From an uncultured Pseudacidovorax sp. (GTDB lineage: Bacteria; Pseudomonadota; Gammaproteobacteria; Burkholderiales; Burkholderiaceae_C): DNA of 55,767 bases. The stretch spans positions 1 through 55,767 of the forward strand of contig NZ_CAJYES010000201.1 in the NCBI RefSeq assembly GCF_913773995.1, read 5' to 3'. The position numbers and the translations under genes were made by a program. Under the pieces are notes generated by a model that was not told the origin of the DNA, made no database searches, and saw nothing but the letters and a program-made list of their open reading frames with translations. This document shows positions 1-55,767 of this stretch, one piece after another. Positions within the stretch are counted from its first letter, which is position 1. Each line of letters begins with the position of its first letter.

Positions 1-9
1 CCGCCGCCG

Positions 10-45
10 GGCCGCCCCAAGGCGGCCGCGCCTCCCCCTCGGGGG
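10..45. repeat. Two GC-rich hairpins at the left edge
   Basis: A perfect 7-bp inverted repeat (GGCCGCC, loop CCAA, GGCGGCC; 10-27) is followed by a second short one (CCCCC-TC-GGGGG; 34-45). They lie just downstream of the minus-strand DUF350 gene. No T-run follows on either strand, so a classical intrinsic terminator is not shown. They may stabilise the 3' end of that transcript or be a dispersed GC-rich repeat. The region 1-87 holds nothing else I can support. Confidence 0.5.
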
Positions 46-87
46 GTGGCGTTACACGTCGCGCAGCGGCGTGAAAAGCCGGGGGGC

Positions 88-309
88 TCAATGAATCGCT
101 GCCGCCACGATGATCGAGATGCCCAGGCACATCGCCGCCACCACCAGCGCCAGTGCCAGGTTCTGCTTCTCGACGATCTCAGCCCACAGGTCGTAGGGCG
201 TGATCTTGTCGATGATGACGAAGGCCACCCAGAAGACGACGATGCCGATCAGCGCATACAGCAGGGTGCCCGCGATGGACACGGGATGGAGCCATTCGAA
301 TTTCGCCAT
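88..309 (-). CDS. DUF350 (YjfL-like) small membrane protein
   Basis: A 73-residue protein with two hydrophobic segments, at about residues 9-32 and 49-72, separated by a short polar stretch containing ITPYDLW and a charged EIVEKQN. This is one DUF350 unit, the family of E. coli YjfL, whose members are inner-membrane proteins without a proven activity. The gene is the last of three co-directional genes, 40 bases after the DUF4178 gene and behind an SPFH gene. That company is known from PspA-linked membrane-maintenance clusters. The family is clear from topology and motifs; the function is inferred from context only. Confidence 0.8.
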   Translation of the reverse strand: MAKFEWLHPVSIAGTLLYALIGIVVFWVAFVIIDKITPYDLWAEIVEKQNLALALVVAAMCLGISIIVAAAIH

Positions 310-349
310 GTGTCTCTCCGCAAGAGGATGAAGAAGGGAAACGCGCCAC

Positions 350-1843
350 CTACTTGTGGCCGCCGCCGCTGGAATAGCCGCCGTAGGAACCGCCGGTGCT
401 GCGCCAGCCGCTGCCCGAGGAGCCTGAGCCGCTGCTGCAGGTCGACAGGATCAGGAGCAGGATGATCACGACCACCACGATCAGGATGATGGTGCCGCAG
501 CCGAGGCCCGAGGCCGCGCTCAGCGGAGCCGCATCGGCGCGCTTGAACTGGTCCTTGCGCGCATCGAGCTTGAAGGCCTGGGCCACGGCCGCGCCGTCCA
601 GCCGGTTGCCGAGCGACCAGGTCAGCTCCTTGTCGGCCCGCTCCAGCGACAGCACCGCGCCCTTGGGGCCGGCGTAGTCGCGGTTGCTGGTGCGCTGTCC
701 GCGTTCGACGCGCCAGTAGAACTCGCCGGCCACGTAGGTGGTCTCGGCGTCGTAGCTGTACTGCTGGCGGTAGGTCGTGCCCAGGTAGCGCGCGCTGGCG
801 CCGCCGCCCGATACCACCGGCGCGCCCGTGGTCGGCCGCACCAGACTCCAGCCGTCCTCGGCGTCGACCAGGAAGCAGAAACCCTTCTGCCGGTTGTAGA
901 GCAGGTACTCGTTCCAGCCGAACTGCTCGTCCTCGCCCGGCGAGCGGCCCATGCGGTGCTGGAAACCCACCACCTGCCAGTCGCTGCCCTCCAGCCGGCC
1001 CGTACTGCCCAGCGCGATCAGCGGCCTCACCGGCTCGTCCTGCACCGCGTACTTCAGCTCGGCGCCGATGCCGGCGCTCAGGTCGATCAGGCTCTTGCAA
1101 CTGCCGCAGGTGATGCTCTTGCTGCCCTCGAGCTGCACCGTCACCGGCGCGCCGCAGTTCGGGCAGCTGAAGCTGCGGCCGCGCTCCTCCTTGCCGGATT
1201 CGCTGCGCAGGCCGGTGAGCTGCAGGTCGGCCAATGCCACCTGTCGGCCCAGCCAGGCCGTGGGCGGCTGGCTGCCGTACTCCAGACTGAGCACCAGGCC
1301 CTTGTCATTGCGCAACTCGACCACGCGGAAGGGTCGGCCCAGCTCCGGCAGCCGCGGCAGCTCGCCCTGCGCGGAGAGCAGCGCCGCCTCTTCGTTGGAC
1401 GCCACGGTGTACAACTGGCCGTTGATCGCCGTCGTCATGCCCACCCGCAGGGCATCGGGCGGCGGCGCCGGCTGCGTCAGCGCATAGGGCAGCGAGAAGA
1501 CATAGCCGCCGTTGTCCTCGCTCAGGGTTGCCTGGCGCTCGCCGTCGAGCTGGGCGATCCACTCGGTCCAGCGCCCGCCGGCGTAGGCGTACTGCAGCCG
1601 GCCGACCAGGGTGAAGGGCCTGTCCTGCAGGCGGCCGGCGGCAAAGAGCTGCAGCGGGCTGAAGTCCTCGAACAGCTCGGCCATCTTGCCCACGCGCGCC
1701 AGCTGCTCGCCCTGGCGCACGACGGTGCTCTGGCAGTAGGGGCAGACGGCGTAGACGGACTGCGCCGAGCGGAACTCGACCGGGGCGCCGCAGCCCGGGC
1801 AGGGGGCGCGATAGTGGCGCTGGGTGCCGCCGGGCTCATCCAT
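350..1843 (-). CDS. DUF4178 protein with two zinc ribbons and a C-terminal membrane anchor
   Basis: A 497-residue protein. It opens with a CxxC-CxxC zinc ribbon (Cys15, Cys18, Cys34, Cys37) and carries a second, similar ribbon near residue 230 (CPNCGAP ... CGSC). Each ribbon is followed by a beta-rich DUF4178 unit with the typical WTEW and WNEYLLYN stretches. Near residue 450 a single strongly hydrophobic helix precedes a Gly/Ser-rich tail that ends in GGGHK. The protein is therefore probably anchored with its bulk in the cytoplasm. It lies 21 bases after the SPFH gene and 40 before DUF350, an operon-like arrangement. DUF4178 has no established biochemical role; its neighbours suggest a role in envelope upkeep. 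Confidence 0.82.
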   Translation of the reverse strand: MDEPGGTQRHYRAPCPGCGAPVEFRSAQSVYAVCPYCQSTVVRQGEQLARVGKMAELFEDFSPLQLFAAGRLQDRPFTLVGRLQYAYAGGRWTEWIAQLDGERQATLSEDNGGYVFSLPYALTQPAPPPDALRVGMTTAINGQLYTVASNEEAALLSAQGELPRLPELGRPFRVVELRNDKGLVLSLEYGSQPPTAWLGRQVALADLQLTGLRSESGKEERGRSFSCPNCGAPVTVQLEGSKSITCGSCKSLIDLSAGIGAELKYAVQDEPVRPLIALGSTGRLEGSDWQVVGFQHRMGRSPGEDEQFGWNEYLLYNRQKGFCFLVDAEDGWSLVRPTTGAPVVSGGGASARYLGTTYRQQYSYDAETTYVAGEFYWRVERGQRTSNRDYAGPKGAVLSLERADKELTWSLGNRLDGAAVAQAFKLDARKDQFKRADAAPLSAASGLGCGTIILIVVVVIILLLILSTCSSGSGSSGSGWRSTGGSYGGYSSGGGHK

Positions 1844-1864
1844 GGCGGGAGCGTGCGGCGCCGA

Positions 1865-2908
1865 TCACGTCAGCTTTTTCAGCAGCTCGGTCTTCTTGGC
1901 GTCGAACTCTTCCTGGGTCAGGATGCCCTTGGTCTTGAGTTCGGCCAGCTTCTCGAGGGTGGACATCACTTCGGCCGGACTGACGGTCGGCGCCGCAGCC
2001 GCCGCAGCCGGCGCGGCGGACTGGGCCGGCTGCTGCAGTCCTTGCGCCAGTGTGTTGGCCATCACCTGCCCCAGCGCCACGCCCGCGCCCAGGCCCATCG
2101 CATCGCCGGCCACGCCACCGCCGTGGCCGCTGTTCTCGGCGAAGACCGGGATCGCCTGGCCGGTCTGGTATTGCATGAACTTGCCCATGTCGTTGCCGAC
2201 CATGCCCATGCCGATCTTCTGGTCGAGGATCTTCTGCAGCTCCTCGGGCAGGGACAGGTTCTGCACCGTCATCACGTCCAGTCGCAGACCGATCTTTGCG
2301 AACTCGGGCGCCAGCTGCGCGGCCAGCGCCTGCGCAAACTGGTTCTGGCTGGCCGCCAGGTCCAGGAAGGGCACGCCGCTCGCGGCGATGGCGTTGCTGA
2401 TGTTCTGCAGCACCAGCCCGCGCAACTGGCCGTCGAGATCGGCCACTGTGTAGCGCTCGCGCGTGCCGGAGATCTCGGTGTGGAAGAGCTTGGGGTCGGT
2501 CACCCGGTAGCTGTAGTTGCCGAAGGCCCGCAGCCGCACCGCGCCGAAGTCCTTGTCGCGGATGGTGATGGGCTGGGGCGTGCCCCACTTCTGGTCCACC
2601 TGCTGGCGGGTGCTGAAGAAGTAGACGTCGCTCTTGAACGGCGACTCGAAGAGCTTGTCCCAGTTCTTCAGATAGGTCAGCACCGGCAGCGTCTGGGTGG
2701 TGAGCTTGTACATCCCCGGACCGAAGACGTCCGCCACCGTCCCCTCGTTGACGAAGACCGCCATCTGCGATTCGCGCACCGTGAGCGAGGCGCCGTTCTG
2801 GATCTCCATGCCCGCCATGGGGAAGCGCCAGGCGAGCGTGCCATCGCCCTCTTCCGTCCACTGGATGACGTCGATGAACTGTTTCTTGATGAAATCCATC
2901 AGGGCCAT
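1865..2908 (-). CDS. SPFH-domain protein with C-terminal SHOCT domain (YdjI-like)
   Basis: A 347-residue protein with an N-terminal SPFH (stomatin/prohibitin-type) core, an Ala/Pro linker near residues 290-312, and a C-terminal SHOCT motif with the pattern LxKLxELKxxGILTxEEFxxKKxxLL. SPFH proteins form membrane-associated scaffolds; this branch is often annotated as virion core protein YdjI-like. I chose the start at 2908, 15 codons inside the longest frame, because a GGAG lies 7 bases ahead of it and the MALMDF start fits the family. It is the first gene of the three-gene minus-strand unit and is divergent from maeB. Confidence 0.85.
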   Translation of the reverse strand: MALMDFIKKQFIDVIQWTEEGDGTLAWRFPMAGMEIQNGASLTVRESQMAVFVNEGTVADVFGPGMYKLTTQTLPVLTYLKNWDKLFESPFKSDVYFFSTRQQVDQKWGTPQPITIRDKDFGAVRLRAFGNYSYRVTDPKLFHTEISGTRERYTVADLDGQLRGLVLQNISNAIAASGVPFLDLAASQNQFAQALAAQLAPEFAKIGLRLDVMTVQNLSLPEELQKILDQKIGMGMVGNDMGKFMQYQTGQAIPVFAENSGHGGGVAGDAMGLGAGVALGQVMANTLAQGLQQPAQSAAPAAAAAAPTVSPAEVMSTLEKLAELKTKGILTQEEFDAKKTELLKKLT

Positions 2909-3029
2909 GTGCTGCTCCGTGCGTGCGAAGTGAGGAGCCGCAAATGTTGCCACACCCCGTTGGCACGGCCTCTTGCGGACGGACTGGCCAGGCAGCCTAT
3001 GACCAGAAAGACCGGCGTAAGGCCGAGCC

Positions 3030-3035
3030 TACAAT
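3030..3035 (+). promoter_or_regulatory. Possible -10 element (TACAAT) ahead of maeB
   Basis: TACAAT, 78 bases ahead of the maeB start. No good -35 hexamer sits 16-18 bases upstream, so this rests on the -10 alone. The same hexamer occurs ahead of gshA in this window. Confidence 0.3.
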
Positions 3036-3112
3036 CGGCGCCCTTTTCCCAGTGAGCCAGGCAGCGGCGGCGCCACCAAAGCCCACCGCCTGCGTCGAGG
3101 AGCAGTGTCCCC

Positions 3113-5422
3113 ATGTCCGAGTCCAAACCCCTGAGCGCCGAAGACAAGCGCGCGGAACTTCGCCGCGCCGCACTCGAATACCACGAGCTTCCGGTGCCGG
3201 GCAAGCTGGCGATCAGCGCCACCAAGCAGATGACGAACCAGCGCGACCTGTCGCTGGCCTACTCGCCCGGCGTGGCCGCGCCCTGTGAGGAGATCGTCAA
3301 GGACCCGGCCGCCGCCTTCCGCTACACCTCGCGCGGCAATCTGGTGGCCGTGATCTCCAACGGCACCGCCGTGCTCGGCCTGGGCGACATCGGCCCGCTG
3401 GCCTCCAAGCCGGTGATGGAAGGCAAGGCCGTCCTGTTCAAGAAGTTCGCCGGCGTCGACGTCTTCGACATCGAGATCGACGAGAAGGACCCGGCCAAGC
3501 TGGTCGAGGTGATCGCGGCGTTGGAGCCCACCTTCGGTGCCATCAACCTCGAGGACATCAAGGCGCCGGACTGCTTCTACGTCGAGCGCGAGCTGCGCAA
3601 GCGCATGAAGATCCCGGTCTTCCACGACGACCAGCACGGCACAGCCATCACCGTGGCGGCGGCCATGCTCAACGGCCTGAAGGTGGCCAACAAGGACATC
3701 GGCCAGGTGAAGCTGGTGGCCTCGGGCGCCGGCGCCGCGGCGCTCGCCTGCCTGAATCTGCTGCTCAAGGTGGGCCTGAAGCGCGAGAACGTGTTCGTCA
3801 CCGACCTGGCCGGCGTGGTCTACGAAGGCCGCACCGAGCTGATGGACGAGGACAAGGCGCAGTTCGCCCAGAAGACCGACGCCCGCACGCTGGGTGAGGT
3901 CATGGAAGGCGCAGACGTCTTCCTGGGCCTGTCGGCCGGCAACGTGCTCAAGCCCGAGATGGTGGCCAAGATGGCCGCCCGGCCGGTGATCTTCGCGCTG
4001 GCCAATCCCAATCCGGAGATCCTGCCGGAGCTGGCCCACTCGGTGCGCGGCGACGTCATCATGGCCACCGGCCGCACCGACTATCCGAACCAGGTCAACA
4101 ACGTCCTGTGCTTCCCGTACATCTTCCGCGGGGCCCTGGACTGCGGCGCGACCACCATCACCGACGAGATGGAGATCGCCGCGGTGCACGCCATCGCCGA
4201 CCTGGCGCAGGCGGAGCAGAGCGAGCGCGTGGCGGCTGCCTACGCTGGCGAAAAGCTCAGCTTTGGCCCCGAGTATCTGATCCCCAAGCCCTTCGACCCG
4301 CGCCTGATGATGAAGATCGCGCCGGCCGTGGCCAAGGCGGCGGAGGAGAGCGGCGTGGCGGCCCGTCCCATCAAGGACATGGACGCCTACCGCGACAAGC
4401 TGGAAGGCTTCGTCTATGCCTCGGGCACGACCATGAAGCCGATCTTCGATGCCGCCAAGCGCGCGGCCAAGAAGCGCGTGGCCTATGCCGAAGGCGAAGA
4501 GGAGCGCGTGCTGCGCGCCGCGCAGATCGTGGTCGACGAAGGCGTGGCCCGCCCCACGCTCATCGGCCGCCCGGCCATCATCGCCCAGCGCATCGAGAAG
4601 TTCGGGCTGCGCCTCAAGGAAGGCCAGGACTACGACGTCGTCAACGTCGAATGGGACGAGCGCTACCGTGACTTCTGGCAGACCTACCACCGCATGACCG
4701 AGCGCAAGGGCGTGACGGTGCAGGTCGCCAAAATCGAGATGCGCCGCCGTCTCGCCCTCATCGGCGCCATGCTGCTGAACAAGGGCCATGTGGACGGGAT
4801 GATCTGCGGCACCTGGGGCACCACCCACTCGCATCTGCCCTACATCGACCAGGTGATCGGCAAGCGCCCCGGCGCTTCCATCTACGCCTGCATGAACGCG
4901 CTGCTGCTGCCCGAGCGCCAGGTGTTCCTGGTGGACACGCACGTCAATTACGACCCCAGCGCCGAGGAGCTGGCCGAGATCACCATCATGGCCGCCGAGG
5001 AGATGATGCGCTTCGGCCTCAAGCCGAAGGCCGCGTTGCTGTCGCATTCCAACTTTGGCACGAGCGCCCATCCGAGCGCCCTCAAGATGCGCCAGACCCT
5101 GGCGCTCCTGCGCGAGCAGGCGCCCTGGCTCGAGGTGGACGGCGAGATGCACGGCGACGTGGCGCTGGACGGCCGCCAGCGGATGAGCGTGATGCCGCAC
5201 AGTGCACTGGCGGGCGACGCCAATCTCCTGGTGTTCCCGAGCATCGACGCCGCCAACATCTCCTACAACCTGCTCAAGACGGCGGCTGGCGGCAACATCG
5301 CCATCGGCCCGGTGCTGCTCGGCGCCGCCAAGCCGGTGCACATCCTCACCGCCAGCACCACGGTGCGCCGCATCGTCAACATGACGGCCTTGACGGTGGC
5401 CGACGCCAACGCAGACCGCTGA
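3113..5422 (+). CDS. maeB: NADP-dependent malic enzyme, malic/phosphotransacetylase fusion
   Basis: A 769-residue protein that oxidatively decarboxylates malate to pyruvate with reduction of NADP+, linking the TCA cycle to pyruvate and NADPH supply. The N-terminal half is a malic enzyme: [12 protein letters not shown] at about residues 47-58, the substrate-loop region [17 protein letters not shown], and a nucleotide-binding turn ASGAGAAAL near residue 203. From about residue 430 it continues into a phosphotransacetylase-like domain, typical of the large MaeB class. In that class this part senses acetyl-CoA and is not thought to be catalytic. Length is normal for the class. A GAGGAG lies 9-10 bases before the ATG. 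Confidence 0.95.
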
Positions 5423-5469
5423 ACGGCCCACAGGCAGGCGCTCTGCGCGCCCGCCTCGCACCACCCCGG

Positions 5470-5535
5470 TGCCAACCCAGCGAAGCGTCAGCTTTTGGCA
5501 CTTCGCTGGTATTCCCACTGCCCAATCCTTGGGCA
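5470..5535. repeat. Interleaved inverted repeats downstream of maeB
   Basis: TGCCAA (5470-5475) pairs with TTGGCA (5495-5500), and CCAGCGAAG (5477-5485) pairs with CTTCGCTGG (5501-5509). The arms alternate, so an RNA could form a pseudoknot or switch between two hairpins. A third hairpin follows: TGCCCAA-TCC-TTGGGCA (5519-5535). The 3' arms of hairpins two and three resemble each other (GGCACTTCGCTGGTATT and GGGCATTCGCTTGCTATTT). The hairpins may end maeB transcription, although there is no clean T-run. The region between maeB and the ribonuclease gene (5423-5634) holds only these and the palindrome at 5581. Confidence 0.5.
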
Positions 5536-5580
5536 TTCGCTTGCTATTTAGGCAGCTCTGCGGCACACTGGCGGGCTTGA

Positions 5581-5602
5581 ATTTACGGGTTAACCCGTAA
5601 AT
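5581..5602. promoter_or_regulatory. Perfect 22-bp palindrome, probable operator
   Basis: The half-site ATTTACGGGTT is followed by its exact reverse complement AACCCGTAAAT with no spacer. Symmetry stops at the next base on each side. It lies 32 bases upstream of the secreted ribonuclease start, where a repressor would act. The length and the AT-rich outer and GC-rich inner composition suit a dimeric helix-turn-helix regulator. I do not recognise the cognate regulator and none is adjacent. Confidence 0.6.
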
Positions 5603-5634
5603 CGCAGTCCCGTTCTTTAGCCTTCCGGTGCCTC

Positions 5635-6051
5635 ATGGCGGTCTTCGCCTCGATCTCTTCCCCGGTTTCCAAGTTCACGCGCTTCGGCGTTCTTGCGGCA
5701 GCCATCTGGGGAGGACTGGCGGGAATCCCCGCCGCATGCGCACGGGAGACGACGGATCGGGGCACCTCGATTGCACTGGCGGAACTGCCTCCCCAGGGCC
5801 AGCAAACCTACCGAACCATCCTGCAAGGCGGTCCCTTCCCTCACGAGAAGGACGGCACGGTCTTCGGCAACCGCGAGCGCCTGCTGCCTCGTGAGACGCG
5901 CGGCTACTACCGCGAGTACACGGTCAGAACGCCTGGCGCGAGCAACCGCGGTGCGCGCCGGATCGTGTGCGGAGGCCAGCAGCCCAGCCGACCCGATGGT
6001 TGTTGGTACACGGCCGACCACTACGCCAGTTTCAGAAGGATCGTGCCCTGA
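5635..6051 (+). CDS. Secreted guanyl-specific ribonuclease (RNase Sa/N1/T1 family)
   Basis: A 138-residue protein. Residues 1-36 form a signal peptide (basic VSKFTR, hydrophobic core, then PAACA before RETTD). The remaining 102 residues are an RNase Sa-like fold with LPPQGQQTY, GPFPHEKDGTVFGNRE, GYYREYTV, RGARRI and DHYASF. The catalytic set of the family is present: Glu94, Arg105, Arg109 and His129, in the right order. Such enzymes cut single-stranded RNA after G. Two cysteines (112 and 123) could form a disulfide in the periplasm or outside the cell. The next gene encodes a barstar-type inhibitor, the normal partner for self-protection. No strong Shine-Dalgarno is seen before this ATG. Confidence 0.9.
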   Translation: MAVFASISSPVSKFTRFGVLAAAIWGGLAGIPAACARETTDRGTSIALAELPPQGQQTYRTILQGGPFPHEKDGTVFGNRERLLPRETRGYYREYTVRTPGASNRGARRIVCGGQQPSRPDGCWYTADHYASFRRIVP

Positions 6052-6104
6052 TACGCACGGCATGGATTGACGCACCGACGCGTCCGGAACAAGTCTTGAC
6101 CATC

Positions 6105-6527
6105 ATGGAAAGAACAGCGGAGATGAATCAGCAGCCTCTCAAGGGCGTGCGGCCGAACATCGTGCAATCGATTCGCGCCTTTCGCGTGGCCGATCTGCAG
6201 CAGGCGGCGCAAGAAGCGGGCCACCACTTCCTTTACGCCAACCTGGCCGTGGCCCAGAGCAAACAGGACGTGCTCGACCTGATCGCGCAGCAGTTCACCT
6301 TCCCGGCGCACTTCGGCAAGAACTTCGACGCCCTGTACGACTGCATGACCGACCCGCTGTACAAGTCGGGCCCGCAGCCGGGCTTCGTCGTGGTGCTGGA
6401 GCAGATCCCCGCGCATGCCAAGTTCGACAAGGAGGCACGCGAGCAACTGCTTGACATCTTCCGTGACGCCGCCGACTACTGGGGCGACCGGAAAGTGCCT
6501 TTCCGGTGCTTCTATTCTTTTCTGTAG
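6105..6527 (+). CDS. Barstar-family ribonuclease inhibitor
   Basis: A 140-residue protein from the ATG at 6105; a second in-frame ATG at 6123 would give 134 residues, and neither has a clear ribosome binding site. The barstar core is recognisable: a beta-strand and helix with LQQAAQEAG, then FTFPAHFGKNFDALYDCMTD (the family's pattern around the barnase-binding helix and acidic loop) and a C-terminal strand RCFYSFL. It has no signal peptide, as expected for a cytoplasmic inhibitor that neutralises the ribonuclease before export. It follows the nuclease gene by 53 bases in the same direction, so the pair looks like an effector and immunity unit. Confidence 0.9.
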   Translation: MERTAEMNQQPLKGVRPNIVQSIRAFRVADLQQAAQEAGHHFLYANLAVAQSKQDVLDLIAQQFTFPAHFGKNFDALYDCMTDPLYKSGPQPGFVVVLEQIPAHAKFDKEAREQLLDIFRDAADYWGDRKVPFRCFYSFL

Positions 6528-6560
6528 CCCGTTCTGCACAACCCGGCCAAGCAGAACGGG
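6528..6560. repeat. Perfect 10-bp inverted repeat directly after barstar stop
   Basis: CCCGTTCTGC (6528-6537), a 13-base loop and GCAGAACGGG (6551-6560). The left arm starts at the base after the barstar stop codon. No T-run follows. The right arm ends just before the GCGAGG that serves as ribosome binding site for the next small gene, so the hairpin could protect upstream mRNA or tune expression of that gene. Confidence 0.65.
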
Positions 6561-6574
6561 CCAGCGAGGCCCCG

Positions 6575-6715
6575 GTGACCACCACCGCTCCCGTCGATGG
6601 CATCGACCTGAGCGCAGAAGAGAAGATGCCCACCGACAAGCTGGTGGATGTCTCTCCCCAGGCGCTGCGCATGAGCAGCCCTTTCAACAGCAGCTACTGG
6701 CTGTCGGCCGCCTGA
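6575..6715 (+). CDS. Unrecognised 46-residue peptide
   Basis: A short reading frame with GTG start that I do not recognise. It begins TTTAPVDGIDLSAEEK after the initiator and ends in an aromatic, Ser/Asn-rich tail (MSSPFNSSYWLSAA). Support for real coding: almost every third base from the start onward is G or C, as in the neighbours; GCGAGG stands 6 bases before the start; and a strong intrinsic terminator follows 26 bases after the stop. It has no signal peptide or membrane segment. It is the third gene after the ribonuclease and barstar and may be co-transcribed. It could be a small accessory protein or a leader-plus-core precursor peptide, but no modifying enzyme is nearby. Confidence 0.55.
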   Translation: MTTTAPVDGIDLSAEEKMPTDKLVDVSPQALRMSSPFNSSYWLSAA

Positions 6716-6741
6716 GCCCTCCGGCCCAGTGCTGACGAACG

Positions 6742-6766
6742 AAGCCCGCCGAACGGCGGGCTTTTT
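6742..6766 (+). terminator. Intrinsic terminator closing the ribonuclease/barstar unit
   Basis: GCCCGCC (6744-6750), loop GAAC, GGCGGGC (6755-6761), extended by two A-T pairs and followed by a T-run. It ends plus-strand transcription before the convergent ksgA gene. Confidence 0.88.
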
Positions 6767-6829
6767 CTTGGGCGCGACGCAAGCCTCGAGTACGACTGTG
6801 CCATGGCGCGCCGAGGCGCCGGCCTTCTT

Positions 6830-7600
6830 TCAGGACACCGAAGCAAGTGCTTGCGCAAGCAACACGTACTCGTCCACCGGCACCTCCTCGGCGCGGCGCT
6901 GCACGTCGAAGTGGCCAGCGAACGCCTGTTCCTCCAGCCATCGGCCCAGCGTGTGGCGCAGCAGCTTTCGGCGTTGGCTGAAGGCCAGTTGCACGATGCG
7001 TTCGAGCAGCGCGGAATCCAGCACCGCCGGCGCGGCGCGGGGCACCATCCGAACCACGGCGCTGTCGACGCGGGGCGGTGGATCGAAGCTCTCCGGTGGC
7101 ACGAACAGCACGTTCTCCATGGCATAGCGCCACTGGAGCATCACCGAGAGGCGGCCGTAGTCGGACGTGGCGGGCTCGGCCACCATGCGGTCGATCACTT
7201 CCTTCTGCAGCATGAAGTGCTGGTCGACGATCCGGTCGGCAAAGCGCAGCAGATGGAAGAGGATCGGCGTGGAGATGTTGTAGGGCAGGTTGCCGGCCAC
7301 GCGCAGCTTCTGACCTGTGGTGTCCGCGAGCGCCCGGAAGTCGACCGTCAGCACATCCGCCTCGACCACGGTGAGCTGCGGATGACTGCGCAGCCGTGCG
7401 GCCAGATCCCGATCCAGCTCGACCACGGTGAGCCGGCCAAGCCGCTCGACCAGGGGCTGCGTGAGTGCAGCCAAGCCCGGCCCGATCTCGACCATGGCGT
7501 CTCCGGACCGCGGCGCGATTTCGCGGACGATGCCGTCAATGATGGCGTCGTCGGTCAGGAAATGCTGTCCAAACCGCTTTCGCGGGGCGTGGGGCTTCAT
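6830..7600 (-). CDS. ksgA: 16S rRNA (adenine1518/1519-N6) dimethyltransferase KsgA/RsmA
   Basis: A 256-residue SAM-dependent methyltransferase that dimethylates two adjacent adenines in the 3' terminal hairpin of 16S rRNA late in 30S assembly. Seen: the N-terminal family start KRFGQHFL, the SAM-binding motif [10 protein letters not shown], the catalytic NLPYNIST, and the C-terminal substrate-binding part with [12 protein letters not shown]. The start at 7600 ([12 protein letters not shown]) gives the normal family length; the frame is open further upstream but the additional residues are unlike the family. It follows surA by 35 bases in the conserved order lptD-surA-ksgA. Confidence 0.96.
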
Positions 7601-7635
7601 GCGGGCAAGGGCGCAGACGTGGCCGGCGATCGTGC

Positions 7636-9108
7636 TCAAGACGTGGGCGTCTCGCGCATCTCCACATAGGCGCGCTGGCGCACTTCCTGGGCCCACGCCT
7701 CGTAGGCGTCTTCCATCTTGCGGTCGCGCAGCACGTTGCGCGCTGCTTCGCGCAGCTCGGCCGGATTGAGCTTGGCCTCGCGCCGGCCCTCGACCTGGAT
7801 CAGGTGGATGCCGAAGCGGGTGACGATCGGGTCGCTGATCTGGCCGGGTTGCAGGCGGCTCATGACCTCCTCGAACTCGGGCACGAACTGGCCGGGCGTG
7901 GACCAGCCCAGCTCACCGCCCGCCCGGGCGCTGACCGTGTCCTGCGAGTTCTCGCGGGCCAGCGTCGCGAAGTCGGCCGTCCCGGCCTGGATGCGCCGCT
8001 TGAAGTCGGCCATGAGCGAAACGATCTGCTCGGGCGTGCGACGCGCATCGGGCCGCATCAGGATATGGCGCACCTGCGTCTGCGTGACCACGGAATCCGG
8101 CGACGCGGCATTCTGCTTGGCCAGCACCTTCAGCACATGGAAGCCCGCGCCCGAGCGCACCGGGCCGACGATGCCGCCCACGGGCGTGGACTGCGTCGCT
8201 TCGACGAACAGCGGCGGATAGCGATCGGCCGCGCGCAGGCCCAATACGCCGCCGGTGCCCTTGGCATCCGGCGCGTCGGACAGCTGGGTGGCCAACTGGG
8301 AGAAGTCTTCGCCAGCGCGGGCGCGGCGGGCGATGTCCTCCGCCCGCTTCTGCGCCTCGGCGACCTGCGCGGCCGTCGCCTTTTCGGGCACCGTGACCAA
8401 CACCTGGGCAAGGTTGATGTCGGGCGCGGCGCTGCTCGCAGCCGCACGCTGCTCGCGCAGGAACTGGTCGATCTCGTCGTCGCTGACCTTCACGCGGCCT
8501 TCCAGTTCGCGTTCGCGCAGGCGTGTGAGCAGCAGCTGGTCGCGCAGGTTGTTGCGGAACTCGTCGCGTGAGATGCCGGCCTCGCCCACGCGGCGGCGCA
8601 GCTCGCTCAGGCTGACCTGGTTCTGCCGCGCCACCACTTCCTCGGCCTGGTCGATGGCCATGGCGTCGACGCGCACACCCAGCTCCTTGGCCAGCTGCAG
8701 TTGCGCCCGCTCGGAAATGATCTGCTCCAGCACCTGTCGGGTGATCTGCTCGGGCGGGATGCGCTGGGCCTCGGGGCCAGCCTCGCGCAGGACGCGCTCG
8801 ACCCGCTTCTGCACCTGGGTGTTGGTGATCGGCTCGGAATTGACCAGCGCCACGATGTATTCGGCGGCGCGCTGCCCTTGTGGCTGGGTGCCGGCGGAAA
8901 CAGGCGGCGGCAGCGTGGATGCGGCCGGCCCTTCGCGCATGATGTCGGTGATGCCGCGGCGCGGCGCGGCGCCCGGGGCACTGCTGCGGCCCTGCTGCGT
9001 CGACATGCTCTGCCGCGGGGTGGCGCCACCTTGCTGGGCCTGCGCGGCCGGCGTCGCGGCCAGCAGGGCCGCGCACGACAGGGCGAAGACGGAAAGCTCG
9101 AATTTCAT
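7636..9108 (-). CDS. surA: Periplasmic chaperone and peptidyl-prolyl isomerase SurA
   Basis: A 490-residue precursor with a signal peptide ([16 protein letters not shown], cleavage near AQAQQ) and a low-complexity Gln/Ser/Pro stretch before the core. The core has an N-terminal chaperone helix region with [15 protein letters not shown] and two parvulin-type domains, one starting near INLAQVLV and one near VRHILMRPD, each with FGIHLI or GAGFHVL type ends. SurA escorts outer-membrane proteins, LptD among them, across the periplasm. The start at 9108 is supported by AGGAGG 9 bases before it; that site lies inside the longer reading frame, so the longer version is unlikely. It is preceded by lptD on the same strand. 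Confidence 0.95.
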
Positions 9109-9198
9109 GGCGTAGGCCTCCTGGATCAAGCGCCGCGCCGGGAGCGGCGGGCGGGGTGGAGCAAGCCGCGGCCGCAGAAGCGGCGGGCGGGGTCTTGC

Positions 9199-11598
9199 TC
9201 ACTCATAGTTGGTGAAGCGGCTGGGCGCCAAGGTCGGCTCGCGCAGCGAACGATAGCGCGGCACATTGGTTTGAAGCGTGCGCATCGGACTGGTTCCGAT
9301 ACTGGTGAAGCCCAGGAATTCGATCTGGAACATGATCCGCTTGGTGGCCGTGGCCACGCCAGTGCTGATCTTCTCGAGCACCACGCGGCCGATGTAGCAG
9401 CAGCCGTCGTATTCCAGTCCCATCACCGCGTCCGTCACCACCTTGTCGCGCAGGCTGTAGTTGACGCGGCCGACCGCATACCAGCGCGGGCCACCCAGCC
9501 CGCCGCCGGCCTTGGGCGAACCTTTGTCGCCCCACAGATCGTTCAGCGGCCACTGCCAGCCCAGATCGATGGATTCGTAGCCCGAGTTGTTGACGGATAT
9601 CCGATCGTCCTGGTAACGGTACGAGGCACTGAGCGAACGATAGGGGCCCGGCGTGTAGCGCGCGGTGATGGCACGACGCTCCGACTTGTCGATCTGCGGG
9701 TTGTACTGGACCGCGCCTTCCACGCTCCACTGCGGGTTGATGTTGACCTGCGCAGCCGTCACCACGTCGGACGCGCGGTCGGTAGAAGCCGTGCCGCCCG
9801 GCAGCGTGACCAGTTGGTCCGACAGACGGCGCCGTTGCGCAATGCCGAAGCGCGCCCGCTCGAAGCCGGTGTCCGGATCGATCAGTCGAGAGGTCACGCC
9901 CAGCGTGACGGCCTTGGTGGCGGAAATGCGGTCGTTGCCCGTGAACTCGTTCTCGGTGAAGAGAGAGGCCAGGCTCAGGTCGCTCTTGGCCGTGTCGTAG
10001 ACGGGCAGCGTGCTCTGGTCGCGATAGGGCGTATTGACGAAGAAGGCCCGCGGCTCGAGCGTCTGCGTGTAGGCCTTGCCGAAGAGGCTGGTCTCGCGCT
10101 CGAACGTCATGCCGGTATCGAGACTGAAGGTCGGCACCGTGCGGTTGGCCGATGTCGCACCGTTGGACAGCGGACCGTCGAAGCTGTAGCTGGTGCCGGA
10201 CAGCATGAGCTTGGGCGTGACGTAGTAGCCGGGCCGCACGAAGGGCCGCGACAGCTGTACCTGCGAGAACAGCCGGTCGGCATTCGGCTGGCCCTGCTGG
10301 ATCGAATTGGCGCTGAAGCGCGTCAGCTCGTTGTTGAAGCTGAAGTCGAAGCCGTTCCAGTCATACAGCGCATAGTTGGCCGTGAGCTGGGGCAGGCGGT
10401 CGTAGGCTGGCGTGATCGGCGCCTCGGTGTAGGTCAGCGTCTGCCATTTCTGGGCGAACAGGCGACCGCTCCAGTCGCCTTTGCTCCAGTTGATCGACCC
10501 GTCGGCCGACAGCTGCCGTGAGGTCAGCGTGGGCGTGCGGGTGAAGTCGCGCCAGTAGTCGTCATCGCTGACCCGGTCCACCGACAGATTGGCACTGAGG
10601 GTGTCCGCGCCGAGCGTGCCGGCATTGAAGTTGTGCCGATGTCGCAGCCACAGGCCCCAGCGGTCGCGGTTGCGCAGTTGGTCGTCGGGCATGAGGTCGA
10701 AGCGCACCTCGCCGCTGTAGTCCTTTTCGAGGTAGCGGAACTCGTTGGCGACGTTGATGCCGCGCTTGCTCATGACCGCGGGGGTGAACGTCGCGTCGCG
10801 GTTGGGCGCGATGTTCCAGTAGTAGGGCAGCGTCAGCTCCAGGCCATTGACGCTGTCCATGCCCACGACCGGCGGCAGGATGCCGCTCTTGCGCTGGTCG
10901 TCCAGTGGAAAGCTCACGCTGGGCAGGGCCGGCGAGCTCAGGCCCATGAAATGCAGTTGCACGTTCTCGGCGACGCCGACCCCTTCGGCGCTGTCGGTGC
11001 GCAGTTTCTCGGCGCTGAGGAACCACGCTGGCTTCCATCCCGGCTGGTCATCCTCTCGGCGACAGGTCGTGTAGGTCGCCCGGCGCGCGATGGTGCGGTC
11101 AGAATCGATGAAGTCGACCCGATCCGCGGTGCCGTGGGCGCCGTTGGCCAGCAGTTGATAGCGCACGCTGTCGAAGAAGCCTTCGAAGGTCTCCAGCTTG
11201 AGCTGCAGGCGCGGGCCCTCGTAGACATTGCCCGCCTGATTGACGCGCACCTCCCCTTCGGCGGTGGCCAAGTCCTGGGGCTGGTCGTACCTGAGCCGAT
11301 CGGCCCGGATGACCGTGTCACCGCGGCGCAGCGAGGCACTGCCTTCGATCGTGGTCTCGAGATCGGGCCGCCCCGAGATGCGGTCGCCCTGGACGATGCT
11401 GGGACGCTGGCTGCGTTCTGCAGTGGGAATGTTCTCGGTCAGCTGCGGGGTACGGCGCAGCACCAGGGGCGGCTCGCCGGGCAGGGGAGGCAGCGACTGT
11501 GCCCACGCGCCCTGGACGCCCGCGAGCGCCAGCGTCAGCAGCGCGAGGGGCAGCGGCGGCAGGCGTCGGTGCCCGGGGGCGCGGCTCTGGTCTGGCAT
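9199..11598 (-). CDS. lptD: LPS-assembly outer-membrane protein LptD
   Basis: A 799-residue protein with signal peptide (cleavage near GAWAQS), an OstA-type periplasmic jellyroll (GDRISGRPD through RVDFIDSD) and a long C-terminal beta-barrel rich in alternating aromatic residues. With LptE it inserts lipopolysaccharide into the outer leaflet. Only three cysteines are present: one in TTCRRED at the end of the jellyroll and a CC pair in YDGCCYIG near the C-terminus. E. coli LptD has four; here the first N-terminal Cys is missing, so only one long-range disulfide can form. It is the first gene of lptD-surA-ksgA and diverges from the kinase gene. The start at 11598 is chosen for its signal peptide; the ribosome binding site is weak. 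Confidence 0.94.
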   Translation of the reverse strand: MPDQSRAPGHRRLPPLPLALLTLALAGVQGAWAQSLPPLPGEPPLVLRRTPQLTENIPTAERSQRPSIVQGDRISGRPDLETTIEGSASLRRGDTVIRADRLRYDQPQDLATAEGEVRVNQAGNVYEGPRLQLKLETFEGFFDSVRYQLLANGAHGTADRVDFIDSDRTIARRATYTTCRREDDQPGWKPAWFLSAEKLRTDSAEGVGVAENVQLHFMGLSSPALPSVSFPLDDQRKSGILPPVVGMDSVNGLELTLPYYWNIAPNRDATFTPAVMSKRGINVANEFRYLEKDYSGEVRFDLMPDDQLRNRDRWGLWLRHRHNFNAGTLGADTLSANLSVDRVSDDDYWRDFTRTPTLTSRQLSADGSINWSKGDWSGRLFAQKWQTLTYTEAPITPAYDRLPQLTANYALYDWNGFDFSFNNELTRFSANSIQQGQPNADRLFSQVQLSRPFVRPGYYVTPKLMLSGTSYSFDGPLSNGATSANRTVPTFSLDTGMTFERETSLFGKAYTQTLEPRAFFVNTPYRDQSTLPVYDTAKSDLSLASLFTENEFTGNDRISATKAVTLGVTSRLIDPDTGFERARFGIAQRRRLSDQLVTLPGGTASTDRASDVVTAAQVNINPQWSVEGAVQYNPQIDKSERRAITARYTPGPYRSLSASYRYQDDRISVNNSGYESIDLGWQWPLNDLWGDKGSPKAGGGLGGPRWYAVGRVNYSLRDKVVTDAVMGLEYDGCCYIGRVVLEKISTGVATATKRIMFQIEFLGFTSIGTSPMRTLQTNVPRYRSLREPTLAPSRFTNYE

Positions 11599-11697
11599 GG
11601 ATGCGTGTGGCAAGCGTCTCGGCGCTGGACGCGGCCGGTCCTGCGGCCGGCGCGCGCCCATTTGGGAGAGGGCGGATTTGTAGAATGTCGATTATCC

Positions 11698-12780
11698 ATG
11701 ACCGCTTCAGCGCCCCCTTCCGGCCCGGCTTCCATCGCCTGGGCCGACGCTGCCAGGGGCCGGGTTTTCGAGGCTTGGCTGAAGCGCATCGCGCCGGCCC
11801 ACGCATTGCAACCCGACACCCTGCGCCCCGCCTCCGCCGACGCCAGCTTCCGCCGCTATTTCCGCATCGACGGCGCCGCGCCCGCCCTCTCCCGCATCGT
11901 GATGGATGCACCGCCCGCCCAGGAAGATGCCCGGCCCTTCGTGCAGGTCGCCGCACTGATGCGCGGCGCTGGCCTGCGGGTGCCGCAGATCCTGGACTGG
12001 GATGAGACCAACGGCTTCCTGCTGCTGGACGATCTCGGCACCCACACACTGTTGGATGTGATCGACCGCGAGGACCCGGTCGCCAACCTGCCGCGCTACC
12101 AGCAGGCGGTGGACGCACTGGTGCGCTGGCAGCAGGCCTCCCGCCCCGGCGTGCTGCCCGACTATGACGACGCCCTGTTGCGGCGCGAACTGGCGCTCTT
12201 CCCCGACTGGTACCTGGGCCGTCACCGCGGCGTGACGCTCGACGATGCCCAGGCGGCCACGCTGCAGCAGGCCTTCGACCTGATCGTGCGCACCAACCTG
12301 GCGTCGCCCGCGGTCTTTGTGCACCGGGACTTCATGCCCCGCAACCTGATGGTCGGCGAAGACCCCGATGCGCTGGGCGTGCTCGATTTCCAGGATGCGG
12401 TGCGCGGCCCCATCACCTACGACATCGCCAGCCTGATGCGCGATGCCTTCCTGAGCTGGGACGAGGACTTCGTGATCGACGTGACGGTGCGCTACTGGCA
12501 GGCCGCGCGCAAGGCCGGGCTGCCGGTGGACGACGATTTCGGCGAGTTCTACCGTGCGGTCGAATGGATGGGCCTGCAGCGCCACCTGAAAGTCGCGGGC
12601 ATCTTCGCCCGCCTCACCCTGCGCGACGGCAAGCCCAAGTACCTGGCCGATGCGCCTCGCTTCATCGGCTACATCCGGGCTACCGCCAGCCGCTATCGCG
12701 AGCTGACGCCGCTGCTGCGCCTCGTCGACCGGATCGAGGGAACGGAAGCCCCGACCGGTTTCATGTACGGGCGGCCCTGA
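11698..12780 (+). CDS. amgK: Phosphotransferase-family kinase, AmgK-like (N-acetylmuramate/N-acetylglucosamine 1-kinase)
   Basis: A 360-residue kinase of the aminoglycoside phosphotransferase fold. Seen: the N-terminal ADASFRRYFRI, the hinge LLLDDLG, the catalytic loop HRDFMPRNL at about residues 208-216, and the metal-binding LDFQDAVRGP. AmgK phosphorylates recycled cell-wall amino sugars at C1, and the gene divergent from lptD in Pseudomonas and relatives is amgK. The usual partner murU (nucleotidyltransferase) does not follow here; a convergent NUDIX gene does. A TAGAAT at 11681-11686 could be a -10 element, which would leave a very short leader. The family is certain, the precise substrate inferred. 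Confidence 0.82.
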   Translation: MTASAPPSGPASIAWADAARGRVFEAWLKRIAPAHALQPDTLRPASADASFRRYFRIDGAAPALSRIVMDAPPAQEDARPFVQVAALMRGAGLRVPQILDWDETNGFLLLDDLGTHTLLDVIDREDPVANLPRYQQAVDALVRWQQASRPGVLPDYDDALLRRELALFPDWYLGRHRGVTLDDAQAATLQQAFDLIVRTNLASPAVFVHRDFMPRNLMVGEDPDALGVLDFQDAVRGPITYDIASLMRDAFLSWDEDFVIDVTVRYWQAARKAGLPVDDDFGEFYRAVEWMGLQRHLKVAGIFARLTLRDGKPKYLADAPRFIGYIRATASRYRELTPLLRLVDRIEGTEAPTGFMYGRP

Positions 12781-12833
12781 CAGCCGCCTCCTTCCGGCGG
12801 CGTGCGCATCCACGCCCCGGACAGGGACGGACC

Positions 12834-13328
12834 TCAGGCTGGCCCGGGCGTGTGCACCGAGCTGTCGGTGTGGATCAGGTCCAGCGGATGCCGCTGGCCT
12901 GCCAGGTAGTCCTCCACGCACTGAAGCAGCAGCGGGCTGCGATGGCGGTCGACGCTGGCACGGATCTCCTCCGGGGTCATCCACAGCGTGCGCACGATGC
13001 CCTCGTCCAGCGACCGCGCAGGATCGAGCGCGCCGACCTCTCCGGCAAAGGCGAAGCGCAGATAGGTGATGTCGGTGTCGCCCTCGTCGCCCGGCGACCG
13101 GCGCTCGAAACGGGCCATGTAGATGCCCACGATGGCCGTGGGCGTGAAGGCGTGGGCGGTTTCTTCCAATGCTTCGCGCGCGCAGCCTTCGGCCGGCGTC
13201 TCGCCGGCTTCAAGGTGGCCGGCGGGGGTGTTCAGGCGTAGGCCCCGGTCCGTGTGCTCTTCCACCAGCAGGAAGCGGCCATCTTTCTCGATGACCGCGG
13301 CCACGGTCACATTGGGTCTCCATCGCAT
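12834..13328 (-). CDS. NUDIX hydrolase, NudJ-like
   Basis: A 164-residue protein with a complete NUDIX box: G, five residues, E, seven residues, REALEE (GHLEAGE ... REALEETAHAF). The usual Gly after the box is Ala. The N-terminus RWRPNVTVAAVIEKDGRFLLVEE resembles NudJ, which hydrolyses thiamin pyrophosphate precursors and nucleoside di- and triphosphates. Substrate cannot be read from sequence. The start at 13328 has GGAG 9 bases upstream. In relatives such genes often precede mnmA; here the gene stands alone between the kinase and the response regulator. The 202 bases upstream of its start hold no other gene. Confidence 0.83.
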   Translation of the reverse strand: MRWRPNVTVAAVIEKDGRFLLVEEHTDRGLRLNTPAGHLEAGETPAEGCAREALEETAHAFTPTAIVGIYMARFERRSPGDEGDTDITYLRFAFAGEVGALDPARSLDEGIVRTLWMTPEEIRASVDRHRSPLLLQCVEDYLAGQRHPLDLIHTDSSVHTPGPA

Positions 13329-13530
13329 GAAGCAGTCTCCGGACAGGTTGCGCACCGGCAGGCCTGGGCGTAGCGGCCTTGGGCGCCAGGGGCGGCGCCA
13401 CGGCGACCCTGCTCGAAGGCGACGCGGCATATGAAAAGTCGCGCACTGTAGCGCGGCGCTGGCCGGCGTGCAGCCCATCGCGGCGCACGGCGACCGGCAG
13501 CCGTGCCCCCGCCCCGGTAAACGGCAGGCG

Positions 13531-14253
13531 TCAGCTGAACATGTGCAGCGGCGGGGGCATCTCCGACGGGTCCACGGGTTCAAGCCGATAGCCCATGCCG
13601 TAGATGGCGGTCAGCATGAATCCGTGCTCCGGACGCAGCGCCAGCTTGCTGCGGACTCGGGAGATGTGGGTATCCAGCGAGCGCGAGCCGTCTTCATGGG
13701 TGCTGCCCCAGATGGTGGCGCGCAGGTAGTCCCGGCTCAACAGACGCCCCAGATTCTGGAAAAGCAGCAGGGCGAGCTCGTATTCACGGTTCTTGAGTTC
13801 GACGGGCTGGCCGTCCATGAGCAGTTGACGCGCCGCGGGCAGGAAGCGATAGCGTCCGAACTCCTGCGGCCGATCGCTCCCGATCGAGAAGCGCACCCGC
13901 CGCAGCAGGGCCTCGGCCCGCGCTTGAAGTTCAGGGACACGCAACGGTTTGCTGATGCATCCGCCTGCACCGGCACCCAGGGCTTCGACGAGATCGGCCT
14001 CGTCGCACCGATGGGTGAGCAGGATGACGGGGATGGAGGTCCCGAAGCTCTCCCGCACGAGCCGCAAAAGGGCATCGATGTCGAGGTTGGGCAGGTCCCA
14101 GTCAAGGATCAGCAGATCGAACTCCTTGGCGCGCAGCCCAGGCTGCAGATCGACGCTGCGATCGAAGCAGTGGCACTCGTGCCCTGATTCGGTCAGCGCC
14201 GCGCTGATCAGCGCCTGTTGATCCAGTTCGTCGTCCAGCACCGCAATGCGCAT
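13531..14253 (-). CDS. OmpR/PhoB-type response regulator (orphan)
   Basis: A 240-residue two-domain regulator. The receiver domain has the acidic pair Asp7/Asp8, phospho-acceptor Asp51 (LILDWDLP), Thr near residue 80 (LLTHRCDEAD) and Lys102 (SKPLRVPEL). From about residue 130 a winged-helix DNA-binding domain follows: LLMDGQPVELKNREYELALLLF, LSRDYLRATIWG, RSLDTHISRVRSKL, IYGMGYRLE. No sensor kinase gene lies beside it, so its input is unknown. AGGGGAAGGGA sits directly upstream of the start. It diverges from pntAA across 244 bases that may hold both promoters; I see no clear site there. Confidence 0.92.
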   Translation of the reverse strand: MRIAVLDDELDQQALISAALTESGHECHCFDRSVDLQPGLRAKEFDLLILDWDLPNLDIDALLRLVRESFGTSIPVILLTHRCDEADLVEALGAGAGGCISKPLRVPELQARAEALLRRVRFSIGSDRPQEFGRYRFLPAARQLLMDGQPVELKNREYELALLLFQNLGRLLSRDYLRATIWGSTHEDGSRSLDTHISRVRSKLALRPEHGFMLTAIYGMGYRLEPVDPSEMPPPLHMFS

Positions 14254-14497
14254 TCCCTTCCCCTTTAGCCGCGGGTCTGTCGATCGTCCATGTCTTCACC
14301 CGGGCGGCGGGGCATGCTACCCAGCCCGCTACCGTGCACGAAGGAAGTTCCGCACGGAAATCGCCGAAAGCCCCCCGGTCCGGGCTGTGACGCGCTCCTG
14401 AATGTTGTCGTCCAGGCGCGCCCGGAGGCGTCAAGTTACTGTAAGCTTTGGCGAAGTTGGGGCGGCCAAGCCGCTGTGGTGACGAGGAGATTCCAAG

Positions 14498-15643
14498 ATG
14501 TTGATCGGAGTGCCCGCCGAGTGCGTGGCCGGTGAATCGCGCGTGGCCGTCACGCCCGAGACCGCCAAGAAGCTGGTGGCCCAAGGCCATCAGGTGCTCA
14601 TCCAGTCCGGCGCCGGCCTTGCGGCCAGCGTCCCCGATGCCGCCTACGAAGCTGCCGGAGCGCAGACCACGGACGCCGCGAGTGCGCTGGGCGCCCAGCT
14701 GGTGCTCAAGGTCCGCGCGCCCACCGACGCCGAGTGCGCCGCCATGAAGCCCGGCACGGTCGTGGTCGGCATGCTCAATCCCCACGACGTGCCAGGCCTG
14801 CAGCGGCTCGCTTCGGCCGGGCTGACCGCATTCGCGCTCGAGGCCGCGCCGCGCACCACGCGCGCGCAGAGCATGGACGTGCTGTCCAGCCAGGCCAACA
14901 TCGCCGGCTACAAGGCGGTGATGATGGCCGCCAACGCCTACCAGCGCTTCTTCCCGATGTTGATGACGGCCGCGGGCACCGTGAAGGCCGCCCGCGTCGT
15001 CGTGCTCGGCGTGGGCGTCGCGGGACTGCAGGCCATTGCCACGGCGAAGCGCCTGGGCGCGGTGATCGAGGCCAGCGACGTGCGCCCCAGCGTCAAGGAA
15101 CAGGTCGAGTCGCTGGGCGCCAAGTTCATCGACGTGCCCTACGAGACGCAGGAGGAGCGCGAGGCCGCCGAGGGCGTCGGCGGCTATGCGCGGCCGATGC
15201 CGGCGAGCTGGCTGACCCGCCAGCAGGCCGAGGTGGCCAAGCGGGTGGCCCAGGCCGACGTGGTGATCTCGACGGCGCTCATCCCCGGCAGGCCGGCGCC
15301 CACCCTGATCACCGAGGCCATGGTGCAGGCCATGAAGCCCGGCGCTGTGATCGTGGACATCGCGGCCGGCCGCGGGCCCGACGTCCATGGCGGCATGACC
15401 GGCGGCAACTGCCCCTTGACCGAGGCCGACCGCACGGTGGTGCGCCACGGCGTGACCCTCATCGGCGAGACCAACCTGCCCGCCCTGGTGGCGGCCGACG
15501 CCTCGGCGCTCTACGCCCGCAACGTGCTGGACTTCCTCAAGCTGATCCTGCCCAAGGAAGGCGGGCTCAAGATCGACCTCGAGGACGACATCGTCGCCGC
15601 CTGCCGCGTGGCGCAGGACGGCCAGGTCACCCGCAAGGCTTGA
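14498..15643 (+). CDS. pntAA: NAD(P) transhydrogenase subunit alpha part 1 (NAD-binding, domain I)
   Basis: A 381-residue soluble subunit with the alanine dehydrogenase/PNT fold: N-terminal GVPAECVAGESRVAVTPETAKKL, the Rossmann motif VLGVGVAGLQAIATAKRLGA near residue 170, and DIAAGRGPDVHGG. It binds NAD(H) and hands hydride to the PntB NADP domain on the cytoplasmic side of the membrane. The three-gene form (AA, AB, B) is usual in alpha- and many betaproteobacteria, whereas enterics have two genes. GAGGAG precedes the start. pntAB follows after 17 bases. Confidence 0.95.
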   Translation: MLIGVPAECVAGESRVAVTPETAKKLVAQGHQVLIQSGAGLAASVPDAAYEAAGAQTTDAASALGAQLVLKVRAPTDAECAAMKPGTVVVGMLNPHDVPGLQRLASAGLTAFALEAAPRTTRAQSMDVLSSQANIAGYKAVMMAANAYQRFFPMLMTAAGTVKAARVVVLGVGVAGLQAIATAKRLGAVIEASDVRPSVKEQVESLGAKFIDVPYETQEEREAAEGVGGYARPMPASWLTRQQAEVAKRVAQADVVISTALIPGRPAPTLITEAMVQAMKPGAVIVDIAAGRGPDVHGGMTGGNCPLTEADRTVVRHGVTLIGETNLPALVAADASALYARNVLDFLKLILPKEGGLKIDLEDDIVAACRVAQDGQVTRKA

Positions 15644-15660
15644 TTGAAGGAACGCGCACC

Positions 15661-15990
15661 ATGGACATCGTCAACCCGACCCTCATCAACCTCACCATCT
15701 TCGTGCTGGCCATCTACGTCGGCTACCACGTGGTGTGGACCGTCACACCCGCGCTGCACACACCGCTGATGGCGGTGACCAACGCCATCTCGGCCATCGT
15801 CATCGTCGGCGCCATGCTGGCGGCGGCGCTCACCACCACGCCGCTGGGCAAGGTGATGGGCGTGGCAGCCGTGGCGCTGGCTGCGGTCAACGTCTTCGGC
15901 GGCTTCCTGGTCACGCGCCGGATGCTGGAGATGTTCAAGAAGAAGGAGCGCAAGGCCCCTTCCACCGCAGCCAACGCCGAGGGGAAGTGA
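15661..15990 (+). CDS. pntAB: NAD(P) transhydrogenase subunit alpha part 2 (membrane)
   Basis: A 109-residue membrane subunit with about three transmembrane helices (IFVLAIYVGYHVVW, TNAISAIVIVGAMLAA, MGVAAVALAAVNVFGG) and the family signature TPLMAVTNAISA. It ends in a charged Lys-rich cytoplasmic tail. It forms half of the proton channel with the PntB helices. AAGGAA stands before the ATG, and pntB begins 4 bases after its stop, so the three genes are surely co-transcribed. Confidence 0.95.
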   Translation: MDIVNPTLINLTIFVLAIYVGYHVVWTVTPALHTPLMAVTNAISAIVIVGAMLAAALTTTPLGKVMGVAAVALAAVNVFGGFLVTRRMLEMFKKKERKAPSTAANAEGK

Positions 15991-15994
15991 CGCC

Positions 15995-17479
15995 ATGTCG
16001 ATGAACCTCGTCACGCTGCTCTACTTGGTGGCCAGCGTCTGCTTCATCCAGGCGCTCAAGGGCCTGTCGCACCCGACCACCTCGATCCGCGGCAACGTCT
16101 TCGGCATGGTCGGCATGGCCATCGCCGTGCTGACCACGGCGGCGCTGATCGTGCGCCTGGCCGGCTCGCCGCTGGGGCTCGGCTGGGTGCTGGTGGGCCT
16201 GGTGATCGGCGGCGGCGCCGGCGCCTTCATGGCCCAGCGCGTGGAGATGACCAAGATGCCCGAGTTGGTCGCCTTCATGCACAGCATGATCGGCCTTGCG
16301 GCGGTGTTCATCGCCGTGGCAGCGGTGGTGGAGCCCTGGGCCTTCGGCATCGTGCCGCCGCCTGTGTCGGCAAGAGCGACCTACACGACGCCCGCGGGCA
16401 CCTTGTTCGTCGACGGCTTTGCGCGTTCGCCCATTCCCTTCGGAAACCGGCTGGAGCTGTTCCTGGGCGCGGCCATCGGCGCCATCACCTTCAGCGGTTC
16501 TGTGATCGCCTTCGGCAAGCTGTCGGGCAAGTACAAGTTCCGCCTGTTCCAGGGCGCGCCGGTGCAGTTCAAGGGACAGCATGCGCTGAACCTGGTGCTG
16601 GGTCTGGCGACGATTGGCCTGGGCCTGGTGTACATGGCCACCGAGAGCTGGAGTGCTTTCCTGCTGATGCTGGCGCTGGCCTTCGTGATGGGCGTGCTGA
16701 TCATCATCCCCATCGGCGGCGCCGACATGCCGGTGGTGGTGTCGATGCTCAACAGTTATTCGGGCTGGGCGGCGGCGGGCATCGGCTTCTCGCTCAACAA
16801 CAGCATGCTGATCATTGCCGGCTCGCTGGTGGGCAGCTCGGGCGCGATCCTGAGCTACATCATGTGCAAGGCCATGAACCGCTCCTTCTTCAGCGTGATC
16901 CTGGGCGGCTTCGGCGGCGAGGCCACGGCGGCCGCCGCTGGCAGTGCCGTGCAGCGCCCGGTCAAGAGCGGCAGTGCCGACGATGCCGCCTTCGTGCTGG
17001 GCAACGCAGAGACCGTGATCATCGTGCCCGGCTACGGCCTGGCCGTGGCACGGGCCCAGCATGCCGTCAAGGAACTGGCGCAGAAGCTCACCGACAAGGG
17101 CGTCACCGTCAAGTACGCCATCCATCCGGTAGCCGGCCGCATGCCCGGCCACATGAACGTGCTGCTGGCCGAGGCCGAGGTGCCCTACGACCAGGTCTTC
17201 GAGATGGAGGACATCAACAGCGAATTCGGCCAGGCCGACGTGGCCATCATCCTGGGCGCCAACGACGTCGTGAATCCGGCCGCGCACACCAAGGGCAGCC
17301 CGATCTACGGCATGCCGATCCTGGAGGCCTACAAGGCCAAAACGGTGATCGTGAACAAGCGCTCGATGGCGGCCGGCTACGCGGGCCTGGACAACGAGCT
17401 CTTCTACATGGACAAGACCATGATGGTCTTCGGCGATGCCAAGAAGGTGGTCGAGGACATGATGAAGGCCGTGGAATAA
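15995..17479 (+). CDS. pntB: NAD(P) transhydrogenase subunit beta
   Basis: A 494-residue protein with eight or nine transmembrane helices (to about residue 290) and a C-terminal NADP-binding domain III with VIIVPGYGLAVARAQHAV, KYAIHPVAGRMPGHMNVLLAEA, ANDVVNPAA and NKRSMAAGYAG. The complex uses the proton motive force to drive hydride transfer from NADH to NADP+, a main NADPH source. A purine-rich GAGGGGAAG overlaps the end of pntAB and precedes the start. Length and motif set are complete. Confidence 0.96.
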   Translation: MSMNLVTLLYLVASVCFIQALKGLSHPTTSIRGNVFGMVGMAIAVLTTAALIVRLAGSPLGLGWVLVGLVIGGGAGAFMAQRVEMTKMPELVAFMHSMIGLAAVFIAVAAVVEPWAFGIVPPPVSARATYTTPAGTLFVDGFARSPIPFGNRLELFLGAAIGAITFSGSVIAFGKLSGKYKFRLFQGAPVQFKGQHALNLVLGLATIGLGLVYMATESWSAFLLMLALAFVMGVLIIIPIGGADMPVVVSMLNSYSGWAAAGIGFSLNNSMLIIAGSLVGSSGAILSYIMCKAMNRSFFSVILGGFGGEATAAAAGSAVQRPVKSGSADDAAFVLGNAETVIIVPGYGLAVARAQHAVKELAQKLTDKGVTVKYAIHPVAGRMPGHMNVLLAEAEVPYDQVFEMEDINSEFGQADVAIILGANDVVNPAAHTKGSPIYGMPILEAYKAKTVIVNKRSMAAGYAGLDNELFYMDKTMMVFGDAKKVVEDMMKAVE

Positions 17480-17596
17480 GGCATTGCCTCACCGGGCGCG
17501 GCGCCTGATGGCGCTGCCGCTTTGCTACGATTTCAAGAGCCTGGCCGCCGCCGCTGCAGCGGCCACTTTTCATTCCGGACATTGGAGACATTGCAC

Positions 17597-19276
17597 ATGA
17601 CCGACCGCCCCTGGCTCAGCAGCTACCCGCCGGGCGTGCCAGCCGACATCGACCCCGCGCAGTACGCCTCGCTGGTGGCGCTGATGGACGAGAGCTTCCG
17701 CAAGTACGCGGACCGCTCCGCTTACAGCTTCATGGGCAAGCTGGTGAGCTACGGCGACGTCGACCGCGCCAGCCAGTCCTTCGCCGGCTACCTGCAGGGG
17801 CTGGGCCTAACCAAGGGCGACCGCGTGGCGGTCATGATGCCCAACTGCCCGCAGTACCCCATCGCGGTGGCGGCCATCCTGCGCGCGGGCCTGATCCTGG
17901 TGAACGTGAATCCGCTCTACACCGCCCGTGAGCTGGAGCACCAACTCAAGGACAGCGGTGCCAAGGCCATCGTGATCATGGAGAACTTCGCCAGCACACT
18001 GCAGAAGTGCATCGCGAATTCGATGGTCAAGCATGTGGTGCTCGCTTCCATGGGCGACCGGCTGGGCCTGCTCAAGGGCGCCATCGTCAACTACGTGGTG
18101 CGCAACGTGAAGAAGCTGGTGCCGGCCTTCAGCCTGCCGGGCGCGGTGCGCTTCAACGACGCGCTGTCGCAGGGCCGCCGCCGCGGCCTGCAGGCACCGG
18201 CCATCGGCGGCGACGACGTGGCGGTGTTGCAGTACACCGGCGGCACCACCGGCGTGAGCAAGGGCGCCGTGCTCCTTCATCGCAACGTGATCGCCAACGT
18301 GCTGCAGTCCGAGGCGTGGAACAGCCCGGTGATGCAGCGTGTGCCGCAGGGCGAGCAGCCCACCACCGTGTGTGCGCTGCCGCTGTATCACATCTTCGCC
18401 TTCACGGTCGGCATGATGCTGTCGATGCGCACGGGTGGGCTGCTGATCCTCATCCCCAATCCGCGCGACCTGGCCGCCACGCTCAAGGATCTCTCCAAGC
18501 ACCGCATCCACAGCTTCCCGGCCGTCAACACGCTGTTCAACGGCCTGGCCAACCACCCGGACTTCAACACGGTGGACTGGAGCCATCTCAAGATCTCGGT
18601 GGGTGGCGGCATGGCGGTGCAAAGTGCCGTCGCCAAGCTGTGGCTCGACAAGACCGGCTGCCCGATCTGCGAGGGCTACGGCCTGTCCGAGACTTCGCCT
18701 TCGGCGACCTGCAACCCGACGACCAGCCAGGAATACAGCGGCACCATCGGCGTGCCGCTGCCCAGCACCGAGATCATCCTGCTGGACGATGCCGGCCAAC
18801 CGGTGCCGCTGGGCCAGGTGGGCGAGATCGCGCTGCGCGGCCCGCAGGTCATGGCGGGCTACTGGCAACGCCCGGACGAAACCGCCAAGGTGATGACCCC
18901 GGAAGGCTGGTTCAAGACCGGCGACCTGGGCGTGATGGACGAGCGCGGCTACACCAGGATCGTGGACCGCAAGAAGGACATGGTGCTGGTCAGCGGCTTC
19001 AACGTGTACCCCAACGAGGTCGAAGACGTCGTCGCCACCCTGCCCGGCGTGCTCGAGTGCGCGGTGGTCGGCGTGCCCGACGACAAGACCGGCGAGGCCG
19101 TCAAGCTGGTGATCGTCAAGAAGGATCCCGCGCTCACCGAGGAGCAGGTGCGCAGCTTCTGCCACGACAACCTGACCGGCTACAAGCGGCCCAAGATCAT
19201 CGAGTTCCGCACCGATTTGCCCAAGACGCCTGTGGGCAAGATCCTGCGGCGCGAGTTGCGCGACGCGCGCAAATAG
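17597..19276 (+). CDS. fadD: Long-chain fatty acid-CoA ligase
   Basis: A 559-residue adenylate-forming enzyme that activates fatty acids to acyl-CoA for beta-oxidation or phospholipid use. Seen: the P-loop-like YTGGTTGVSKGAVL near residue 213, the adenylation motif GYGLSETSP, GEIALRGPQVMAGYW, the hinge GWFKTGDLGVMDERGY, the fatty-acid signature region DRKKDMVLVSGFNVYPNEVE, and the C-terminal Lys in PKTPVGKILRREL that catalyses adenylation. The start at 17597 (MTDRPWLSSYPPGV) matches the family. A TACGAT at 17526-17531 may be a -10 element. No other beta-oxidation gene is adjacent. Confidence 0.93.
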   Translation: MTDRPWLSSYPPGVPADIDPAQYASLVALMDESFRKYADRSAYSFMGKLVSYGDVDRASQSFAGYLQGLGLTKGDRVAVMMPNCPQYPIAVAAILRAGLILVNVNPLYTARELEHQLKDSGAKAIVIMENFASTLQKCIANSMVKHVVLASMGDRLGLLKGAIVNYVVRNVKKLVPAFSLPGAVRFNDALSQGRRRGLQAPAIGGDDVAVLQYTGGTTGVSKGAVLLHRNVIANVLQSEAWNSPVMQRVPQGEQPTTVCALPLYHIFAFTVGMMLSMRTGGLLILIPNPRDLAATLKDLSKHRIHSFPAVNTLFNGLANHPDFNTVDWSHLKISVGGGMAVQSAVAKLWLDKTGCPICEGYGLSETSPSATCNPTTSQEYSGTIGVPLPSTEIILLDDAGQPVPLGQVGEIALRGPQVMAGYWQRPDETAKVMTPEGWFKTGDLGVMDERGYTRIVDRKKDMVLVSGFNVYPNEVEDVVATLPGVLECAVVGVPDDKTGEAVKLVIVKKDPALTEEQVRSFCHDNLTGYKRPKIIEFRTDLPKTPVGKILRRELRDARK

Positions 19277-19345
19277 GCCGACCTACAGCAAAGGGCGGCG
19301 CGGCGCTTGCATGGCGTCCGCACCGTCCGGCCGCCCGACGGCCAT

Positions 19346-19366
19346 GCCCCGCGTTCCAAGCGGGGC
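19346..19366. repeat. Hairpin between fadD and the molybdenum hydroxylase gene
   Basis: GCCCCGC (19346-19352), a 7-base loop and GCGGGGC (19360-19366). There is no T-run. It may mark the fadD 3' end or fold in the leader of the next gene. The rest of 19277-19430 shows only the ribosome binding site of the next gene. Confidence 0.4.
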
Positions 19367-19430
19367 GGCAGGCAACCGGGTAAAACGGGCGGCGGTACGT
19401 GCAACACCTTTTCCCTTTACGGAGACGCCC

Positions 19431-21785
19431 ATGCTGGACAACGCGCATTCCGCCGCTTCGACCCCCGCCCCTTCAGCCGGCCGCTTCGGCAGCGGCCAGG
19501 CCGTGCGCCGCCTGGAAGATGAGGCCCTGCTTGCCGGCCGTGGCCGCTACACCGACGACATCCGGCTCCAGGGTTGCGCCACGCTGGCCTTCCAGCGCTC
19601 GCCGCACCCGCATGCGCGCATCCGAAGCATCGACGCCGAAGCCGCGCGCGCCTTGCCGGGCGTGCTGGCCGTCTACACCGGCGCCGACCTGGTGGCCCAG
19701 GGCGTCCAGCCCATCCCCGGCGTGGCCGGCTTCGTGCGCGCCGATGGCTCACCCGGCGTGACCGCCGCCCGTCTGCCGCTGGCTCACGACGTGGTGCGCT
19801 TCGTCGGCGAGCCGGTGGTGGCCGTGGTCGCCACCTCGCTGCAGGCCGCCAAGGACGCGGCCGAGGCCGTGTGGGTGGATTACGAAGACCTGCCGGCGAT
19901 TCCCACCCTCGACGCTGCGCTGGCCGAGGGCGCGCCCACTCTGTGCGAGGCAGCGCCCGACAACATCAGCGCCGAGATGCGCCACGGCGATGCCGAGGCC
20001 GCAGCCCGCGCCTTCGCCGGGGCGGCGCATGTCGTCGAACTCACCGTCGACAACCAGCGCGTCGCCGCCGTCACGCTGGAGCCGCGCGCCGTGCTGGCCG
20101 AGATCGATGACCAGGATGGCCGCCTCAGCCTGCAGATGAGCACCCAGATGCCCACCGGCGTGCGTGGCACCCTGGCCACGGTGCTGGGGCTGCCGGCGGA
20201 GCAGATCCGCGTGCGCGTGAGCGACGTCGGCGGCGGCTTCGGCATGAAGACCGGCCTGTACCCTGAGGACGCGGTGGTGGCCTTCGCTGCCAAGGCACTC
20301 GGCCGCGGCGTCAAGTGGACCGGCGAGCGCTCCGAGGAATTCCTCACCACCACCCATGGCCGCGACGTGCGAGCCCGCGCCGCCATGGCGCTGGACAGCG
20401 ACGGCCGCGTGCTCGCCCTGCGCGTGCACAGCGACGCCAACGTGGGCGCCTACCCGACCGGAACCGGCGTGGCCATCCAGCTGCTGATCGGCCCCTGGGT
20501 GCAGACCAGCGTCTACGACATCCCGGTCATCGACTTCCACTTCCGCGCGGTGATGACCAACCAGTCGCCCACGGGCGCCTACCGCGGCGCCGGCCGACCC
20601 GAGGCCATCTTCCTCATCGAGCGGCTGATGGACGAGGCCGCACGGCAGACGGGCATCGACCGCGTGACCCTGCGCCGGCGCAACTTCATCCGCCCGGAGC
20701 AGATGCCCTACACCAACCCGATGCGCCAGACCTACGACACCGGCGCCTTCGAGCACATGATGGACCGGGGCCTGGCCTTCGCCGACTGGAACGGCTTCGA
20801 CGCCCGCGCCGCCGAGTCGGCCGCGCGCGGCCTGTGGCGCGGCCTCGGACTCGCCACCTTCCTCGAATGGACGGGCGGCAACGTGTTCGAGGAGCGCGTG
20901 ACGGTGGACGTGAAGGCCGACGGCGTGATCGAGGTCTATTCGGCCGTCAACGCCATGGGCCAGGGCATCGCCACCACGCTGGCACAACTGGTGGTGGACG
21001 CCTTCGGTGTGCCCATCGAGCAGGTGCGCGTGGTGCTTGGCGATACCGACCGCGGCAATGGCTTCGGCAGCGCGGGCTCGCGCTCACTGTTCACCGGCGG
21101 CTCGGCCATGCGCACCGGCGCCGACCGCACCCTGGCGCGCGGCCGCGAACTGGCGGCCGAGGCGCTGGAGGCTGCGGCCGCCGACATCGACTACGGCCAG
21201 GGCCGCTTCACCGTACGCGGCACCGACCTGGGCATCGGCCTGTTCGAGCTGGCGGGCCGCCAGGCCGAGGGCCGCATCTTCGTGGACTCGACCAGCAAGG
21301 TGGACGGGCCCACCTGGCCCAACGGCTGCCATGTCTGCGAGGTCGAGGTCGATCCGCAGACCGGCGACGTGGCCGTGGTGGCCTATGCCTCGATGAACGA
21401 CGTCGGCCGCGTGGTCAACCCGATGATCGTGCGCGGCCAGCTCGACGGCGGCGCGGTGCAGGGCATCGGCCAGGCGCTGCTGGAGCAGGTGGTCTACGAC
21501 GAAGCCACCGGCCAGCTGGTGACGGGCAGCCTGATGGACTACGCACTGCCGGTGGCCGGCACGGCACCCGACTTCCGCACCGAGATGGACGAGTCCGTGC
21601 CCTGCAAGAACAACCCGCTGGGCGTGAAAGGCGTCGGCGAGCTGGGCACCATCGGCGCCACGCCGGCGGTGGTGAACGCGGTAGCCGATGCGCTCGCGCG
21701 CAACGGGCGCGGCGCGCTGGCGCCCCGGCTGCAGATGCCGCTGACGCCGGTCCGGGTCTGGTCGCTGCTGCAGCAGGCGGATTGA
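19431..21785 (+). CDS. Molybdenum hydroxylase large subunit (xanthine dehydrogenase/CoxL form II-like)
   Basis: A 784-residue molybdopterin-binding subunit of the xanthine dehydrogenase family. Seen: N-terminal AVRRLEDEALLAGRGRYTDD, RVSDVGGGFGMKTG, the loop AYRGAGR at residues 383-389, and the catalytic Glu737 in GVGELGTIGA. In aerobic CO dehydrogenases the loop is AYRCSFR (form I); AYRGAGR marks the form II branch, whose members mostly hydroxylate other, usually unknown, substrates. The enzyme normally needs an FAD subunit and a 2Fe-2S subunit; neither is found on either side (fadD before, proA after). GGAG lies before the ATG. The family is sure, the substrate unknown. Confidence 0.88.
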   Translation: MLDNAHSAASTPAPSAGRFGSGQAVRRLEDEALLAGRGRYTDDIRLQGCATLAFQRSPHPHARIRSIDAEAARALPGVLAVYTGADLVAQGVQPIPGVAGFVRADGSPGVTAARLPLAHDVVRFVGEPVVAVVATSLQAAKDAAEAVWVDYEDLPAIPTLDAALAEGAPTLCEAAPDNISAEMRHGDAEAAARAFAGAAHVVELTVDNQRVAAVTLEPRAVLAEIDDQDGRLSLQMSTQMPTGVRGTLATVLGLPAEQIRVRVSDVGGGFGMKTGLYPEDAVVAFAAKALGRGVKWTGERSEEFLTTTHGRDVRARAAMALDSDGRVLALRVHSDANVGAYPTGTGVAIQLLIGPWVQTSVYDIPVIDFHFRAVMTNQSPTGAYRGAGRPEAIFLIERLMDEAARQTGIDRVTLRRRNFIRPEQMPYTNPMRQTYDTGAFEHMMDRGLAFADWNGFDARAAESAARGLWRGLGLATFLEWTGGNVFEERVTVDVKADGVIEVYSAVNAMGQGIATTLAQLVVDAFGVPIEQVRVVLGDTDRGNGFGSAGSRSLFTGGSAMRTGADRTLARGRELAAEALEAAAADIDYGQGRFTVRGTDLGIGLFELAGRQAEGRIFVDSTSKVDGPTWPNGCHVCEVEVDPQTGDVAVVAYASMNDVGRVVNPMIVRGQLDGGAVQGIGQALLEQVVYDEATGQLVTGSLMDYALPVAGTAPDFRTEMDESVPCKNNPLGVKGVGELGTIGATPAVVNAVADALARNGRGALAPRLQMPLTPVRVWSLLQQAD

Positions 21786-21804
21786 GAGGCTGGGCGTTCG
21801 GGCC

Positions 21805-21831
21805 GGGCTTCGACAGGCTCAGCCTGAACGG
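21805..21831. repeat. REP-like dispersed repeat, copy 1
   Basis: The copy contains CTTCGACAGGCTCAGCCTGA followed by ACGG. The core has dyad symmetry (TTCG near one end, GGC-TCA-GCC inside, and a GAA near the other end). Copies with the same core occur at 21885 and 42461. It lies 20 bases after the molybdenum hydroxylase stop, in a non-coding gap. Confidence 0.7.
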
Positions 21832-21884
21832 TTTGGGGGTGTGCCTGGTACAGCCAAACTCTGCCAGGCGCTTGGTGGGGCACC

Positions 21885-21911
21885 CGGCTTCAGCAGGCTC
21901 CGCCCGAACGG
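21885..21911. repeat. REP-like dispersed repeat, copy 2 (degenerate)
   Basis: A degenerate copy of the same element (CGGCTTCAGCAGGCTCCGCC followed by CGAACGG), in the same orientation as copy 1 and about 53 bases after it. The gap 21786-22004 between the molybdenum hydroxylase and proA holds these two copies and no gene. Confidence 0.6.
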
Positions 21912-22004
21912 TGCGAGGGCGGTTGGCCTCCACGAACTTTGGCCGAAGGGGCAGCGATCCCCCCACCCCGCCCCGGGCACGAGCCCGGTGAGAAAATCGC
22001 GCCC

Positions 22005-23279
22005 ATGAACGCGATCTCCACCCTCGAACTGATGAACACGCTGGGCGCCCAGGCGCGCGCGGCGTCGACGCAGATGGCCAAGGCCAGCGCCGCGGCCAAG
22101 GCCCGCGCGCTGCGCAGCCTGGCCGAACGACTGCGGGCGAGCGTGGAACCGCTGGGCGAGCACAACGCCCGCGACCTGGAGCGTGCCCGCGCCGCCGGCC
22201 TGGCCGAGCCGATGGTGGACCGTCTCAAGCTCACGCCCAAGGTCATCGCCACCTGCGCAGAGGGCTGCGAGCAGCTGGCCGCCATGCCCGACGTGATCGG
22301 CGAAATTATCGGCATGAAGCAGCAGCCCAGCGGCATCCGCGTGGGCCAGATGCGGGTGCCCATCGGCGTGTTCGGCATGATCTACGAGAGCCGGCCCAAC
22401 GTGACCATCGAGGCCGCCAGCCTGGCGATCAAGAGCGGCAACGCCGCCATCCTGCGCGGCGGCTCCGAGGCCATCGACTCCAACAAGGCCCTGGCGGCTC
22501 TGGTGCGCGCCGCGCTGCTGGACGCTGGCCTTCCTGAGGACGCCGTCCAGCTGGTGCCCACCACCGACCGCGACGCCGTCGGCCGCTTGGTCGCCATGCC
22601 CGAGTATGTGGACGTGATCATCCCGCGCGGTGGCAAGGGCCTGATCGAGCGCATCAGCCGCGAGGCCAAGGTGCCGGTCATCAAGCACCTGGACGGCAAC
22701 TGCCACACCTTCGTCGATGCCAGCGCCGATCTGGACATGGCCGTCACCCTGGTCGACAACGCCAAGACGCAGAAGTACAGCCCCTGCAACGCGACCGAAG
22801 GTTTGCTGGTCGCCCGCGCCATCGCGCCGGCCTTCCTGCCACGCATCGGCGCCGTCTTCGCCGCCAAGGGCGTGGAGATGCGCTGCGATCCCGAGGCTGC
22901 AGCCCTGCTGGCCGGCCAGCCCCGGGTGGTGGCCGCCACCGAGCAGGACTGGTTCGAGGAATACCTGGCGCCGATCATCAGCATCAAGCTGGTGGACGGC
23001 GTGGACGAGGCCATCGATCACATCAACCGCTACTCCAGCCACCACACCGACGCCATCGTCACCAACGACCACAGCCATGCGCAGCGTTTCCTGCGCGAGG
23101 TCGATTCGGCCAGCGTGATGGTGAATGCGAGCACGCGCTTCGCGGACGGCTTCGAGTACGGGCTGGGCGCCGAGATCGGCATCAGCACCGACAAGTTCCA
23201 CGCCCGCGGCCCGGTGGGCATCGAGGGCCTGACCTCGCTGAAGTACATCGTTCTGGGACAGGGCGAGATCCGCCGCTGA
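22005..23279 (+). CDS. proA: Gamma-glutamyl phosphate reductase
   Basis: A 424-residue enzyme that reduces gamma-glutamyl phosphate to glutamate semialdehyde with NADPH, the second step of proline synthesis. Aldehyde-dehydrogenase fold with [17 protein letters not shown], the nucleotide-binding [24 protein letters not shown], the catalytic Cys261 in [12 protein letters not shown], and the C-terminal [17 protein letters not shown]. Length is normal. The start at 22005 gives the family's N-terminus; the open frame upstream lies in the repeat region. proB is not next to it, as is common in this group. Confidence 0.96.
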
Positions 23280-23339
23280 CCCGGCTGCGTACCAGAGAGC
23301 GGCCGCCGCACTGTCATGGGAGCGGCCAGGCCGGCTGCC

Positions 23340-23345
23340 TACAAT
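23340..23345 (+). promoter_or_regulatory. Possible -10 element (TACAAT) ahead of gshA
   Basis: TACAAT, 46 bases before the gshA start. A weak TGGGAG sits 17 bases upstream in the -35 position. The context CTACAATCG is nearly the same as that ahead of maeB. Confidence 0.32.
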
Positions 23346-23390
23346 CGCCGGTCCGCCTCTGGCCGCAAACCCGCATAACAAGGCAGCCGC

Positions 23391-24692
23391 ATGGTTCCGC
23401 ATCTCGTCACCGCCCTGACCGGCCCGATCAACGAACTGGAGCAGCGCATCCTCGACGGCATGCCCGCCATCGAGCGCTGGTTCCGGCTCGAGTGGATGGA
23501 GCACACCCCGCCCTTCTACACGGCCGTGGACGTGCGCAACGCCGGCTTCAAGCTGGCGCCGGTGGACACCAACTTCTTCCCCGGTGGCTGGAACTACCTG
23601 ACCACCGAGATGCTGCCGCTGGCGGTGCAGGCTGCCCAGGCCGCGATCGAGAAGATCTGCCCCGAGGCCCGCAATCTGCTGGTCATTCCCGAGAACCGCG
23701 GCCGCAACACCTCGTACATGGCCAACGTGGCGCAGCTGGTGCGCATCTTCCAGATGGCGGGGCTGAATGTCCGGGTAGGCTCCATCGACCCGGCCATCAA
23801 GTCGCCCAAGAAGGTGGAATTGCCTGACGGCAGCACGGTCTGCCTGGAACCCGTGGTGCGCAGCAAGCGCCGCCTGGGGCTGAAGAACTTCGACCCGTGC
23901 ACCATCCTGCTCAATACCGACCTGGCCGCCGGCACGCCCGGCATCCTGGAAGACCTGCACGAGCAATACCTGCTGCCGCCGCTGCATGCCGGCTGGTCGG
24001 TGCGGCGCAAGAGCAACCACCTCCACAGCTACGAGGAAGTCTCCAAGCGCTTCGGCAAGCTGCTGGGCATCGATCCCTGGCTGATCCAGTCGATCTATGG
24101 CCGCGCCGAGGGCGTGGACCTCGCCCGCAACAAGGGCGTCGACGGCCTGACGGCCGCGGTCGATCAGGTGCTGACCAAGGTGCGCCGCAAGTACAAGGAA
24201 TACGGCATCAACGAGAAGCCCTTCGTCATCGTCAAGAGCGAGAACGGGGCCAGCAGCCTGCCGATTTCCACCATCCGCGACGTCAAGGAGCTCGAGGCCC
24301 TGACGAAGAAGCCCCGCCAGAAAGCCATGGCCGGCGCCACCACCGACGATGCCGGCCCGACGGATGTGATCGTGCAGGAAGGCGTGCTGACCCGCGAGCG
24401 TGTCCACGACGGCATGGCCGAGCCGGTGGTCTACATGATGGACCGCTATGTGGTGGGCGGCTTCTACCGCGTACACCCCGACCGCGGCGCGGACGAGAGC
24501 CTGGCCCTGCCGGGCGCGAGCTTCGTGCCGCTGGCCTTTTCCCAGAGCGGCCACCTGCCCCAGCCCGGCGCCAAGCCGGGCGCCAGCGCGCCCAACCGCT
24601 TCTACATGTACGGCGTGATTGGCCGCCTGGCCATGGTCGCCGCCTCCTACGAACTCGAAGCCACCAACCCCGAGGCCGAGGTCTACGAGTGA
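23391..24692 (+). CDS. gshA: Glutamate-cysteine ligase, proteobacterial (Acidithiobacillus-like) type
   Basis: A 433-residue enzyme that joins glutamate and cysteine with ATP, the first step of glutathione synthesis. It belongs to the class distinct from the enteric GshA, recognisable by LVTALTGPINELEQRILDG at the start, DTNFFPGGWNYL, IPENRGRNTSYM, RKSNHLHSYEEV, NKGVDGLTAAVDQVL, KSENGASSLPIST and the C-terminal RFYMYGVIGRLAMVA. Length and motif set are complete. gshB is not in the window. Kup follows 164 bases downstream on the same strand. Confidence 0.92.
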   Translation: MVPHLVTALTGPINELEQRILDGMPAIERWFRLEWMEHTPPFYTAVDVRNAGFKLAPVDTNFFPGGWNYLTTEMLPLAVQAAQAAIEKICPEARNLLVIPENRGRNTSYMANVAQLVRIFQMAGLNVRVGSIDPAIKSPKKVELPDGSTVCLEPVVRSKRRLGLKNFDPCTILLNTDLAAGTPGILEDLHEQYLLPPLHAGWSVRRKSNHLHSYEEVSKRFGKLLGIDPWLIQSIYGRAEGVDLARNKGVDGLTAAVDQVLTKVRRKYKEYGINEKPFVIVKSENGASSLPISTIRDVKELEALTKKPRQKAMAGATTDDAGPTDVIVQEGVLTRERVHDGMAEPVVYMMDRYVVGGFYRVHPDRGADESLALPGASFVPLAFSQSGHLPQPGAKPGASAPNRFYMYGVIGRLAMVAASYELEATNPEAEVYE

Positions 24693-24856
24693 TCCGGCGC
24701 CGTCCCGCAGGGGCCCGCGCGGGCTTGCGGCCAGACGGGCGGCGCGCACAATCCACACTTCCACAGCAACGGAAAATCGAGGGCGGAGCTTGGCTCCCCG
24801 GCGCCACGAGGCGGCCGGCGGGGTAAGGCGCGGCCCGGCCCTTTCCTCGCCACTTC

Positions 24857-26725
24857 GTGTCTGCCTCCAAGTCTTCCATGCCGGCGCTCGTGCTCGGCGC
24901 CATCGGCATCGTCTATGGCGACATCGGCACCAGCGTGCTGTACGCCATCAAGGAAATCTTCGGCCACGGCCACGTTCCCTTCACGGTCGAGAACGTGTAC
25001 GGCATGCTCTCGATGATCTTCTGGACGATGACCATCATCGTCTCGCTGAAGTACGTGGTGCTGGTCCTCAGGGCCGACAACGAGGGTGAAGGTGGCCTGG
25101 TGGCCATGCTGGCGCTGGCCTCGCGCGCAGTGGCCGACAAGCCGCGCCTGCGCAACGGCATGCTGGCGCTGGGCATCTTCGGCACCGCCCTGTTCTATGG
25201 CGACGGTGTGATCACACCGGCCATCTCGGTGCTTTCGGCGGTCGAGGGCCTGGAGGTGGTGTCGCCGCACTTCACCGGCTATGTCATTCCGATCACGCTG
25301 GTGGTGCTGTTCTGCCTGTTCGCGGTGCAGAAGCGCGGCACGGCGGGCATCGGCCGCTTCTTCGGGCCGATCACGCTGACCTGGTTCGGTGTGCTGGCGC
25401 TGCTGGGCGTGGCGCAGATCCTGACGCACCCCGAGATCCTCAAGGCGATCAGCCCGCACTACATGCTGCGCTTCATCTGGGACAACCCGGGCACCAGCTT
25501 CATCATCCTGGGGGCCACGGTGCTCTGCGTGACCGGGGCCGAGGCGCTGTATGCCGACATGGGCCATTTCGGCAAAGGCCCGATCCGCATCGCGTGGTTC
25601 TCGGTGGTGATGCCGGCGCTGGTGCTCAATTACTTCGGTCAGGGCGCCCTCCTGCTGGGCAATCCGGCGGCGGTGAAGAACCCCTTCTTCCTGATGGCGC
25701 CTGAATGGGCGGTGGTGCCTGTGGTGCTGCTGGCCACGGCCGCCACGGTGATTGCCTCGCAGGCCATGCTGACGGGCGCCTTCAGCGTCACGCGACAGGT
25801 GATCCAGCTGGGCTACCTGCCCCGACTGCGCATCGAGCACACCAGCGCGCGTTCGGCGGGGCAGATCTACATCCCCTTCATCAACTGGTCGCTGTTCGTG
25901 GCCATCGTGCTGGCCGTGGTGATGTTCCGCAGTTCCAGCAACCTGGCGGCGGCCTACGGCATCGCGGTGACCACCGACATGCTGATCACGACGATGCTCA
26001 CCTTCTTCGTGATCCGCTATGCGTGGAAGCTGCCGCTCCTTCTGTGCATCGGCGCGACGGTGACCTTCTTCATCATCGACTTCGCCTTCTTCGCCTCCAA
26101 CCTGCTCAAGCTGCCGCAGGGCGGCTGGTTCACGGTCATGATCGGCATGGGCATGTTCACGCTGATGATCACTTGGAAGCAGGGCCGCAGCCTGATGTCA
26201 GAGGCCCAGCGCGCCGATGCCATCGACCTGCGCAGCTTCCTGGAGGCCGTGTTCGTCAGCCCGCCGGCGCGGGTCGAGGGCACGGCGGTCTTCCTCACGT
26301 CCGAGACCGGTGTGGTGCCGACGGCGCTGCTGCACAACCTCAAGCACAACAAGGTGCTGCACGAGCAGAACCTCTTCGTCACGGTGCGCAACCATGAGGT
26401 GCCCTGGATTTCCATGGAACGCCGGGTGGAGATGGAGCCGCTGGGCCACCATTGCTGGCAGATCACCATCCACTACGGTTTCAAGAACGACATCGATTTG
26501 CCCCGCGCGCTGGAGCAGGCCAAGCTGCGCGGCTGCCAGCTGGAGCGGATGATGACCAGCTATTTCATCTCGCGCGACACCGTGATCCCGACGCTGGGCA
26601 GCGGCATGGCCCCCTGGCGCGAGAAGCTCTTTGCGCAGATGCACCACAACGCCAGCGGCGTGGCGGACTTCATGAGCCTGCCGAACAACGCCGTGGTGGA
26701 GTTGGGCTCCAAGATCGAAATCTAG
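24857..26725 (+). CDS. kup: KUP-type potassium uptake permease
   Basis: A 622-residue protein with about twelve transmembrane helices in the first 430 residues and a cytoplasmic C-terminal domain. Family motifs: [17 protein letters not shown] (the usual Pro after GTS is Val), [55 protein letters not shown], and FFISRDTV-like [10 protein letters not shown] near the end. It imports K+ with protons. The start is a GTG at 24857. The 164 bases before it hold no clear regulatory element. Confidence 0.95.
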
Positions 26726-26726
26726 C

Positions 26727-26746
26727 CGCGCATCCACGGATGCGCG
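26727..26746. repeat. Hairpin directly after kup
   Basis: CGCGCATCC (26727-26735), AC, GGATGCGCG (26738-26746), starting one base after the kup stop codon. No T-run follows, so it may be a 3' end stabiliser or a weak terminator. Confidence 0.55.
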
Positions 26747-26771
26747 CTGCCCGAATCCGGGCCACGGGTTA

Positions 26772-26957
26772 GTCCCAATGCACTACCGCGGTGCAGGACC
26801 TAAAGTCTCGCCACTCGCAGCAGGCACCGCCCTGCTGATGCGCGAGGGTCTGAGGAGACAAATCCAGAAAAATCAAAATTCATGAGATTCCCAAAGGCCT
26901 CCGTCCGACGAGAAGCCAAACAACTTTCAAAGCGCCGCGCAGTCGGCGCTTTTTTTT
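26772..26957 (+). ncRNA. Candidate structured RNA upstream of the TSUP permease gene
   Basis: The 340-base gap 26726-27065 has no gene that I can support but shows consecutive foldable elements. Hairpin 1: GTCC and TGCAC pairing with GTGCA and GGAC (26772-26799). Hairpin 2 is a three-tier nested stem: GTCT with AGAC (26805-26808 and 26856-26859), CTCGC with GCGAG (26814-26818 and 26842-26846), and AGCAGG with CCTGCT inside. An A-rich single-stranded stretch follows, then a strong terminator. GAGGAGAC at 26852-26859 looks like a ribosome binding site, but no start codon stands at the right distance. It could be a small RNA or a leader with terminator control of the next gene. I recognise no known riboswitch class. 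Confidence 0.38.
26931..26957 (+). terminator. Strong intrinsic terminator in the kup-TSUP gap
   Basis: AGCGCCG (26931-26937), a 6-base loop, CGGCGCT (26944-26950), with an uninterrupted run of eight T counting the last stem base. It would end transcription from kup or from an RNA starting inside the gap. Confidence 0.9.
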
Positions 26958-27065
26958 GCGCCGCTTATGGTCAGGCCTGCTCCACGCGGTAAAGAAATGG
27001 CTCAGCCCAGCTTGGTGTAGCGCTCCCAAAAGAGGAGCGACTCACGCTGCGACAATGCCGCCCCT

Positions 27066-27824
27066 ATGGAATGGGCATGGATGGCATTGGCCTCGCTGAC
27101 GGCGGGATTCATGGACGCGATCGTCGGCGGCGGCGGGCTGGTTCTGGTGCCGGCGTTGTTCGCTGCGTTTCCCGACACCGCCGGCGCCACGCTGCTGGGC
27201 ACCAACAAGAGCGCCTCGGTCTGGGGCACGGCCGCCTCGGCCGGGCAGTACCTCCGGCGTGTGCGTCTGCCCTGGCGTTCGCTGTCGGTGGCGGCCGTGC
27301 TGGCCTTCGGCGGCTCGCTCATGGGAGCCTGGGTGGTGACCTGGGTACCGACGGACGCGTTGCGGAAGGCCCTGCCCATCGTCCTGGGGGCGCTGTTGCT
27401 CTACACCCTGGCCCGCAAGGACCTGGGACTCACGCACCAGCCGCGCTTCACGGGCAAGGCCGAACTGGCCGCCACCGGCACCGTGGGCCTGATGCTGGGT
27501 TTCTACGACGGCATCTTCGGGCCGGGCACCGGCAGCTTCCTGATCTTCCTGTTCGTGCGATGGCTGGGGCACGACTTCCTGCATGCGTCGGCCAGCGCCA
27601 AGGTCATCAACATCATGACCAACCTGGGTGCATTGCTGCTCTTCGGCTTGAAGGGCCATGTGATCTGGACGCTGGGCCTGGCCATGGCCGTGGCCAACAT
27701 CGGCGGCAGCCTGATCGGCACGCGACTCGCGCTGCGGCATGGGGCCGGCTTCGTGCGCGGCGCGTTCATCGTCGTGGTGAGCGCACTGATCTGCAAGACG
27801 GCCTACGACGCGTTCCTGCGGTGA
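27066..27824 (+). CDS. TSUP-family (TauE/SafE) membrane permease
   Basis: A 252-residue protein with about seven or eight transmembrane helices. The duplicated family motif is seen twice: FMDAIVGGGGLVLVPAL near residue 15 and GFYDGIFGPGTGSF near residue 145, together with GTNKSASVWGT and ASAKVINIMTN. The family exports or imports sulfite, sulfonates or other small organic anions; the substrate cannot be deduced here. The start has no clear ribosome binding site, and a GACAAT at 27051-27056 could be a -10 element giving a very short leader. It is convergent with mrdA. Confidence 0.88.
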   Translation: MEWAWMALASLTAGFMDAIVGGGGLVLVPALFAAFPDTAGATLLGTNKSASVWGTAASAGQYLRRVRLPWRSLSVAAVLAFGGSLMGAWVVTWVPTDALRKALPIVLGALLLYTLARKDLGLTHQPRFTGKAELAATGTVGLMLGFYDGIFGPGTGSFLIFLFVRWLGHDFLHASASAKVINIMTNLGALLLFGLKGHVIWTLGLAMAVANIGGSLIGTRLALRHGAGFVRGAFIVVVSALICKTAYDAFLR

Positions 27825-27894
27825 GTGCTGGATGGCGCAACGCCCCCGTTGCGGCCGGGCTCAGCAATCCCAGGACACGCAGGCGTCGCCCTCC

Positions 27895-29865
27895 TCAGGG
27901 CGCCGTCGCAGCCGACGCGGCCGAAGATGGCAGCGCCACCTCCGTCGCCGGCAGCGGCTGCCCGATGGGTGCAGCCGCCTTGCCGGCGCGCACCGCGGCC
28001 ATGTCCTGCTCGTTGGGATACTGGCCCAGCAGCCAGTAGTCGAACACCCGCCGCACGATGGGCGCGGCCGCGGCGGCGCCGAAGCCGGCGTTCTCCACGA
28101 TCACCGCCAGCGCAATGCGCGGGTTCTCGGCCGGCGCGAAGGCGGCGAACAGTGAATGGTCGCGCTGGTGCTCCTCCAGCGCCTTGGCGTTGTACTTGAC
28201 GTTCTGGCCCAGGCTCACCGCCTGGGCGGTGCCGGTCTTGCCGGCCGAGGTGTAGGGCGCGCCGGCGAAGATGCGCGTGCCCGTGCCGGCCTTGTTCACC
28301 GCCACCAGGCCCGTACGCACGATCTCGATGTTCTTCGCCTTGAAGCCGAGGTTCTCGCCCGGTGGCTGGATCTCTTCCTGCACCTGACCGGTCACGGTGT
28401 TCTTGATGGCCTTGACCAGGTGCGGCCGGTATTTGGTGCCGCCGTTGGCGAGCGTCGCCTCGGCGGAGGCCAGTTGCAGCATGGTGAAGTTGTTGTAGCC
28501 CTGGCCGATGCCCAGCGACACCGTCTCGCCGGAGTACCAGCGACGGGCCTCCGGCCGCTTGTTGACGCTGCGCTTCCATTCGGTGCTCGGCAACACGCCG
28601 CGCACCTCACCGGGCAGGTCGATGCCGGTGATCTGGCCGAAGCCGAGCGGCTTCATGAAGTCGTGGATGGTGTCCACGCCCATGTCGACCGCCAGCGAAT
28701 AGAAGTACGTGTTGCTGGAGAACTGGATGGCCCGCACCATGTCCACGCCGCCCAGGCCACCCTCGTGGCTGCGGAAGGTGTGGCCACCATAGGTGTAGTA
28801 GCCGGGATCGTTCATCACCATGGTCGGCGAGCGCTTGCCGAGTTCGAGCGCGCCCAGCGCCATGAAGGGCTTGTAGGTCGAGCCGGGCGGATAGGTGCCG
28901 CGCAGCGCCCGGTTGAGCAGCGGCTTGTCGATCGATTCATTGAGCGCCGCCCAGCTCTCGCTGTCGATGCCTTCAACGAAAAGGTTGGGATTGAAGGTGG
29001 GCTTGCTGACGAAGGCCAGCACCTCGCCGTTGCGCGGATCGAGCGCCACCAGCGCACCACGGCGGTCACCGAACATGTCCTCCACCAGCTTCTGCAGCTT
29101 GATGTCCAGCGACAGCATGACGGTGTTGCCGGGCGTGGCCGGATGGCTGGCCAGGCGCCGCACCGCGCGGCCGCCCGCGGAGGTCTCCATCTGCTCGACG
29201 CCGGTCTGGCCGTGCAGCACCTTCTCGTAGCTCTGCTCGATGCCCAGCTTGCCGATGTAGTCGGTGCCCTTGTAGTTGGCCTGGTCCTCTTCAGGCCAGT
29301 CTTCCATGGCAGCCTTCTCGCGCTGGTTGATGCGGCCGATGTAGCCCAGCACATGGCTGGCCAGATCGCCCATCGGGTAGCTGCGGAAGAGCCGCGCCTT
29401 GATCTCCACGCCCGGAAAGCGGTAGCGCTGGGCCGCGAAACGGGCCACCTCCTCGTCGGTCAGGCGGGTGCGGATCGGAATGGAGTCGAAGCTGCGCGAG
29501 TCCTCGCGCAGGCGCTTGAAGCGGCGGCGGTCGCGCGGCTGGATCTCGACGATCTGGCCCAGCGCGTCGATGGTCTGCTCCAGGTCGCCGGCCTTGGAGG
29601 GCGTGATCTCCAGCGTGTAGGCCGAGTAGTTGGAGGCCAGGATCACACCGTTGCGGTCCAGGATCAGCCCGCGGTTGGGCACCACCGGCACCACGGCCGT
29701 GCGGTTGCTCTCGGCACGCTCGGCCAGTTCCTCGTGGCGCGTGACCTGCAGATGGAACAGGCGCAGGCCCAGCAGGACGAACGCCGTCAGCACCACCAGA
29801 CCGATCACCAGCACCCGGCGCTTGAAGCGCGCGAGGTCGGCGGCGACGTTTCGGATCTCGGTCAT
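27895..29865 (-). CDS. mrdA: Penicillin-binding protein 2 (elongasome transpeptidase)
   Basis: A 656-residue class B penicillin-binding protein. It has an N-terminal membrane anchor (VLVIGLVVLTAFVLLGLRLF), a dimerisation domain with NRGLILDRNGVILA, and a transpeptidase domain with nucleophile Ser329 in GSTYKPF (Lys332), the SSN triad in FSSNTYFY, and KTGTAQ. It cross-links peptidoglycan during lateral growth together with RodA and MreBCD. It lies 70 bases after mreD in the operon mreB-mreC-mreD-mrdA. The usual next gene rodA is missing here; the convergent TSUP permease gene takes its place. The tail after residue 620 is Ala-rich. Confidence 0.95.
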   Translation of the reverse strand: MTEIRNVAADLARFKRRVLVIGLVVLTAFVLLGLRLFHLQVTRHEELAERAESNRTAVVPVVPNRGLILDRNGVILASNYSAYTLEITPSKAGDLEQTIDALGQIVEIQPRDRRRFKRLREDSRSFDSIPIRTRLTDEEVARFAAQRYRFPGVEIKARLFRSYPMGDLASHVLGYIGRINQREKAAMEDWPEEDQANYKGTDYIGKLGIEQSYEKVLHGQTGVEQMETSAGGRAVRRLASHPATPGNTVMLSLDIKLQKLVEDMFGDRRGALVALDPRNGEVLAFVSKPTFNPNLFVEGIDSESWAALNESIDKPLLNRALRGTYPPGSTYKPFMALGALELGKRSPTMVMNDPGYYTYGGHTFRSHEGGLGGVDMVRAIQFSSNTYFYSLAVDMGVDTIHDFMKPLGFGQITGIDLPGEVRGVLPSTEWKRSVNKRPEARRWYSGETVSLGIGQGYNNFTMLQLASAEATLANGGTKYRPHLVKAIKNTVTGQVQEEIQPPGENLGFKAKNIEIVRTGLVAVNKAGTGTRIFAGAPYTSAGKTGTAQAVSLGQNVKYNAKALEEHQRDHSLFAAFAPAENPRIALAVIVENAGFGAAAAAPIVRRVFDYWLLGQYPNEQDMAAVRAGKAAAPIGQPLPATEVALPSSAASAATAP

Positions 29866-29935
29866 GGCAGGGTCGGGTCGGACGGGCGCGCGAAGCTTAG
29901 GACGACAGCGAGGGCATGCATAGCAAGACCCGCAC

Positions 29936-30457
29936 TCACAGAGGGCGGTTCTCGTCCTGCTCCGGCGGCCGGCGCTGCGGAATCAGCAGCAGCCAGGTGG
30001 CCAGCGGCCACAGCATCGACTCGATGGCCGCACCCAGCAGGGTGATCCAGCCCGGGAAGATGCCGCCGCCGACCAGCCGGATGCCCAGCTCGATCAGCCG
30101 CGACAGCGCGAAGAGCGGCACCAGCTGCAACGCCTGGGCCGAAAGCCGATACCAGAGCAGGCGCCGATGGATGGTGATGGCGAAGAAGCTGAGCGTGGCA
30201 TAGGACAGCGCATGCTGGCCGAGCAGGGAGGACTCGTGCACATCCATGGCCAGGCCGAAGACGAAGGCCGCCCCCAGTCCAATGCGGGCGGGCTGGTGCA
30301 CGCCCCAGAACACGAGGACCACCGCCAGCAGGTCGGGCATCCACGGCAGCCGTCCCAGCGGCAGCATGTTCAGCAGCAGCGCGACGAACAGGCTGCCCCA
30401 GATGAAGAGGGGTCGCACGGGCAGCAGCAGCTGCTCCTGGCCGGGGCGCATGATCAT
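29936..30457 (-). CDS. mreD: Rod shape-determining membrane protein MreD
   Basis: A 173-residue protein with five or six hydrophobic helices and the MreD signature (PLFIWGSLFVALLLNMLPLG, MPDLLAVVLVFWGVHQP, FVFGLAMDVHESSLLGQHAL). It is the inner-membrane partner of MreC in the elongasome. The start at 30457 overlaps the mreC stop as ATGA; a second in-frame ATG stands at 30451. The overlap implies translational coupling. Confidence 0.93.
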   Translation of the reverse strand: MIMRPGQEQLLLPVRPLFIWGSLFVALLLNMLPLGRLPWMPDLLAVVLVFWGVHQPARIGLGAAFVFGLAMDVHESSLLGQHALSYATLSFFAITIHRRLLWYRLSAQALQLVPLFALSRLIELGIRLVGGGIFPGWITLLGAAIESMLWPLATWLLLIPQRRPPEQDENRPL

Positions 30458-31554
30458 GGCGCCGCCCCTCCGGTTGCCGGCGCGCGGTTGGTGGACGCTT
30501 GCGGCGCCTGGGCAGGCGCGGGCGACGCGACGCGGGGCGCCGCAGACGCCGTCGGCGCCACAGATGCGGCGGGCGTACCGGGCCGATTGGCCGGCGCGGG
30601 CATGGCCGAGGCCGGCGTGTCGTTCTTGCGACCCGGCCGCTCGGGCTTGCGCGCATCGGCCGGCCCGGCGGCAGGGCTGGGCCGGACCACGGGCGGCGCC
30701 TCGCCCACCGGCGTGAGCACCATCACGTAGCGCGCCGCGCCGACGCGGGCCAGCGGCACGCAGTGGATGCGCGCGAAGGCGGTGTCTGCCCGGCGGTCGA
30801 TGCGGTCCACGCGCGCCACCGGCAGGCCCGCGGGGTAGACGCCGTCCACGCCACTGGTGGAGAGCAGGTCGCCTTCGCGCACATCGGCATTGGCGGCGGT
30901 GAAGCGCAGCTCCATGCCGGCGCTGTGCGGGCCGGCATCGCCGAAGGCCACGCTGCGCGCACCGGTGCGCGTGTTCTGCACGGGGATGGACAGGTCCCGG
31001 TCGATCACCAGGGTCACCTCGCTGGAAAAGGCCATCACCCGCGTCACCTGGCCCAGCACGCCCTGCTCGTCGATCACCGGCGAACCCGCGGCGATCCCAT
31101 GCACCTGGCCCTGGTCGATGACGACCTTGCGGGTGTACGGGTCGGCAGCGTCGTACAGCACCTCGGCAGCGCGGCCGGGCGTGGGTGCGTTCTGCCGCAA
31201 CTCCAGCAGCGTGCGCAGGCGGGCGTTCTCGCGCGCGAGCGCGTCGGCCTGGCTGGCGCGCTCGGACTGCAGCACCAGCCGGCGCCGCGCATCGGCCTCG
31301 TTGCGCTGGGCGGTGGCCAGGTCCTCGAACTGCCGGTTGGTGGCCGACACCCACTGCACCGGCTTGAGCACCGCCCACTGCAGCGGAAACAGCAGCGTGC
31401 CCACCGCCGTTCGCACCGGCGCCACCACGTCGAAGCGCGCATCGGCCACCATCAGGAACACGGCCAGCGCGCTGCAGAAGACGAAGCGCGACAACGCCGA
31501 CGGCCCCTGGTTGAACAGGGGCGGGGCGGAGCGGTCGAGCGTGCCGAGCGGCAT
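30454..31554 (-). CDS. mreC: Rod shape-determining protein MreC
   Basis: A 366-residue bitopic protein with a short cytoplasmic N-terminus, a membrane helix near residues 22-37, a coiled coil at about 70-120 ([28 protein letters not shown]) and a beta-rich MreC core ([56 protein letters not shown]). A roughly 90-residue Ala/Pro-rich tail follows the core, longer than in E. coli MreC and probably disordered in the periplasm. It forms filaments that link MreB to the synthetic enzymes. It is separated from mreB by an 89-base gap with a terminator. Confidence 0.94.
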
Positions 31555-31593
31555 GGGGTCGGACCTGGCGGGAAGAGGCGGCGTCTATATGGC

Positions 31594-31625
31594 AAAAAGG
31601 CCGGCCCGTGGAACGGGGCCGGCCT
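31594..31625 (-). terminator. Intrinsic terminator between mreB and mreC
   Basis: Read on the minus strand: GGCCGGCCC (31624-31616), a short loop, GGGCCGGCC (31607-31599), then a run of T. It follows the mreB stop by about 18 bases and precedes mreC. It should end a fraction of transcripts, making mreB more abundant than mreC, mreD and mrdA. Confidence 0.82.
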
Positions 31626-31643
31626 GCGGACAGCGGCGGCGGC

Positions 31644-34705
<3,062 letters not shown>

Positions 34706-34707
34706 GC

Positions 34708-36201
<1,494 letters not shown>

Positions 36202-36884
36202 GCGCCCAGAGCCGGTCCAGGCGCTGGCGCTCCTCGTCGAAGCGGGCGTCGATGCGCTGCTTCTCGTCCTGCTGCTCGCGCAGCAGGCGCTCCTGCAGCG
36301 TCACGGCCGCACCGTTCTCGCTGATCCGTGTCTTCAGCGCAGCGGGAACGCGGGCCGGGTCCTTGCTGTAGAACTCGAGCTCGCCGTCCAGCTTGCGGCG
36401 CGCCTCGGCCAGTTCGGCCAAGCGCTTGCGCGCCGTCACGATCTCGGCTTCGGCCTGCGCGAGCGCCTCGGCGCGGCGGCGATCGTGGGCCGCGGCATCG
36501 GGATAGCGCGCCAAGAGGGCCAGATCACGCCGCCGCTCGTCGCGGCGCTGGGCCTCGGCCCGCTCCTCCTCCCGGCGACGCTGCTCGCGCTCGGCCTGCT
36601 GCTGCGGCGAAAGCGCCGGCTCGATGCGCCGCCGCACGGTGCCGTTGGGCGACAGCTCCAGCTGCAGGCGGTCGGCACATTCGGCGATGTAGCGGTCGGA
36701 GGTCAAGTGCCGCCCCCGCGCATCGGTGCAGGTGTAGATGCTGCCCTGGGTCGTGGCGCTGCCCGGTTGCTGCGCCAGGGCGGTGGCCGGTCCGCCCAGC
36801 GCGGCGGCAAACACGGCCGGCATCGCGCACAGCGATGCCAGGGCACGCGGGTGCGGAACCTGGAAGATGACCGCGCGACGGGCC

Positions 36885-37574
36885 TCAGGCACCGTAGCGC
36901 TCGCGGTAGGCCTGTACGCTGGCGCGGTGGGCGCGCAGCTCGGCACCGGCGCGCTGGTCCAGATAGGCCAGCAGGTCGTCGAGCGTGGCGATGGCCACCA
37001 CGGCCATGCCCAGCTGATCGCGCACGTACTGCACGGCGCTGTGGGGCACGTCCTGGCCGTTCTCGGTGGCCTGCTCCTGGCGGTCCAGCGCGATGGCCAC
37101 GGCATGCGGCGTGGCACCGGCGGCGCGGATGGTGGCGATGGACTCACGCACCGCAGTACCGGCGGACATGACGTCGTCCACGATCAGCACGCGGCCGGCC
37201 AACGGTGCGCCCACCAGGGAGCCGCCCTCGCCGTGGTCCTTGGCTTCCTTGCGGTTGTAGGCGAAGGGCACGTTGCGTCCGCGGCGCGCCAGCTCGGCCG
37301 CCACCGTCGCACCCAGCGGGATGCCCTTGTAGGCGGGGCCGAAGATCATGTCGAACTCCAGGCCGGAGTCGATCAGGCGCGCTGCATAGAATTCCGCGAG
37401 CCGCGCGATGCGGGCGCCGTCGTTGAACAGGCCCGCGTTGAAGAAGTAGGGACTCAGCCGCCCGGCCTTGGTCTTGAACTCGCCGAAGCGCAGCACGCCA
37501 GCCTCGATCGCGAACGCCACGAAGTCCTGCGCCAAGCGCGCGTTCTGGTGCTGCTGCTTCTCGTCCACTGCCAT
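36885..37574 (-). CDS. pyrE: Orotate phosphoribosyltransferase
   Basis: A 229-residue enzyme that makes orotidine 5'-phosphate from orotate and PRPP in pyrimidine synthesis. Seen: [21 protein letters not shown] at the start, [19 protein letters not shown], the flexible loop [13 protein letters not shown], and the PRPP-binding [17 protein letters not shown]. It is divergent from xth, with start codons about 20 bases apart, and overlaps the DUF4124 gene by 8 bases at its end. Confidence 0.96.
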
Positions 37575-37593
37575 CCGGATTCCTCGAAGAAAC

Positions 37594-38397
37594 GTGTTCA
37601 AACTCACCAGCCTCAACCTCAACGGCCTGCGTTCCGCCTCGACAAAAGGGGTCGCCGACTGGGTGGCCGAAGCGGCGCCGGATTGTATTTGCATGCAGGA
37701 GATCCGCGTCCAGGCCAGCGACGTGCAGGGCCGCTTCGAAAAAATGGCGGGCCTGAACGGCCACTTCCACTTCGCCGAGAAGAAGGGCTACGCCGGCACC
37801 GCCATCTACACGAAGCACGAGCCCACCGACATCGTGATCGGCTGGGGCAACACCGAGTTCGACGCCGAGGGCCGCTACCTGGAGCTGCGCTTCGACACGC
37901 CGGCGCGCAAGCTGTCGATCATCAGCTGCTACTTCCCGAGCGGCAGCTCGGGCGAGGAGCGGCAGGCGGCCAAGTTCCGCTTCCTCGAAGGCTTCATGCC
38001 CTATCTCGTGGAACTGAAGCGCACCCGCGAATTCATCCTCTGCGGCGACATCAACATCGCCCACAAGGAAGCCGACCTGAAGAACTGGAAGGGCAACCTC
38101 AAGAACAGCGGCTTCCTGCCCGAGGAGCGCGCCTGGATGACCCGCCTGCTCGACGCCGGCGCCGAGGGCGCGGGCCTGGTGGACGTGTACCGCCACCTGC
38201 AGCCCGACACCACCGACGCCTGCTACACCTGGTGGAGCAACCGCGGCCAGGCCTATGCCAAGAACGTGGGCTGGCGGCTGGACTACCACCTGGCCACGCC
38301 GGCCATGGCGCAGCTCGCGCGCAGCGAGCACATCTTCAAGACCATCAAGTTCAGCGACCACGCGCCGATCACCATCGATTACGACTTCACGCTTTAG
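37594..38397 (+). CDS. xth: Exodeoxyribonuclease III family AP endonuclease
   Basis: A 267-residue enzyme of the exonuclease III/AP endonuclease fold with GTG start. Active-site stretches are complete: [15 protein letters not shown] with the metal-binding Glu, [33 protein letters not shown] and [11 protein letters not shown]. It incises DNA 5' to abasic sites and removes blocked 3' ends in base excision repair. It starts just beyond the divergent pyrE start, so the promoters must overlap the coding ends. Confidence 0.94.
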
Positions 38398-38447
38398 CGC
38401 TGGCACGCGACGGGCCGGTCCTGTGCCCGCGCTTCGAGGAGACCCCC

Positions 38448-39332
38448 ATGCGACTGGAACTGACGAGCCGCCATGCGATGCAGGAGTCGCTGTTCAGCGG
38501 CCTCGAGAACGAGCCCCTGACTTTCCTCACCTCCTCCACGGGGCTGATTCAGCTGATCGATCGCGCCAGCCGCGAAGACAGCACCCTGGACGACCTGGTG
38601 AAACTGGTGCGAAGCGAACCGCTGGTTTCGGCCAAGCTGGTGGCGATGGCCAACAGCGCCGCATATGGGCGCTCGGGGCGCACGGTGACCAATGCGCACG
38701 AGGCGCTCAACCTGCTGGGTCTGAAGATGCTGAGAGCGGTGGCCTCGTCGCTGGTCACCGCCCAGTTGGCCGACCAGGCCGCCGCCATCAATGCGCCGCT
38801 GGTGGACCGCCTGTGGGCGCACAGCACCGAGGTGGCGGCATTGGCCGCGGTGCTGGCCCGGCGCTTCACCACGGTGAGCCCCGAGACCGCGCTCTTCGCC
38901 GGCATGCTGCACGACATCGCCGGCTTTTATGTCCTGGCCAAGGCGCGTTCGCGGGTACAGGCCATCGGCATCGACCTGGCGGCTCATCTGTGGACCGGCA
39001 CCGAGGCCGCGCCCCAGCGCAGCGACGCCGTGCTCGCCGTCGGCACGCGGCGCCTGCTGGCCGCACTGCGCGTGCCCAACGAGTTGGGCGAGGCCGTGGA
39101 AACGCTCTGGCGCGGCTATGTGATGGCACCGCCCGAGACGCTGGGCGACGTGCTGCAACTGGCCAACCTGATGGCGCAGACGCAGTCGCCCTTCGAGGAG
39201 TTCTCGCGCGACCCGGCGGACTGCGGCATCGACCTGGACGAGGTCCTGGAGCGCGGCGAGGCCGCCCAGGTGGTGCGCGCCGCGCACGCGCAGGTGCAGG
39301 CCATGCAGCAGGCGCTGGGCCGGCGGCGCTGA
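38448..39332 (+). CDS. HDOD-domain signalling protein
   Basis: A 294-residue protein. Residues about 20-220 form an HDOD domain (PLTFLTSSTGLIQLIDRAS, LVRSEPLVSAKLVAMANSAAYG, NAHEALNLLGLKMLRAVASSLV), with an HD pair at His155/Asp156 in MLHDIAGF. HDOD proteins are usually non-catalytic regulators that work with two-component or cyclic-di-GMP circuits. No such gene is adjacent. GAGGAG lies before the start; the gene follows xth by 50 bases and might share its transcript. The end is convergent with the DUF3830 gene, with a GGCGGC/GCCGCC hairpin in between. Confidence 0.88.
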   Translation: MRLELTSRHAMQESLFSGLENEPLTFLTSSTGLIQLIDRASREDSTLDDLVKLVRSEPLVSAKLVAMANSAAYGRSGRTVTNAHEALNLLGLKMLRAVASSLVTAQLADQAAAINAPLVDRLWAHSTEVAALAAVLARRFTTVSPETALFAGMLHDIAGFYVLAKARSRVQAIGIDLAAHLWTGTEAAPQRSDAVLAVGTRRLLAALRVPNELGEAVETLWRGYVMAPPETLGDVLQLANLMAQTQSPFEEFSRDPADCGIDLDEVLERGEAAQVVRAAHAQVQAMQQALGRRR

Positions 39333-39382
39333 CGCGGCGGCGGGCGCCGCCTCGTTCCAGGACTCGGCGGGCGGGGAGGCGC

Positions 39383-39808
39383 TCAGGCCAGGCTGAACAC
39401 CACGTCCTGCGCGCCTTCCCACAGCACGCGGCGGCCCAGCTCGGGCAGGTGCTCGCGGCCTTCGACGATCGTCAGGAAGTGGTTGCCGGCCAGCGTGCCC
39501 ATGCGGCTGGCGAAGCTGCAGGCGCCATAGGCCAGGATGATCTCGGTCTCGCTGTAGCCGCCGGGGTAGAACAGCACGTCGCCGCGCGACGGATGGCTGG
39601 TGTGGTTCTCGAAGCCCACCGGCGCGCCGTCATGGGTCAGCCGGAACTCGCCCAGGGGCACCCAGCAGCCTTCGCCGCTCCAGCGCACGTGGATGAGCTT
39701 CTGCCGGTAGGGCAGCAGCTGAAGGAAGGCGGCCACGGTCTGCGGTGCGTCGGGATGGGTCTCGGCGACGAAGTCGAAGCCGGCGGCCTGCATTCGGATA
39801 CGGGTCAT
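39383..39808 (-). CDS. DUF3830 family protein
   Basis: A 141-residue protein with no signal peptide and a cyclophilin-like, all-beta character. Family pattern: FDFVAETHPDAPQTVAAFLQLLPY near the start, HVRWSGEGCWVPLG, NHTSHPSRGDVLFYPGG, EIILAYGACSFASRMG and a C-terminal WEGAQDVVF. DUF3830 has no proven reaction, though such genes recur beside amidohydrolases and transporters for cyclic amides. It is the last of twelve co-directional genes, 29 bases after the amidohydrolase, and no clear ribosome binding site precedes it. A non-catalytic or isomerase-like helper role is only a guess. Confidence 0.8.
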   Translation of the reverse strand: MTRIRMQAAGFDFVAETHPDAPQTVAAFLQLLPYRQKLIHVRWSGEGCWVPLGEFRLTHDGAPVGFENHTSHPSRGDVLFYPGGYSETEIILAYGACSFASRMGTLAGNHFLTIVEGREHLPELGRRVLWEGAQDVVFSLA

Positions 39809-39837
39809 GAAGAAGGATTCTGGAAAAGGAGGAAGGG

Positions 39838-41298
39838 TCAGCAGCAGCCGCCCAGGAAGCGGCCGTCGCGGCAGAAGGGTGCCATGTCTTCGGCGAAGGC
39901 CTGGACCGTCCGCCGCCAGCCGGCATGGCGAGTGTCGGCGACCAGGGCCGAGCGCATGCGCTCGCGCAGCTCGACGTGCAGGGCCACCTCGTCCACGCCC
40001 AGGACGCGCCCCGCCGCCACCACCGTGCGGCCCCCGGCGATGACGGTGTGCACATGCCGGCCCGTGCCGCGCGCGAGCAGCAGGTCCAGCGGGTCGACGT
40101 CGTCGAACAGGGCATCGTCGTCCAGCGCGTCCCAGTCGAGCAGCACGAGGTCCGCGCGCTCGCCCGGCGCGATGCGCCCGCGCGAGGCGAAGCGCCACAG
40201 CTGCGCCGGCGTCATCGTGGTGTCGTAGCCCCAGCCGCGGTGCAGCGCATAGGCCAGGCGCGCCTCGCGCAGGGCGTCGTCGTCCTCGTCGAAGGCCATG
40301 CCGTCCAGCCCCATGGCCACGCGGCAGCCCTGCGCCAGCATCTGCGCGAGCGGGGCGATGCCCGACTTCAGGCCCAGGTTGGAGCTGGTGTTGACCGCGA
40401 TGGTCGCGCCGCGCTCGGCGATCAGGGCCAGCTCCTCCGGCCGCGCCCAGGTGCAATGCGCCAGCGTGAGCCGCGGGCCGAGCAGGCCGATGTCGTCCAG
40501 GAAGCGCACGATGCCGCCCGGATGCGCGGCATCGGCCCAGGCACGCTGGTACTGCGTCTCCAGCAAGTGCATGTGCACGCGCCGGCCGGTCTCTGCCGAG
40601 GCCTGGGCGATGGCTTCGAGCAGCGGCGTGCTGCACCACTGCACGCCGGTGGGGCCGTACTGCAGGTCCGTGTGCGCGTTTAGGCCCTCGGCCGCGAAGC
40701 GCTGCGCCACTTCTTCCACCAGCGCGAGCTGCTGCGCGGGTGCCACCGAAGGCGCGGACAGCCGGCGGGCGATGTCGGCACGGATCGCCGGGCGCAGCGC
40801 GGCCAGCACCGTCGCGTCATCCGCATAACCCAACCCGTGGCGGTCGCGCAGGGCCACGGCGAAGCCGATGCGCACGCCCACGTCGCGCGCGGCACGTCCC
40901 ACGGCCGCGGCCTCGTCGACGTAGGGCAGGCCGCCCTGCACGCGGGTGTAGTGCACCATCAGGTCGACCACGCCGTTGCGCAGCGAACGGGCGAAGGAAG
41001 TCGCGGCGCACAGGTACGGGTCCATGCCCGGCACCATGCCGAGGAAGGGCAGCCAGCTTTCGAGCGGCTGGCCGAAGGCACCTAGGGTGGCGCTGCGCAC
41101 GGTGCGCGCATGGTCGTGCGCATTGGCCAGCGCCGGCAGCGCCATGCGGCGGCGGCCGGTCACCGGGGCAGGCAGGGTCTCGATGGCGGACACGACACCG
41201 CCATCGAGCCGGATGCGCATGTCGCGCTGCGCGGGCGCGGCACCGGGCTCGCCCAGCAGCCAGGCGCAGTCGATGGCGGTGGGGGAGGCGTCGCTCAT
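39838..41298 (-). CDS. Zinc amidohydrolase of the AtzA/TrzN/SsnA group
   Basis: A 486-residue metal-dependent amidohydrolase. Metal ligands: His61 and His63 in NAHDHAR, a His in MHLLETQYQRAW, a His in LAHCTWARPEE and an Asp in GLDGMAFDEDDD. SSNLGLKSGIAPLAQML is typical of the group that deaminates or dechlorinates ring compounds (guanine, cytosine, s-triazines). The substrate cannot be fixed from sequence; a ring deamination feeding the ring-opening enzyme of the same cluster is plausible. The start overlaps the stop of the upstream binding-protein gene as ATGA, tying it to the transporter. Confidence 0.83.
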   Translation of the reverse strand: MSDASPTAIDCAWLLGEPGAAPAQRDMRIRLDGGVVSAIETLPAPVTGRRRMALPALANAHDHARTVRSATLGAFGQPLESWLPFLGMVPGMDPYLCAATSFARSLRNGVVDLMVHYTRVQGGLPYVDEAAAVGRAARDVGVRIGFAVALRDRHGLGYADDATVLAALRPAIRADIARRLSAPSVAPAQQLALVEEVAQRFAAEGLNAHTDLQYGPTGVQWCSTPLLEAIAQASAETGRRVHMHLLETQYQRAWADAAHPGGIVRFLDDIGLLGPRLTLAHCTWARPEELALIAERGATIAVNTSSNLGLKSGIAPLAQMLAQGCRVAMGLDGMAFDEDDDALREARLAYALHRGWGYDTTMTPAQLWRFASRGRIAPGERADLVLLDWDALDDDALFDDVDPLDLLLARGTGRHVHTVIAGGRTVVAAGRVLGVDEVALHVELRERMRSALVADTRHAGWRRTVQAFAEDMAPFCRDGRFLGGCC

Positions 41299-42356
41299 CG
41301 CTTGGCGACCGTGCGCTCGGCCAGGGGCGGCAGGAAGCGCCGGTCGAACACCTCGGCGGCGGTGGGCACGCGCGGCAGGTCGAAGGCCTCCTTGAGCTGC
41401 AGGAACGCGCGGGCGAAGCGGGCATCGCTGATATCGCCCAGGCCCTGCGTGGCCACCTCGGGCGTGAGCATGACGGTCTTCAGCGTATAGAGCAGCCGGC
41501 GCTTCTCCAGCTCCTTGTTGAGCAGCGGCTCGCGCTTGACCAGCGCCGCGATGGCGGCATCGGGGTCGGCGATGGTGTCGCGCACCGCATGGTTGATCGC
41601 CCGCACCAGACCGGCCACGGCCTCGGGCCGCTCGCGCAGCAGCTGCTGCGACACCATCACGCCGTTGCCATACAGCTCCACGCCGTAGTCGCCGTAGTGG
41701 AACCACCGGATGTCCTTGTCGGGGTCGATGCCCTGGGCCACCAGGTTCATGTAGCTGGTGACCGAGAACACGGCCGCGGCATCCACATGGCCCTTGAGCA
41801 ACAGCTGCTCCTGCAGGTTGGGCGCGACGTTGGTCCAGGCGACCTTGGCGGCATCGATGCGGGCGCGCGTCGCGATCACCGGGAACATGCGGGCCGCGGC
41901 ACCGCCGGCCGGCGTGCCGACCGTGCGGCCCTGCAGGTCCTGGGGCGTGCGGATGGGTCCGTCGGCCTTGGCAATGAGCGCGAAGGGTGCGCGGTTGTAG
42001 AGCATGTAGACCATCACCGGCGCCTGGCCCGGCTTGGCCGTAGCGTTCTGCACGATGGCGTTCACGTCGCCGAAGCCGGCCTGGTAGGCACCCGCCATGA
42101 TCTTGGTGACGGTGGCGGCCGAGCCGTCGCCCTGGTCGATGATCACGGCCAGCTTCTCGCGGGCGAAGTAGCCGCGGTCCTGAGCCAGGTAGTACCAGGC
42201 GTGCACGCCCTGCAGCTTCCAGTCGAGCACGAACTTGATCGGGGTCTCGGCCTGCGCGGCGGCCGGTGCTGGCGCCAGCCCGGCGCCCATGGCCATCAGG
42301 ATGGACAGGGCCGACAGTGCCAAGCCGGCGGCACGACGGGAAAAGGGGCGGGACAT
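41295..42356 (-). CDS. ABC substrate-binding protein, NitT/TauT (THI5-like) family, copy 1
   Basis: A 353-residue precursor with a signal peptide (SRRAAGLALSALSILMAMG, cleavage near AAAQAE). The mature protein begins TPIKFVLDWKLQG and shows the family's LAQDRGYF, YQAGFGDVNAI, VYMLYN and APNLQEQ. It is a close paralogue of the protein at 47735-48784: 40 of the first 60 mature residues are identical in a gap-free alignment by eye, and both end with EVFDRRFLP. THI5/NMT1-like members bind pyrimidine and other heterocyclic precursors. AAGGAG precedes the start. It is 175 bases after the permease, across a repeat-bearing gap. Confidence 0.88.
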   Translation of the reverse strand: MSRPFSRRAAGLALSALSILMAMGAGLAPAPAAAQAETPIKFVLDWKLQGVHAWYYLAQDRGYFAREKLAVIIDQGDGSAATVTKIMAGAYQAGFGDVNAIVQNATAKPGQAPVMVYMLYNRAPFALIAKADGPIRTPQDLQGRTVGTPAGGAAARMFPVIATRARIDAAKVAWTNVAPNLQEQLLLKGHVDAAAVFSVTSYMNLVAQGIDPDKDIRWFHYGDYGVELYGNGVMVSQQLLRERPEAVAGLVRAINHAVRDTIADPDAAIAALVKREPLLNKELEKRRLLYTLKTVMLTPEVATQGLGDISDARFARAFLQLKEAFDLPRVPTAAEVFDRRFLPPLAERTVAKR

Positions 42357-42416
42357 GGAAGCTCCTTGGAAAAGAGAAAAGAAAACGGCATCCGTGTGCC
42401 GGTCCGCACCGGCTTA

Positions 42417-42442
42417 CCCGTTCGCCCTGAGGTGCCGAAAGG
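42417..42442. repeat. REP-like element, inverted partner
   Basis: CCCGTTCGCCCTGAGGTGCC followed by GAAAGG, a degenerate copy in opposite orientation to the element at 42461. The two together form a REP doublet between the permease and binding-protein genes. Confidence 0.5.
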
Positions 42443-42460
42443 CTGGCGCACCTGCGTGCC

Positions 42461-42487
42461 CCGGCTTCGACAGGCTCAGCCCGAACG
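42461..42487. repeat. REP-like dispersed repeat, copy 3
   Basis: It contains CTTCGACAGGCTCAGCCCGA followed by ACGG, almost identical to the copy at 21805. The gap 42357-42531 in the middle of the catabolic operon holds this doublet and no gene. It may reduce or process the transcript between permease and binding protein. Confidence 0.7.
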
Positions 42488-42531
42488 GCTGTGGGTTGAC
42501 CCGAACCGTCTTGGGTGCACCGACCCGAGCC

Positions 42532-43395
42532 TCAGGCGCCGGTCGCCGCCAGGTCGGTCTTGCGCTGCGACCAGCCGGTCACGCGCCGCTCCACCAGGGC
42601 CGACAGCGCATAGAGCAGCACGCCCATGGCCGCCAGCAGGAAGAGCCCGGCGAACACCATCGGCACGTCGAAGTTGCCGCTGGCGATCATCATCACGGTG
42701 CCGATGCCGCGGTTGGAGGCCACGGTCTCGGACAGCACCGTGCCCACGAAGGACAGCGTGATGGCGATCTTGAGCGAGGCGAACAGATAGGGCATGGCGC
42801 GCGGCAGGCCCACGTTCCAGAGGATGTCGCGCTTGCGCGCGCCCAGCACGCGCAGCACGTCCTCCAGCTCGGGCTCGGTGCTCGCCAGCCCGGTGGCCAC
42901 GTTGACCACCACCGGAAAGATGCTGATGACCATCGAGGTCAGCACCGCCGGCACGGTGCCGGCCCCGAACCACACGACGAACAGCGGCACCACCGCCACC
43001 TTCGGGATGCTGGAGAAGCCCACCAGCAGCGGATAGGTGACGTCGTAGGCCAGCCGCGACGAGCCGATGCCCACGCCGATGACGATGCCCGCGGCCACGC
43101 CCAGCGCGAAGCCGAGCAGCGTGGTGTAGAGCGTCTGCACCGTGTGCGGCCACAGGAGCGGCATGCGCTCGATCAGCACCCGGGCGATCTGGCTGGGCCG
43201 CGGCAGCACCAGGTCCGAAATGCCGCTGGCCAGGCAGATGAGCTCCCAGGCCAGGAAGAAGCCGACCAGCGCCAGCGCGGAGAGCAGGCGCTGGCGCGCC
43301 AGGGGAGACAGCCGCGGCGTGGCGAGGGCTGTGGGTTCGACTGCGGATGCGGACATGGGTTCGGCCGCGTTCGCGATGTTCACGCGCGCGTTCAT
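42532..43395 (-). CDS. ABC transporter permease, NitT/TauT family
   Basis: A 287-residue inner-membrane protein with six transmembrane helices and the EAA-type loop (EPELEDVLRVLGARKRDILWNVGLPRAMPYLFASLK) that contacts the ATPase. The family is that of SsuC/TauC and the HMP-precursor permeases. Its start overlaps the ATPase stop as ATGA, so the two are coupled. It is the only permease in the cluster and must serve both THI5-like binding proteins if both are active. Confidence 0.93.
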   Translation of the reverse strand: MNARVNIANAAEPMSASAVEPTALATPRLSPLARQRLLSALALVGFFLAWELICLASGISDLVLPRPSQIARVLIERMPLLWPHTVQTLYTTLLGFALGVAAGIVIGVGIGSSRLAYDVTYPLLVGFSSIPKVAVVPLFVVWFGAGTVPAVLTSMVISIFPVVVNVATGLASTEPELEDVLRVLGARKRDILWNVGLPRAMPYLFASLKIAITLSFVGTVLSETVASNRGIGTVMMIASGNFDVPMVFAGLFLLAAMGVLLYALSALVERRVTGWSQRKTDLAATGA

Positions 43396-44261
43396 GCCGC
43401 CACCCCCTGCAGTGCGGGCACCGACACGGGTGGAGACGTGGCATCGCCGTCGCAGCGCGCCTCGGCGATGCGCATGCGCAGCTGCTGCACCAGCGCGCCG
43501 AAGGCCGGGTCGTAGCTGGACTGCAGCGTGCGCGGCCGGGCGAAGTCCACGTCGCGCGTCTCGAGGATGCGGCCGGGCCGTGCGCTCATCACGCAGATGC
43601 GGTTGGCCAGGTAGGCCGACTCGCGCAGGTCGTGCGTCACCAGCAGCACCGTGGGCCGCTGGGTCATCCACAGCGTCTGCATGATGTCCCACAGCTCCTC
43701 GCGGGTGAACTGGTCGAGGGCGCCGAAGGGCTCGTCCAGCAGCAGCAGCTCGGGCTGGTGCACCAGCGCGCGGCACAGCGAGGCGCGCTGCAGCATGCCG
43801 CCCGACAGCTGCCAGGGCCGCTTGTCGCCGAAACCACGCAGGCCCACCTGGGCCAGCAGCGCGTCGGCACGCTCGGCGTATTCGCCACGCTTCTTGCGCG
43901 CGTAGTCCTGGCGGAAGGGCTCGACGATCTTCAGCGGGATCATCACGTTCTCGCGGATCGTCAGCCACGGCAGCATGGTCGGGTTCTGGAAGGCCAGCCC
44001 GATGCGCAGCGCCGGTCGCCCGGCGGCCACGGGCCGTGCACCGGCCGACCCCACTTCGCGGCCGCCGGCGATCACCGCGCCCGAGGTGGGACGCAGCAGG
44101 CCGGCCAGCAGCTTGAGGATGGTCGACTTGCCGCAGCCGCTGGGGCCCACCAGTGCGACGAAGTCGCCGCGGTCGATCCCCAGCGTGGTGTGGTCCAGGG
44201 CGATGGTGCCGCCGCCGTAGCGCAGCATCACGTCGGAAAGTTGGATGAAGCTCTGGCTCAT
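43392..44261 (-). CDS. ABC transporter ATP-binding protein, NitT/TauT family
   Basis: A 289-residue ATPase. Walker A GPSGCGKST at residues 39-47, Q-loop in FQNPTMLPW, signature LSGGMLQRASL, Walker B LLLLDEPFGALD and switch His in LLVTHDLRES. The C-terminal 45 residues go beyond the core and are low in conservation. CAGGAAC precedes the start. It follows the ring-opening amidohydrolase by 27 bases and overlaps the permease start. Confidence 0.94.
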   Translation of the reverse strand: MSQSFIQLSDVMLRYGGGTIALDHTTLGIDRGDFVALVGPSGCGKSTILKLLAGLLRPTSGAVIAGGREVGSAGARPVAAGRPALRIGLAFQNPTMLPWLTIRENVMIPLKIVEPFRQDYARKKRGEYAERADALLAQVGLRGFGDKRPWQLSGGMLQRASLCRALVHQPELLLLDEPFGALDQFTREELWDIMQTLWMTQRPTVLLVTHDLRESAYLANRICVMSARPGRILETRDVDFARPRTLQSSYDPAFGALVQQLRMRIAEARCDGDATSPPVSVPALQGVAA

Positions 44262-44288
44262 GAGGTGTTCCTGCAGAAAAGAGGACGT

Positions 44289-45416
44289 TCAGGCCACGCG
44301 CACCAGCGCCGCCACCGGGCCGCCGCCGGGCGGCCCCTGGTGCTCGGCACCACCGGAGACGTAGAGCGCCGTGCGCCCGACCACCGAGGCCAGCACGGCC
44401 CCCACGGCGGCACGCGCATGGCGGGTCGAATGGATGTCCGAGTCGTTCAGCATGGTGTGGCGCGCCTCGCGCACCCGGCCGTCGGGACTGGCCTCGGCCT
44501 TGGCCAGCAGGTTGACCAGGCGCTGCGCGATCAGGGCGGCGTCGGCTTCCGGGTCCAGGCCGAAGTGCTCGCGCAGCAGCATGCGCAGGCCGGCCGTGTC
44601 GACCGCGTCGCGCATCAGCGCATGGCCGATGCGCAGCGGCGAGGCGCTGCCCACCGCCTCGCCCAGCACGATGACCACGTTGCCCTCCAGCTCGATGCCG
44701 GCCGACACCGAGGCACGCGCCGAATGAAGGGTGAGGTCGTGCAGCACGGCGGCGTCGGTGGCGCGCGCCGGATCGACCTCGCCCAGGGCCACGCCCACGC
44801 CCAGCGCCGAGGCGGCGCGGGAATAGCCCATCGATTCGTAGGTGTCGCGGGTGACGGTGTCCTGCCCCCGGCGCAGCGCGTCGTCCACCTTGGCGGCCGT
44901 CAGCAGCGGGCACTTCACCTGCACGAAGTGAACGTCGGCGGCGCTGTCGATGCCGGCGTCGCGCATGGCCGCCTGCACCGCCTCGGCCGTGGCGGCGATC
45001 TGCGCCTGGCGTCCCATCTCCTCCGGCGCGAAGTCGCGCGTGTGGGCGATGCCGACCACCAGTCGCTTCTCACCTTCGACCACCTCGTGCGGCAATGCCG
45101 CGCGGCGGGTGAAGACGGTGAAGTGCGGCGACAGCACGCCCTCGGTGCCGCCGGACATCACCAGCGCCACCTGCGCATGCACCGCCTGCGGCGTGCAGCC
45201 GCGGTGCGGCGCGAGGTAGTGGCACCAGGCCATGGCGGCGAAGTCGCGGGTGTGGTCGTTGACGCAGCCGTTGCCCTCGGTCTTGCCCATCACGGCCACG
45301 ATGTGGCGCGGGTCGAGCGTGCCGCCCTCGACCAGGGCCTGCACGCCGCTCAGGTCGCCGGGGCCGCGGCAGGGCACCACGTGCGCGTCCACATGCTGGG
45401 GAACGGCGCCGCTCAC
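44289..45416 (-). CDS. Ring-opening amidohydrolase, cyanuric acid hydrolase/barbiturase family (AtzD-like)
   Basis: A 375-residue protein of the small AtzD/TrzD/barbiturase family, which hydrolyses one amide of a planar cyclic ureide (cyanuric acid to carboxybiuret, or barbiturate to ureidomalonate). The threefold repeat with three Lys-Ser pairs is visible: Lys45/Ser88 (GKTEGNG, MSGGTEG), Lys168/Ser238 (QVKCPLL, VSAGIEL) and Lys306/Ser354 (LLAKAEAS, YVSGGAEHQGP). HTMLNDSDIHSTRHARAAVG and SRAASALGVGVALGE look more like the cyanuric acid hydrolases than barbiturase as I remember them. GTG start overlapping the stop of the upstream cyclic amidase as GTGA. The family is near certain; the substrate is inferred. 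Confidence 0.88.
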   Translation of the reverse strand: MSGAVPQHVDAHVVPCRGPGDLSGVQALVEGGTLDPRHIVAVMGKTEGNGCVNDHTRDFAAMAWCHYLAPHRGCTPQAVHAQVALVMSGGTEGVLSPHFTVFTRRAALPHEVVEGEKRLVVGIAHTRDFAPEEMGRQAQIAATAEAVQAAMRDAGIDSAADVHFVQVKCPLLTAAKVDDALRRGQDTVTRDTYESMGYSRAASALGVGVALGEVDPARATDAAVLHDLTLHSARASVSAGIELEGNVVIVLGEAVGSASPLRIGHALMRDAVDTAGLRMLLREHFGLDPEADAALIAQRLVNLLAKAEASPDGRVREARHTMLNDSDIHSTRHARAAVGAVLASVVGRTALYVSGGAEHQGPPGGGPVAALVRVA

Positions 45417-46885
45417 GTCGCGCTCCAGTCCACCTCGCCCGCCGGCACTGCGGTGGGCGGCACGCCGGGGGGTGTCTCCAGGATGGCGCGGCTGTAGTGC
45501 TCGGTGTTGCGCGGCCGCGGCGTGGGCATCTTCTGCACCGCCTTGACCGAGCGGCCCCAGCCCACCGCGTCTTCCACCAGCCGGCCTTCGCGCATGACGA
45601 AGCGGCCGCGCAGCAGCGTGTGCAGCGGATAGCCCTGCACCGGCCGGCCGTTCCAGGGCGAGATGCGGCTGATGCTCTGCAGCTTGTTCTGCGACAGCAC
45701 GCCCTGGCGCGCCATGTCGACGATGGCGATGTCTGCATGGGCGCCGGGCGCGATCACGCCCTTGGTGCCGTACAGGCCCCAGGCCCTGGCGGGCGCCACG
45801 GCGCTCCAGCGCACATAGTCCATCAGCGTGGCGCGGCCACGATTGACCTCGGTGAGCATCAGCGGCATCTGCGTCTCCACGCCCGGAAAGCCGCAGTCGC
45901 AGTCCCAGATGCTCTCGCGCGTCTTCTCCTCCGGCGCATGCGGCGCATGGTCGGTGGCGATCATGTCCAGCGTGCCGTCCATCAGTGCGTCCCACAGCGG
46001 CTGGTTGTGGCGCGGCTCGCGGATGGGCGGGTTCAGCCGCATCACGCCACCGAGCTTGCGCATGTGTTCGGTGTTGAGCAGCAGGTACTGCGGGCAGGTC
46101 TCGGCCGTCACGTCCACGCCGCGGCGCTTGGCCTCGCGCAGCAGGAAGAGCGAATCCGCCGCGCTGTGGTGCGCGATGTGCACCCGCGCGCCGGTCCATT
46201 CGGCCAGCGTGAGCACGCGGCCGATGGCCTCGATCTCGGCCACGGCGGGCCGCGCCGCCAGGTGCGCCAGGGCGTCGATACGGCCGGCGTCCTGCATCTT
46301 CTTCTGGCGGCGGAAGAGGATCGACGAGTTCTCGGCATGCACCACGGTGCGGATGCCCAGTGGCGCCAGCGTCTCGAAGCCCTCCAGCAGCGCACCGTCG
46401 GTGGGCGCGGGCAGGTTGCCGAAGGTGTTGCCGACGAAGGCCTTGAAGCTGGTGACGCCGGCGTCGAGCAGTTCTTCCAGCCGCTCGATGGTGTCGTCGC
46501 CCAGCAGGCCGTGGATGCCGAAGTCACAGTACGACGCCTCGGCCGCCATCTGCTTGAGCCGCAGCGCCTCCACCGTGCCTGTGGCCGGCGAGGTGTTGGG
46601 CATGTCGAACACGGTGGTCACGCCGCCCAGGGCCGCGGCGGCCGAGCCGGTGCGCCAGGTCTCCTTGTGCGGATAGCCCGGGTCGCGGAAGTGCACATGG
46701 CTGTCGATGGCCCCGGGCAGCAGGAACAGGCCGTCGGCCCGCAGTTCTTCGCGTGCCGGCGGCATGGTGTCGTCGTGGCCCACGGCCACGATCTGCTCGC
46801 CGGCGATGGCCACGCTGGCGGGCACGATGGCGTCGGGCGAGACCACGCTCGCGCCGCGGATGACGAGGTCGACTTCAGGTCGCAT
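45413..46885 (-). CDS. Cyclic amidohydrolase, dihydroorotase/allantoinase/hydantoinase superfamily
   Basis: A 490-residue zinc-dependent cyclic amidase. Metal ligands: His63 and His65 in DSHVHFRDPG, the carbamylated Lys148 in TSFKAF, His residues in VVHAENS and HIAHHSA, and Asp in ATDHAPHAPEE. TAETCPQYLLL and WGLYGTKGVIAPGAHADI fit the allantoinase/dihydroorotase branch. About 40 residues beyond the core (from AVGWGRSVKAVQ) are unusual. It opens a five- or six-membered cyclic amide; allantoin, a hydantoin or a dihydropyrimidine are possible. GGGGAG lies 9 bases before the start, just after the SDR stop. Confidence 0.87.
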   Translation of the reverse strand: MRPEVDLVIRGASVVSPDAIVPASVAIAGEQIVAVGHDDTMPPAREELRADGLFLLPGAIDSHVHFRDPGYPHKETWRTGSAAAALGGVTTVFDMPNTSPATGTVEALRLKQMAAEASYCDFGIHGLLGDDTIERLEELLDAGVTSFKAFVGNTFGNLPAPTDGALLEGFETLAPLGIRTVVHAENSSILFRRQKKMQDAGRIDALAHLAARPAVAEIEAIGRVLTLAEWTGARVHIAHHSAADSLFLLREAKRRGVDVTAETCPQYLLLNTEHMRKLGGVMRLNPPIREPRHNQPLWDALMDGTLDMIATDHAPHAPEEKTRESIWDCDCGFPGVETQMPLMLTEVNRGRATLMDYVRWSAVAPARAWGLYGTKGVIAPGAHADIAIVDMARQGVLSQNKLQSISRISPWNGRPVQGYPLHTLLRGRFVMREGRLVEDAVGWGRSVKAVQKMPTPRPRNTEHYSRAILETPPGVPPTAVPAGEVDWSAT

Positions 46886-46902
46886 GCTGCTCACTCCCCG
46901 GC

Positions 46903-47694
46903 TCACAGCGCGGCCCAGCCGCCGTCCACCGGCAGGTCGGCGCCGGTGATCTGCCGCGACACCTCGCTGGCCATGAACAGGCAGGCGTTGGCAATGTCGG
47001 TGTCGGTGGAGACACGCCGCAATGCGTAGTCGGCGGCATGGCGCTGCATGGCTTCCTCCAGCGTGATGCCCAGACGCTGGGCCATGTTGGCGCACACCTT
47101 CTCGCGGAAACGCGGGCCGTCCACCATGCCCGGCGCGACGTTGTTGACGTTGATGTTGTGCGGCCCGGCCTCCAGCGCAAAGCTCTTGGTGATGCCGCGC
47201 AGGCCCCACTTGGAGGCCGAGTAGGCCATGCGCCCGGCGCGCCCGCGCAGGCCGAAGGTGCCGCCCACATTGACGATCTTGCCGCTGCGCTGCTCCACCA
47301 TCGCCGGCATGACGGCGCGGATGGTGTTGAAGCAGCCGGTCATGTTCAGGCGCACGATCTCGTCGAACTCTTCCGTCGTCGTTTCCCAGCCGGTCTTGCC
47401 GATGGGGCCCGAGCCGCCGGCCACGTTGACCAGGATGTCGATGCGGCCGAAGGCGGCCAGCGCCGCCGTAGCCAGGGCCTCGGTCTGGCTGGAGACGGTG
47501 AGGTCGCAGGCCACCACCTGCGCCGCCACGCCAAGGGCGCGGGCCTCCGCGGCCACGGGTTCGATGGCGGCGGTGTCGCGGCCGGCCAGCACCAGCCTGG
47601 CGCCTTCTCGGGCGAAGGCCAGGGTAATGGCGGCGCCCATGCCCTTGGCCGGGCCGGTGATGATGGCGACCTTGTCGCGCAGTTGCAGATCCAT
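46903..47694 (-). CDS. Short-chain dehydrogenase/reductase with atypical active site
   Basis: A 263-residue classical SDR. Cofactor motif TGPAKGMG at residues 13-20, NVAGG (usual NAG) near 90, Asn117, and the catalytic pair Tyr158/Lys162 in YSASK. The catalytic Ser, expected 13 residues before the Tyr, is Gly145 here (NVGGTFG), with Thr146 next to it. The enzyme may use the Thr or have altered activity. Asp40 after the second beta strand suggests NAD(H). Its position between a binding protein and the cyclic amidase suggests an oxidation or reduction in the same pathway. C-terminal signature ITGADLPVDGGW is intact. Confidence 0.87.
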   Translation of the reverse strand: MDLQLRDKVAIITGPAKGMGAAITLAFAREGARLVLAGRDTAAIEPVAAEARALGVAAQVVACDLTVSSQTEALATAALAAFGRIDILVNVAGGSGPIGKTGWETTTEEFDEIVRLNMTGCFNTIRAVMPAMVEQRSGKIVNVGGTFGLRGRAGRMAYSASKWGLRGITKSFALEAGPHNINVNNVAPGMVDGPRFREKVCANMAQRLGITLEEAMQRHAADYALRRVSTDTDIANACLFMASEVSRQITGADLPVDGGWAAL

Positions 47695-47734
47695 GGCGGT
47701 CTCGTCTTTCTTCAGAGGGTTTTGTCGGTGGTGT

Positions 47735-48784
47735 TCAGGGCGCGACGGTGCTGGACGGGCGCTCGGCGCGCGCCGGCAGGAAGCGGCGGTCGAAGACCTC
47801 GCCCACCTCGGGCTGGCGTGGCAGCTGGTTGGCCTCGGCCACGATGCCGATGGCCTTCTTCAGTCGCTCGTCGTCCACGTCACCCAGGCCGATGCGGGCG
47901 ATCTCGGGATGGCTCATGTCGTTCCTGAGCGTGGCCAGCAGCTTCTCTTTCTCGACCTCACGCTTGAGCAGCGGCTCGCGCTTCATCACCGCGTCGATGC
48001 CGGCCTCGGGATTGGCGAGCACCTCCTTGATGGCGCGATTAAGGGCCTTGACGAAGCCGGCCACGGCCTGGGGCTTCTCCTGCACGAAGCTGCGCGAGAA
48101 GAACACGGTGTTGGCATAGAGGTCCATGCCGTGGTCGCCGTAGCGGATGAAGCGCAGGTCCTTGGCCGGGTCCAGCCCCATGCCGCGGGCGCTGAAGCTC
48201 ACGGTGGTGACATAGCCGAAGGCGCCGTCGATCTGGCCGCGCACCAGCATCTGCTCGCGCAGGTTGGGTGCCATGTTCGAGATCGTGACCTTGGCGGCAT
48301 CGACCTTGGCCAGCTTGGCGAAGGCCGGGAAGAGCTTGAGCGCGCCGTCGTTGGCCGGGCCGCCGATGGTCTTGCCTTCGAGGTCCTTGGGGCTTTTGAT
48401 CGGGCTGTCGCTGCGCACCACCACCGCGAAGGGCGGCGTGTTGTAGAGCATGTAAACGCCCACCGGCGCATCGGCCGGCCGCTTGGCCGCCAGGTCGATC
48501 AGCGCATTCATGTCGCCGAAGCCGGCCTGGTAGGTGCCGGCGGCCACCTTCGGGATCGAGGCGGCCGAGCCCTCGCCCTGGTCGATGCTGACGTCCAGGC
48601 CCTCCTGCTTGAAGTAGCCGCGGTCCTGCGCCAGGAAGAACCAGGCCTGCGGGCCTTCGTATTTCCAGTTGAGCACCAGCTTGATCGGCGTCTGCGCGGC
48701 GGCGGGCAGCGCGGCCAGCGCCAGGGCGGCGGCGCCGATGAGCGGCCGTGTCCAGCGTGCGAGAAGGGAGAGGGTCGAGGTCAT
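47735..48784 (-). CDS. ABC substrate-binding protein, NitT/TauT (THI5-like) family, copy 2
   Basis: A 349-residue precursor with a signal peptide (cleavage near LPAAAQT). The mature protein starts TPIKLVLNWKYEG and carries LAQDRGYF, YQAGFGDMNAL, VYMLYN, APNLREQ and the end EVFDRRFLPAR, the same landmarks as the copy at 41295-42356. No permease or ATPase gene lies beside this copy; it probably delivers to the shared transporter at 42532-44261. GAGGAG precedes the start. It stands 40 bases ahead of the SDR gene and 11 after the cysteine hydrolase gene. Confidence 0.88.
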   Translation of the reverse strand: MTSTLSLLARWTRPLIGAAALALAALPAAAQTPIKLVLNWKYEGPQAWFFLAQDRGYFKQEGLDVSIDQGEGSAASIPKVAAGTYQAGFGDMNALIDLAAKRPADAPVGVYMLYNTPPFAVVVRSDSPIKSPKDLEGKTIGGPANDGALKLFPAFAKLAKVDAAKVTISNMAPNLREQMLVRGQIDGAFGYVTTVSFSARGMGLDPAKDLRFIRYGDHGMDLYANTVFFSRSFVQEKPQAVAGFVKALNRAIKEVLANPEAGIDAVMKREPLLKREVEKEKLLATLRNDMSHPEIARIGLGDVDDERLKKAIGIVAEANQLPRQPEVGEVFDRRFLPARAERPSSTVAP

Positions 48785-48795
48785 GGTGAAGCTCC

Positions 48796-49629
48796 TCAGT
48801 CAGGTTGGGAAGGAAGGTCGGCAAGCGCTGCACCAAGGTCGGCGGCGCGCGCGGTGAAGCCGTGCAGCAGGCGCACGAGGTAGAGCACGCCGTCGGTCAC
48901 GTAGTCGGGCGACGAGGTGCTGCAGGCGTCCTCCAGCAGCACGCAGTCGTAGCCCAGGAAGGCCGCGTCCTGCAGCGTGGAGAACACGCAGCGGTCGGTG
49001 TTGATGCCGGCGAACAGGAGGGTGGTGATGCCGGCGTTGCGCAGCACGCTGTCGAGCTCGCTGTCCCAGAAGCCCGACAGCCGGTGCTTGTGCACCAGGA
49101 TGTCGCCGGGCTCGGCCGTGAGCTCGTCGACCAGTGCCGCGCCCCAGCTGCCCTGGACCAGCGAGGGCCCGTGGTCGATAGGCGAGCACTCGCCATAGCC
49201 CACGCCTTCGGCCGTGCGCTTGCCCTTGAACTGCACTGTGGGGCCGAGGTTGCGTCGATCGGCACGGATGCCCCAGTTGCACCAGACGAGCGGACTGCCC
49301 GCGCGGCGCCAGGCGGGCAGCAGCGCCTGCAGCACCGGGATGGGCCGCCGCGCGGCCTGCACGTCCAGGCCCTTTTGGCCGAACCAGCCTTCGGGGTGGC
49401 AGAAGTCGTTCTGCATGTCGACCACCACCAGGGCGGTGCGAGCCAGGTCGATCACCAGCGATTCCGGCTGTGCCGGAAGCGCCAGCGGGCGCGGCACTGG
49501 CGGCGTGCGGACCAGGCTCAGGTGCCCGTCCTGCAACTGCCAGCGGTTGGCGGCCGCGGGGCCGAAGCCGGGGGCGTCGCCGGTGGCCGTGTCCAACTTG
49601 GTGCCGGGAGTGCTTTCATCACTGTGCAT
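48796..49629 (-). CDS. Isochorismatase-fold cysteine hydrolase (candidate biuret or ureido-acid hydrolase)
   Basis: A 277-residue protein from the ATG at 49629; a GTG at 49668 would add 13 residues. After a roughly 65-residue N-terminal extension comes the isochorismatase-like core with catalytic Asp75 (DMQNDF), Lys181 (HKHRLSGF) and Cys214 (NTDRCVFSTLQDA). The family cleaves linear amides such as biuret (BiuH), ureidoacrylate (RutB) and N-carbamoylsarcosine. Next to a ring-opening amidohydrolase it is a natural candidate for the second step, acting on the opened product. The sequence differs from the BiuH I remember, so the substrate is open. Confidence 0.84.
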   Translation of the reverse strand: MHSDESTPGTKLDTATGDAPGFGPAAANRWQLQDGHLSLVRTPPVPRPLALPAQPESLVIDLARTALVVVDMQNDFCHPEGWFGQKGLDVQAARRPIPVLQALLPAWRRAGSPLVWCNWGIRADRRNLGPTVQFKGKRTAEGVGYGECSPIDHGPSLVQGSWGAALVDELTAEPGDILVHKHRLSGFWDSELDSVLRNAGITTLLFAGINTDRCVFSTLQDAAFLGYDCVLLEDACSTSSPDYVTDGVLYLVRLLHGFTARAADLGAALADLPSQPD

Positions 49630-49726
49630 GCGCCGGGAGCACGCATCGCCCGTGCCACCAGCGCTCACCTTCCGGCGCTTTATCGCGCCAGCGCCGTTGC
49701 CGTTTCGGCAACGGTCTGCCGGCGCC

Positions 49727-50524
49727 TCAGAGATTGGCCGGCAGCGGCTGCTTGAGCCAGCGCGTGGCCATGGCGGCGAGCCGGCCGTTGGCCTTGATTT
49801 CCGCGATGGCCGCGTTGATCCGCTCGAGCAGCCGCTGCTCGCCCTTGGTGACGGCGGCGCACACGGGCGAGTTCATCAGCAGGAACTTCTGCTCCGGCTT
49901 GCGCGGCGGGTTCTTCTCCATGATGGCCGCGGCCACGATGTTGCCGACCGACATGAGGTCACTCTGTCCGCTGAGGAAGGAGCTGATGGTGTTGCTGTGG
50001 TCCTCGTAGCGCTGGATCGCCGCCTCGGGCGGGGCCATCTTCGTGAGAAGCTGGTCCTCGAGCGTGCCGCGCGTCACCGCGATCTTCTTGCCGGCCAGGT
50101 CGGCCACGCCCGTGGCAGTCTGGTCGACCGGACCGAACACGCCGATGTAGTAGGGCGCGTACGGCTGTGTGAAGTCCACCACCTTGGCGCGCTCTTCATT
50201 GCGGCCGATGTTGAGCAGCAGGTCGGCCTTGCGCGTGGCCATGGTCGGGATCTTGGACTGCGCCGTCACCCGCACCAGCTCGGCCTTCACCCCCAGCGCC
50301 GCCGCCACCAGGTTGGCGAACTCCACGTCGTAGCCCTGTGGGCTCATATTGGCATCGACCGAGCCGAAGGGCGGGTAGTCGAGCGTGATGGCGACGCGCA
50401 GCACGCCCGCCTTCTGCACGTCGTCGAGCGTGTCGGCCAGCGCGGCGGGCAGTGTGAGCAAGGAGCCGCCGGCCGCCACGGCCAGGGCGAGGATGGAACG
50501 TCGGAACATGGTGGAGGTCCTCAT
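49727..50524 (-). CDS. Polar amino acid-type ABC substrate-binding protein (SBP family 3)
   Basis: A 265-residue precursor with a signal peptide (FRRSILALAVAAGG, cleavage near AALADT). Family 3 landmarks: GVLRVAITLDYPPFGSVDA, GYDVEFANLVAAAL, RKADLLLNIGRNEERAKVVDFTQPY, LAGKKIAVTRGT and a C-terminal INAAIAEIKANGRLAAMATRWL. It is unrelated to the two THI5-like proteins of the cluster. No amino-acid-type permease or ATPase is in the window, so it is an orphan. It may serve a transporter elsewhere or take part in sensing. Its start overlaps the alpha/beta hydrolase stop as ATGA. Confidence 0.9.
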   Translation of the reverse strand: MRTSTMFRRSILALAVAAGGSLLTLPAALADTLDDVQKAGVLRVAITLDYPPFGSVDANMSPQGYDVEFANLVAAALGVKAELVRVTAQSKIPTMATRKADLLLNIGRNEERAKVVDFTQPYAPYYIGVFGPVDQTATGVADLAGKKIAVTRGTLEDQLLTKMAPPEAAIQRYEDHSNTISSFLSGQSDLMSVGNIVAAAIMEKNPPRKPEQKFLLMNSPVCAAVTKGEQRLLERINAAIAEIKANGRLAAMATRWLKQPLPANL

Positions 50525-51288
50525 TGGGTTTCGAGCAGGAAGGCGTGCAGCGCGGCGTCGAAGGCCTCGGGCGTCTCGACCATCGGCGTGTGCCCGCTCT
50601 CGGGCATGTGCGCGAGGCGGCTGTTGGGAATGCCGGCCAGCAGGGTGTTCGCGTGGTCGATGGTGCGGCCCGCGTCGTGCGCGCCGAACACCACCAGCGT
50701 GGGCGCGGTGATCTTCGGCAGCAGGGGCCGGCAGTCGGTGTCGAGCAGGCTCTGCTGCACGTCGATCATGGCGGCCAGGGGCGCCGCCTGGGCGCGCGCC
50801 ACATAGCCCTCGAAGAAGCCTTCGGGGAGTTCGCGGAACCAGTGCGCACTGATCTCGCGCAGGTTGGCATGGCCGTTGTCGCGCAGGTCCTGCAGCAGCA
50901 CCCGGCCCAGCGTGTGGTTGGTCATGACGGCGCCGGTGCACACCAGCACCACGCCGCCGTAGCGCCCGGGGTCGTTCGAGGCGGCGATCTGGCTGACCAC
51001 GCCGCCCATCGAATGGCCGCCGATCACGGGCTTTTCGAGATCCAGCGCGTCGACGAAGCCGCGCACGCGGCGCGCCAGCGACTGCACGCTGTAGCCGTCG
51101 GGTGGCGCGCCCGAGCGCAGGAAGTTGTCGATGGCGTAGCCGCGCCAGCCGGCGGGCAGCGCCTGCAGGGTGCGCTCCCACAGTTCCGAGGAGCTGCCGA
51201 AGCCGCCGTGCAGGAAGACGATGGCGCGCTCGCCGCGGCCGGCTTCGATGTAGTGGACGGGTACCCCGTCGACGGAAATGGTGGGCAT
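50521..51288 (-). CDS. Alpha/beta hydrolase, first gene of the catabolic operon
   Basis: A 255-residue alpha/beta-fold hydrolase with oxyanion region FLHGGFGSS, nucleophile Ser93 in GHSMGG, an acidic residue in VVFGAHDAG and His in ESGHTPMVETP. Similar enzymes include RutD and ring-fission product hydrolases; the substrate is unknown. Start at 51288 (MPTISVDGVPVHYIEAG), where the conserved fold begins. It is the first gene behind the promoter at 51322-51350 and overlaps the next start codon. Confidence 0.86.
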   Translation of the reverse strand: MPTISVDGVPVHYIEAGRGERAIVFLHGGFGSSSELWERTLQALPAGWRGYAIDNFLRSGAPPDGYSVQSLARRVRGFVDALDLEKPVIGGHSMGGVVSQIAASNDPGRYGGVVLVCTGAVMTNHTLGRVLLQDLRDNGHANLREISAHWFRELPEGFFEGYVARAQAAPLAAMIDVQQSLLDTDCRPLLPKITAPTLVVFGAHDAGRTIDHANTLLAGIPNSRLAHMPESGHTPMVETPEAFDAALHAFLLETQ

Positions 51289-51321
51289 GTTCGTTGCGTG
51301 ATGTATTGCGATGGCCGGGCC

Positions 51322-51350
51322 AGCGTAGGCCGACCCGCCCGGCGTCACAA
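51322..51350 (-). promoter_or_regulatory. Sigma70-type promoter for the twelve-gene operon
   Basis: On the minus strand: TTGTGA (51350-51345), a 17-base spacer and TACGCT (51327-51322). Transcription would start about 27 bases before the alpha/beta hydrolase ATG. It lies in the 106-base gap shared with the divergent XRE regulator, where either regulator could act. Confidence 0.55.
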
Positions 51351-51394
51351 CGTGCAATTTCGCGAACTGACTCATTAACGAGACGGCGACAGCC

Positions 51395-52294
51395 ATGACC
51401 ACCACGCACCACTACGCCCACATCGGCGAGCGCCTGCGCAGCCGGCGCCAGGACGCACGCCTGAGCACCGAGCAGGTGGCGCGCGCGGCCGGCATCTCGC
51501 GCGCGCTGCTCTACCGCTACGAGTCGGGCGATGTGGTCAAGCTCGAGGTGCTCGAAAGGCTGGCCCGGCTGTACGAGACCTCGACCAGTGCCCTGCTCGG
51601 CCTGGGCAACGAGTACATCACCCACGGCATGCTGTTCTTCGACCGCCAGCAGCGGCTGGAGGCCGAGGCCACGCAGATGACCGTGGTGTTCGGGCCGCAG
51701 GCGTACATGCTGAGTTCGGACGACTACGACGCCGCACTGGCCGAACGCCTGGTCGACCGGCGCGACGACCAGACCGCCCTGAGTCCGGCCGAGGCCGAGC
51801 GCCTGATGCACCTGCTGGCCAAGCGCAAGGCCGCCTTCGCACGCAACCGGCCGGCGCTCGTCAACATCGTGCCGGTGAGCGACATCGAGCGCTATCTCAC
51901 ACACGGGCTCGGTGGCCACCCGCGGCTGCCCGCGGCAGAACGCGCTGCCCGGCGCGTGGCCGCGCGGCGCGAGATGGAACGGCTGGCCGGCCTGATCGCC
52001 TCGCCGCCGATGGGCGTGCAGGTCGTGCTGACCACCCAGCCGCTGCCGACCAGCGGTTTCCAGCTGGTCCAGCTGCCGCACGGGCGCCGCGTGCTGGTGA
52101 CCAGCCCCTTCCGCATCGTGGAGCCGACCAACCTGCACTATGGCGTGGCGATGATCAGCGAGGACGAGGAAGCACTGCGCCTGCACGAGACGCTGGCGGC
52201 GCGCCTGTGGGACTCGGCCCTGAAGGGTGCAGCGGCCAGCGCCGAGATGGCGCGCCTGCTGCACGCGCACGCAGACACCACAATGGGCGCATGA
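51395..52294 (+). CDS. XRE-family transcriptional regulator with unknown C-terminal domain
   Basis: A 299-residue protein. Residues about 8-65 form an XRE helix-turn-helix (IGERLRSRRQDARLSTEQVARAAGISRALLYRYESGD). The remaining 230 residues are not a cupin or peptidase fold that I recognise; they contain two charged helices (AERLMHLLAKRKAAFARN; AERAARRVAARREMERLAGL) and a beta-rich end. It is divergent from the catabolic operon and overlaps the LysR gene by ATGA, so both regulators are made together. It probably controls the operon; direction unknown. Confidence 0.85.
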   Translation: MTTTHHYAHIGERLRSRRQDARLSTEQVARAAGISRALLYRYESGDVVKLEVLERLARLYETSTSALLGLGNEYITHGMLFFDRQQRLEAEATQMTVVFGPQAYMLSSDDYDAALAERLVDRRDDQTALSPAEAERLMHLLAKRKAAFARNRPALVNIVPVSDIERYLTHGLGGHPRLPAAERAARRVAARREMERLAGLIASPPMGVQVVLTTQPLPTSGFQLVQLPHGRRVLVTSPFRIVEPTNLHYGVAMISEDEEALRLHETLAARLWDSALKGAAASAEMARLLHAHADTTMGA

Positions 52295-53199
52295 ACCATC
52301 TGCGCCTGCTGCGCTACGTCGATGAAGTGGCGCGCATCGGCTCCATCCGCCAGGCGGCCGAGCGGCTGCACGTCGCGCCTTCGGCCGTCAACCGCCGCAT
52401 CCAGGACATCGAGGAGGAGCTGGGCACGCCCATCTTCGAGCGGCTGCCGCGCGGCATGCGGCTCACCGCCGCGGGCGAGCTGTTCGTGCGCTACATCCGC
52501 GACCGCGGCGCCGAGCTGGAGCGGGTGCGCTCCGAGATCGAGGAACTGCAGGGCCTGCGCCGCGGCCGGGTGCGGCTGGTGGCCAGCCAGGCGCTGGCGC
52601 CGCGCTTCCTGCCGGCGGCCATCGCAGCCTTCCGCGAGACGCATCCGCTGGTGGCCTTCGACGCGCGCATCGGCGACCACGTGCATGCCGCCGAAGCCCT
52701 GCGCAGCCTGGACACCGATCTGGCCCTGGTGTTCAACCTGCCGGCCGAGTCCGACATCCAGCGGCTGGACGTGGCCGGCCAGCGGCTGATGGCCATGATG
52801 CACGTCGAGCATCCGCTGGCCGGTCACACCGCATTGCGGCTGCGCGATTGCGCCGACTATCCCCTCGTGCTGCCCAACCGGGACATCGGTGGCCGCCAGC
52901 TGCTGGAGCGCTTCCTCGCGCGCAGCTCCACCCGCTTCCAGCCCATGGTGGAGAGCAACAGCTTCGAGTTCCTGCGCGGCTGCCTGGCCGACCGCCGGTC
53001 CATCACCTTCCAGATGGCGGTGGGCACCGAGCTGGGCGATGCCGAGCTGGTCGCCCGCGCCATCGAGGACCGGGCCTTTCCGCAGGGCGAACTGGTGCTG
53101 GGCTGCCTGCGCGGCCGGCAGCTGCCGGTGATCGCCTACGCGTTCGCCGAATTCCTGCGCGAGCGCCTCGCGGCGCTGGGCGCCGAGGGCATCAGCTGA
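52291..53199 (+). CDS. LysR-family transcriptional regulator
   Basis: A 302-residue LysR-type protein with N-terminal winged helix (RLLRYVDEVARIGSIRQAAERLHVAPSAVNRRIQDIEEELG, then FERLPRGMRLTAAGE), linker helix, and a substrate-binding domain with RVRLVASQALAPRFLPAAIAAF. The AtzR regulator of cyanuric acid degradation in Pseudomonas also belongs to this family, but the resemblance here is only at family level. The start overlaps the XRE stop. Its 3' end overlaps the convergent hemerythrin gene by 8 bases. Confidence 0.9.
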   Translation: MNHLRLLRYVDEVARIGSIRQAAERLHVAPSAVNRRIQDIEEELGTPIFERLPRGMRLTAAGELFVRYIRDRGAELERVRSEIEELQGLRRGRVRLVASQALAPRFLPAAIAAFRETHPLVAFDARIGDHVHAAEALRSLDTDLALVFNLPAESDIQRLDVAGQRLMAMMHVEHPLAGHTALRLRDCADYPLVLPNRDIGGRQLLERFLARSSTRFQPMVESNSFEFLRGCLADRRSITFQMAVGTELGDAELVARAIEDRAFPQGELVLGCLRGRQLPVIAYAFAEFLRERLAALGAEGIS

Positions 53200-53776
53200 G
53201 AGGCCGGTGGCGGTGCAGGCACAGCGCCGTCAGTGCCGCCGCGACAGCCGCCGTGGCGGCGAGCGTGGCCAGCGACATCGACCGCGCCATGGCCGAGGCC
53301 AGTTCGCCGGTGCGGGGCACCAGCAGTTCCATGCGCCGTTTGGTCATGGCCAGGCCGAGTTCGCCCAGCCGGTCGTGCAGCCGCCGTTCGGCCAGCGGCA
53401 GGAGGAGGGTCTCTTCGTCGGCCACATGGTGCAGCACGTCGCGCAGCAGTTCCATGAAGGTGTCGTCGAAGGCCGGGTCTTCCGGGGCCATGCCGCGCAG
53501 GCGGCCGATCAGGCGCTTCATCTCGGCGTGCTCCGGCACGCTCTTCTGCATGGCCTCCTCGTCGCCGGCGACGGCGCGCAGCGCGGGATAGAAGATCTCT
53601 TCCTCCAGCTGCGCATGCACCTCCAGCGCCAGGCAGACCTGATCGACCAGCCCGCGCTTGACGCGCGGGTGGTCGGTGGTGCGGTAGTGATGGAAGGTGG
53701 CGACCACATGCGTGTGGTCGAGCCGGATCATGTTGGTGGCGTAAGGCGCCAGGCACTCGGTGGCGGTTCGCATCAT
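53192..53776 (-). CDS. Hemerythrin-like (HHE) protein with C-terminal membrane anchor
   Basis: A 194-residue protein. The first 150 residues form a four-helix HHE domain with metal-ligand stretches RLDHTHVVATFHHY, LEVHAQLEEEIFYPAL, PEHAEMKRL and LLRDVLHHVADEETLLLP. A hydrophobic segment near residues 168-187 (ATLAATAAVAAALTAL) probably anchors it to the membrane. HHE proteins bind a di-iron centre and handle oxygen, NO or iron-sulfur repair; which one is not shown. GAAGGAAAGCG precedes the start. Confidence 0.87.
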   Translation of the reverse strand: MMRTATECLAPYATNMIRLDHTHVVATFHHYRTTDHPRVKRGLVDQVCLALEVHAQLEEEIFYPALRAVAGDEEAMQKSVPEHAEMKRLIGRLRGMAPEDPAFDDTFMELLRDVLHHVADEETLLLPLAERRLHDRLGELGLAMTKRRMELLVPRTGELASAMARSMSLATLAATAAVAAALTALCLHRHRPLS

Positions 53777-53845
53777 GGCGCGCTTTCCTTCTCGGGGTTC
53801 GTCGTCGGGGCCGCTTCGCCGGCGCGGCGAGGCACGGCTCGCCGT

Positions 53846-54385
53846 TCAGCGCAGGCGCCGACCGCTGCCGCGCCGCCGTCTCAGCAGCAGGCCCAGCAGC
53901 ACGGCGCTGCCGGCCGTCCAGGCCAGCTTGCGGATGAGGCGCGGCCGGTCGTGCTTCCAGGCGGCGCCCAGGCCCATCTCGGCCACCAGGTTGGGCACAT
54001 GGCCACGGCGCAAGTCGTCGATCACGCCCTCGACCATCTCGGTGCGGTCGGCCAGCAGCAGGATCAGCCAGTGCCGCAGGTCGTTCTCGCTGAAGCGGAA
54101 GGCGGCGCGGCGCAGGCCGCCGCTGACGCCTTGCGGCGGCAGCGTGCTGCCGAAGATGGGCGTGAGGGTGCTGTCGCGCTCGGTGGAGCACAGCACCTCC
54201 ACCGTCTGGGGTTGCTGCGCCGGCTGCGTCCAGTGCACGCCCTCCAGGCGGGGCGGCGTGCGCTCCATGGGCACGGCGGGGCGACTGTTGCGGTCACGGT
54301 CCACGCCCCAGCCGGGGATGTGGGCATGGCGCGTGGATGCGTCCGCGGAAGAAGAGGTGGAGTCGGTGTTCGAGCTGTCTGCCAT
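53846..54385 (-). CDS. Unrecognised protein with one C-terminal membrane segment
   Basis: A 179-residue protein that I do not recognise. A Ser/Thr/Asp-rich N-terminus leads to PGWGVDRDRNSRPAVPMERTPPR, a middle part with a Trp-containing helix (NDLRHWLILLLADRTEMVEGVIDDL), and a C-terminal hydrophobic segment (LAWTAGSAVLLGLLL) followed by a very basic RRRRGSGRRLR. It is probably a tail-anchored inner-membrane protein with a cytoplasmic body. GGAGG stands 5 bases before the ATG. It follows the alcohol dehydrogenase by 20 bases and so shares its transcript. Confidence 0.7.
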   Translation of the reverse strand: MADSSNTDSTSSSADASTRHAHIPGWGVDRDRNSRPAVPMERTPPRLEGVHWTQPAQQPQTVEVLCSTERDSTLTPIFGSTLPPQGVSGGLRRAAFRFSENDLRHWLILLLADRTEMVEGVIDDLRRGHVPNLVAEMGLGAAWKHDRPRLIRKLAWTAGSAVLLGLLLRRRRGSGRRLR

Positions 54386-54405
54386 GGGGCCTCCGTGTGC
54401 GTTCG

Positions 54406-55560
54406 TCAGGCGCGCGCCGAGGGCGGCAGCAGCACGACCTTGATGCAGTCGTCCAGCTTGCTGCTGAACAGGTGGTAGCCCTCGGCCACCTCCTCCAGCG
54501 GCAGGCGGTGGGTGATGATGTCGCGGGGGCGTATGCGGCCGGCCTGCACATGCTCGATGAGCTTGGGCAGGTGGCGCTTGACCGAGGCCTGGTTCATGCG
54601 CAGCGTCAGGCCCTTGTTGACCGCATTGCCGATGGGCAGTGCGTTGAAGGTGGGTCCGTACACGCCCACGATGGACACATGCCCGCCCTTGCGCACCGAG
54701 TTGATGGCCCAGTGCAGCACCGTGGCAGCGCCGCCCTGCAGCTTGAGCTTCACGCCGGTCAGCGTCTGGGCGAAGCTGCCGGCGGCCTCGGCGCCCACGC
54801 AGTCGATGCACACGTCGGCACCCAGGCCGTCGGTCATCTTCTTGATGTGGATGGCCATGTCGCCCACCGACTTGAAGTCCACCGTCTCGCAGTGGGCGAA
54901 CTCGCGCGCGAAGGCCAGGCGGTATTCCACGTGGTCCACCACGATCACCCGGCCCGCGCCCATGAACCAGGCCGAGCGGGCGGCGAACAGCCCCACGGGC
55001 CCGGCACCGAACACGACCACCGTGTCGCCCTCGCGGATGCTGCCCATCTCGGCGGCCTGGTAGCCCGTGGGGAAGACGTCGGTCAGCAGCACGGCGTCGT
55101 CCTCGTCCAGGCCCTCCGGCAGTACCGTGGGGCCGATGTCGGCCATGGGCACGCGCACGTATTCCGCCTGGCCGCCGGCATAGCCGCCGGTGGTGTGCGA
55201 GTAGCCGTAGATGCCGCCCACCGCCGTGGCCTCGGGGTTGACGTTGTGGCAGTTGCTGAACAGCTCGCGGCTGCAGAAGAAGCAGGTGCCGCAGAAGATG
55301 TTGAAGGGCACCAGCACCCGGTCGCCGGGCTTCAGGCGCTGCACGTCGGGGCCCACGCGCTCGACCACACCGGTGAACTCGTGGCCGAAGGTGGTGCCGA
55401 CGCGGGTGTCGGGCACCAGGCCGTGGTAGAGGTGCAGGTCCGAGCCGCAGATGCAACTGCGGGTGACGCGCACGATGGCATCTCCCGGGTGCTCGATCTC
55501 GGGCTCGGCGCGTTCGTCGATGCGCACCCGGTAGGGGCCGCGGTAGTTCATGGCAAGCAT
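54406..55560 (-). CDS. Zinc-dependent alcohol dehydrogenase (formaldehyde dehydrogenase-like MDR)
   Basis: A 384-residue medium-chain dehydrogenase. Catalytic zinc ligands Cys38 (CICGSDLH) and His60/Glu61 (GHEFTG); structural zinc Cys90, Cys93, Cys96 and Cys104; Rossmann motif VVVFGAGPVGLFAARSAW. Long inserts between the two domains (VNPEATAVGGIYGYSHTTGGYAGG) resemble the glutathione-independent formaldehyde dehydrogenase branch and related threonine-dehydrogenase-like enzymes. Substrate unknown. The start at 55560 has AAGGA 9 bases upstream; a second ATG stands three codons further. Confidence 0.88.
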   Translation of the reverse strand: MLAMNYRGPYRVRIDERAEPEIEHPGDAIVRVTRSCICGSDLHLYHGLVPDTRVGTTFGHEFTGVVERVGPDVQRLKPGDRVLVPFNIFCGTCFFCSRELFSNCHNVNPEATAVGGIYGYSHTTGGYAGGQAEYVRVPMADIGPTVLPEGLDEDDAVLLTDVFPTGYQAAEMGSIREGDTVVVFGAGPVGLFAARSAWFMGAGRVIVVDHVEYRLAFAREFAHCETVDFKSVGDMAIHIKKMTDGLGADVCIDCVGAEAAGSFAQTLTGVKLKLQGGAATVLHWAINSVRKGGHVSIVGVYGPTFNALPIGNAVNKGLTLRMNQASVKRHLPKLIEHVQAGRIRPRDIITHRLPLEEVAEGYHLFSSKLDDCIKVVLLPPSARA

Positions 55561-55702
55561 GGAGTCGGGGTCCTTCGCGTGGGGAAGAGGTCGACACCCA
55601 TGGTTGCGGGGCCCTGCGCGGGCCTTGTAGGAAGCCGGCGAGGCGCCGGTAGGCGGTCGCACGCGGCGCACGCCGGGCACGAGGCCGTGCCTGTGCGGCC
55701 GT

Positions 55703-55767
55703 TCAGTCGGTGCCGCGCGCCGCCCGGCGCACCACCTGCGGCGGCACGCCGAAGCCGCGCATGAACA
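55703..55767 (-). CDS. 3' end of a probable AraC-type regulator (cut by window edge)
   Basis: Only the last 21 codons are in the window: FMRGFGVPPQVVRRAARGTD and stop. The GFGVPPQ stretch resembles the end of the second helix-turn-helix of AraC-family proteins (xFGVSPxxYRR). Too short for certainty. The 142 bases between its stop and the alcohol dehydrogenase start hold no gene I can support. Confidence 0.4.
   Translation of the reverse strand, partial: FMRGFGVPPQVVRRAARGTD

Follow-up and report, generated by a model that had tools for sequence, protein, structure and literature searches.

A conserved gene cluster with a cyanuric acid hydrolase-type enzyme in an uncultured Pseudacidovorax sp.: a putative locus for taking up and hydrolysing cyclic ureides or triazines

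Cyanuric acid hydrolases are known mainly from s-triazine degradation. In PMC6557486 they are called an ancient family, and in PMC7948467 uric acid oxidation is named as a possible natural origin of triuret and cyanuric acid. Among the described systems, the atzDGEHF genes of Pseudomonas sp. ADP (L179) resemble the cluster examined here in having a divergent LysR gene adjoining AtzD, with 58% identity between the two AtzD proteins, and an ABC importer nearby. On the other hand, our cluster has no AtzE, AtzG, AtzH or AtzF, its importer is of the THI5 type rather than the BMP type of ADP, and it adds a short-chain dehydrogenase/reductase (SDR), a cyclic amidase (DHO), an AtzA-like amidohydrolase, an isochorismatase-fold hydrolase (isoch) and a DUF3830 protein. 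The Rhizobium-type cyanuric acid/biuret operon and the triuret operon TrtA-BiuH-AtzF (L046 and L180; PMC5806882 and PMC7948467) also combine AtzD with isochorismatase-fold ureide hydrolases, and AtzD and AtzA-like genes are found both in these operons and in clusters of the present type. In contrast to these operons, our isoch shares about 34% identity with the BiuH and the second BiuH-like enzyme of its own genome and fails the BiuH model, the transporter differs, and the SDR and the cyclic amidase are extra. No description of this gene set was found in the open papers searched.

Here we refer to the whole 55,767-nucleotide stretch that was analysed as the window. The one-strand series described in the sequence-only reading was confirmed: its twelve genes, at 39383-51288, are all open frames of the minus strand, ten of which were assigned to families via Pfam, some of them scanned as longer frames. 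Read along that strand, an alpha/beta hydrolase (50521..51288; PF00561, longer frame scanned) and a family-3 binding protein (49727..50509; PF00497, longer frame scanned), both outside the conserved core, are followed by isoch, an isochorismatase-fold amide/ureide hydrolase (48796..49629; PF00857, 132 bits, slightly longer frame scanned), the THI5/NMT1-like binding protein NMT1a (47735..48784; PF09084, 137 bits), the SDR oxidoreductase (46903..47694; PF00106, 175 bits), the dihydroorotase/allantoinase/hydantoinase-type amidase DHO (45413..46885; PF01979, longer frame scanned, and TIGR00857), AtzD of the cyanuric acid hydrolase/barbiturase family (44289..45416) and an ABC ATPase (43392..44261; PF00005, 111 bits). 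The 287 aa ABC permease (42532..43395), 72% identical to annotated ABC permease genes in loci L043 and L044, precedes a second THI5/NMT1-like binding protein, NMT1b (41295..42356; PF09084, 111 bits), the 486 aa AtzA-like amidohydrolase/deaminase (39838..41298) and the 141 aa DUF3830 protein (39383..39808). Thus, two of the binding proteins are THI5-like as had been claimed, while the third belongs to family 3. Divergently, on the plus strand, lie an XRE-type helix-turn-helix regulator (51395..52294; PF13560), probably outside the core, and a LysR-type gene (52207..53199; PF00126, PF03466).

Tight spacing with four start/stop overlaps had been reported; the present gene models show three, each of 4 bases (cyclic amidase/AtzD, ATPase/permease and NMT1b/AtzA-like), and the series is interrupted by gaps of 97 and 175 bases. 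A terminator-like hairpin with a T-rich tail, detected by pattern scan alone, lies on the minus strand within the 175-base gap between permease and NMT1b (42401-42386). It is weak evidence; the scan of the region yielded 10 such sites versus 3.8 in shuffles, and the gap folded no better than shuffles (z -1.35). A terminator at this site, splitting the gene series, would count against a nitrogen-scavenging locus. The same kind of scan found no sigma-70-type promoter match in the region.

AtzD matched PF09663 with 486 bits (cut-off 25), a model matched by none of the 14 control genomes. It also scored 522 bits against NCBIfam NF052395 (cut-off 360), which is a weak test because the divergent C33 paralogue passes as well (458 bits). 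Compared with PDB entries, it scored 406-309 bits to cyanuric acid hydrolases and 284.5 bits to barbiturase, and by score it appears nearer to the former. Catalytic Ser, Lys and Arg residues of the Moorella cyanuric acid hydrolase are described in PMC6557486; equivalents of Arg52, Arg193, Arg328, Ser83, Ser231, Ser347 and Lys161 were present in an alignment to 6bum inspected by eye, a check that covered one Lys (Lys161) of three.

The adjoining amidase scored 318.4 bits against TIGR00857, over its subfamily/domain cut-off of 279.05, was below the cut-offs of all single dihydroorotase equivalogs listed, and reached 351.3 bits against the AllB allantoinase model TIGR03178, which is 6.5 bits under the cut-off of 357.85. 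Its motifs are mixed: HFRDPG, MPNT and TDHAPH compare with HFNEPG, MPLN and SDHSP in the allantoinase 3hm7, and HxHxR and MPN are shared with solved dihydroorotases, whereas solved allantoinases differ. Arg67 and Asn97, which we take to bind a carboxylate, were found in 45 of 45 sequences, and H63, H65 (44/45), K148, H183, H239 and D312, shared with these amidase families, presumably form the metal site. By its subfamily model DHO is a putative dihydroorotase-type enzyme, and an AllB allantoinase was rejected, narrowly by score and also by motifs.

The classical SDR catalytic set is Asn-Ser-Tyr-Lys. A classical SDR was rejected here, as Asn117, Tyr158 and Lys162 are kept but the Ser position is Gly145 (alignment to the FabG structure 4jro), and Gly145-Thr146 together with the three other residues is conserved in 50 of 50 sequences.

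The label AtzA/TrzN-type stood as far as the superfamily. The protein was placed by phmmer among PDB amidohydrolases, its model (mean pLDDT 91.7) matched AtzA, adenosine and isocytosine deaminases, TrzN and guanine deaminase in Foldseek, and H61, H63, H244, E247, H281 and D332, which we assume to be the superfamily metal site, were invariant in 38 aligned sequences. It is no named deaminase equivalog, with no NCBIfam cut-off reached (best score 111.7 of 543), and it shares 16-23% identity with the 50 structures that Foldseek listed and 19% with AtzA itself. Similarly, isoch shares its family and the residues D71, K181 and C214 (in at least 33 of 34 sequences) with RutB and BiuH ureidases, and RutB is the nearest among the ureidases compared. 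It lies far under both equivalog cut-offs, and its identification as BiuH (NF050097, 116.7 of 370) or as RutB ureidoacrylate hydrolase (TIGR03614, 146.4 of 377.95) was rejected.

That no allophanate hydrolase is present is true of the window but not of the genome, which has an AtzF on contig C177 (740 bits, cut-off 511; 13 of 14 control genomes match this model, only 1 of them above the cut-off). A BiuH above its cut-off and the second BiuH-like enzyme are located on the same contig. The cluster was rejected as a cyanuric acid operon of the classical kind (AtzDGEHF or AtzD-BiuH-AtzF), since the downstream biuret/carboxybiuret and allophanate hydrolases are not in it; the end of the pathway is encoded elsewhere in the genome rather than missing.

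We used the AtzA-like gene to find related loci and named the best 80 of 388. The neighbourhood proved conserved: in 48 of these 80, referred to as core loci, the AtzA-like gene is accompanied by the SDR and the dihydroorotase-like cyclic amidase. ATPase and permease were present in all 48, NMT1a and NMT1b in 46 each, AtzD within the locus in 39, isoch in 30 and DUF3830 in 28. A LysR gene was found in 42, usually just ahead of isoch or NMT1a and oppositely oriented, and the LysR-type gene of the window is the probable regulator of the cluster. The XRE-type regulator exceeded the 60% identity limit in none of the 48 (a 42% match occurs in L113), a count that carries little information because in the geometry of the window this gene falls just beyond the 10 kb flank. 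Five of the nine core genomes without AtzD in the locus carry it elsewhere, therefore AtzD occurs in 44/48 core genomes, versus 16/399 genomes across the order; at E<=1e-40 it was absent genome-wide from the other four (L102, L105, L107 and L112) and also from G413. In G002 an M20-type hydrolase occupies the place of AtzD; given this substitute and the genomes without AtzD, cyanuric acid cannot be obligatory for the core.

Among the 398 genomes of the order besides that of the window, six had orthologues of the cyclic amidase and six of the AtzA-like protein, with four in common (hypergeometric 2.2e-7). The 11 genomes with AtzD at E<=1e-100 shared four with the cyclic amidase (4.7e-6) and five with the AtzA-like protein (3.4e-8), relatedness being ignored in all three values; 7 of these 11 had no DHO orthologue, so AtzD also exists outside the cluster. 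These genes co-occur beyond chance among the 399 genomes. Similar gene sets were identified in Comamonadaceae, Alcaligenaceae, Rhodocyclales, Azospirillum, Skermanella and Hyphomicrobiales, and core proteins of the alphaproteobacterial loci are about 46-78% identical to those of the window.

A single twelve-gene unit was not upheld, as the alpha/beta hydrolase and the family-3 binding protein were each found in 4/48 core loci, and NMT1b-AtzA behaves as a second, movable module. This pair is on a separate contig in G240 (L030 vs L029) and beyond LysR, on its far side, in L087 and L090-L094, and the AtzA-like gene is inside other operons, of the triuret/biuret type, in 7 of the best 80 loci of 388. 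In G413, isoch-NMT1a-SDR-DHO-ABC adjoins LysR and a triuret/biuret/AtzF operon that has AtzA-like and NMT1b genes at its end. In the AtzD tree, Burkholderiales cluster copies, including the copy in the triuret/biuret operon of G171, stand beside the ADP AtzD, while alphaproteobacterial cluster copies form a separate group that includes Rhizobium biuret-operon copies. Therefore AtzD has moved between the cluster and biuret/triuret operons more than once, in a direction that depends on the root, which is not fixed.

Judged from sequence, the locus comprises two THI5-like binding proteins and one ABC transporter facing a LysR regulator, with an SDR, a deaminase-superfamily enzyme (AtzA-like), an AtzD of the cyanuric acid hydrolase type, an amidase of the dihydroorotase type and a ureidase-type isoch. 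The proposal of a conserved uptake and hydrolysis locus for cyclic ureides or triazines, exceeding the known cyanuric acid and barbiturate routes in size, was supported, and we give an even chance to the reading that this conserved locus serves to scavenge nitrogen from small cyclic ureides and from amino-substituted triazine- or hydantoin-like rings. Imported rings would be deaminated by the AtzA-like enzyme, one ring class would undergo oxidation or reduction by the SDR and ring opening by the cyclic amidase, and cyanuric acid, imported or formed en route, would be opened by AtzD to carboxybiuret, which would lose CO2 to give biuret. Isoch and the biuret and allophanate hydrolases of C177 would break linear ureides down to ammonia and CO2, and the branches would meet at biuret/allophanate instead of making up a single strictly linear chain. 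Within such a hydrolytic funnel the SDR has no explained role. By uniting a cyanuric acid hydrolase-type enzyme with an importer of its own and with an SDR, a cyclic amidase and a deaminase-type enzyme, the cluster offers proteins with which to seek the natural precursor and could reveal where bacteria encounter cyanuric acid in nature.

The larger single substrate first suggested, which the AtzA-like enzyme would deaminate, the SDR oxidise or reduce, the amidase and then AtzD open, and isoch cleave as a ureide, is a guess that we consider unlikely. The co-occurrence of the gene set fits it, as do the SDR and cyclic amidase genes, which lie side by side and whose proteins rank with the best conserved (for example, 87 and 90% in L063 vs 72% for AtzD). 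However, ten genomes (G400, G402, G404-G410 and G415) have the AtzA-like gene without AtzD or the cyclic amidase at the limits used, which fits converging branches at least equally well, G171 has AtzD in its triuret/biuret operon with no DHO orthologue, and AtzD is missing from 9/48 core loci. Somewhat less likely still is a pyrimidine or hydantoin route, in which DHO would be a catabolic dihydroorotase or a carboxylated-hydantoin hydrolase, RutB-like isoch or an M20-type enzyme would decarbamoylate, and AtzD would act on a barbiturate-like ring. The DHO motifs with Arg67 and Asn97 and the nearness of isoch to RutB point this way, and in G002, G052 and G097 a gene assigned by eye to the M20 type stands instead of AtzD or together with it. 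In G180 such a gene lies beside a 59% identical DHO, and SDR, AtzD and AtzA-like matches were absent from the 20 kb. Against this route stand the AtzD scores, which favour cyanuric acid hydrolases over barbiturase, and the operon links, which lead to biuret, triuret and allophanate. The classical atrazine genes are those for AtzD and the AtzA superfamily, whose presence would suit a recently assembled pathway for triazine herbicides, but the distribution of similar sets across distant taxa at the identities given above and the low identity to AtzA make this very improbable.

A salvage pathway dedicated to oxidised purines, which we regard as a long shot on a par with the pyrimidine route, would supply a natural, non-herbicide source of substrate for cyanuric acid hydrolases. 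The AtzA-like enzyme would convert guanine-derived amino products to their urate-type oxo counterparts (for example, cyanuric acid from ammelide, or allantoin-type rings from the guanidinohydantoin type). A hydantoin or a carboxylated ring such as 5-azaorotate (oxonate) would be processed by the Ser-less SDR and the dihydroorotase-like amidase, an intermediate that is an imine or aminal would be handled by DUF3830, and AtzD, isoch, BiuH and AtzF would complete the breakdown.

Apart from these readings, the cluster supplies a setting for the SDR subfamily without the classical Ser and for DUF3830, on which no paper was found in the open literature searched. The DUF3830 protein matched PF12903 with 102.8 bits (cut-off 26, longer frame scanned). 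Its model (mean pLDDT 76.6) matched 3KOP best in Foldseek (E 7e-6), an Arthrobacter protein whose cyclophilin-like fold resembles the one predicted here, followed by the Pictet-Spenglerase KslB (E 1e-4), whose chains are about twice as long; at 16-22% identity, both matches indicate likeness of fold alone.

The contig holding the locus makes up the entire window (55,767 bases) and comes from a genome of 5.37 Mb in 261 contigs. The cluster comprises twelve minus-strand genes which encode, in the order of transcription from 51288 to 39383, an alpha/beta hydrolase, a family-3 binding protein, an isochorismatase-fold amide/ureide hydrolase, a THI5/NMT1-like binding protein (NMT1a), an SDR, a dihydroorotase/allantoinase/hydantoinase-type cyclic amidase (here referred to as DHO), AtzD, an ABC ATPase, an ABC permease, a second THI5/NMT1-like binding protein (NMT1b), an AtzA-like protein and a DUF3830 protein. 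Three neighbouring gene pairs share 4 bases each; the series is interrupted by 97 bases after the family-3 binding protein and by 175 bases after the permease. XRE-type and LysR-type regulators are divergent from the minus-strand series. The nearest named loci come from Pseudacidovorax, whose copies showed up to 98% identity to the AtzD and up to 95% to the AtzA-like protein. Within the 175-base gap between the permease and NMT1b, we detected a terminator-like site and one copy of a dispersed short repeat (42465–42485, minus strand), also present at 21808–21828 and 21888–21908; these three matches, at up to 3 mismatches, compare with 0 expected in shuffles. Past the 3′ end of the cluster lies a phosphoribosyltransferase-domain gene (PF00156; 36885–37694, minus strand).

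Querying the collection of species genomes with an alignment of AtzA-like proteins, we used the best 80 of 388 relatives, including loci truncated at contig ends, at which the full cluster cannot appear. The SDR and the DHO were both inside the examined flank in 48 of these 80 loci. Among these 48 core loci, picked through the AtzA-like gene and counted with identity limits of our choice that low-identity copies may escape, the ATPase and the permease were present in all 48, NMT1a and NMT1b each in 46, LysR in 42, AtzD in 39, the isochorismatase-fold hydrolase in 30 and DUF3830 in 28. An FmdA-type gene was found in only 8 of them, and the alpha/beta hydrolase and the family-3 binding protein in 4 each, with the caution that the 10 kb flank, in the geometry of the window, barely reaches the alpha/beta hydrolase, leaves XRE beyond it and makes absences less sure where LysR is out of view. 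On these counts neither the alpha/beta hydrolase nor the family-3 binding protein was retained as a core part, nor a formamidase as a regular step. The sequence sets, which exclude ORFs with internal stops, below 85% query coverage or below the identity limit as well as identical copies, retained 79 AtzA-like, 49 SDR, 44 DHO, 43 AtzD, 33 isochorismatase-fold and 28 DUF3830 sequences; with the window included, the structure alignments used 38 of 80 AtzA-like and 26 of 29 DUF3830 rows.

As a less biased test, we sampled 399 genomes evenly from the order and searched them separately with each protein. AtzD was detected in 16 of the 399 at E ≤ 1e-60 and, besides the window's genome, in 11 at 1e-100, while the AtzA-like protein (1e-60) and the DHO (1e-120) were each detected in 7. 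The co-occurrence across genomes, which the sequence-only reading had named as its check, was borne out, as the three overlaps among AtzD, AtzA-like and DHO gave hypergeometric probabilities of 3e-8 to 5e-6 with the window's genome excluded and relatedness ignored. AtzD is not a marker of the cluster, since 7 of the 11 AtzD genomes (E ≤ 1e-100, window's genome excluded) have no DHO orthologue. An Azospirillum plasmid bears the cluster without AtzD, either in the stretch or on the plasmid at E ≤ 1e-40; a Skermanella plasmid bears it with AtzD, DUF3830 and an FmdA-type gene, whose product reached 76.5 against the 500 of the FmdA equivalog.

The usual core runs isochorismatase-fold hydrolase, NMT1a, SDR, DHO, AtzD, ATPase and permease, with LysR opposite; in three loci from the same genus as the window (L049, L051 and L099), LysR stands immediately before the isochorismatase-fold gene, a further point against the alpha/beta hydrolase and the family-3 binding protein as core parts. 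The NMT1b–AtzA pair lies beyond LysR, on the other side from the core, in L087 and L090–L094, and on a separate contig from the main cluster in G240 (L030 versus L029). AtzA-like genes were also found in triuret/biuret-type operons in 7 of the 80 loci (L060, L071, L073, L074, L101, L104 and L127), and ten genomes carry the AtzA-like gene with neither AtzD (E ≤ 1e-40) nor the DHO (E ≤ 1e-120) anywhere. AtzD is missing from 9 of the 48 core loci; it is elsewhere in the genome in five and, at E ≤ 1e-40, nowhere in four. In G002, an M20-type hydrolase, assigned by eye from the translation, occupies the AtzD position in an otherwise conserved cluster (L041, 13600–15000). Relatives of this gene adjoin AtzD in G052 and G097, and an M20-type gene adjoins a 59% identical DHO in G180, where the other cluster enzymes were not found. 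A Variovorax MAG (L076) showed two adjacent matches for each of several cluster genes, either frameshifts or a mixed duplication, and in G426 (L174, 6585–10945) a 78% identical DHO directly follows two distant AtzA-family frames (28 and 45%), which is another arrangement of the same enzyme types.

The AtzD of the cluster is closest to solved cyanuric acid hydrolases (406–309 bits), with barbiturase lower (284.5 bits), and is 58% identical to the enzyme of Pseudomonas sp. ADP. Residues described in PMC6557486 as catalytic for cyanuric acid hydrolase were found in the AtzD alignment. In a tree of 57 rows, with no barbiturase among them and midpoint-rooted for drawing only, the Burkholderiales cluster copies formed a supported group beside the AtzD of strain ADP, with a copy from a triuret/biuret operon (G171) nested inside; the alphaproteobacterial cluster copies formed a second supported group, of partly unsettled inner order, that includes two Rhizobium biuret-operon copies. 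The G097 copy fell outside both. Because cluster and operon copies mix in two groups, AtzD has been exchanged more than once, in one direction or the other, between the cluster and known settings of cyanuric acid hydrolase, and such repeated movement is the best argument from sequence for the relevance of cyanuric acid here. A second, divergent AtzD-family protein (43% identical) is encoded on another contig of the window's genome (C33; L042, 9676–10827; L002), on a long branch and between a racemase-like frame, judged by eye, and an amidase-like frame; its top solved-structure matches are likewise cyanuric acid hydrolases. As this copy passes NF052395 too, a pass was set aside as proof of cyanuric acid hydrolysis.

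According to PMC7948467, triuret and cyanuric acid, for which chemical oxidation of uric acid is a source, converge on carboxybiuret, which leads to biuret (BiuH) and allophanate (AtzF). The lack of an allophanate hydrolase in the window is no sign of a new end of the route, as the window's genome encodes AtzF (740 bits, cut-off 511) and BiuH (418 bits, cut-off 370) elsewhere. Among 14 named control genomes, 13 matched the AtzF model with 1 exceeding the cut-off, and 4 matched the BiuH model with none above it. On contig C177 (L165) of the window's genome, a triuret/biuret-type operon carries AtzF, an amidase, homologues of BMP-type transporters, BiuH, a second BiuH-like isochorismatase-fold enzyme, a nitrilase-family protein homologous to an annotated formamidase, and a GntR regulator. 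In G413, one contig (L175, L101) bears the isochorismatase-fold, NMT1a, SDR, DHO and ABC genes beside LysR and a triuret/biuret operon ending in AtzF, AtzA-like and NMT1b; G413 has no AtzD at E ≤ 1e-40, thus the biuret link there is not through AtzD.

The DHO carries the motifs HVHFRDPG, MPNT and TDHAPH, of which the first two are close to solved dihydroorotases and the last is typical of dihydroorotases, while the solved allantoinase 3hm7 has HFNEPG, MPLN and SDHSP at these positions. Arg67 and Asn97, kept in 45 of 45 sequences, are of the kind that presumably binds the carboxylate of dihydroorotate. All 50 SDR sequences retain Asn117, Tyr158 and Lys162, with Gly145-Thr146 at the position of the FabG Ser. 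The AtzA-like protein retains the metal-site pattern of its superfamily. Structures similar to its model (mean pLDDT 91.7), at 16–23% identity, include AtzA, TrzN, formiminoglutamate iminohydrolase and the adenosine, isocytosine and guanine deaminases, so the protein likely deaminates or deiminates a small heterocycle or guanidine.

Of the undescribed pathway proposed by the sequence-only reading, the locus itself stands, being real, conserved and without a description in the open literature searched, but its component families are known. We class it among catabolic loci for ureides or triazines, as one that has a dedicated importer. That it scavenges nitrogen from cyclic ureides or triazines by converging on cyanuric acid, biuret and allophanate has about an even chance of being right; an oxidised purine or aza-pyrimidine as the natural substrate seems improbable. 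Searches of the open literature for oxonate or 5-azauracil together with cyanuric acid, and for ring-opening amidohydrolase with allantoinase, NMT1/THI5 or Pseudacidovorax, gave nothing, a search on KslB gave a single fungal paper, and none of the cluster-neighbourhood terms searched for was present in PMC13054789, on dimethylguanine hydrolases.

DUF3830, for which no paper was found in the open literature searched, was detected in 11 of 340 genomes, including the window's own. The fold of its model (mean pLDDT 76.6, poor at residues 84–105) is like that of 3KOP and, less closely, that of the Pictet-Spenglerase KslB; from this fold, imine chemistry could be guessed at. Away from the cluster, seven of these DUF3830 loci were fetched, and a selection of ten neighbours, drawn from six loci (L192–L197), was scanned. 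Amide or cyclic-amide hydrolase genes were near DUF3830 in 4 of the 7, as assigned by Pfam in L192, L193 and L195 and by a tblastn match of 36% in L197, which is no more than suggestive of an association outside the cluster; other neighbours were a polysaccharide deacetylase in L194 and, in L197, a histidine kinase. In G210, on a contig separate from that genome's main cluster, a DUF3830 gene whose product is 77% identical to the window copy adjoins a gene with a CT_C_D carboxyltransferase domain (L196, 3863–5048).
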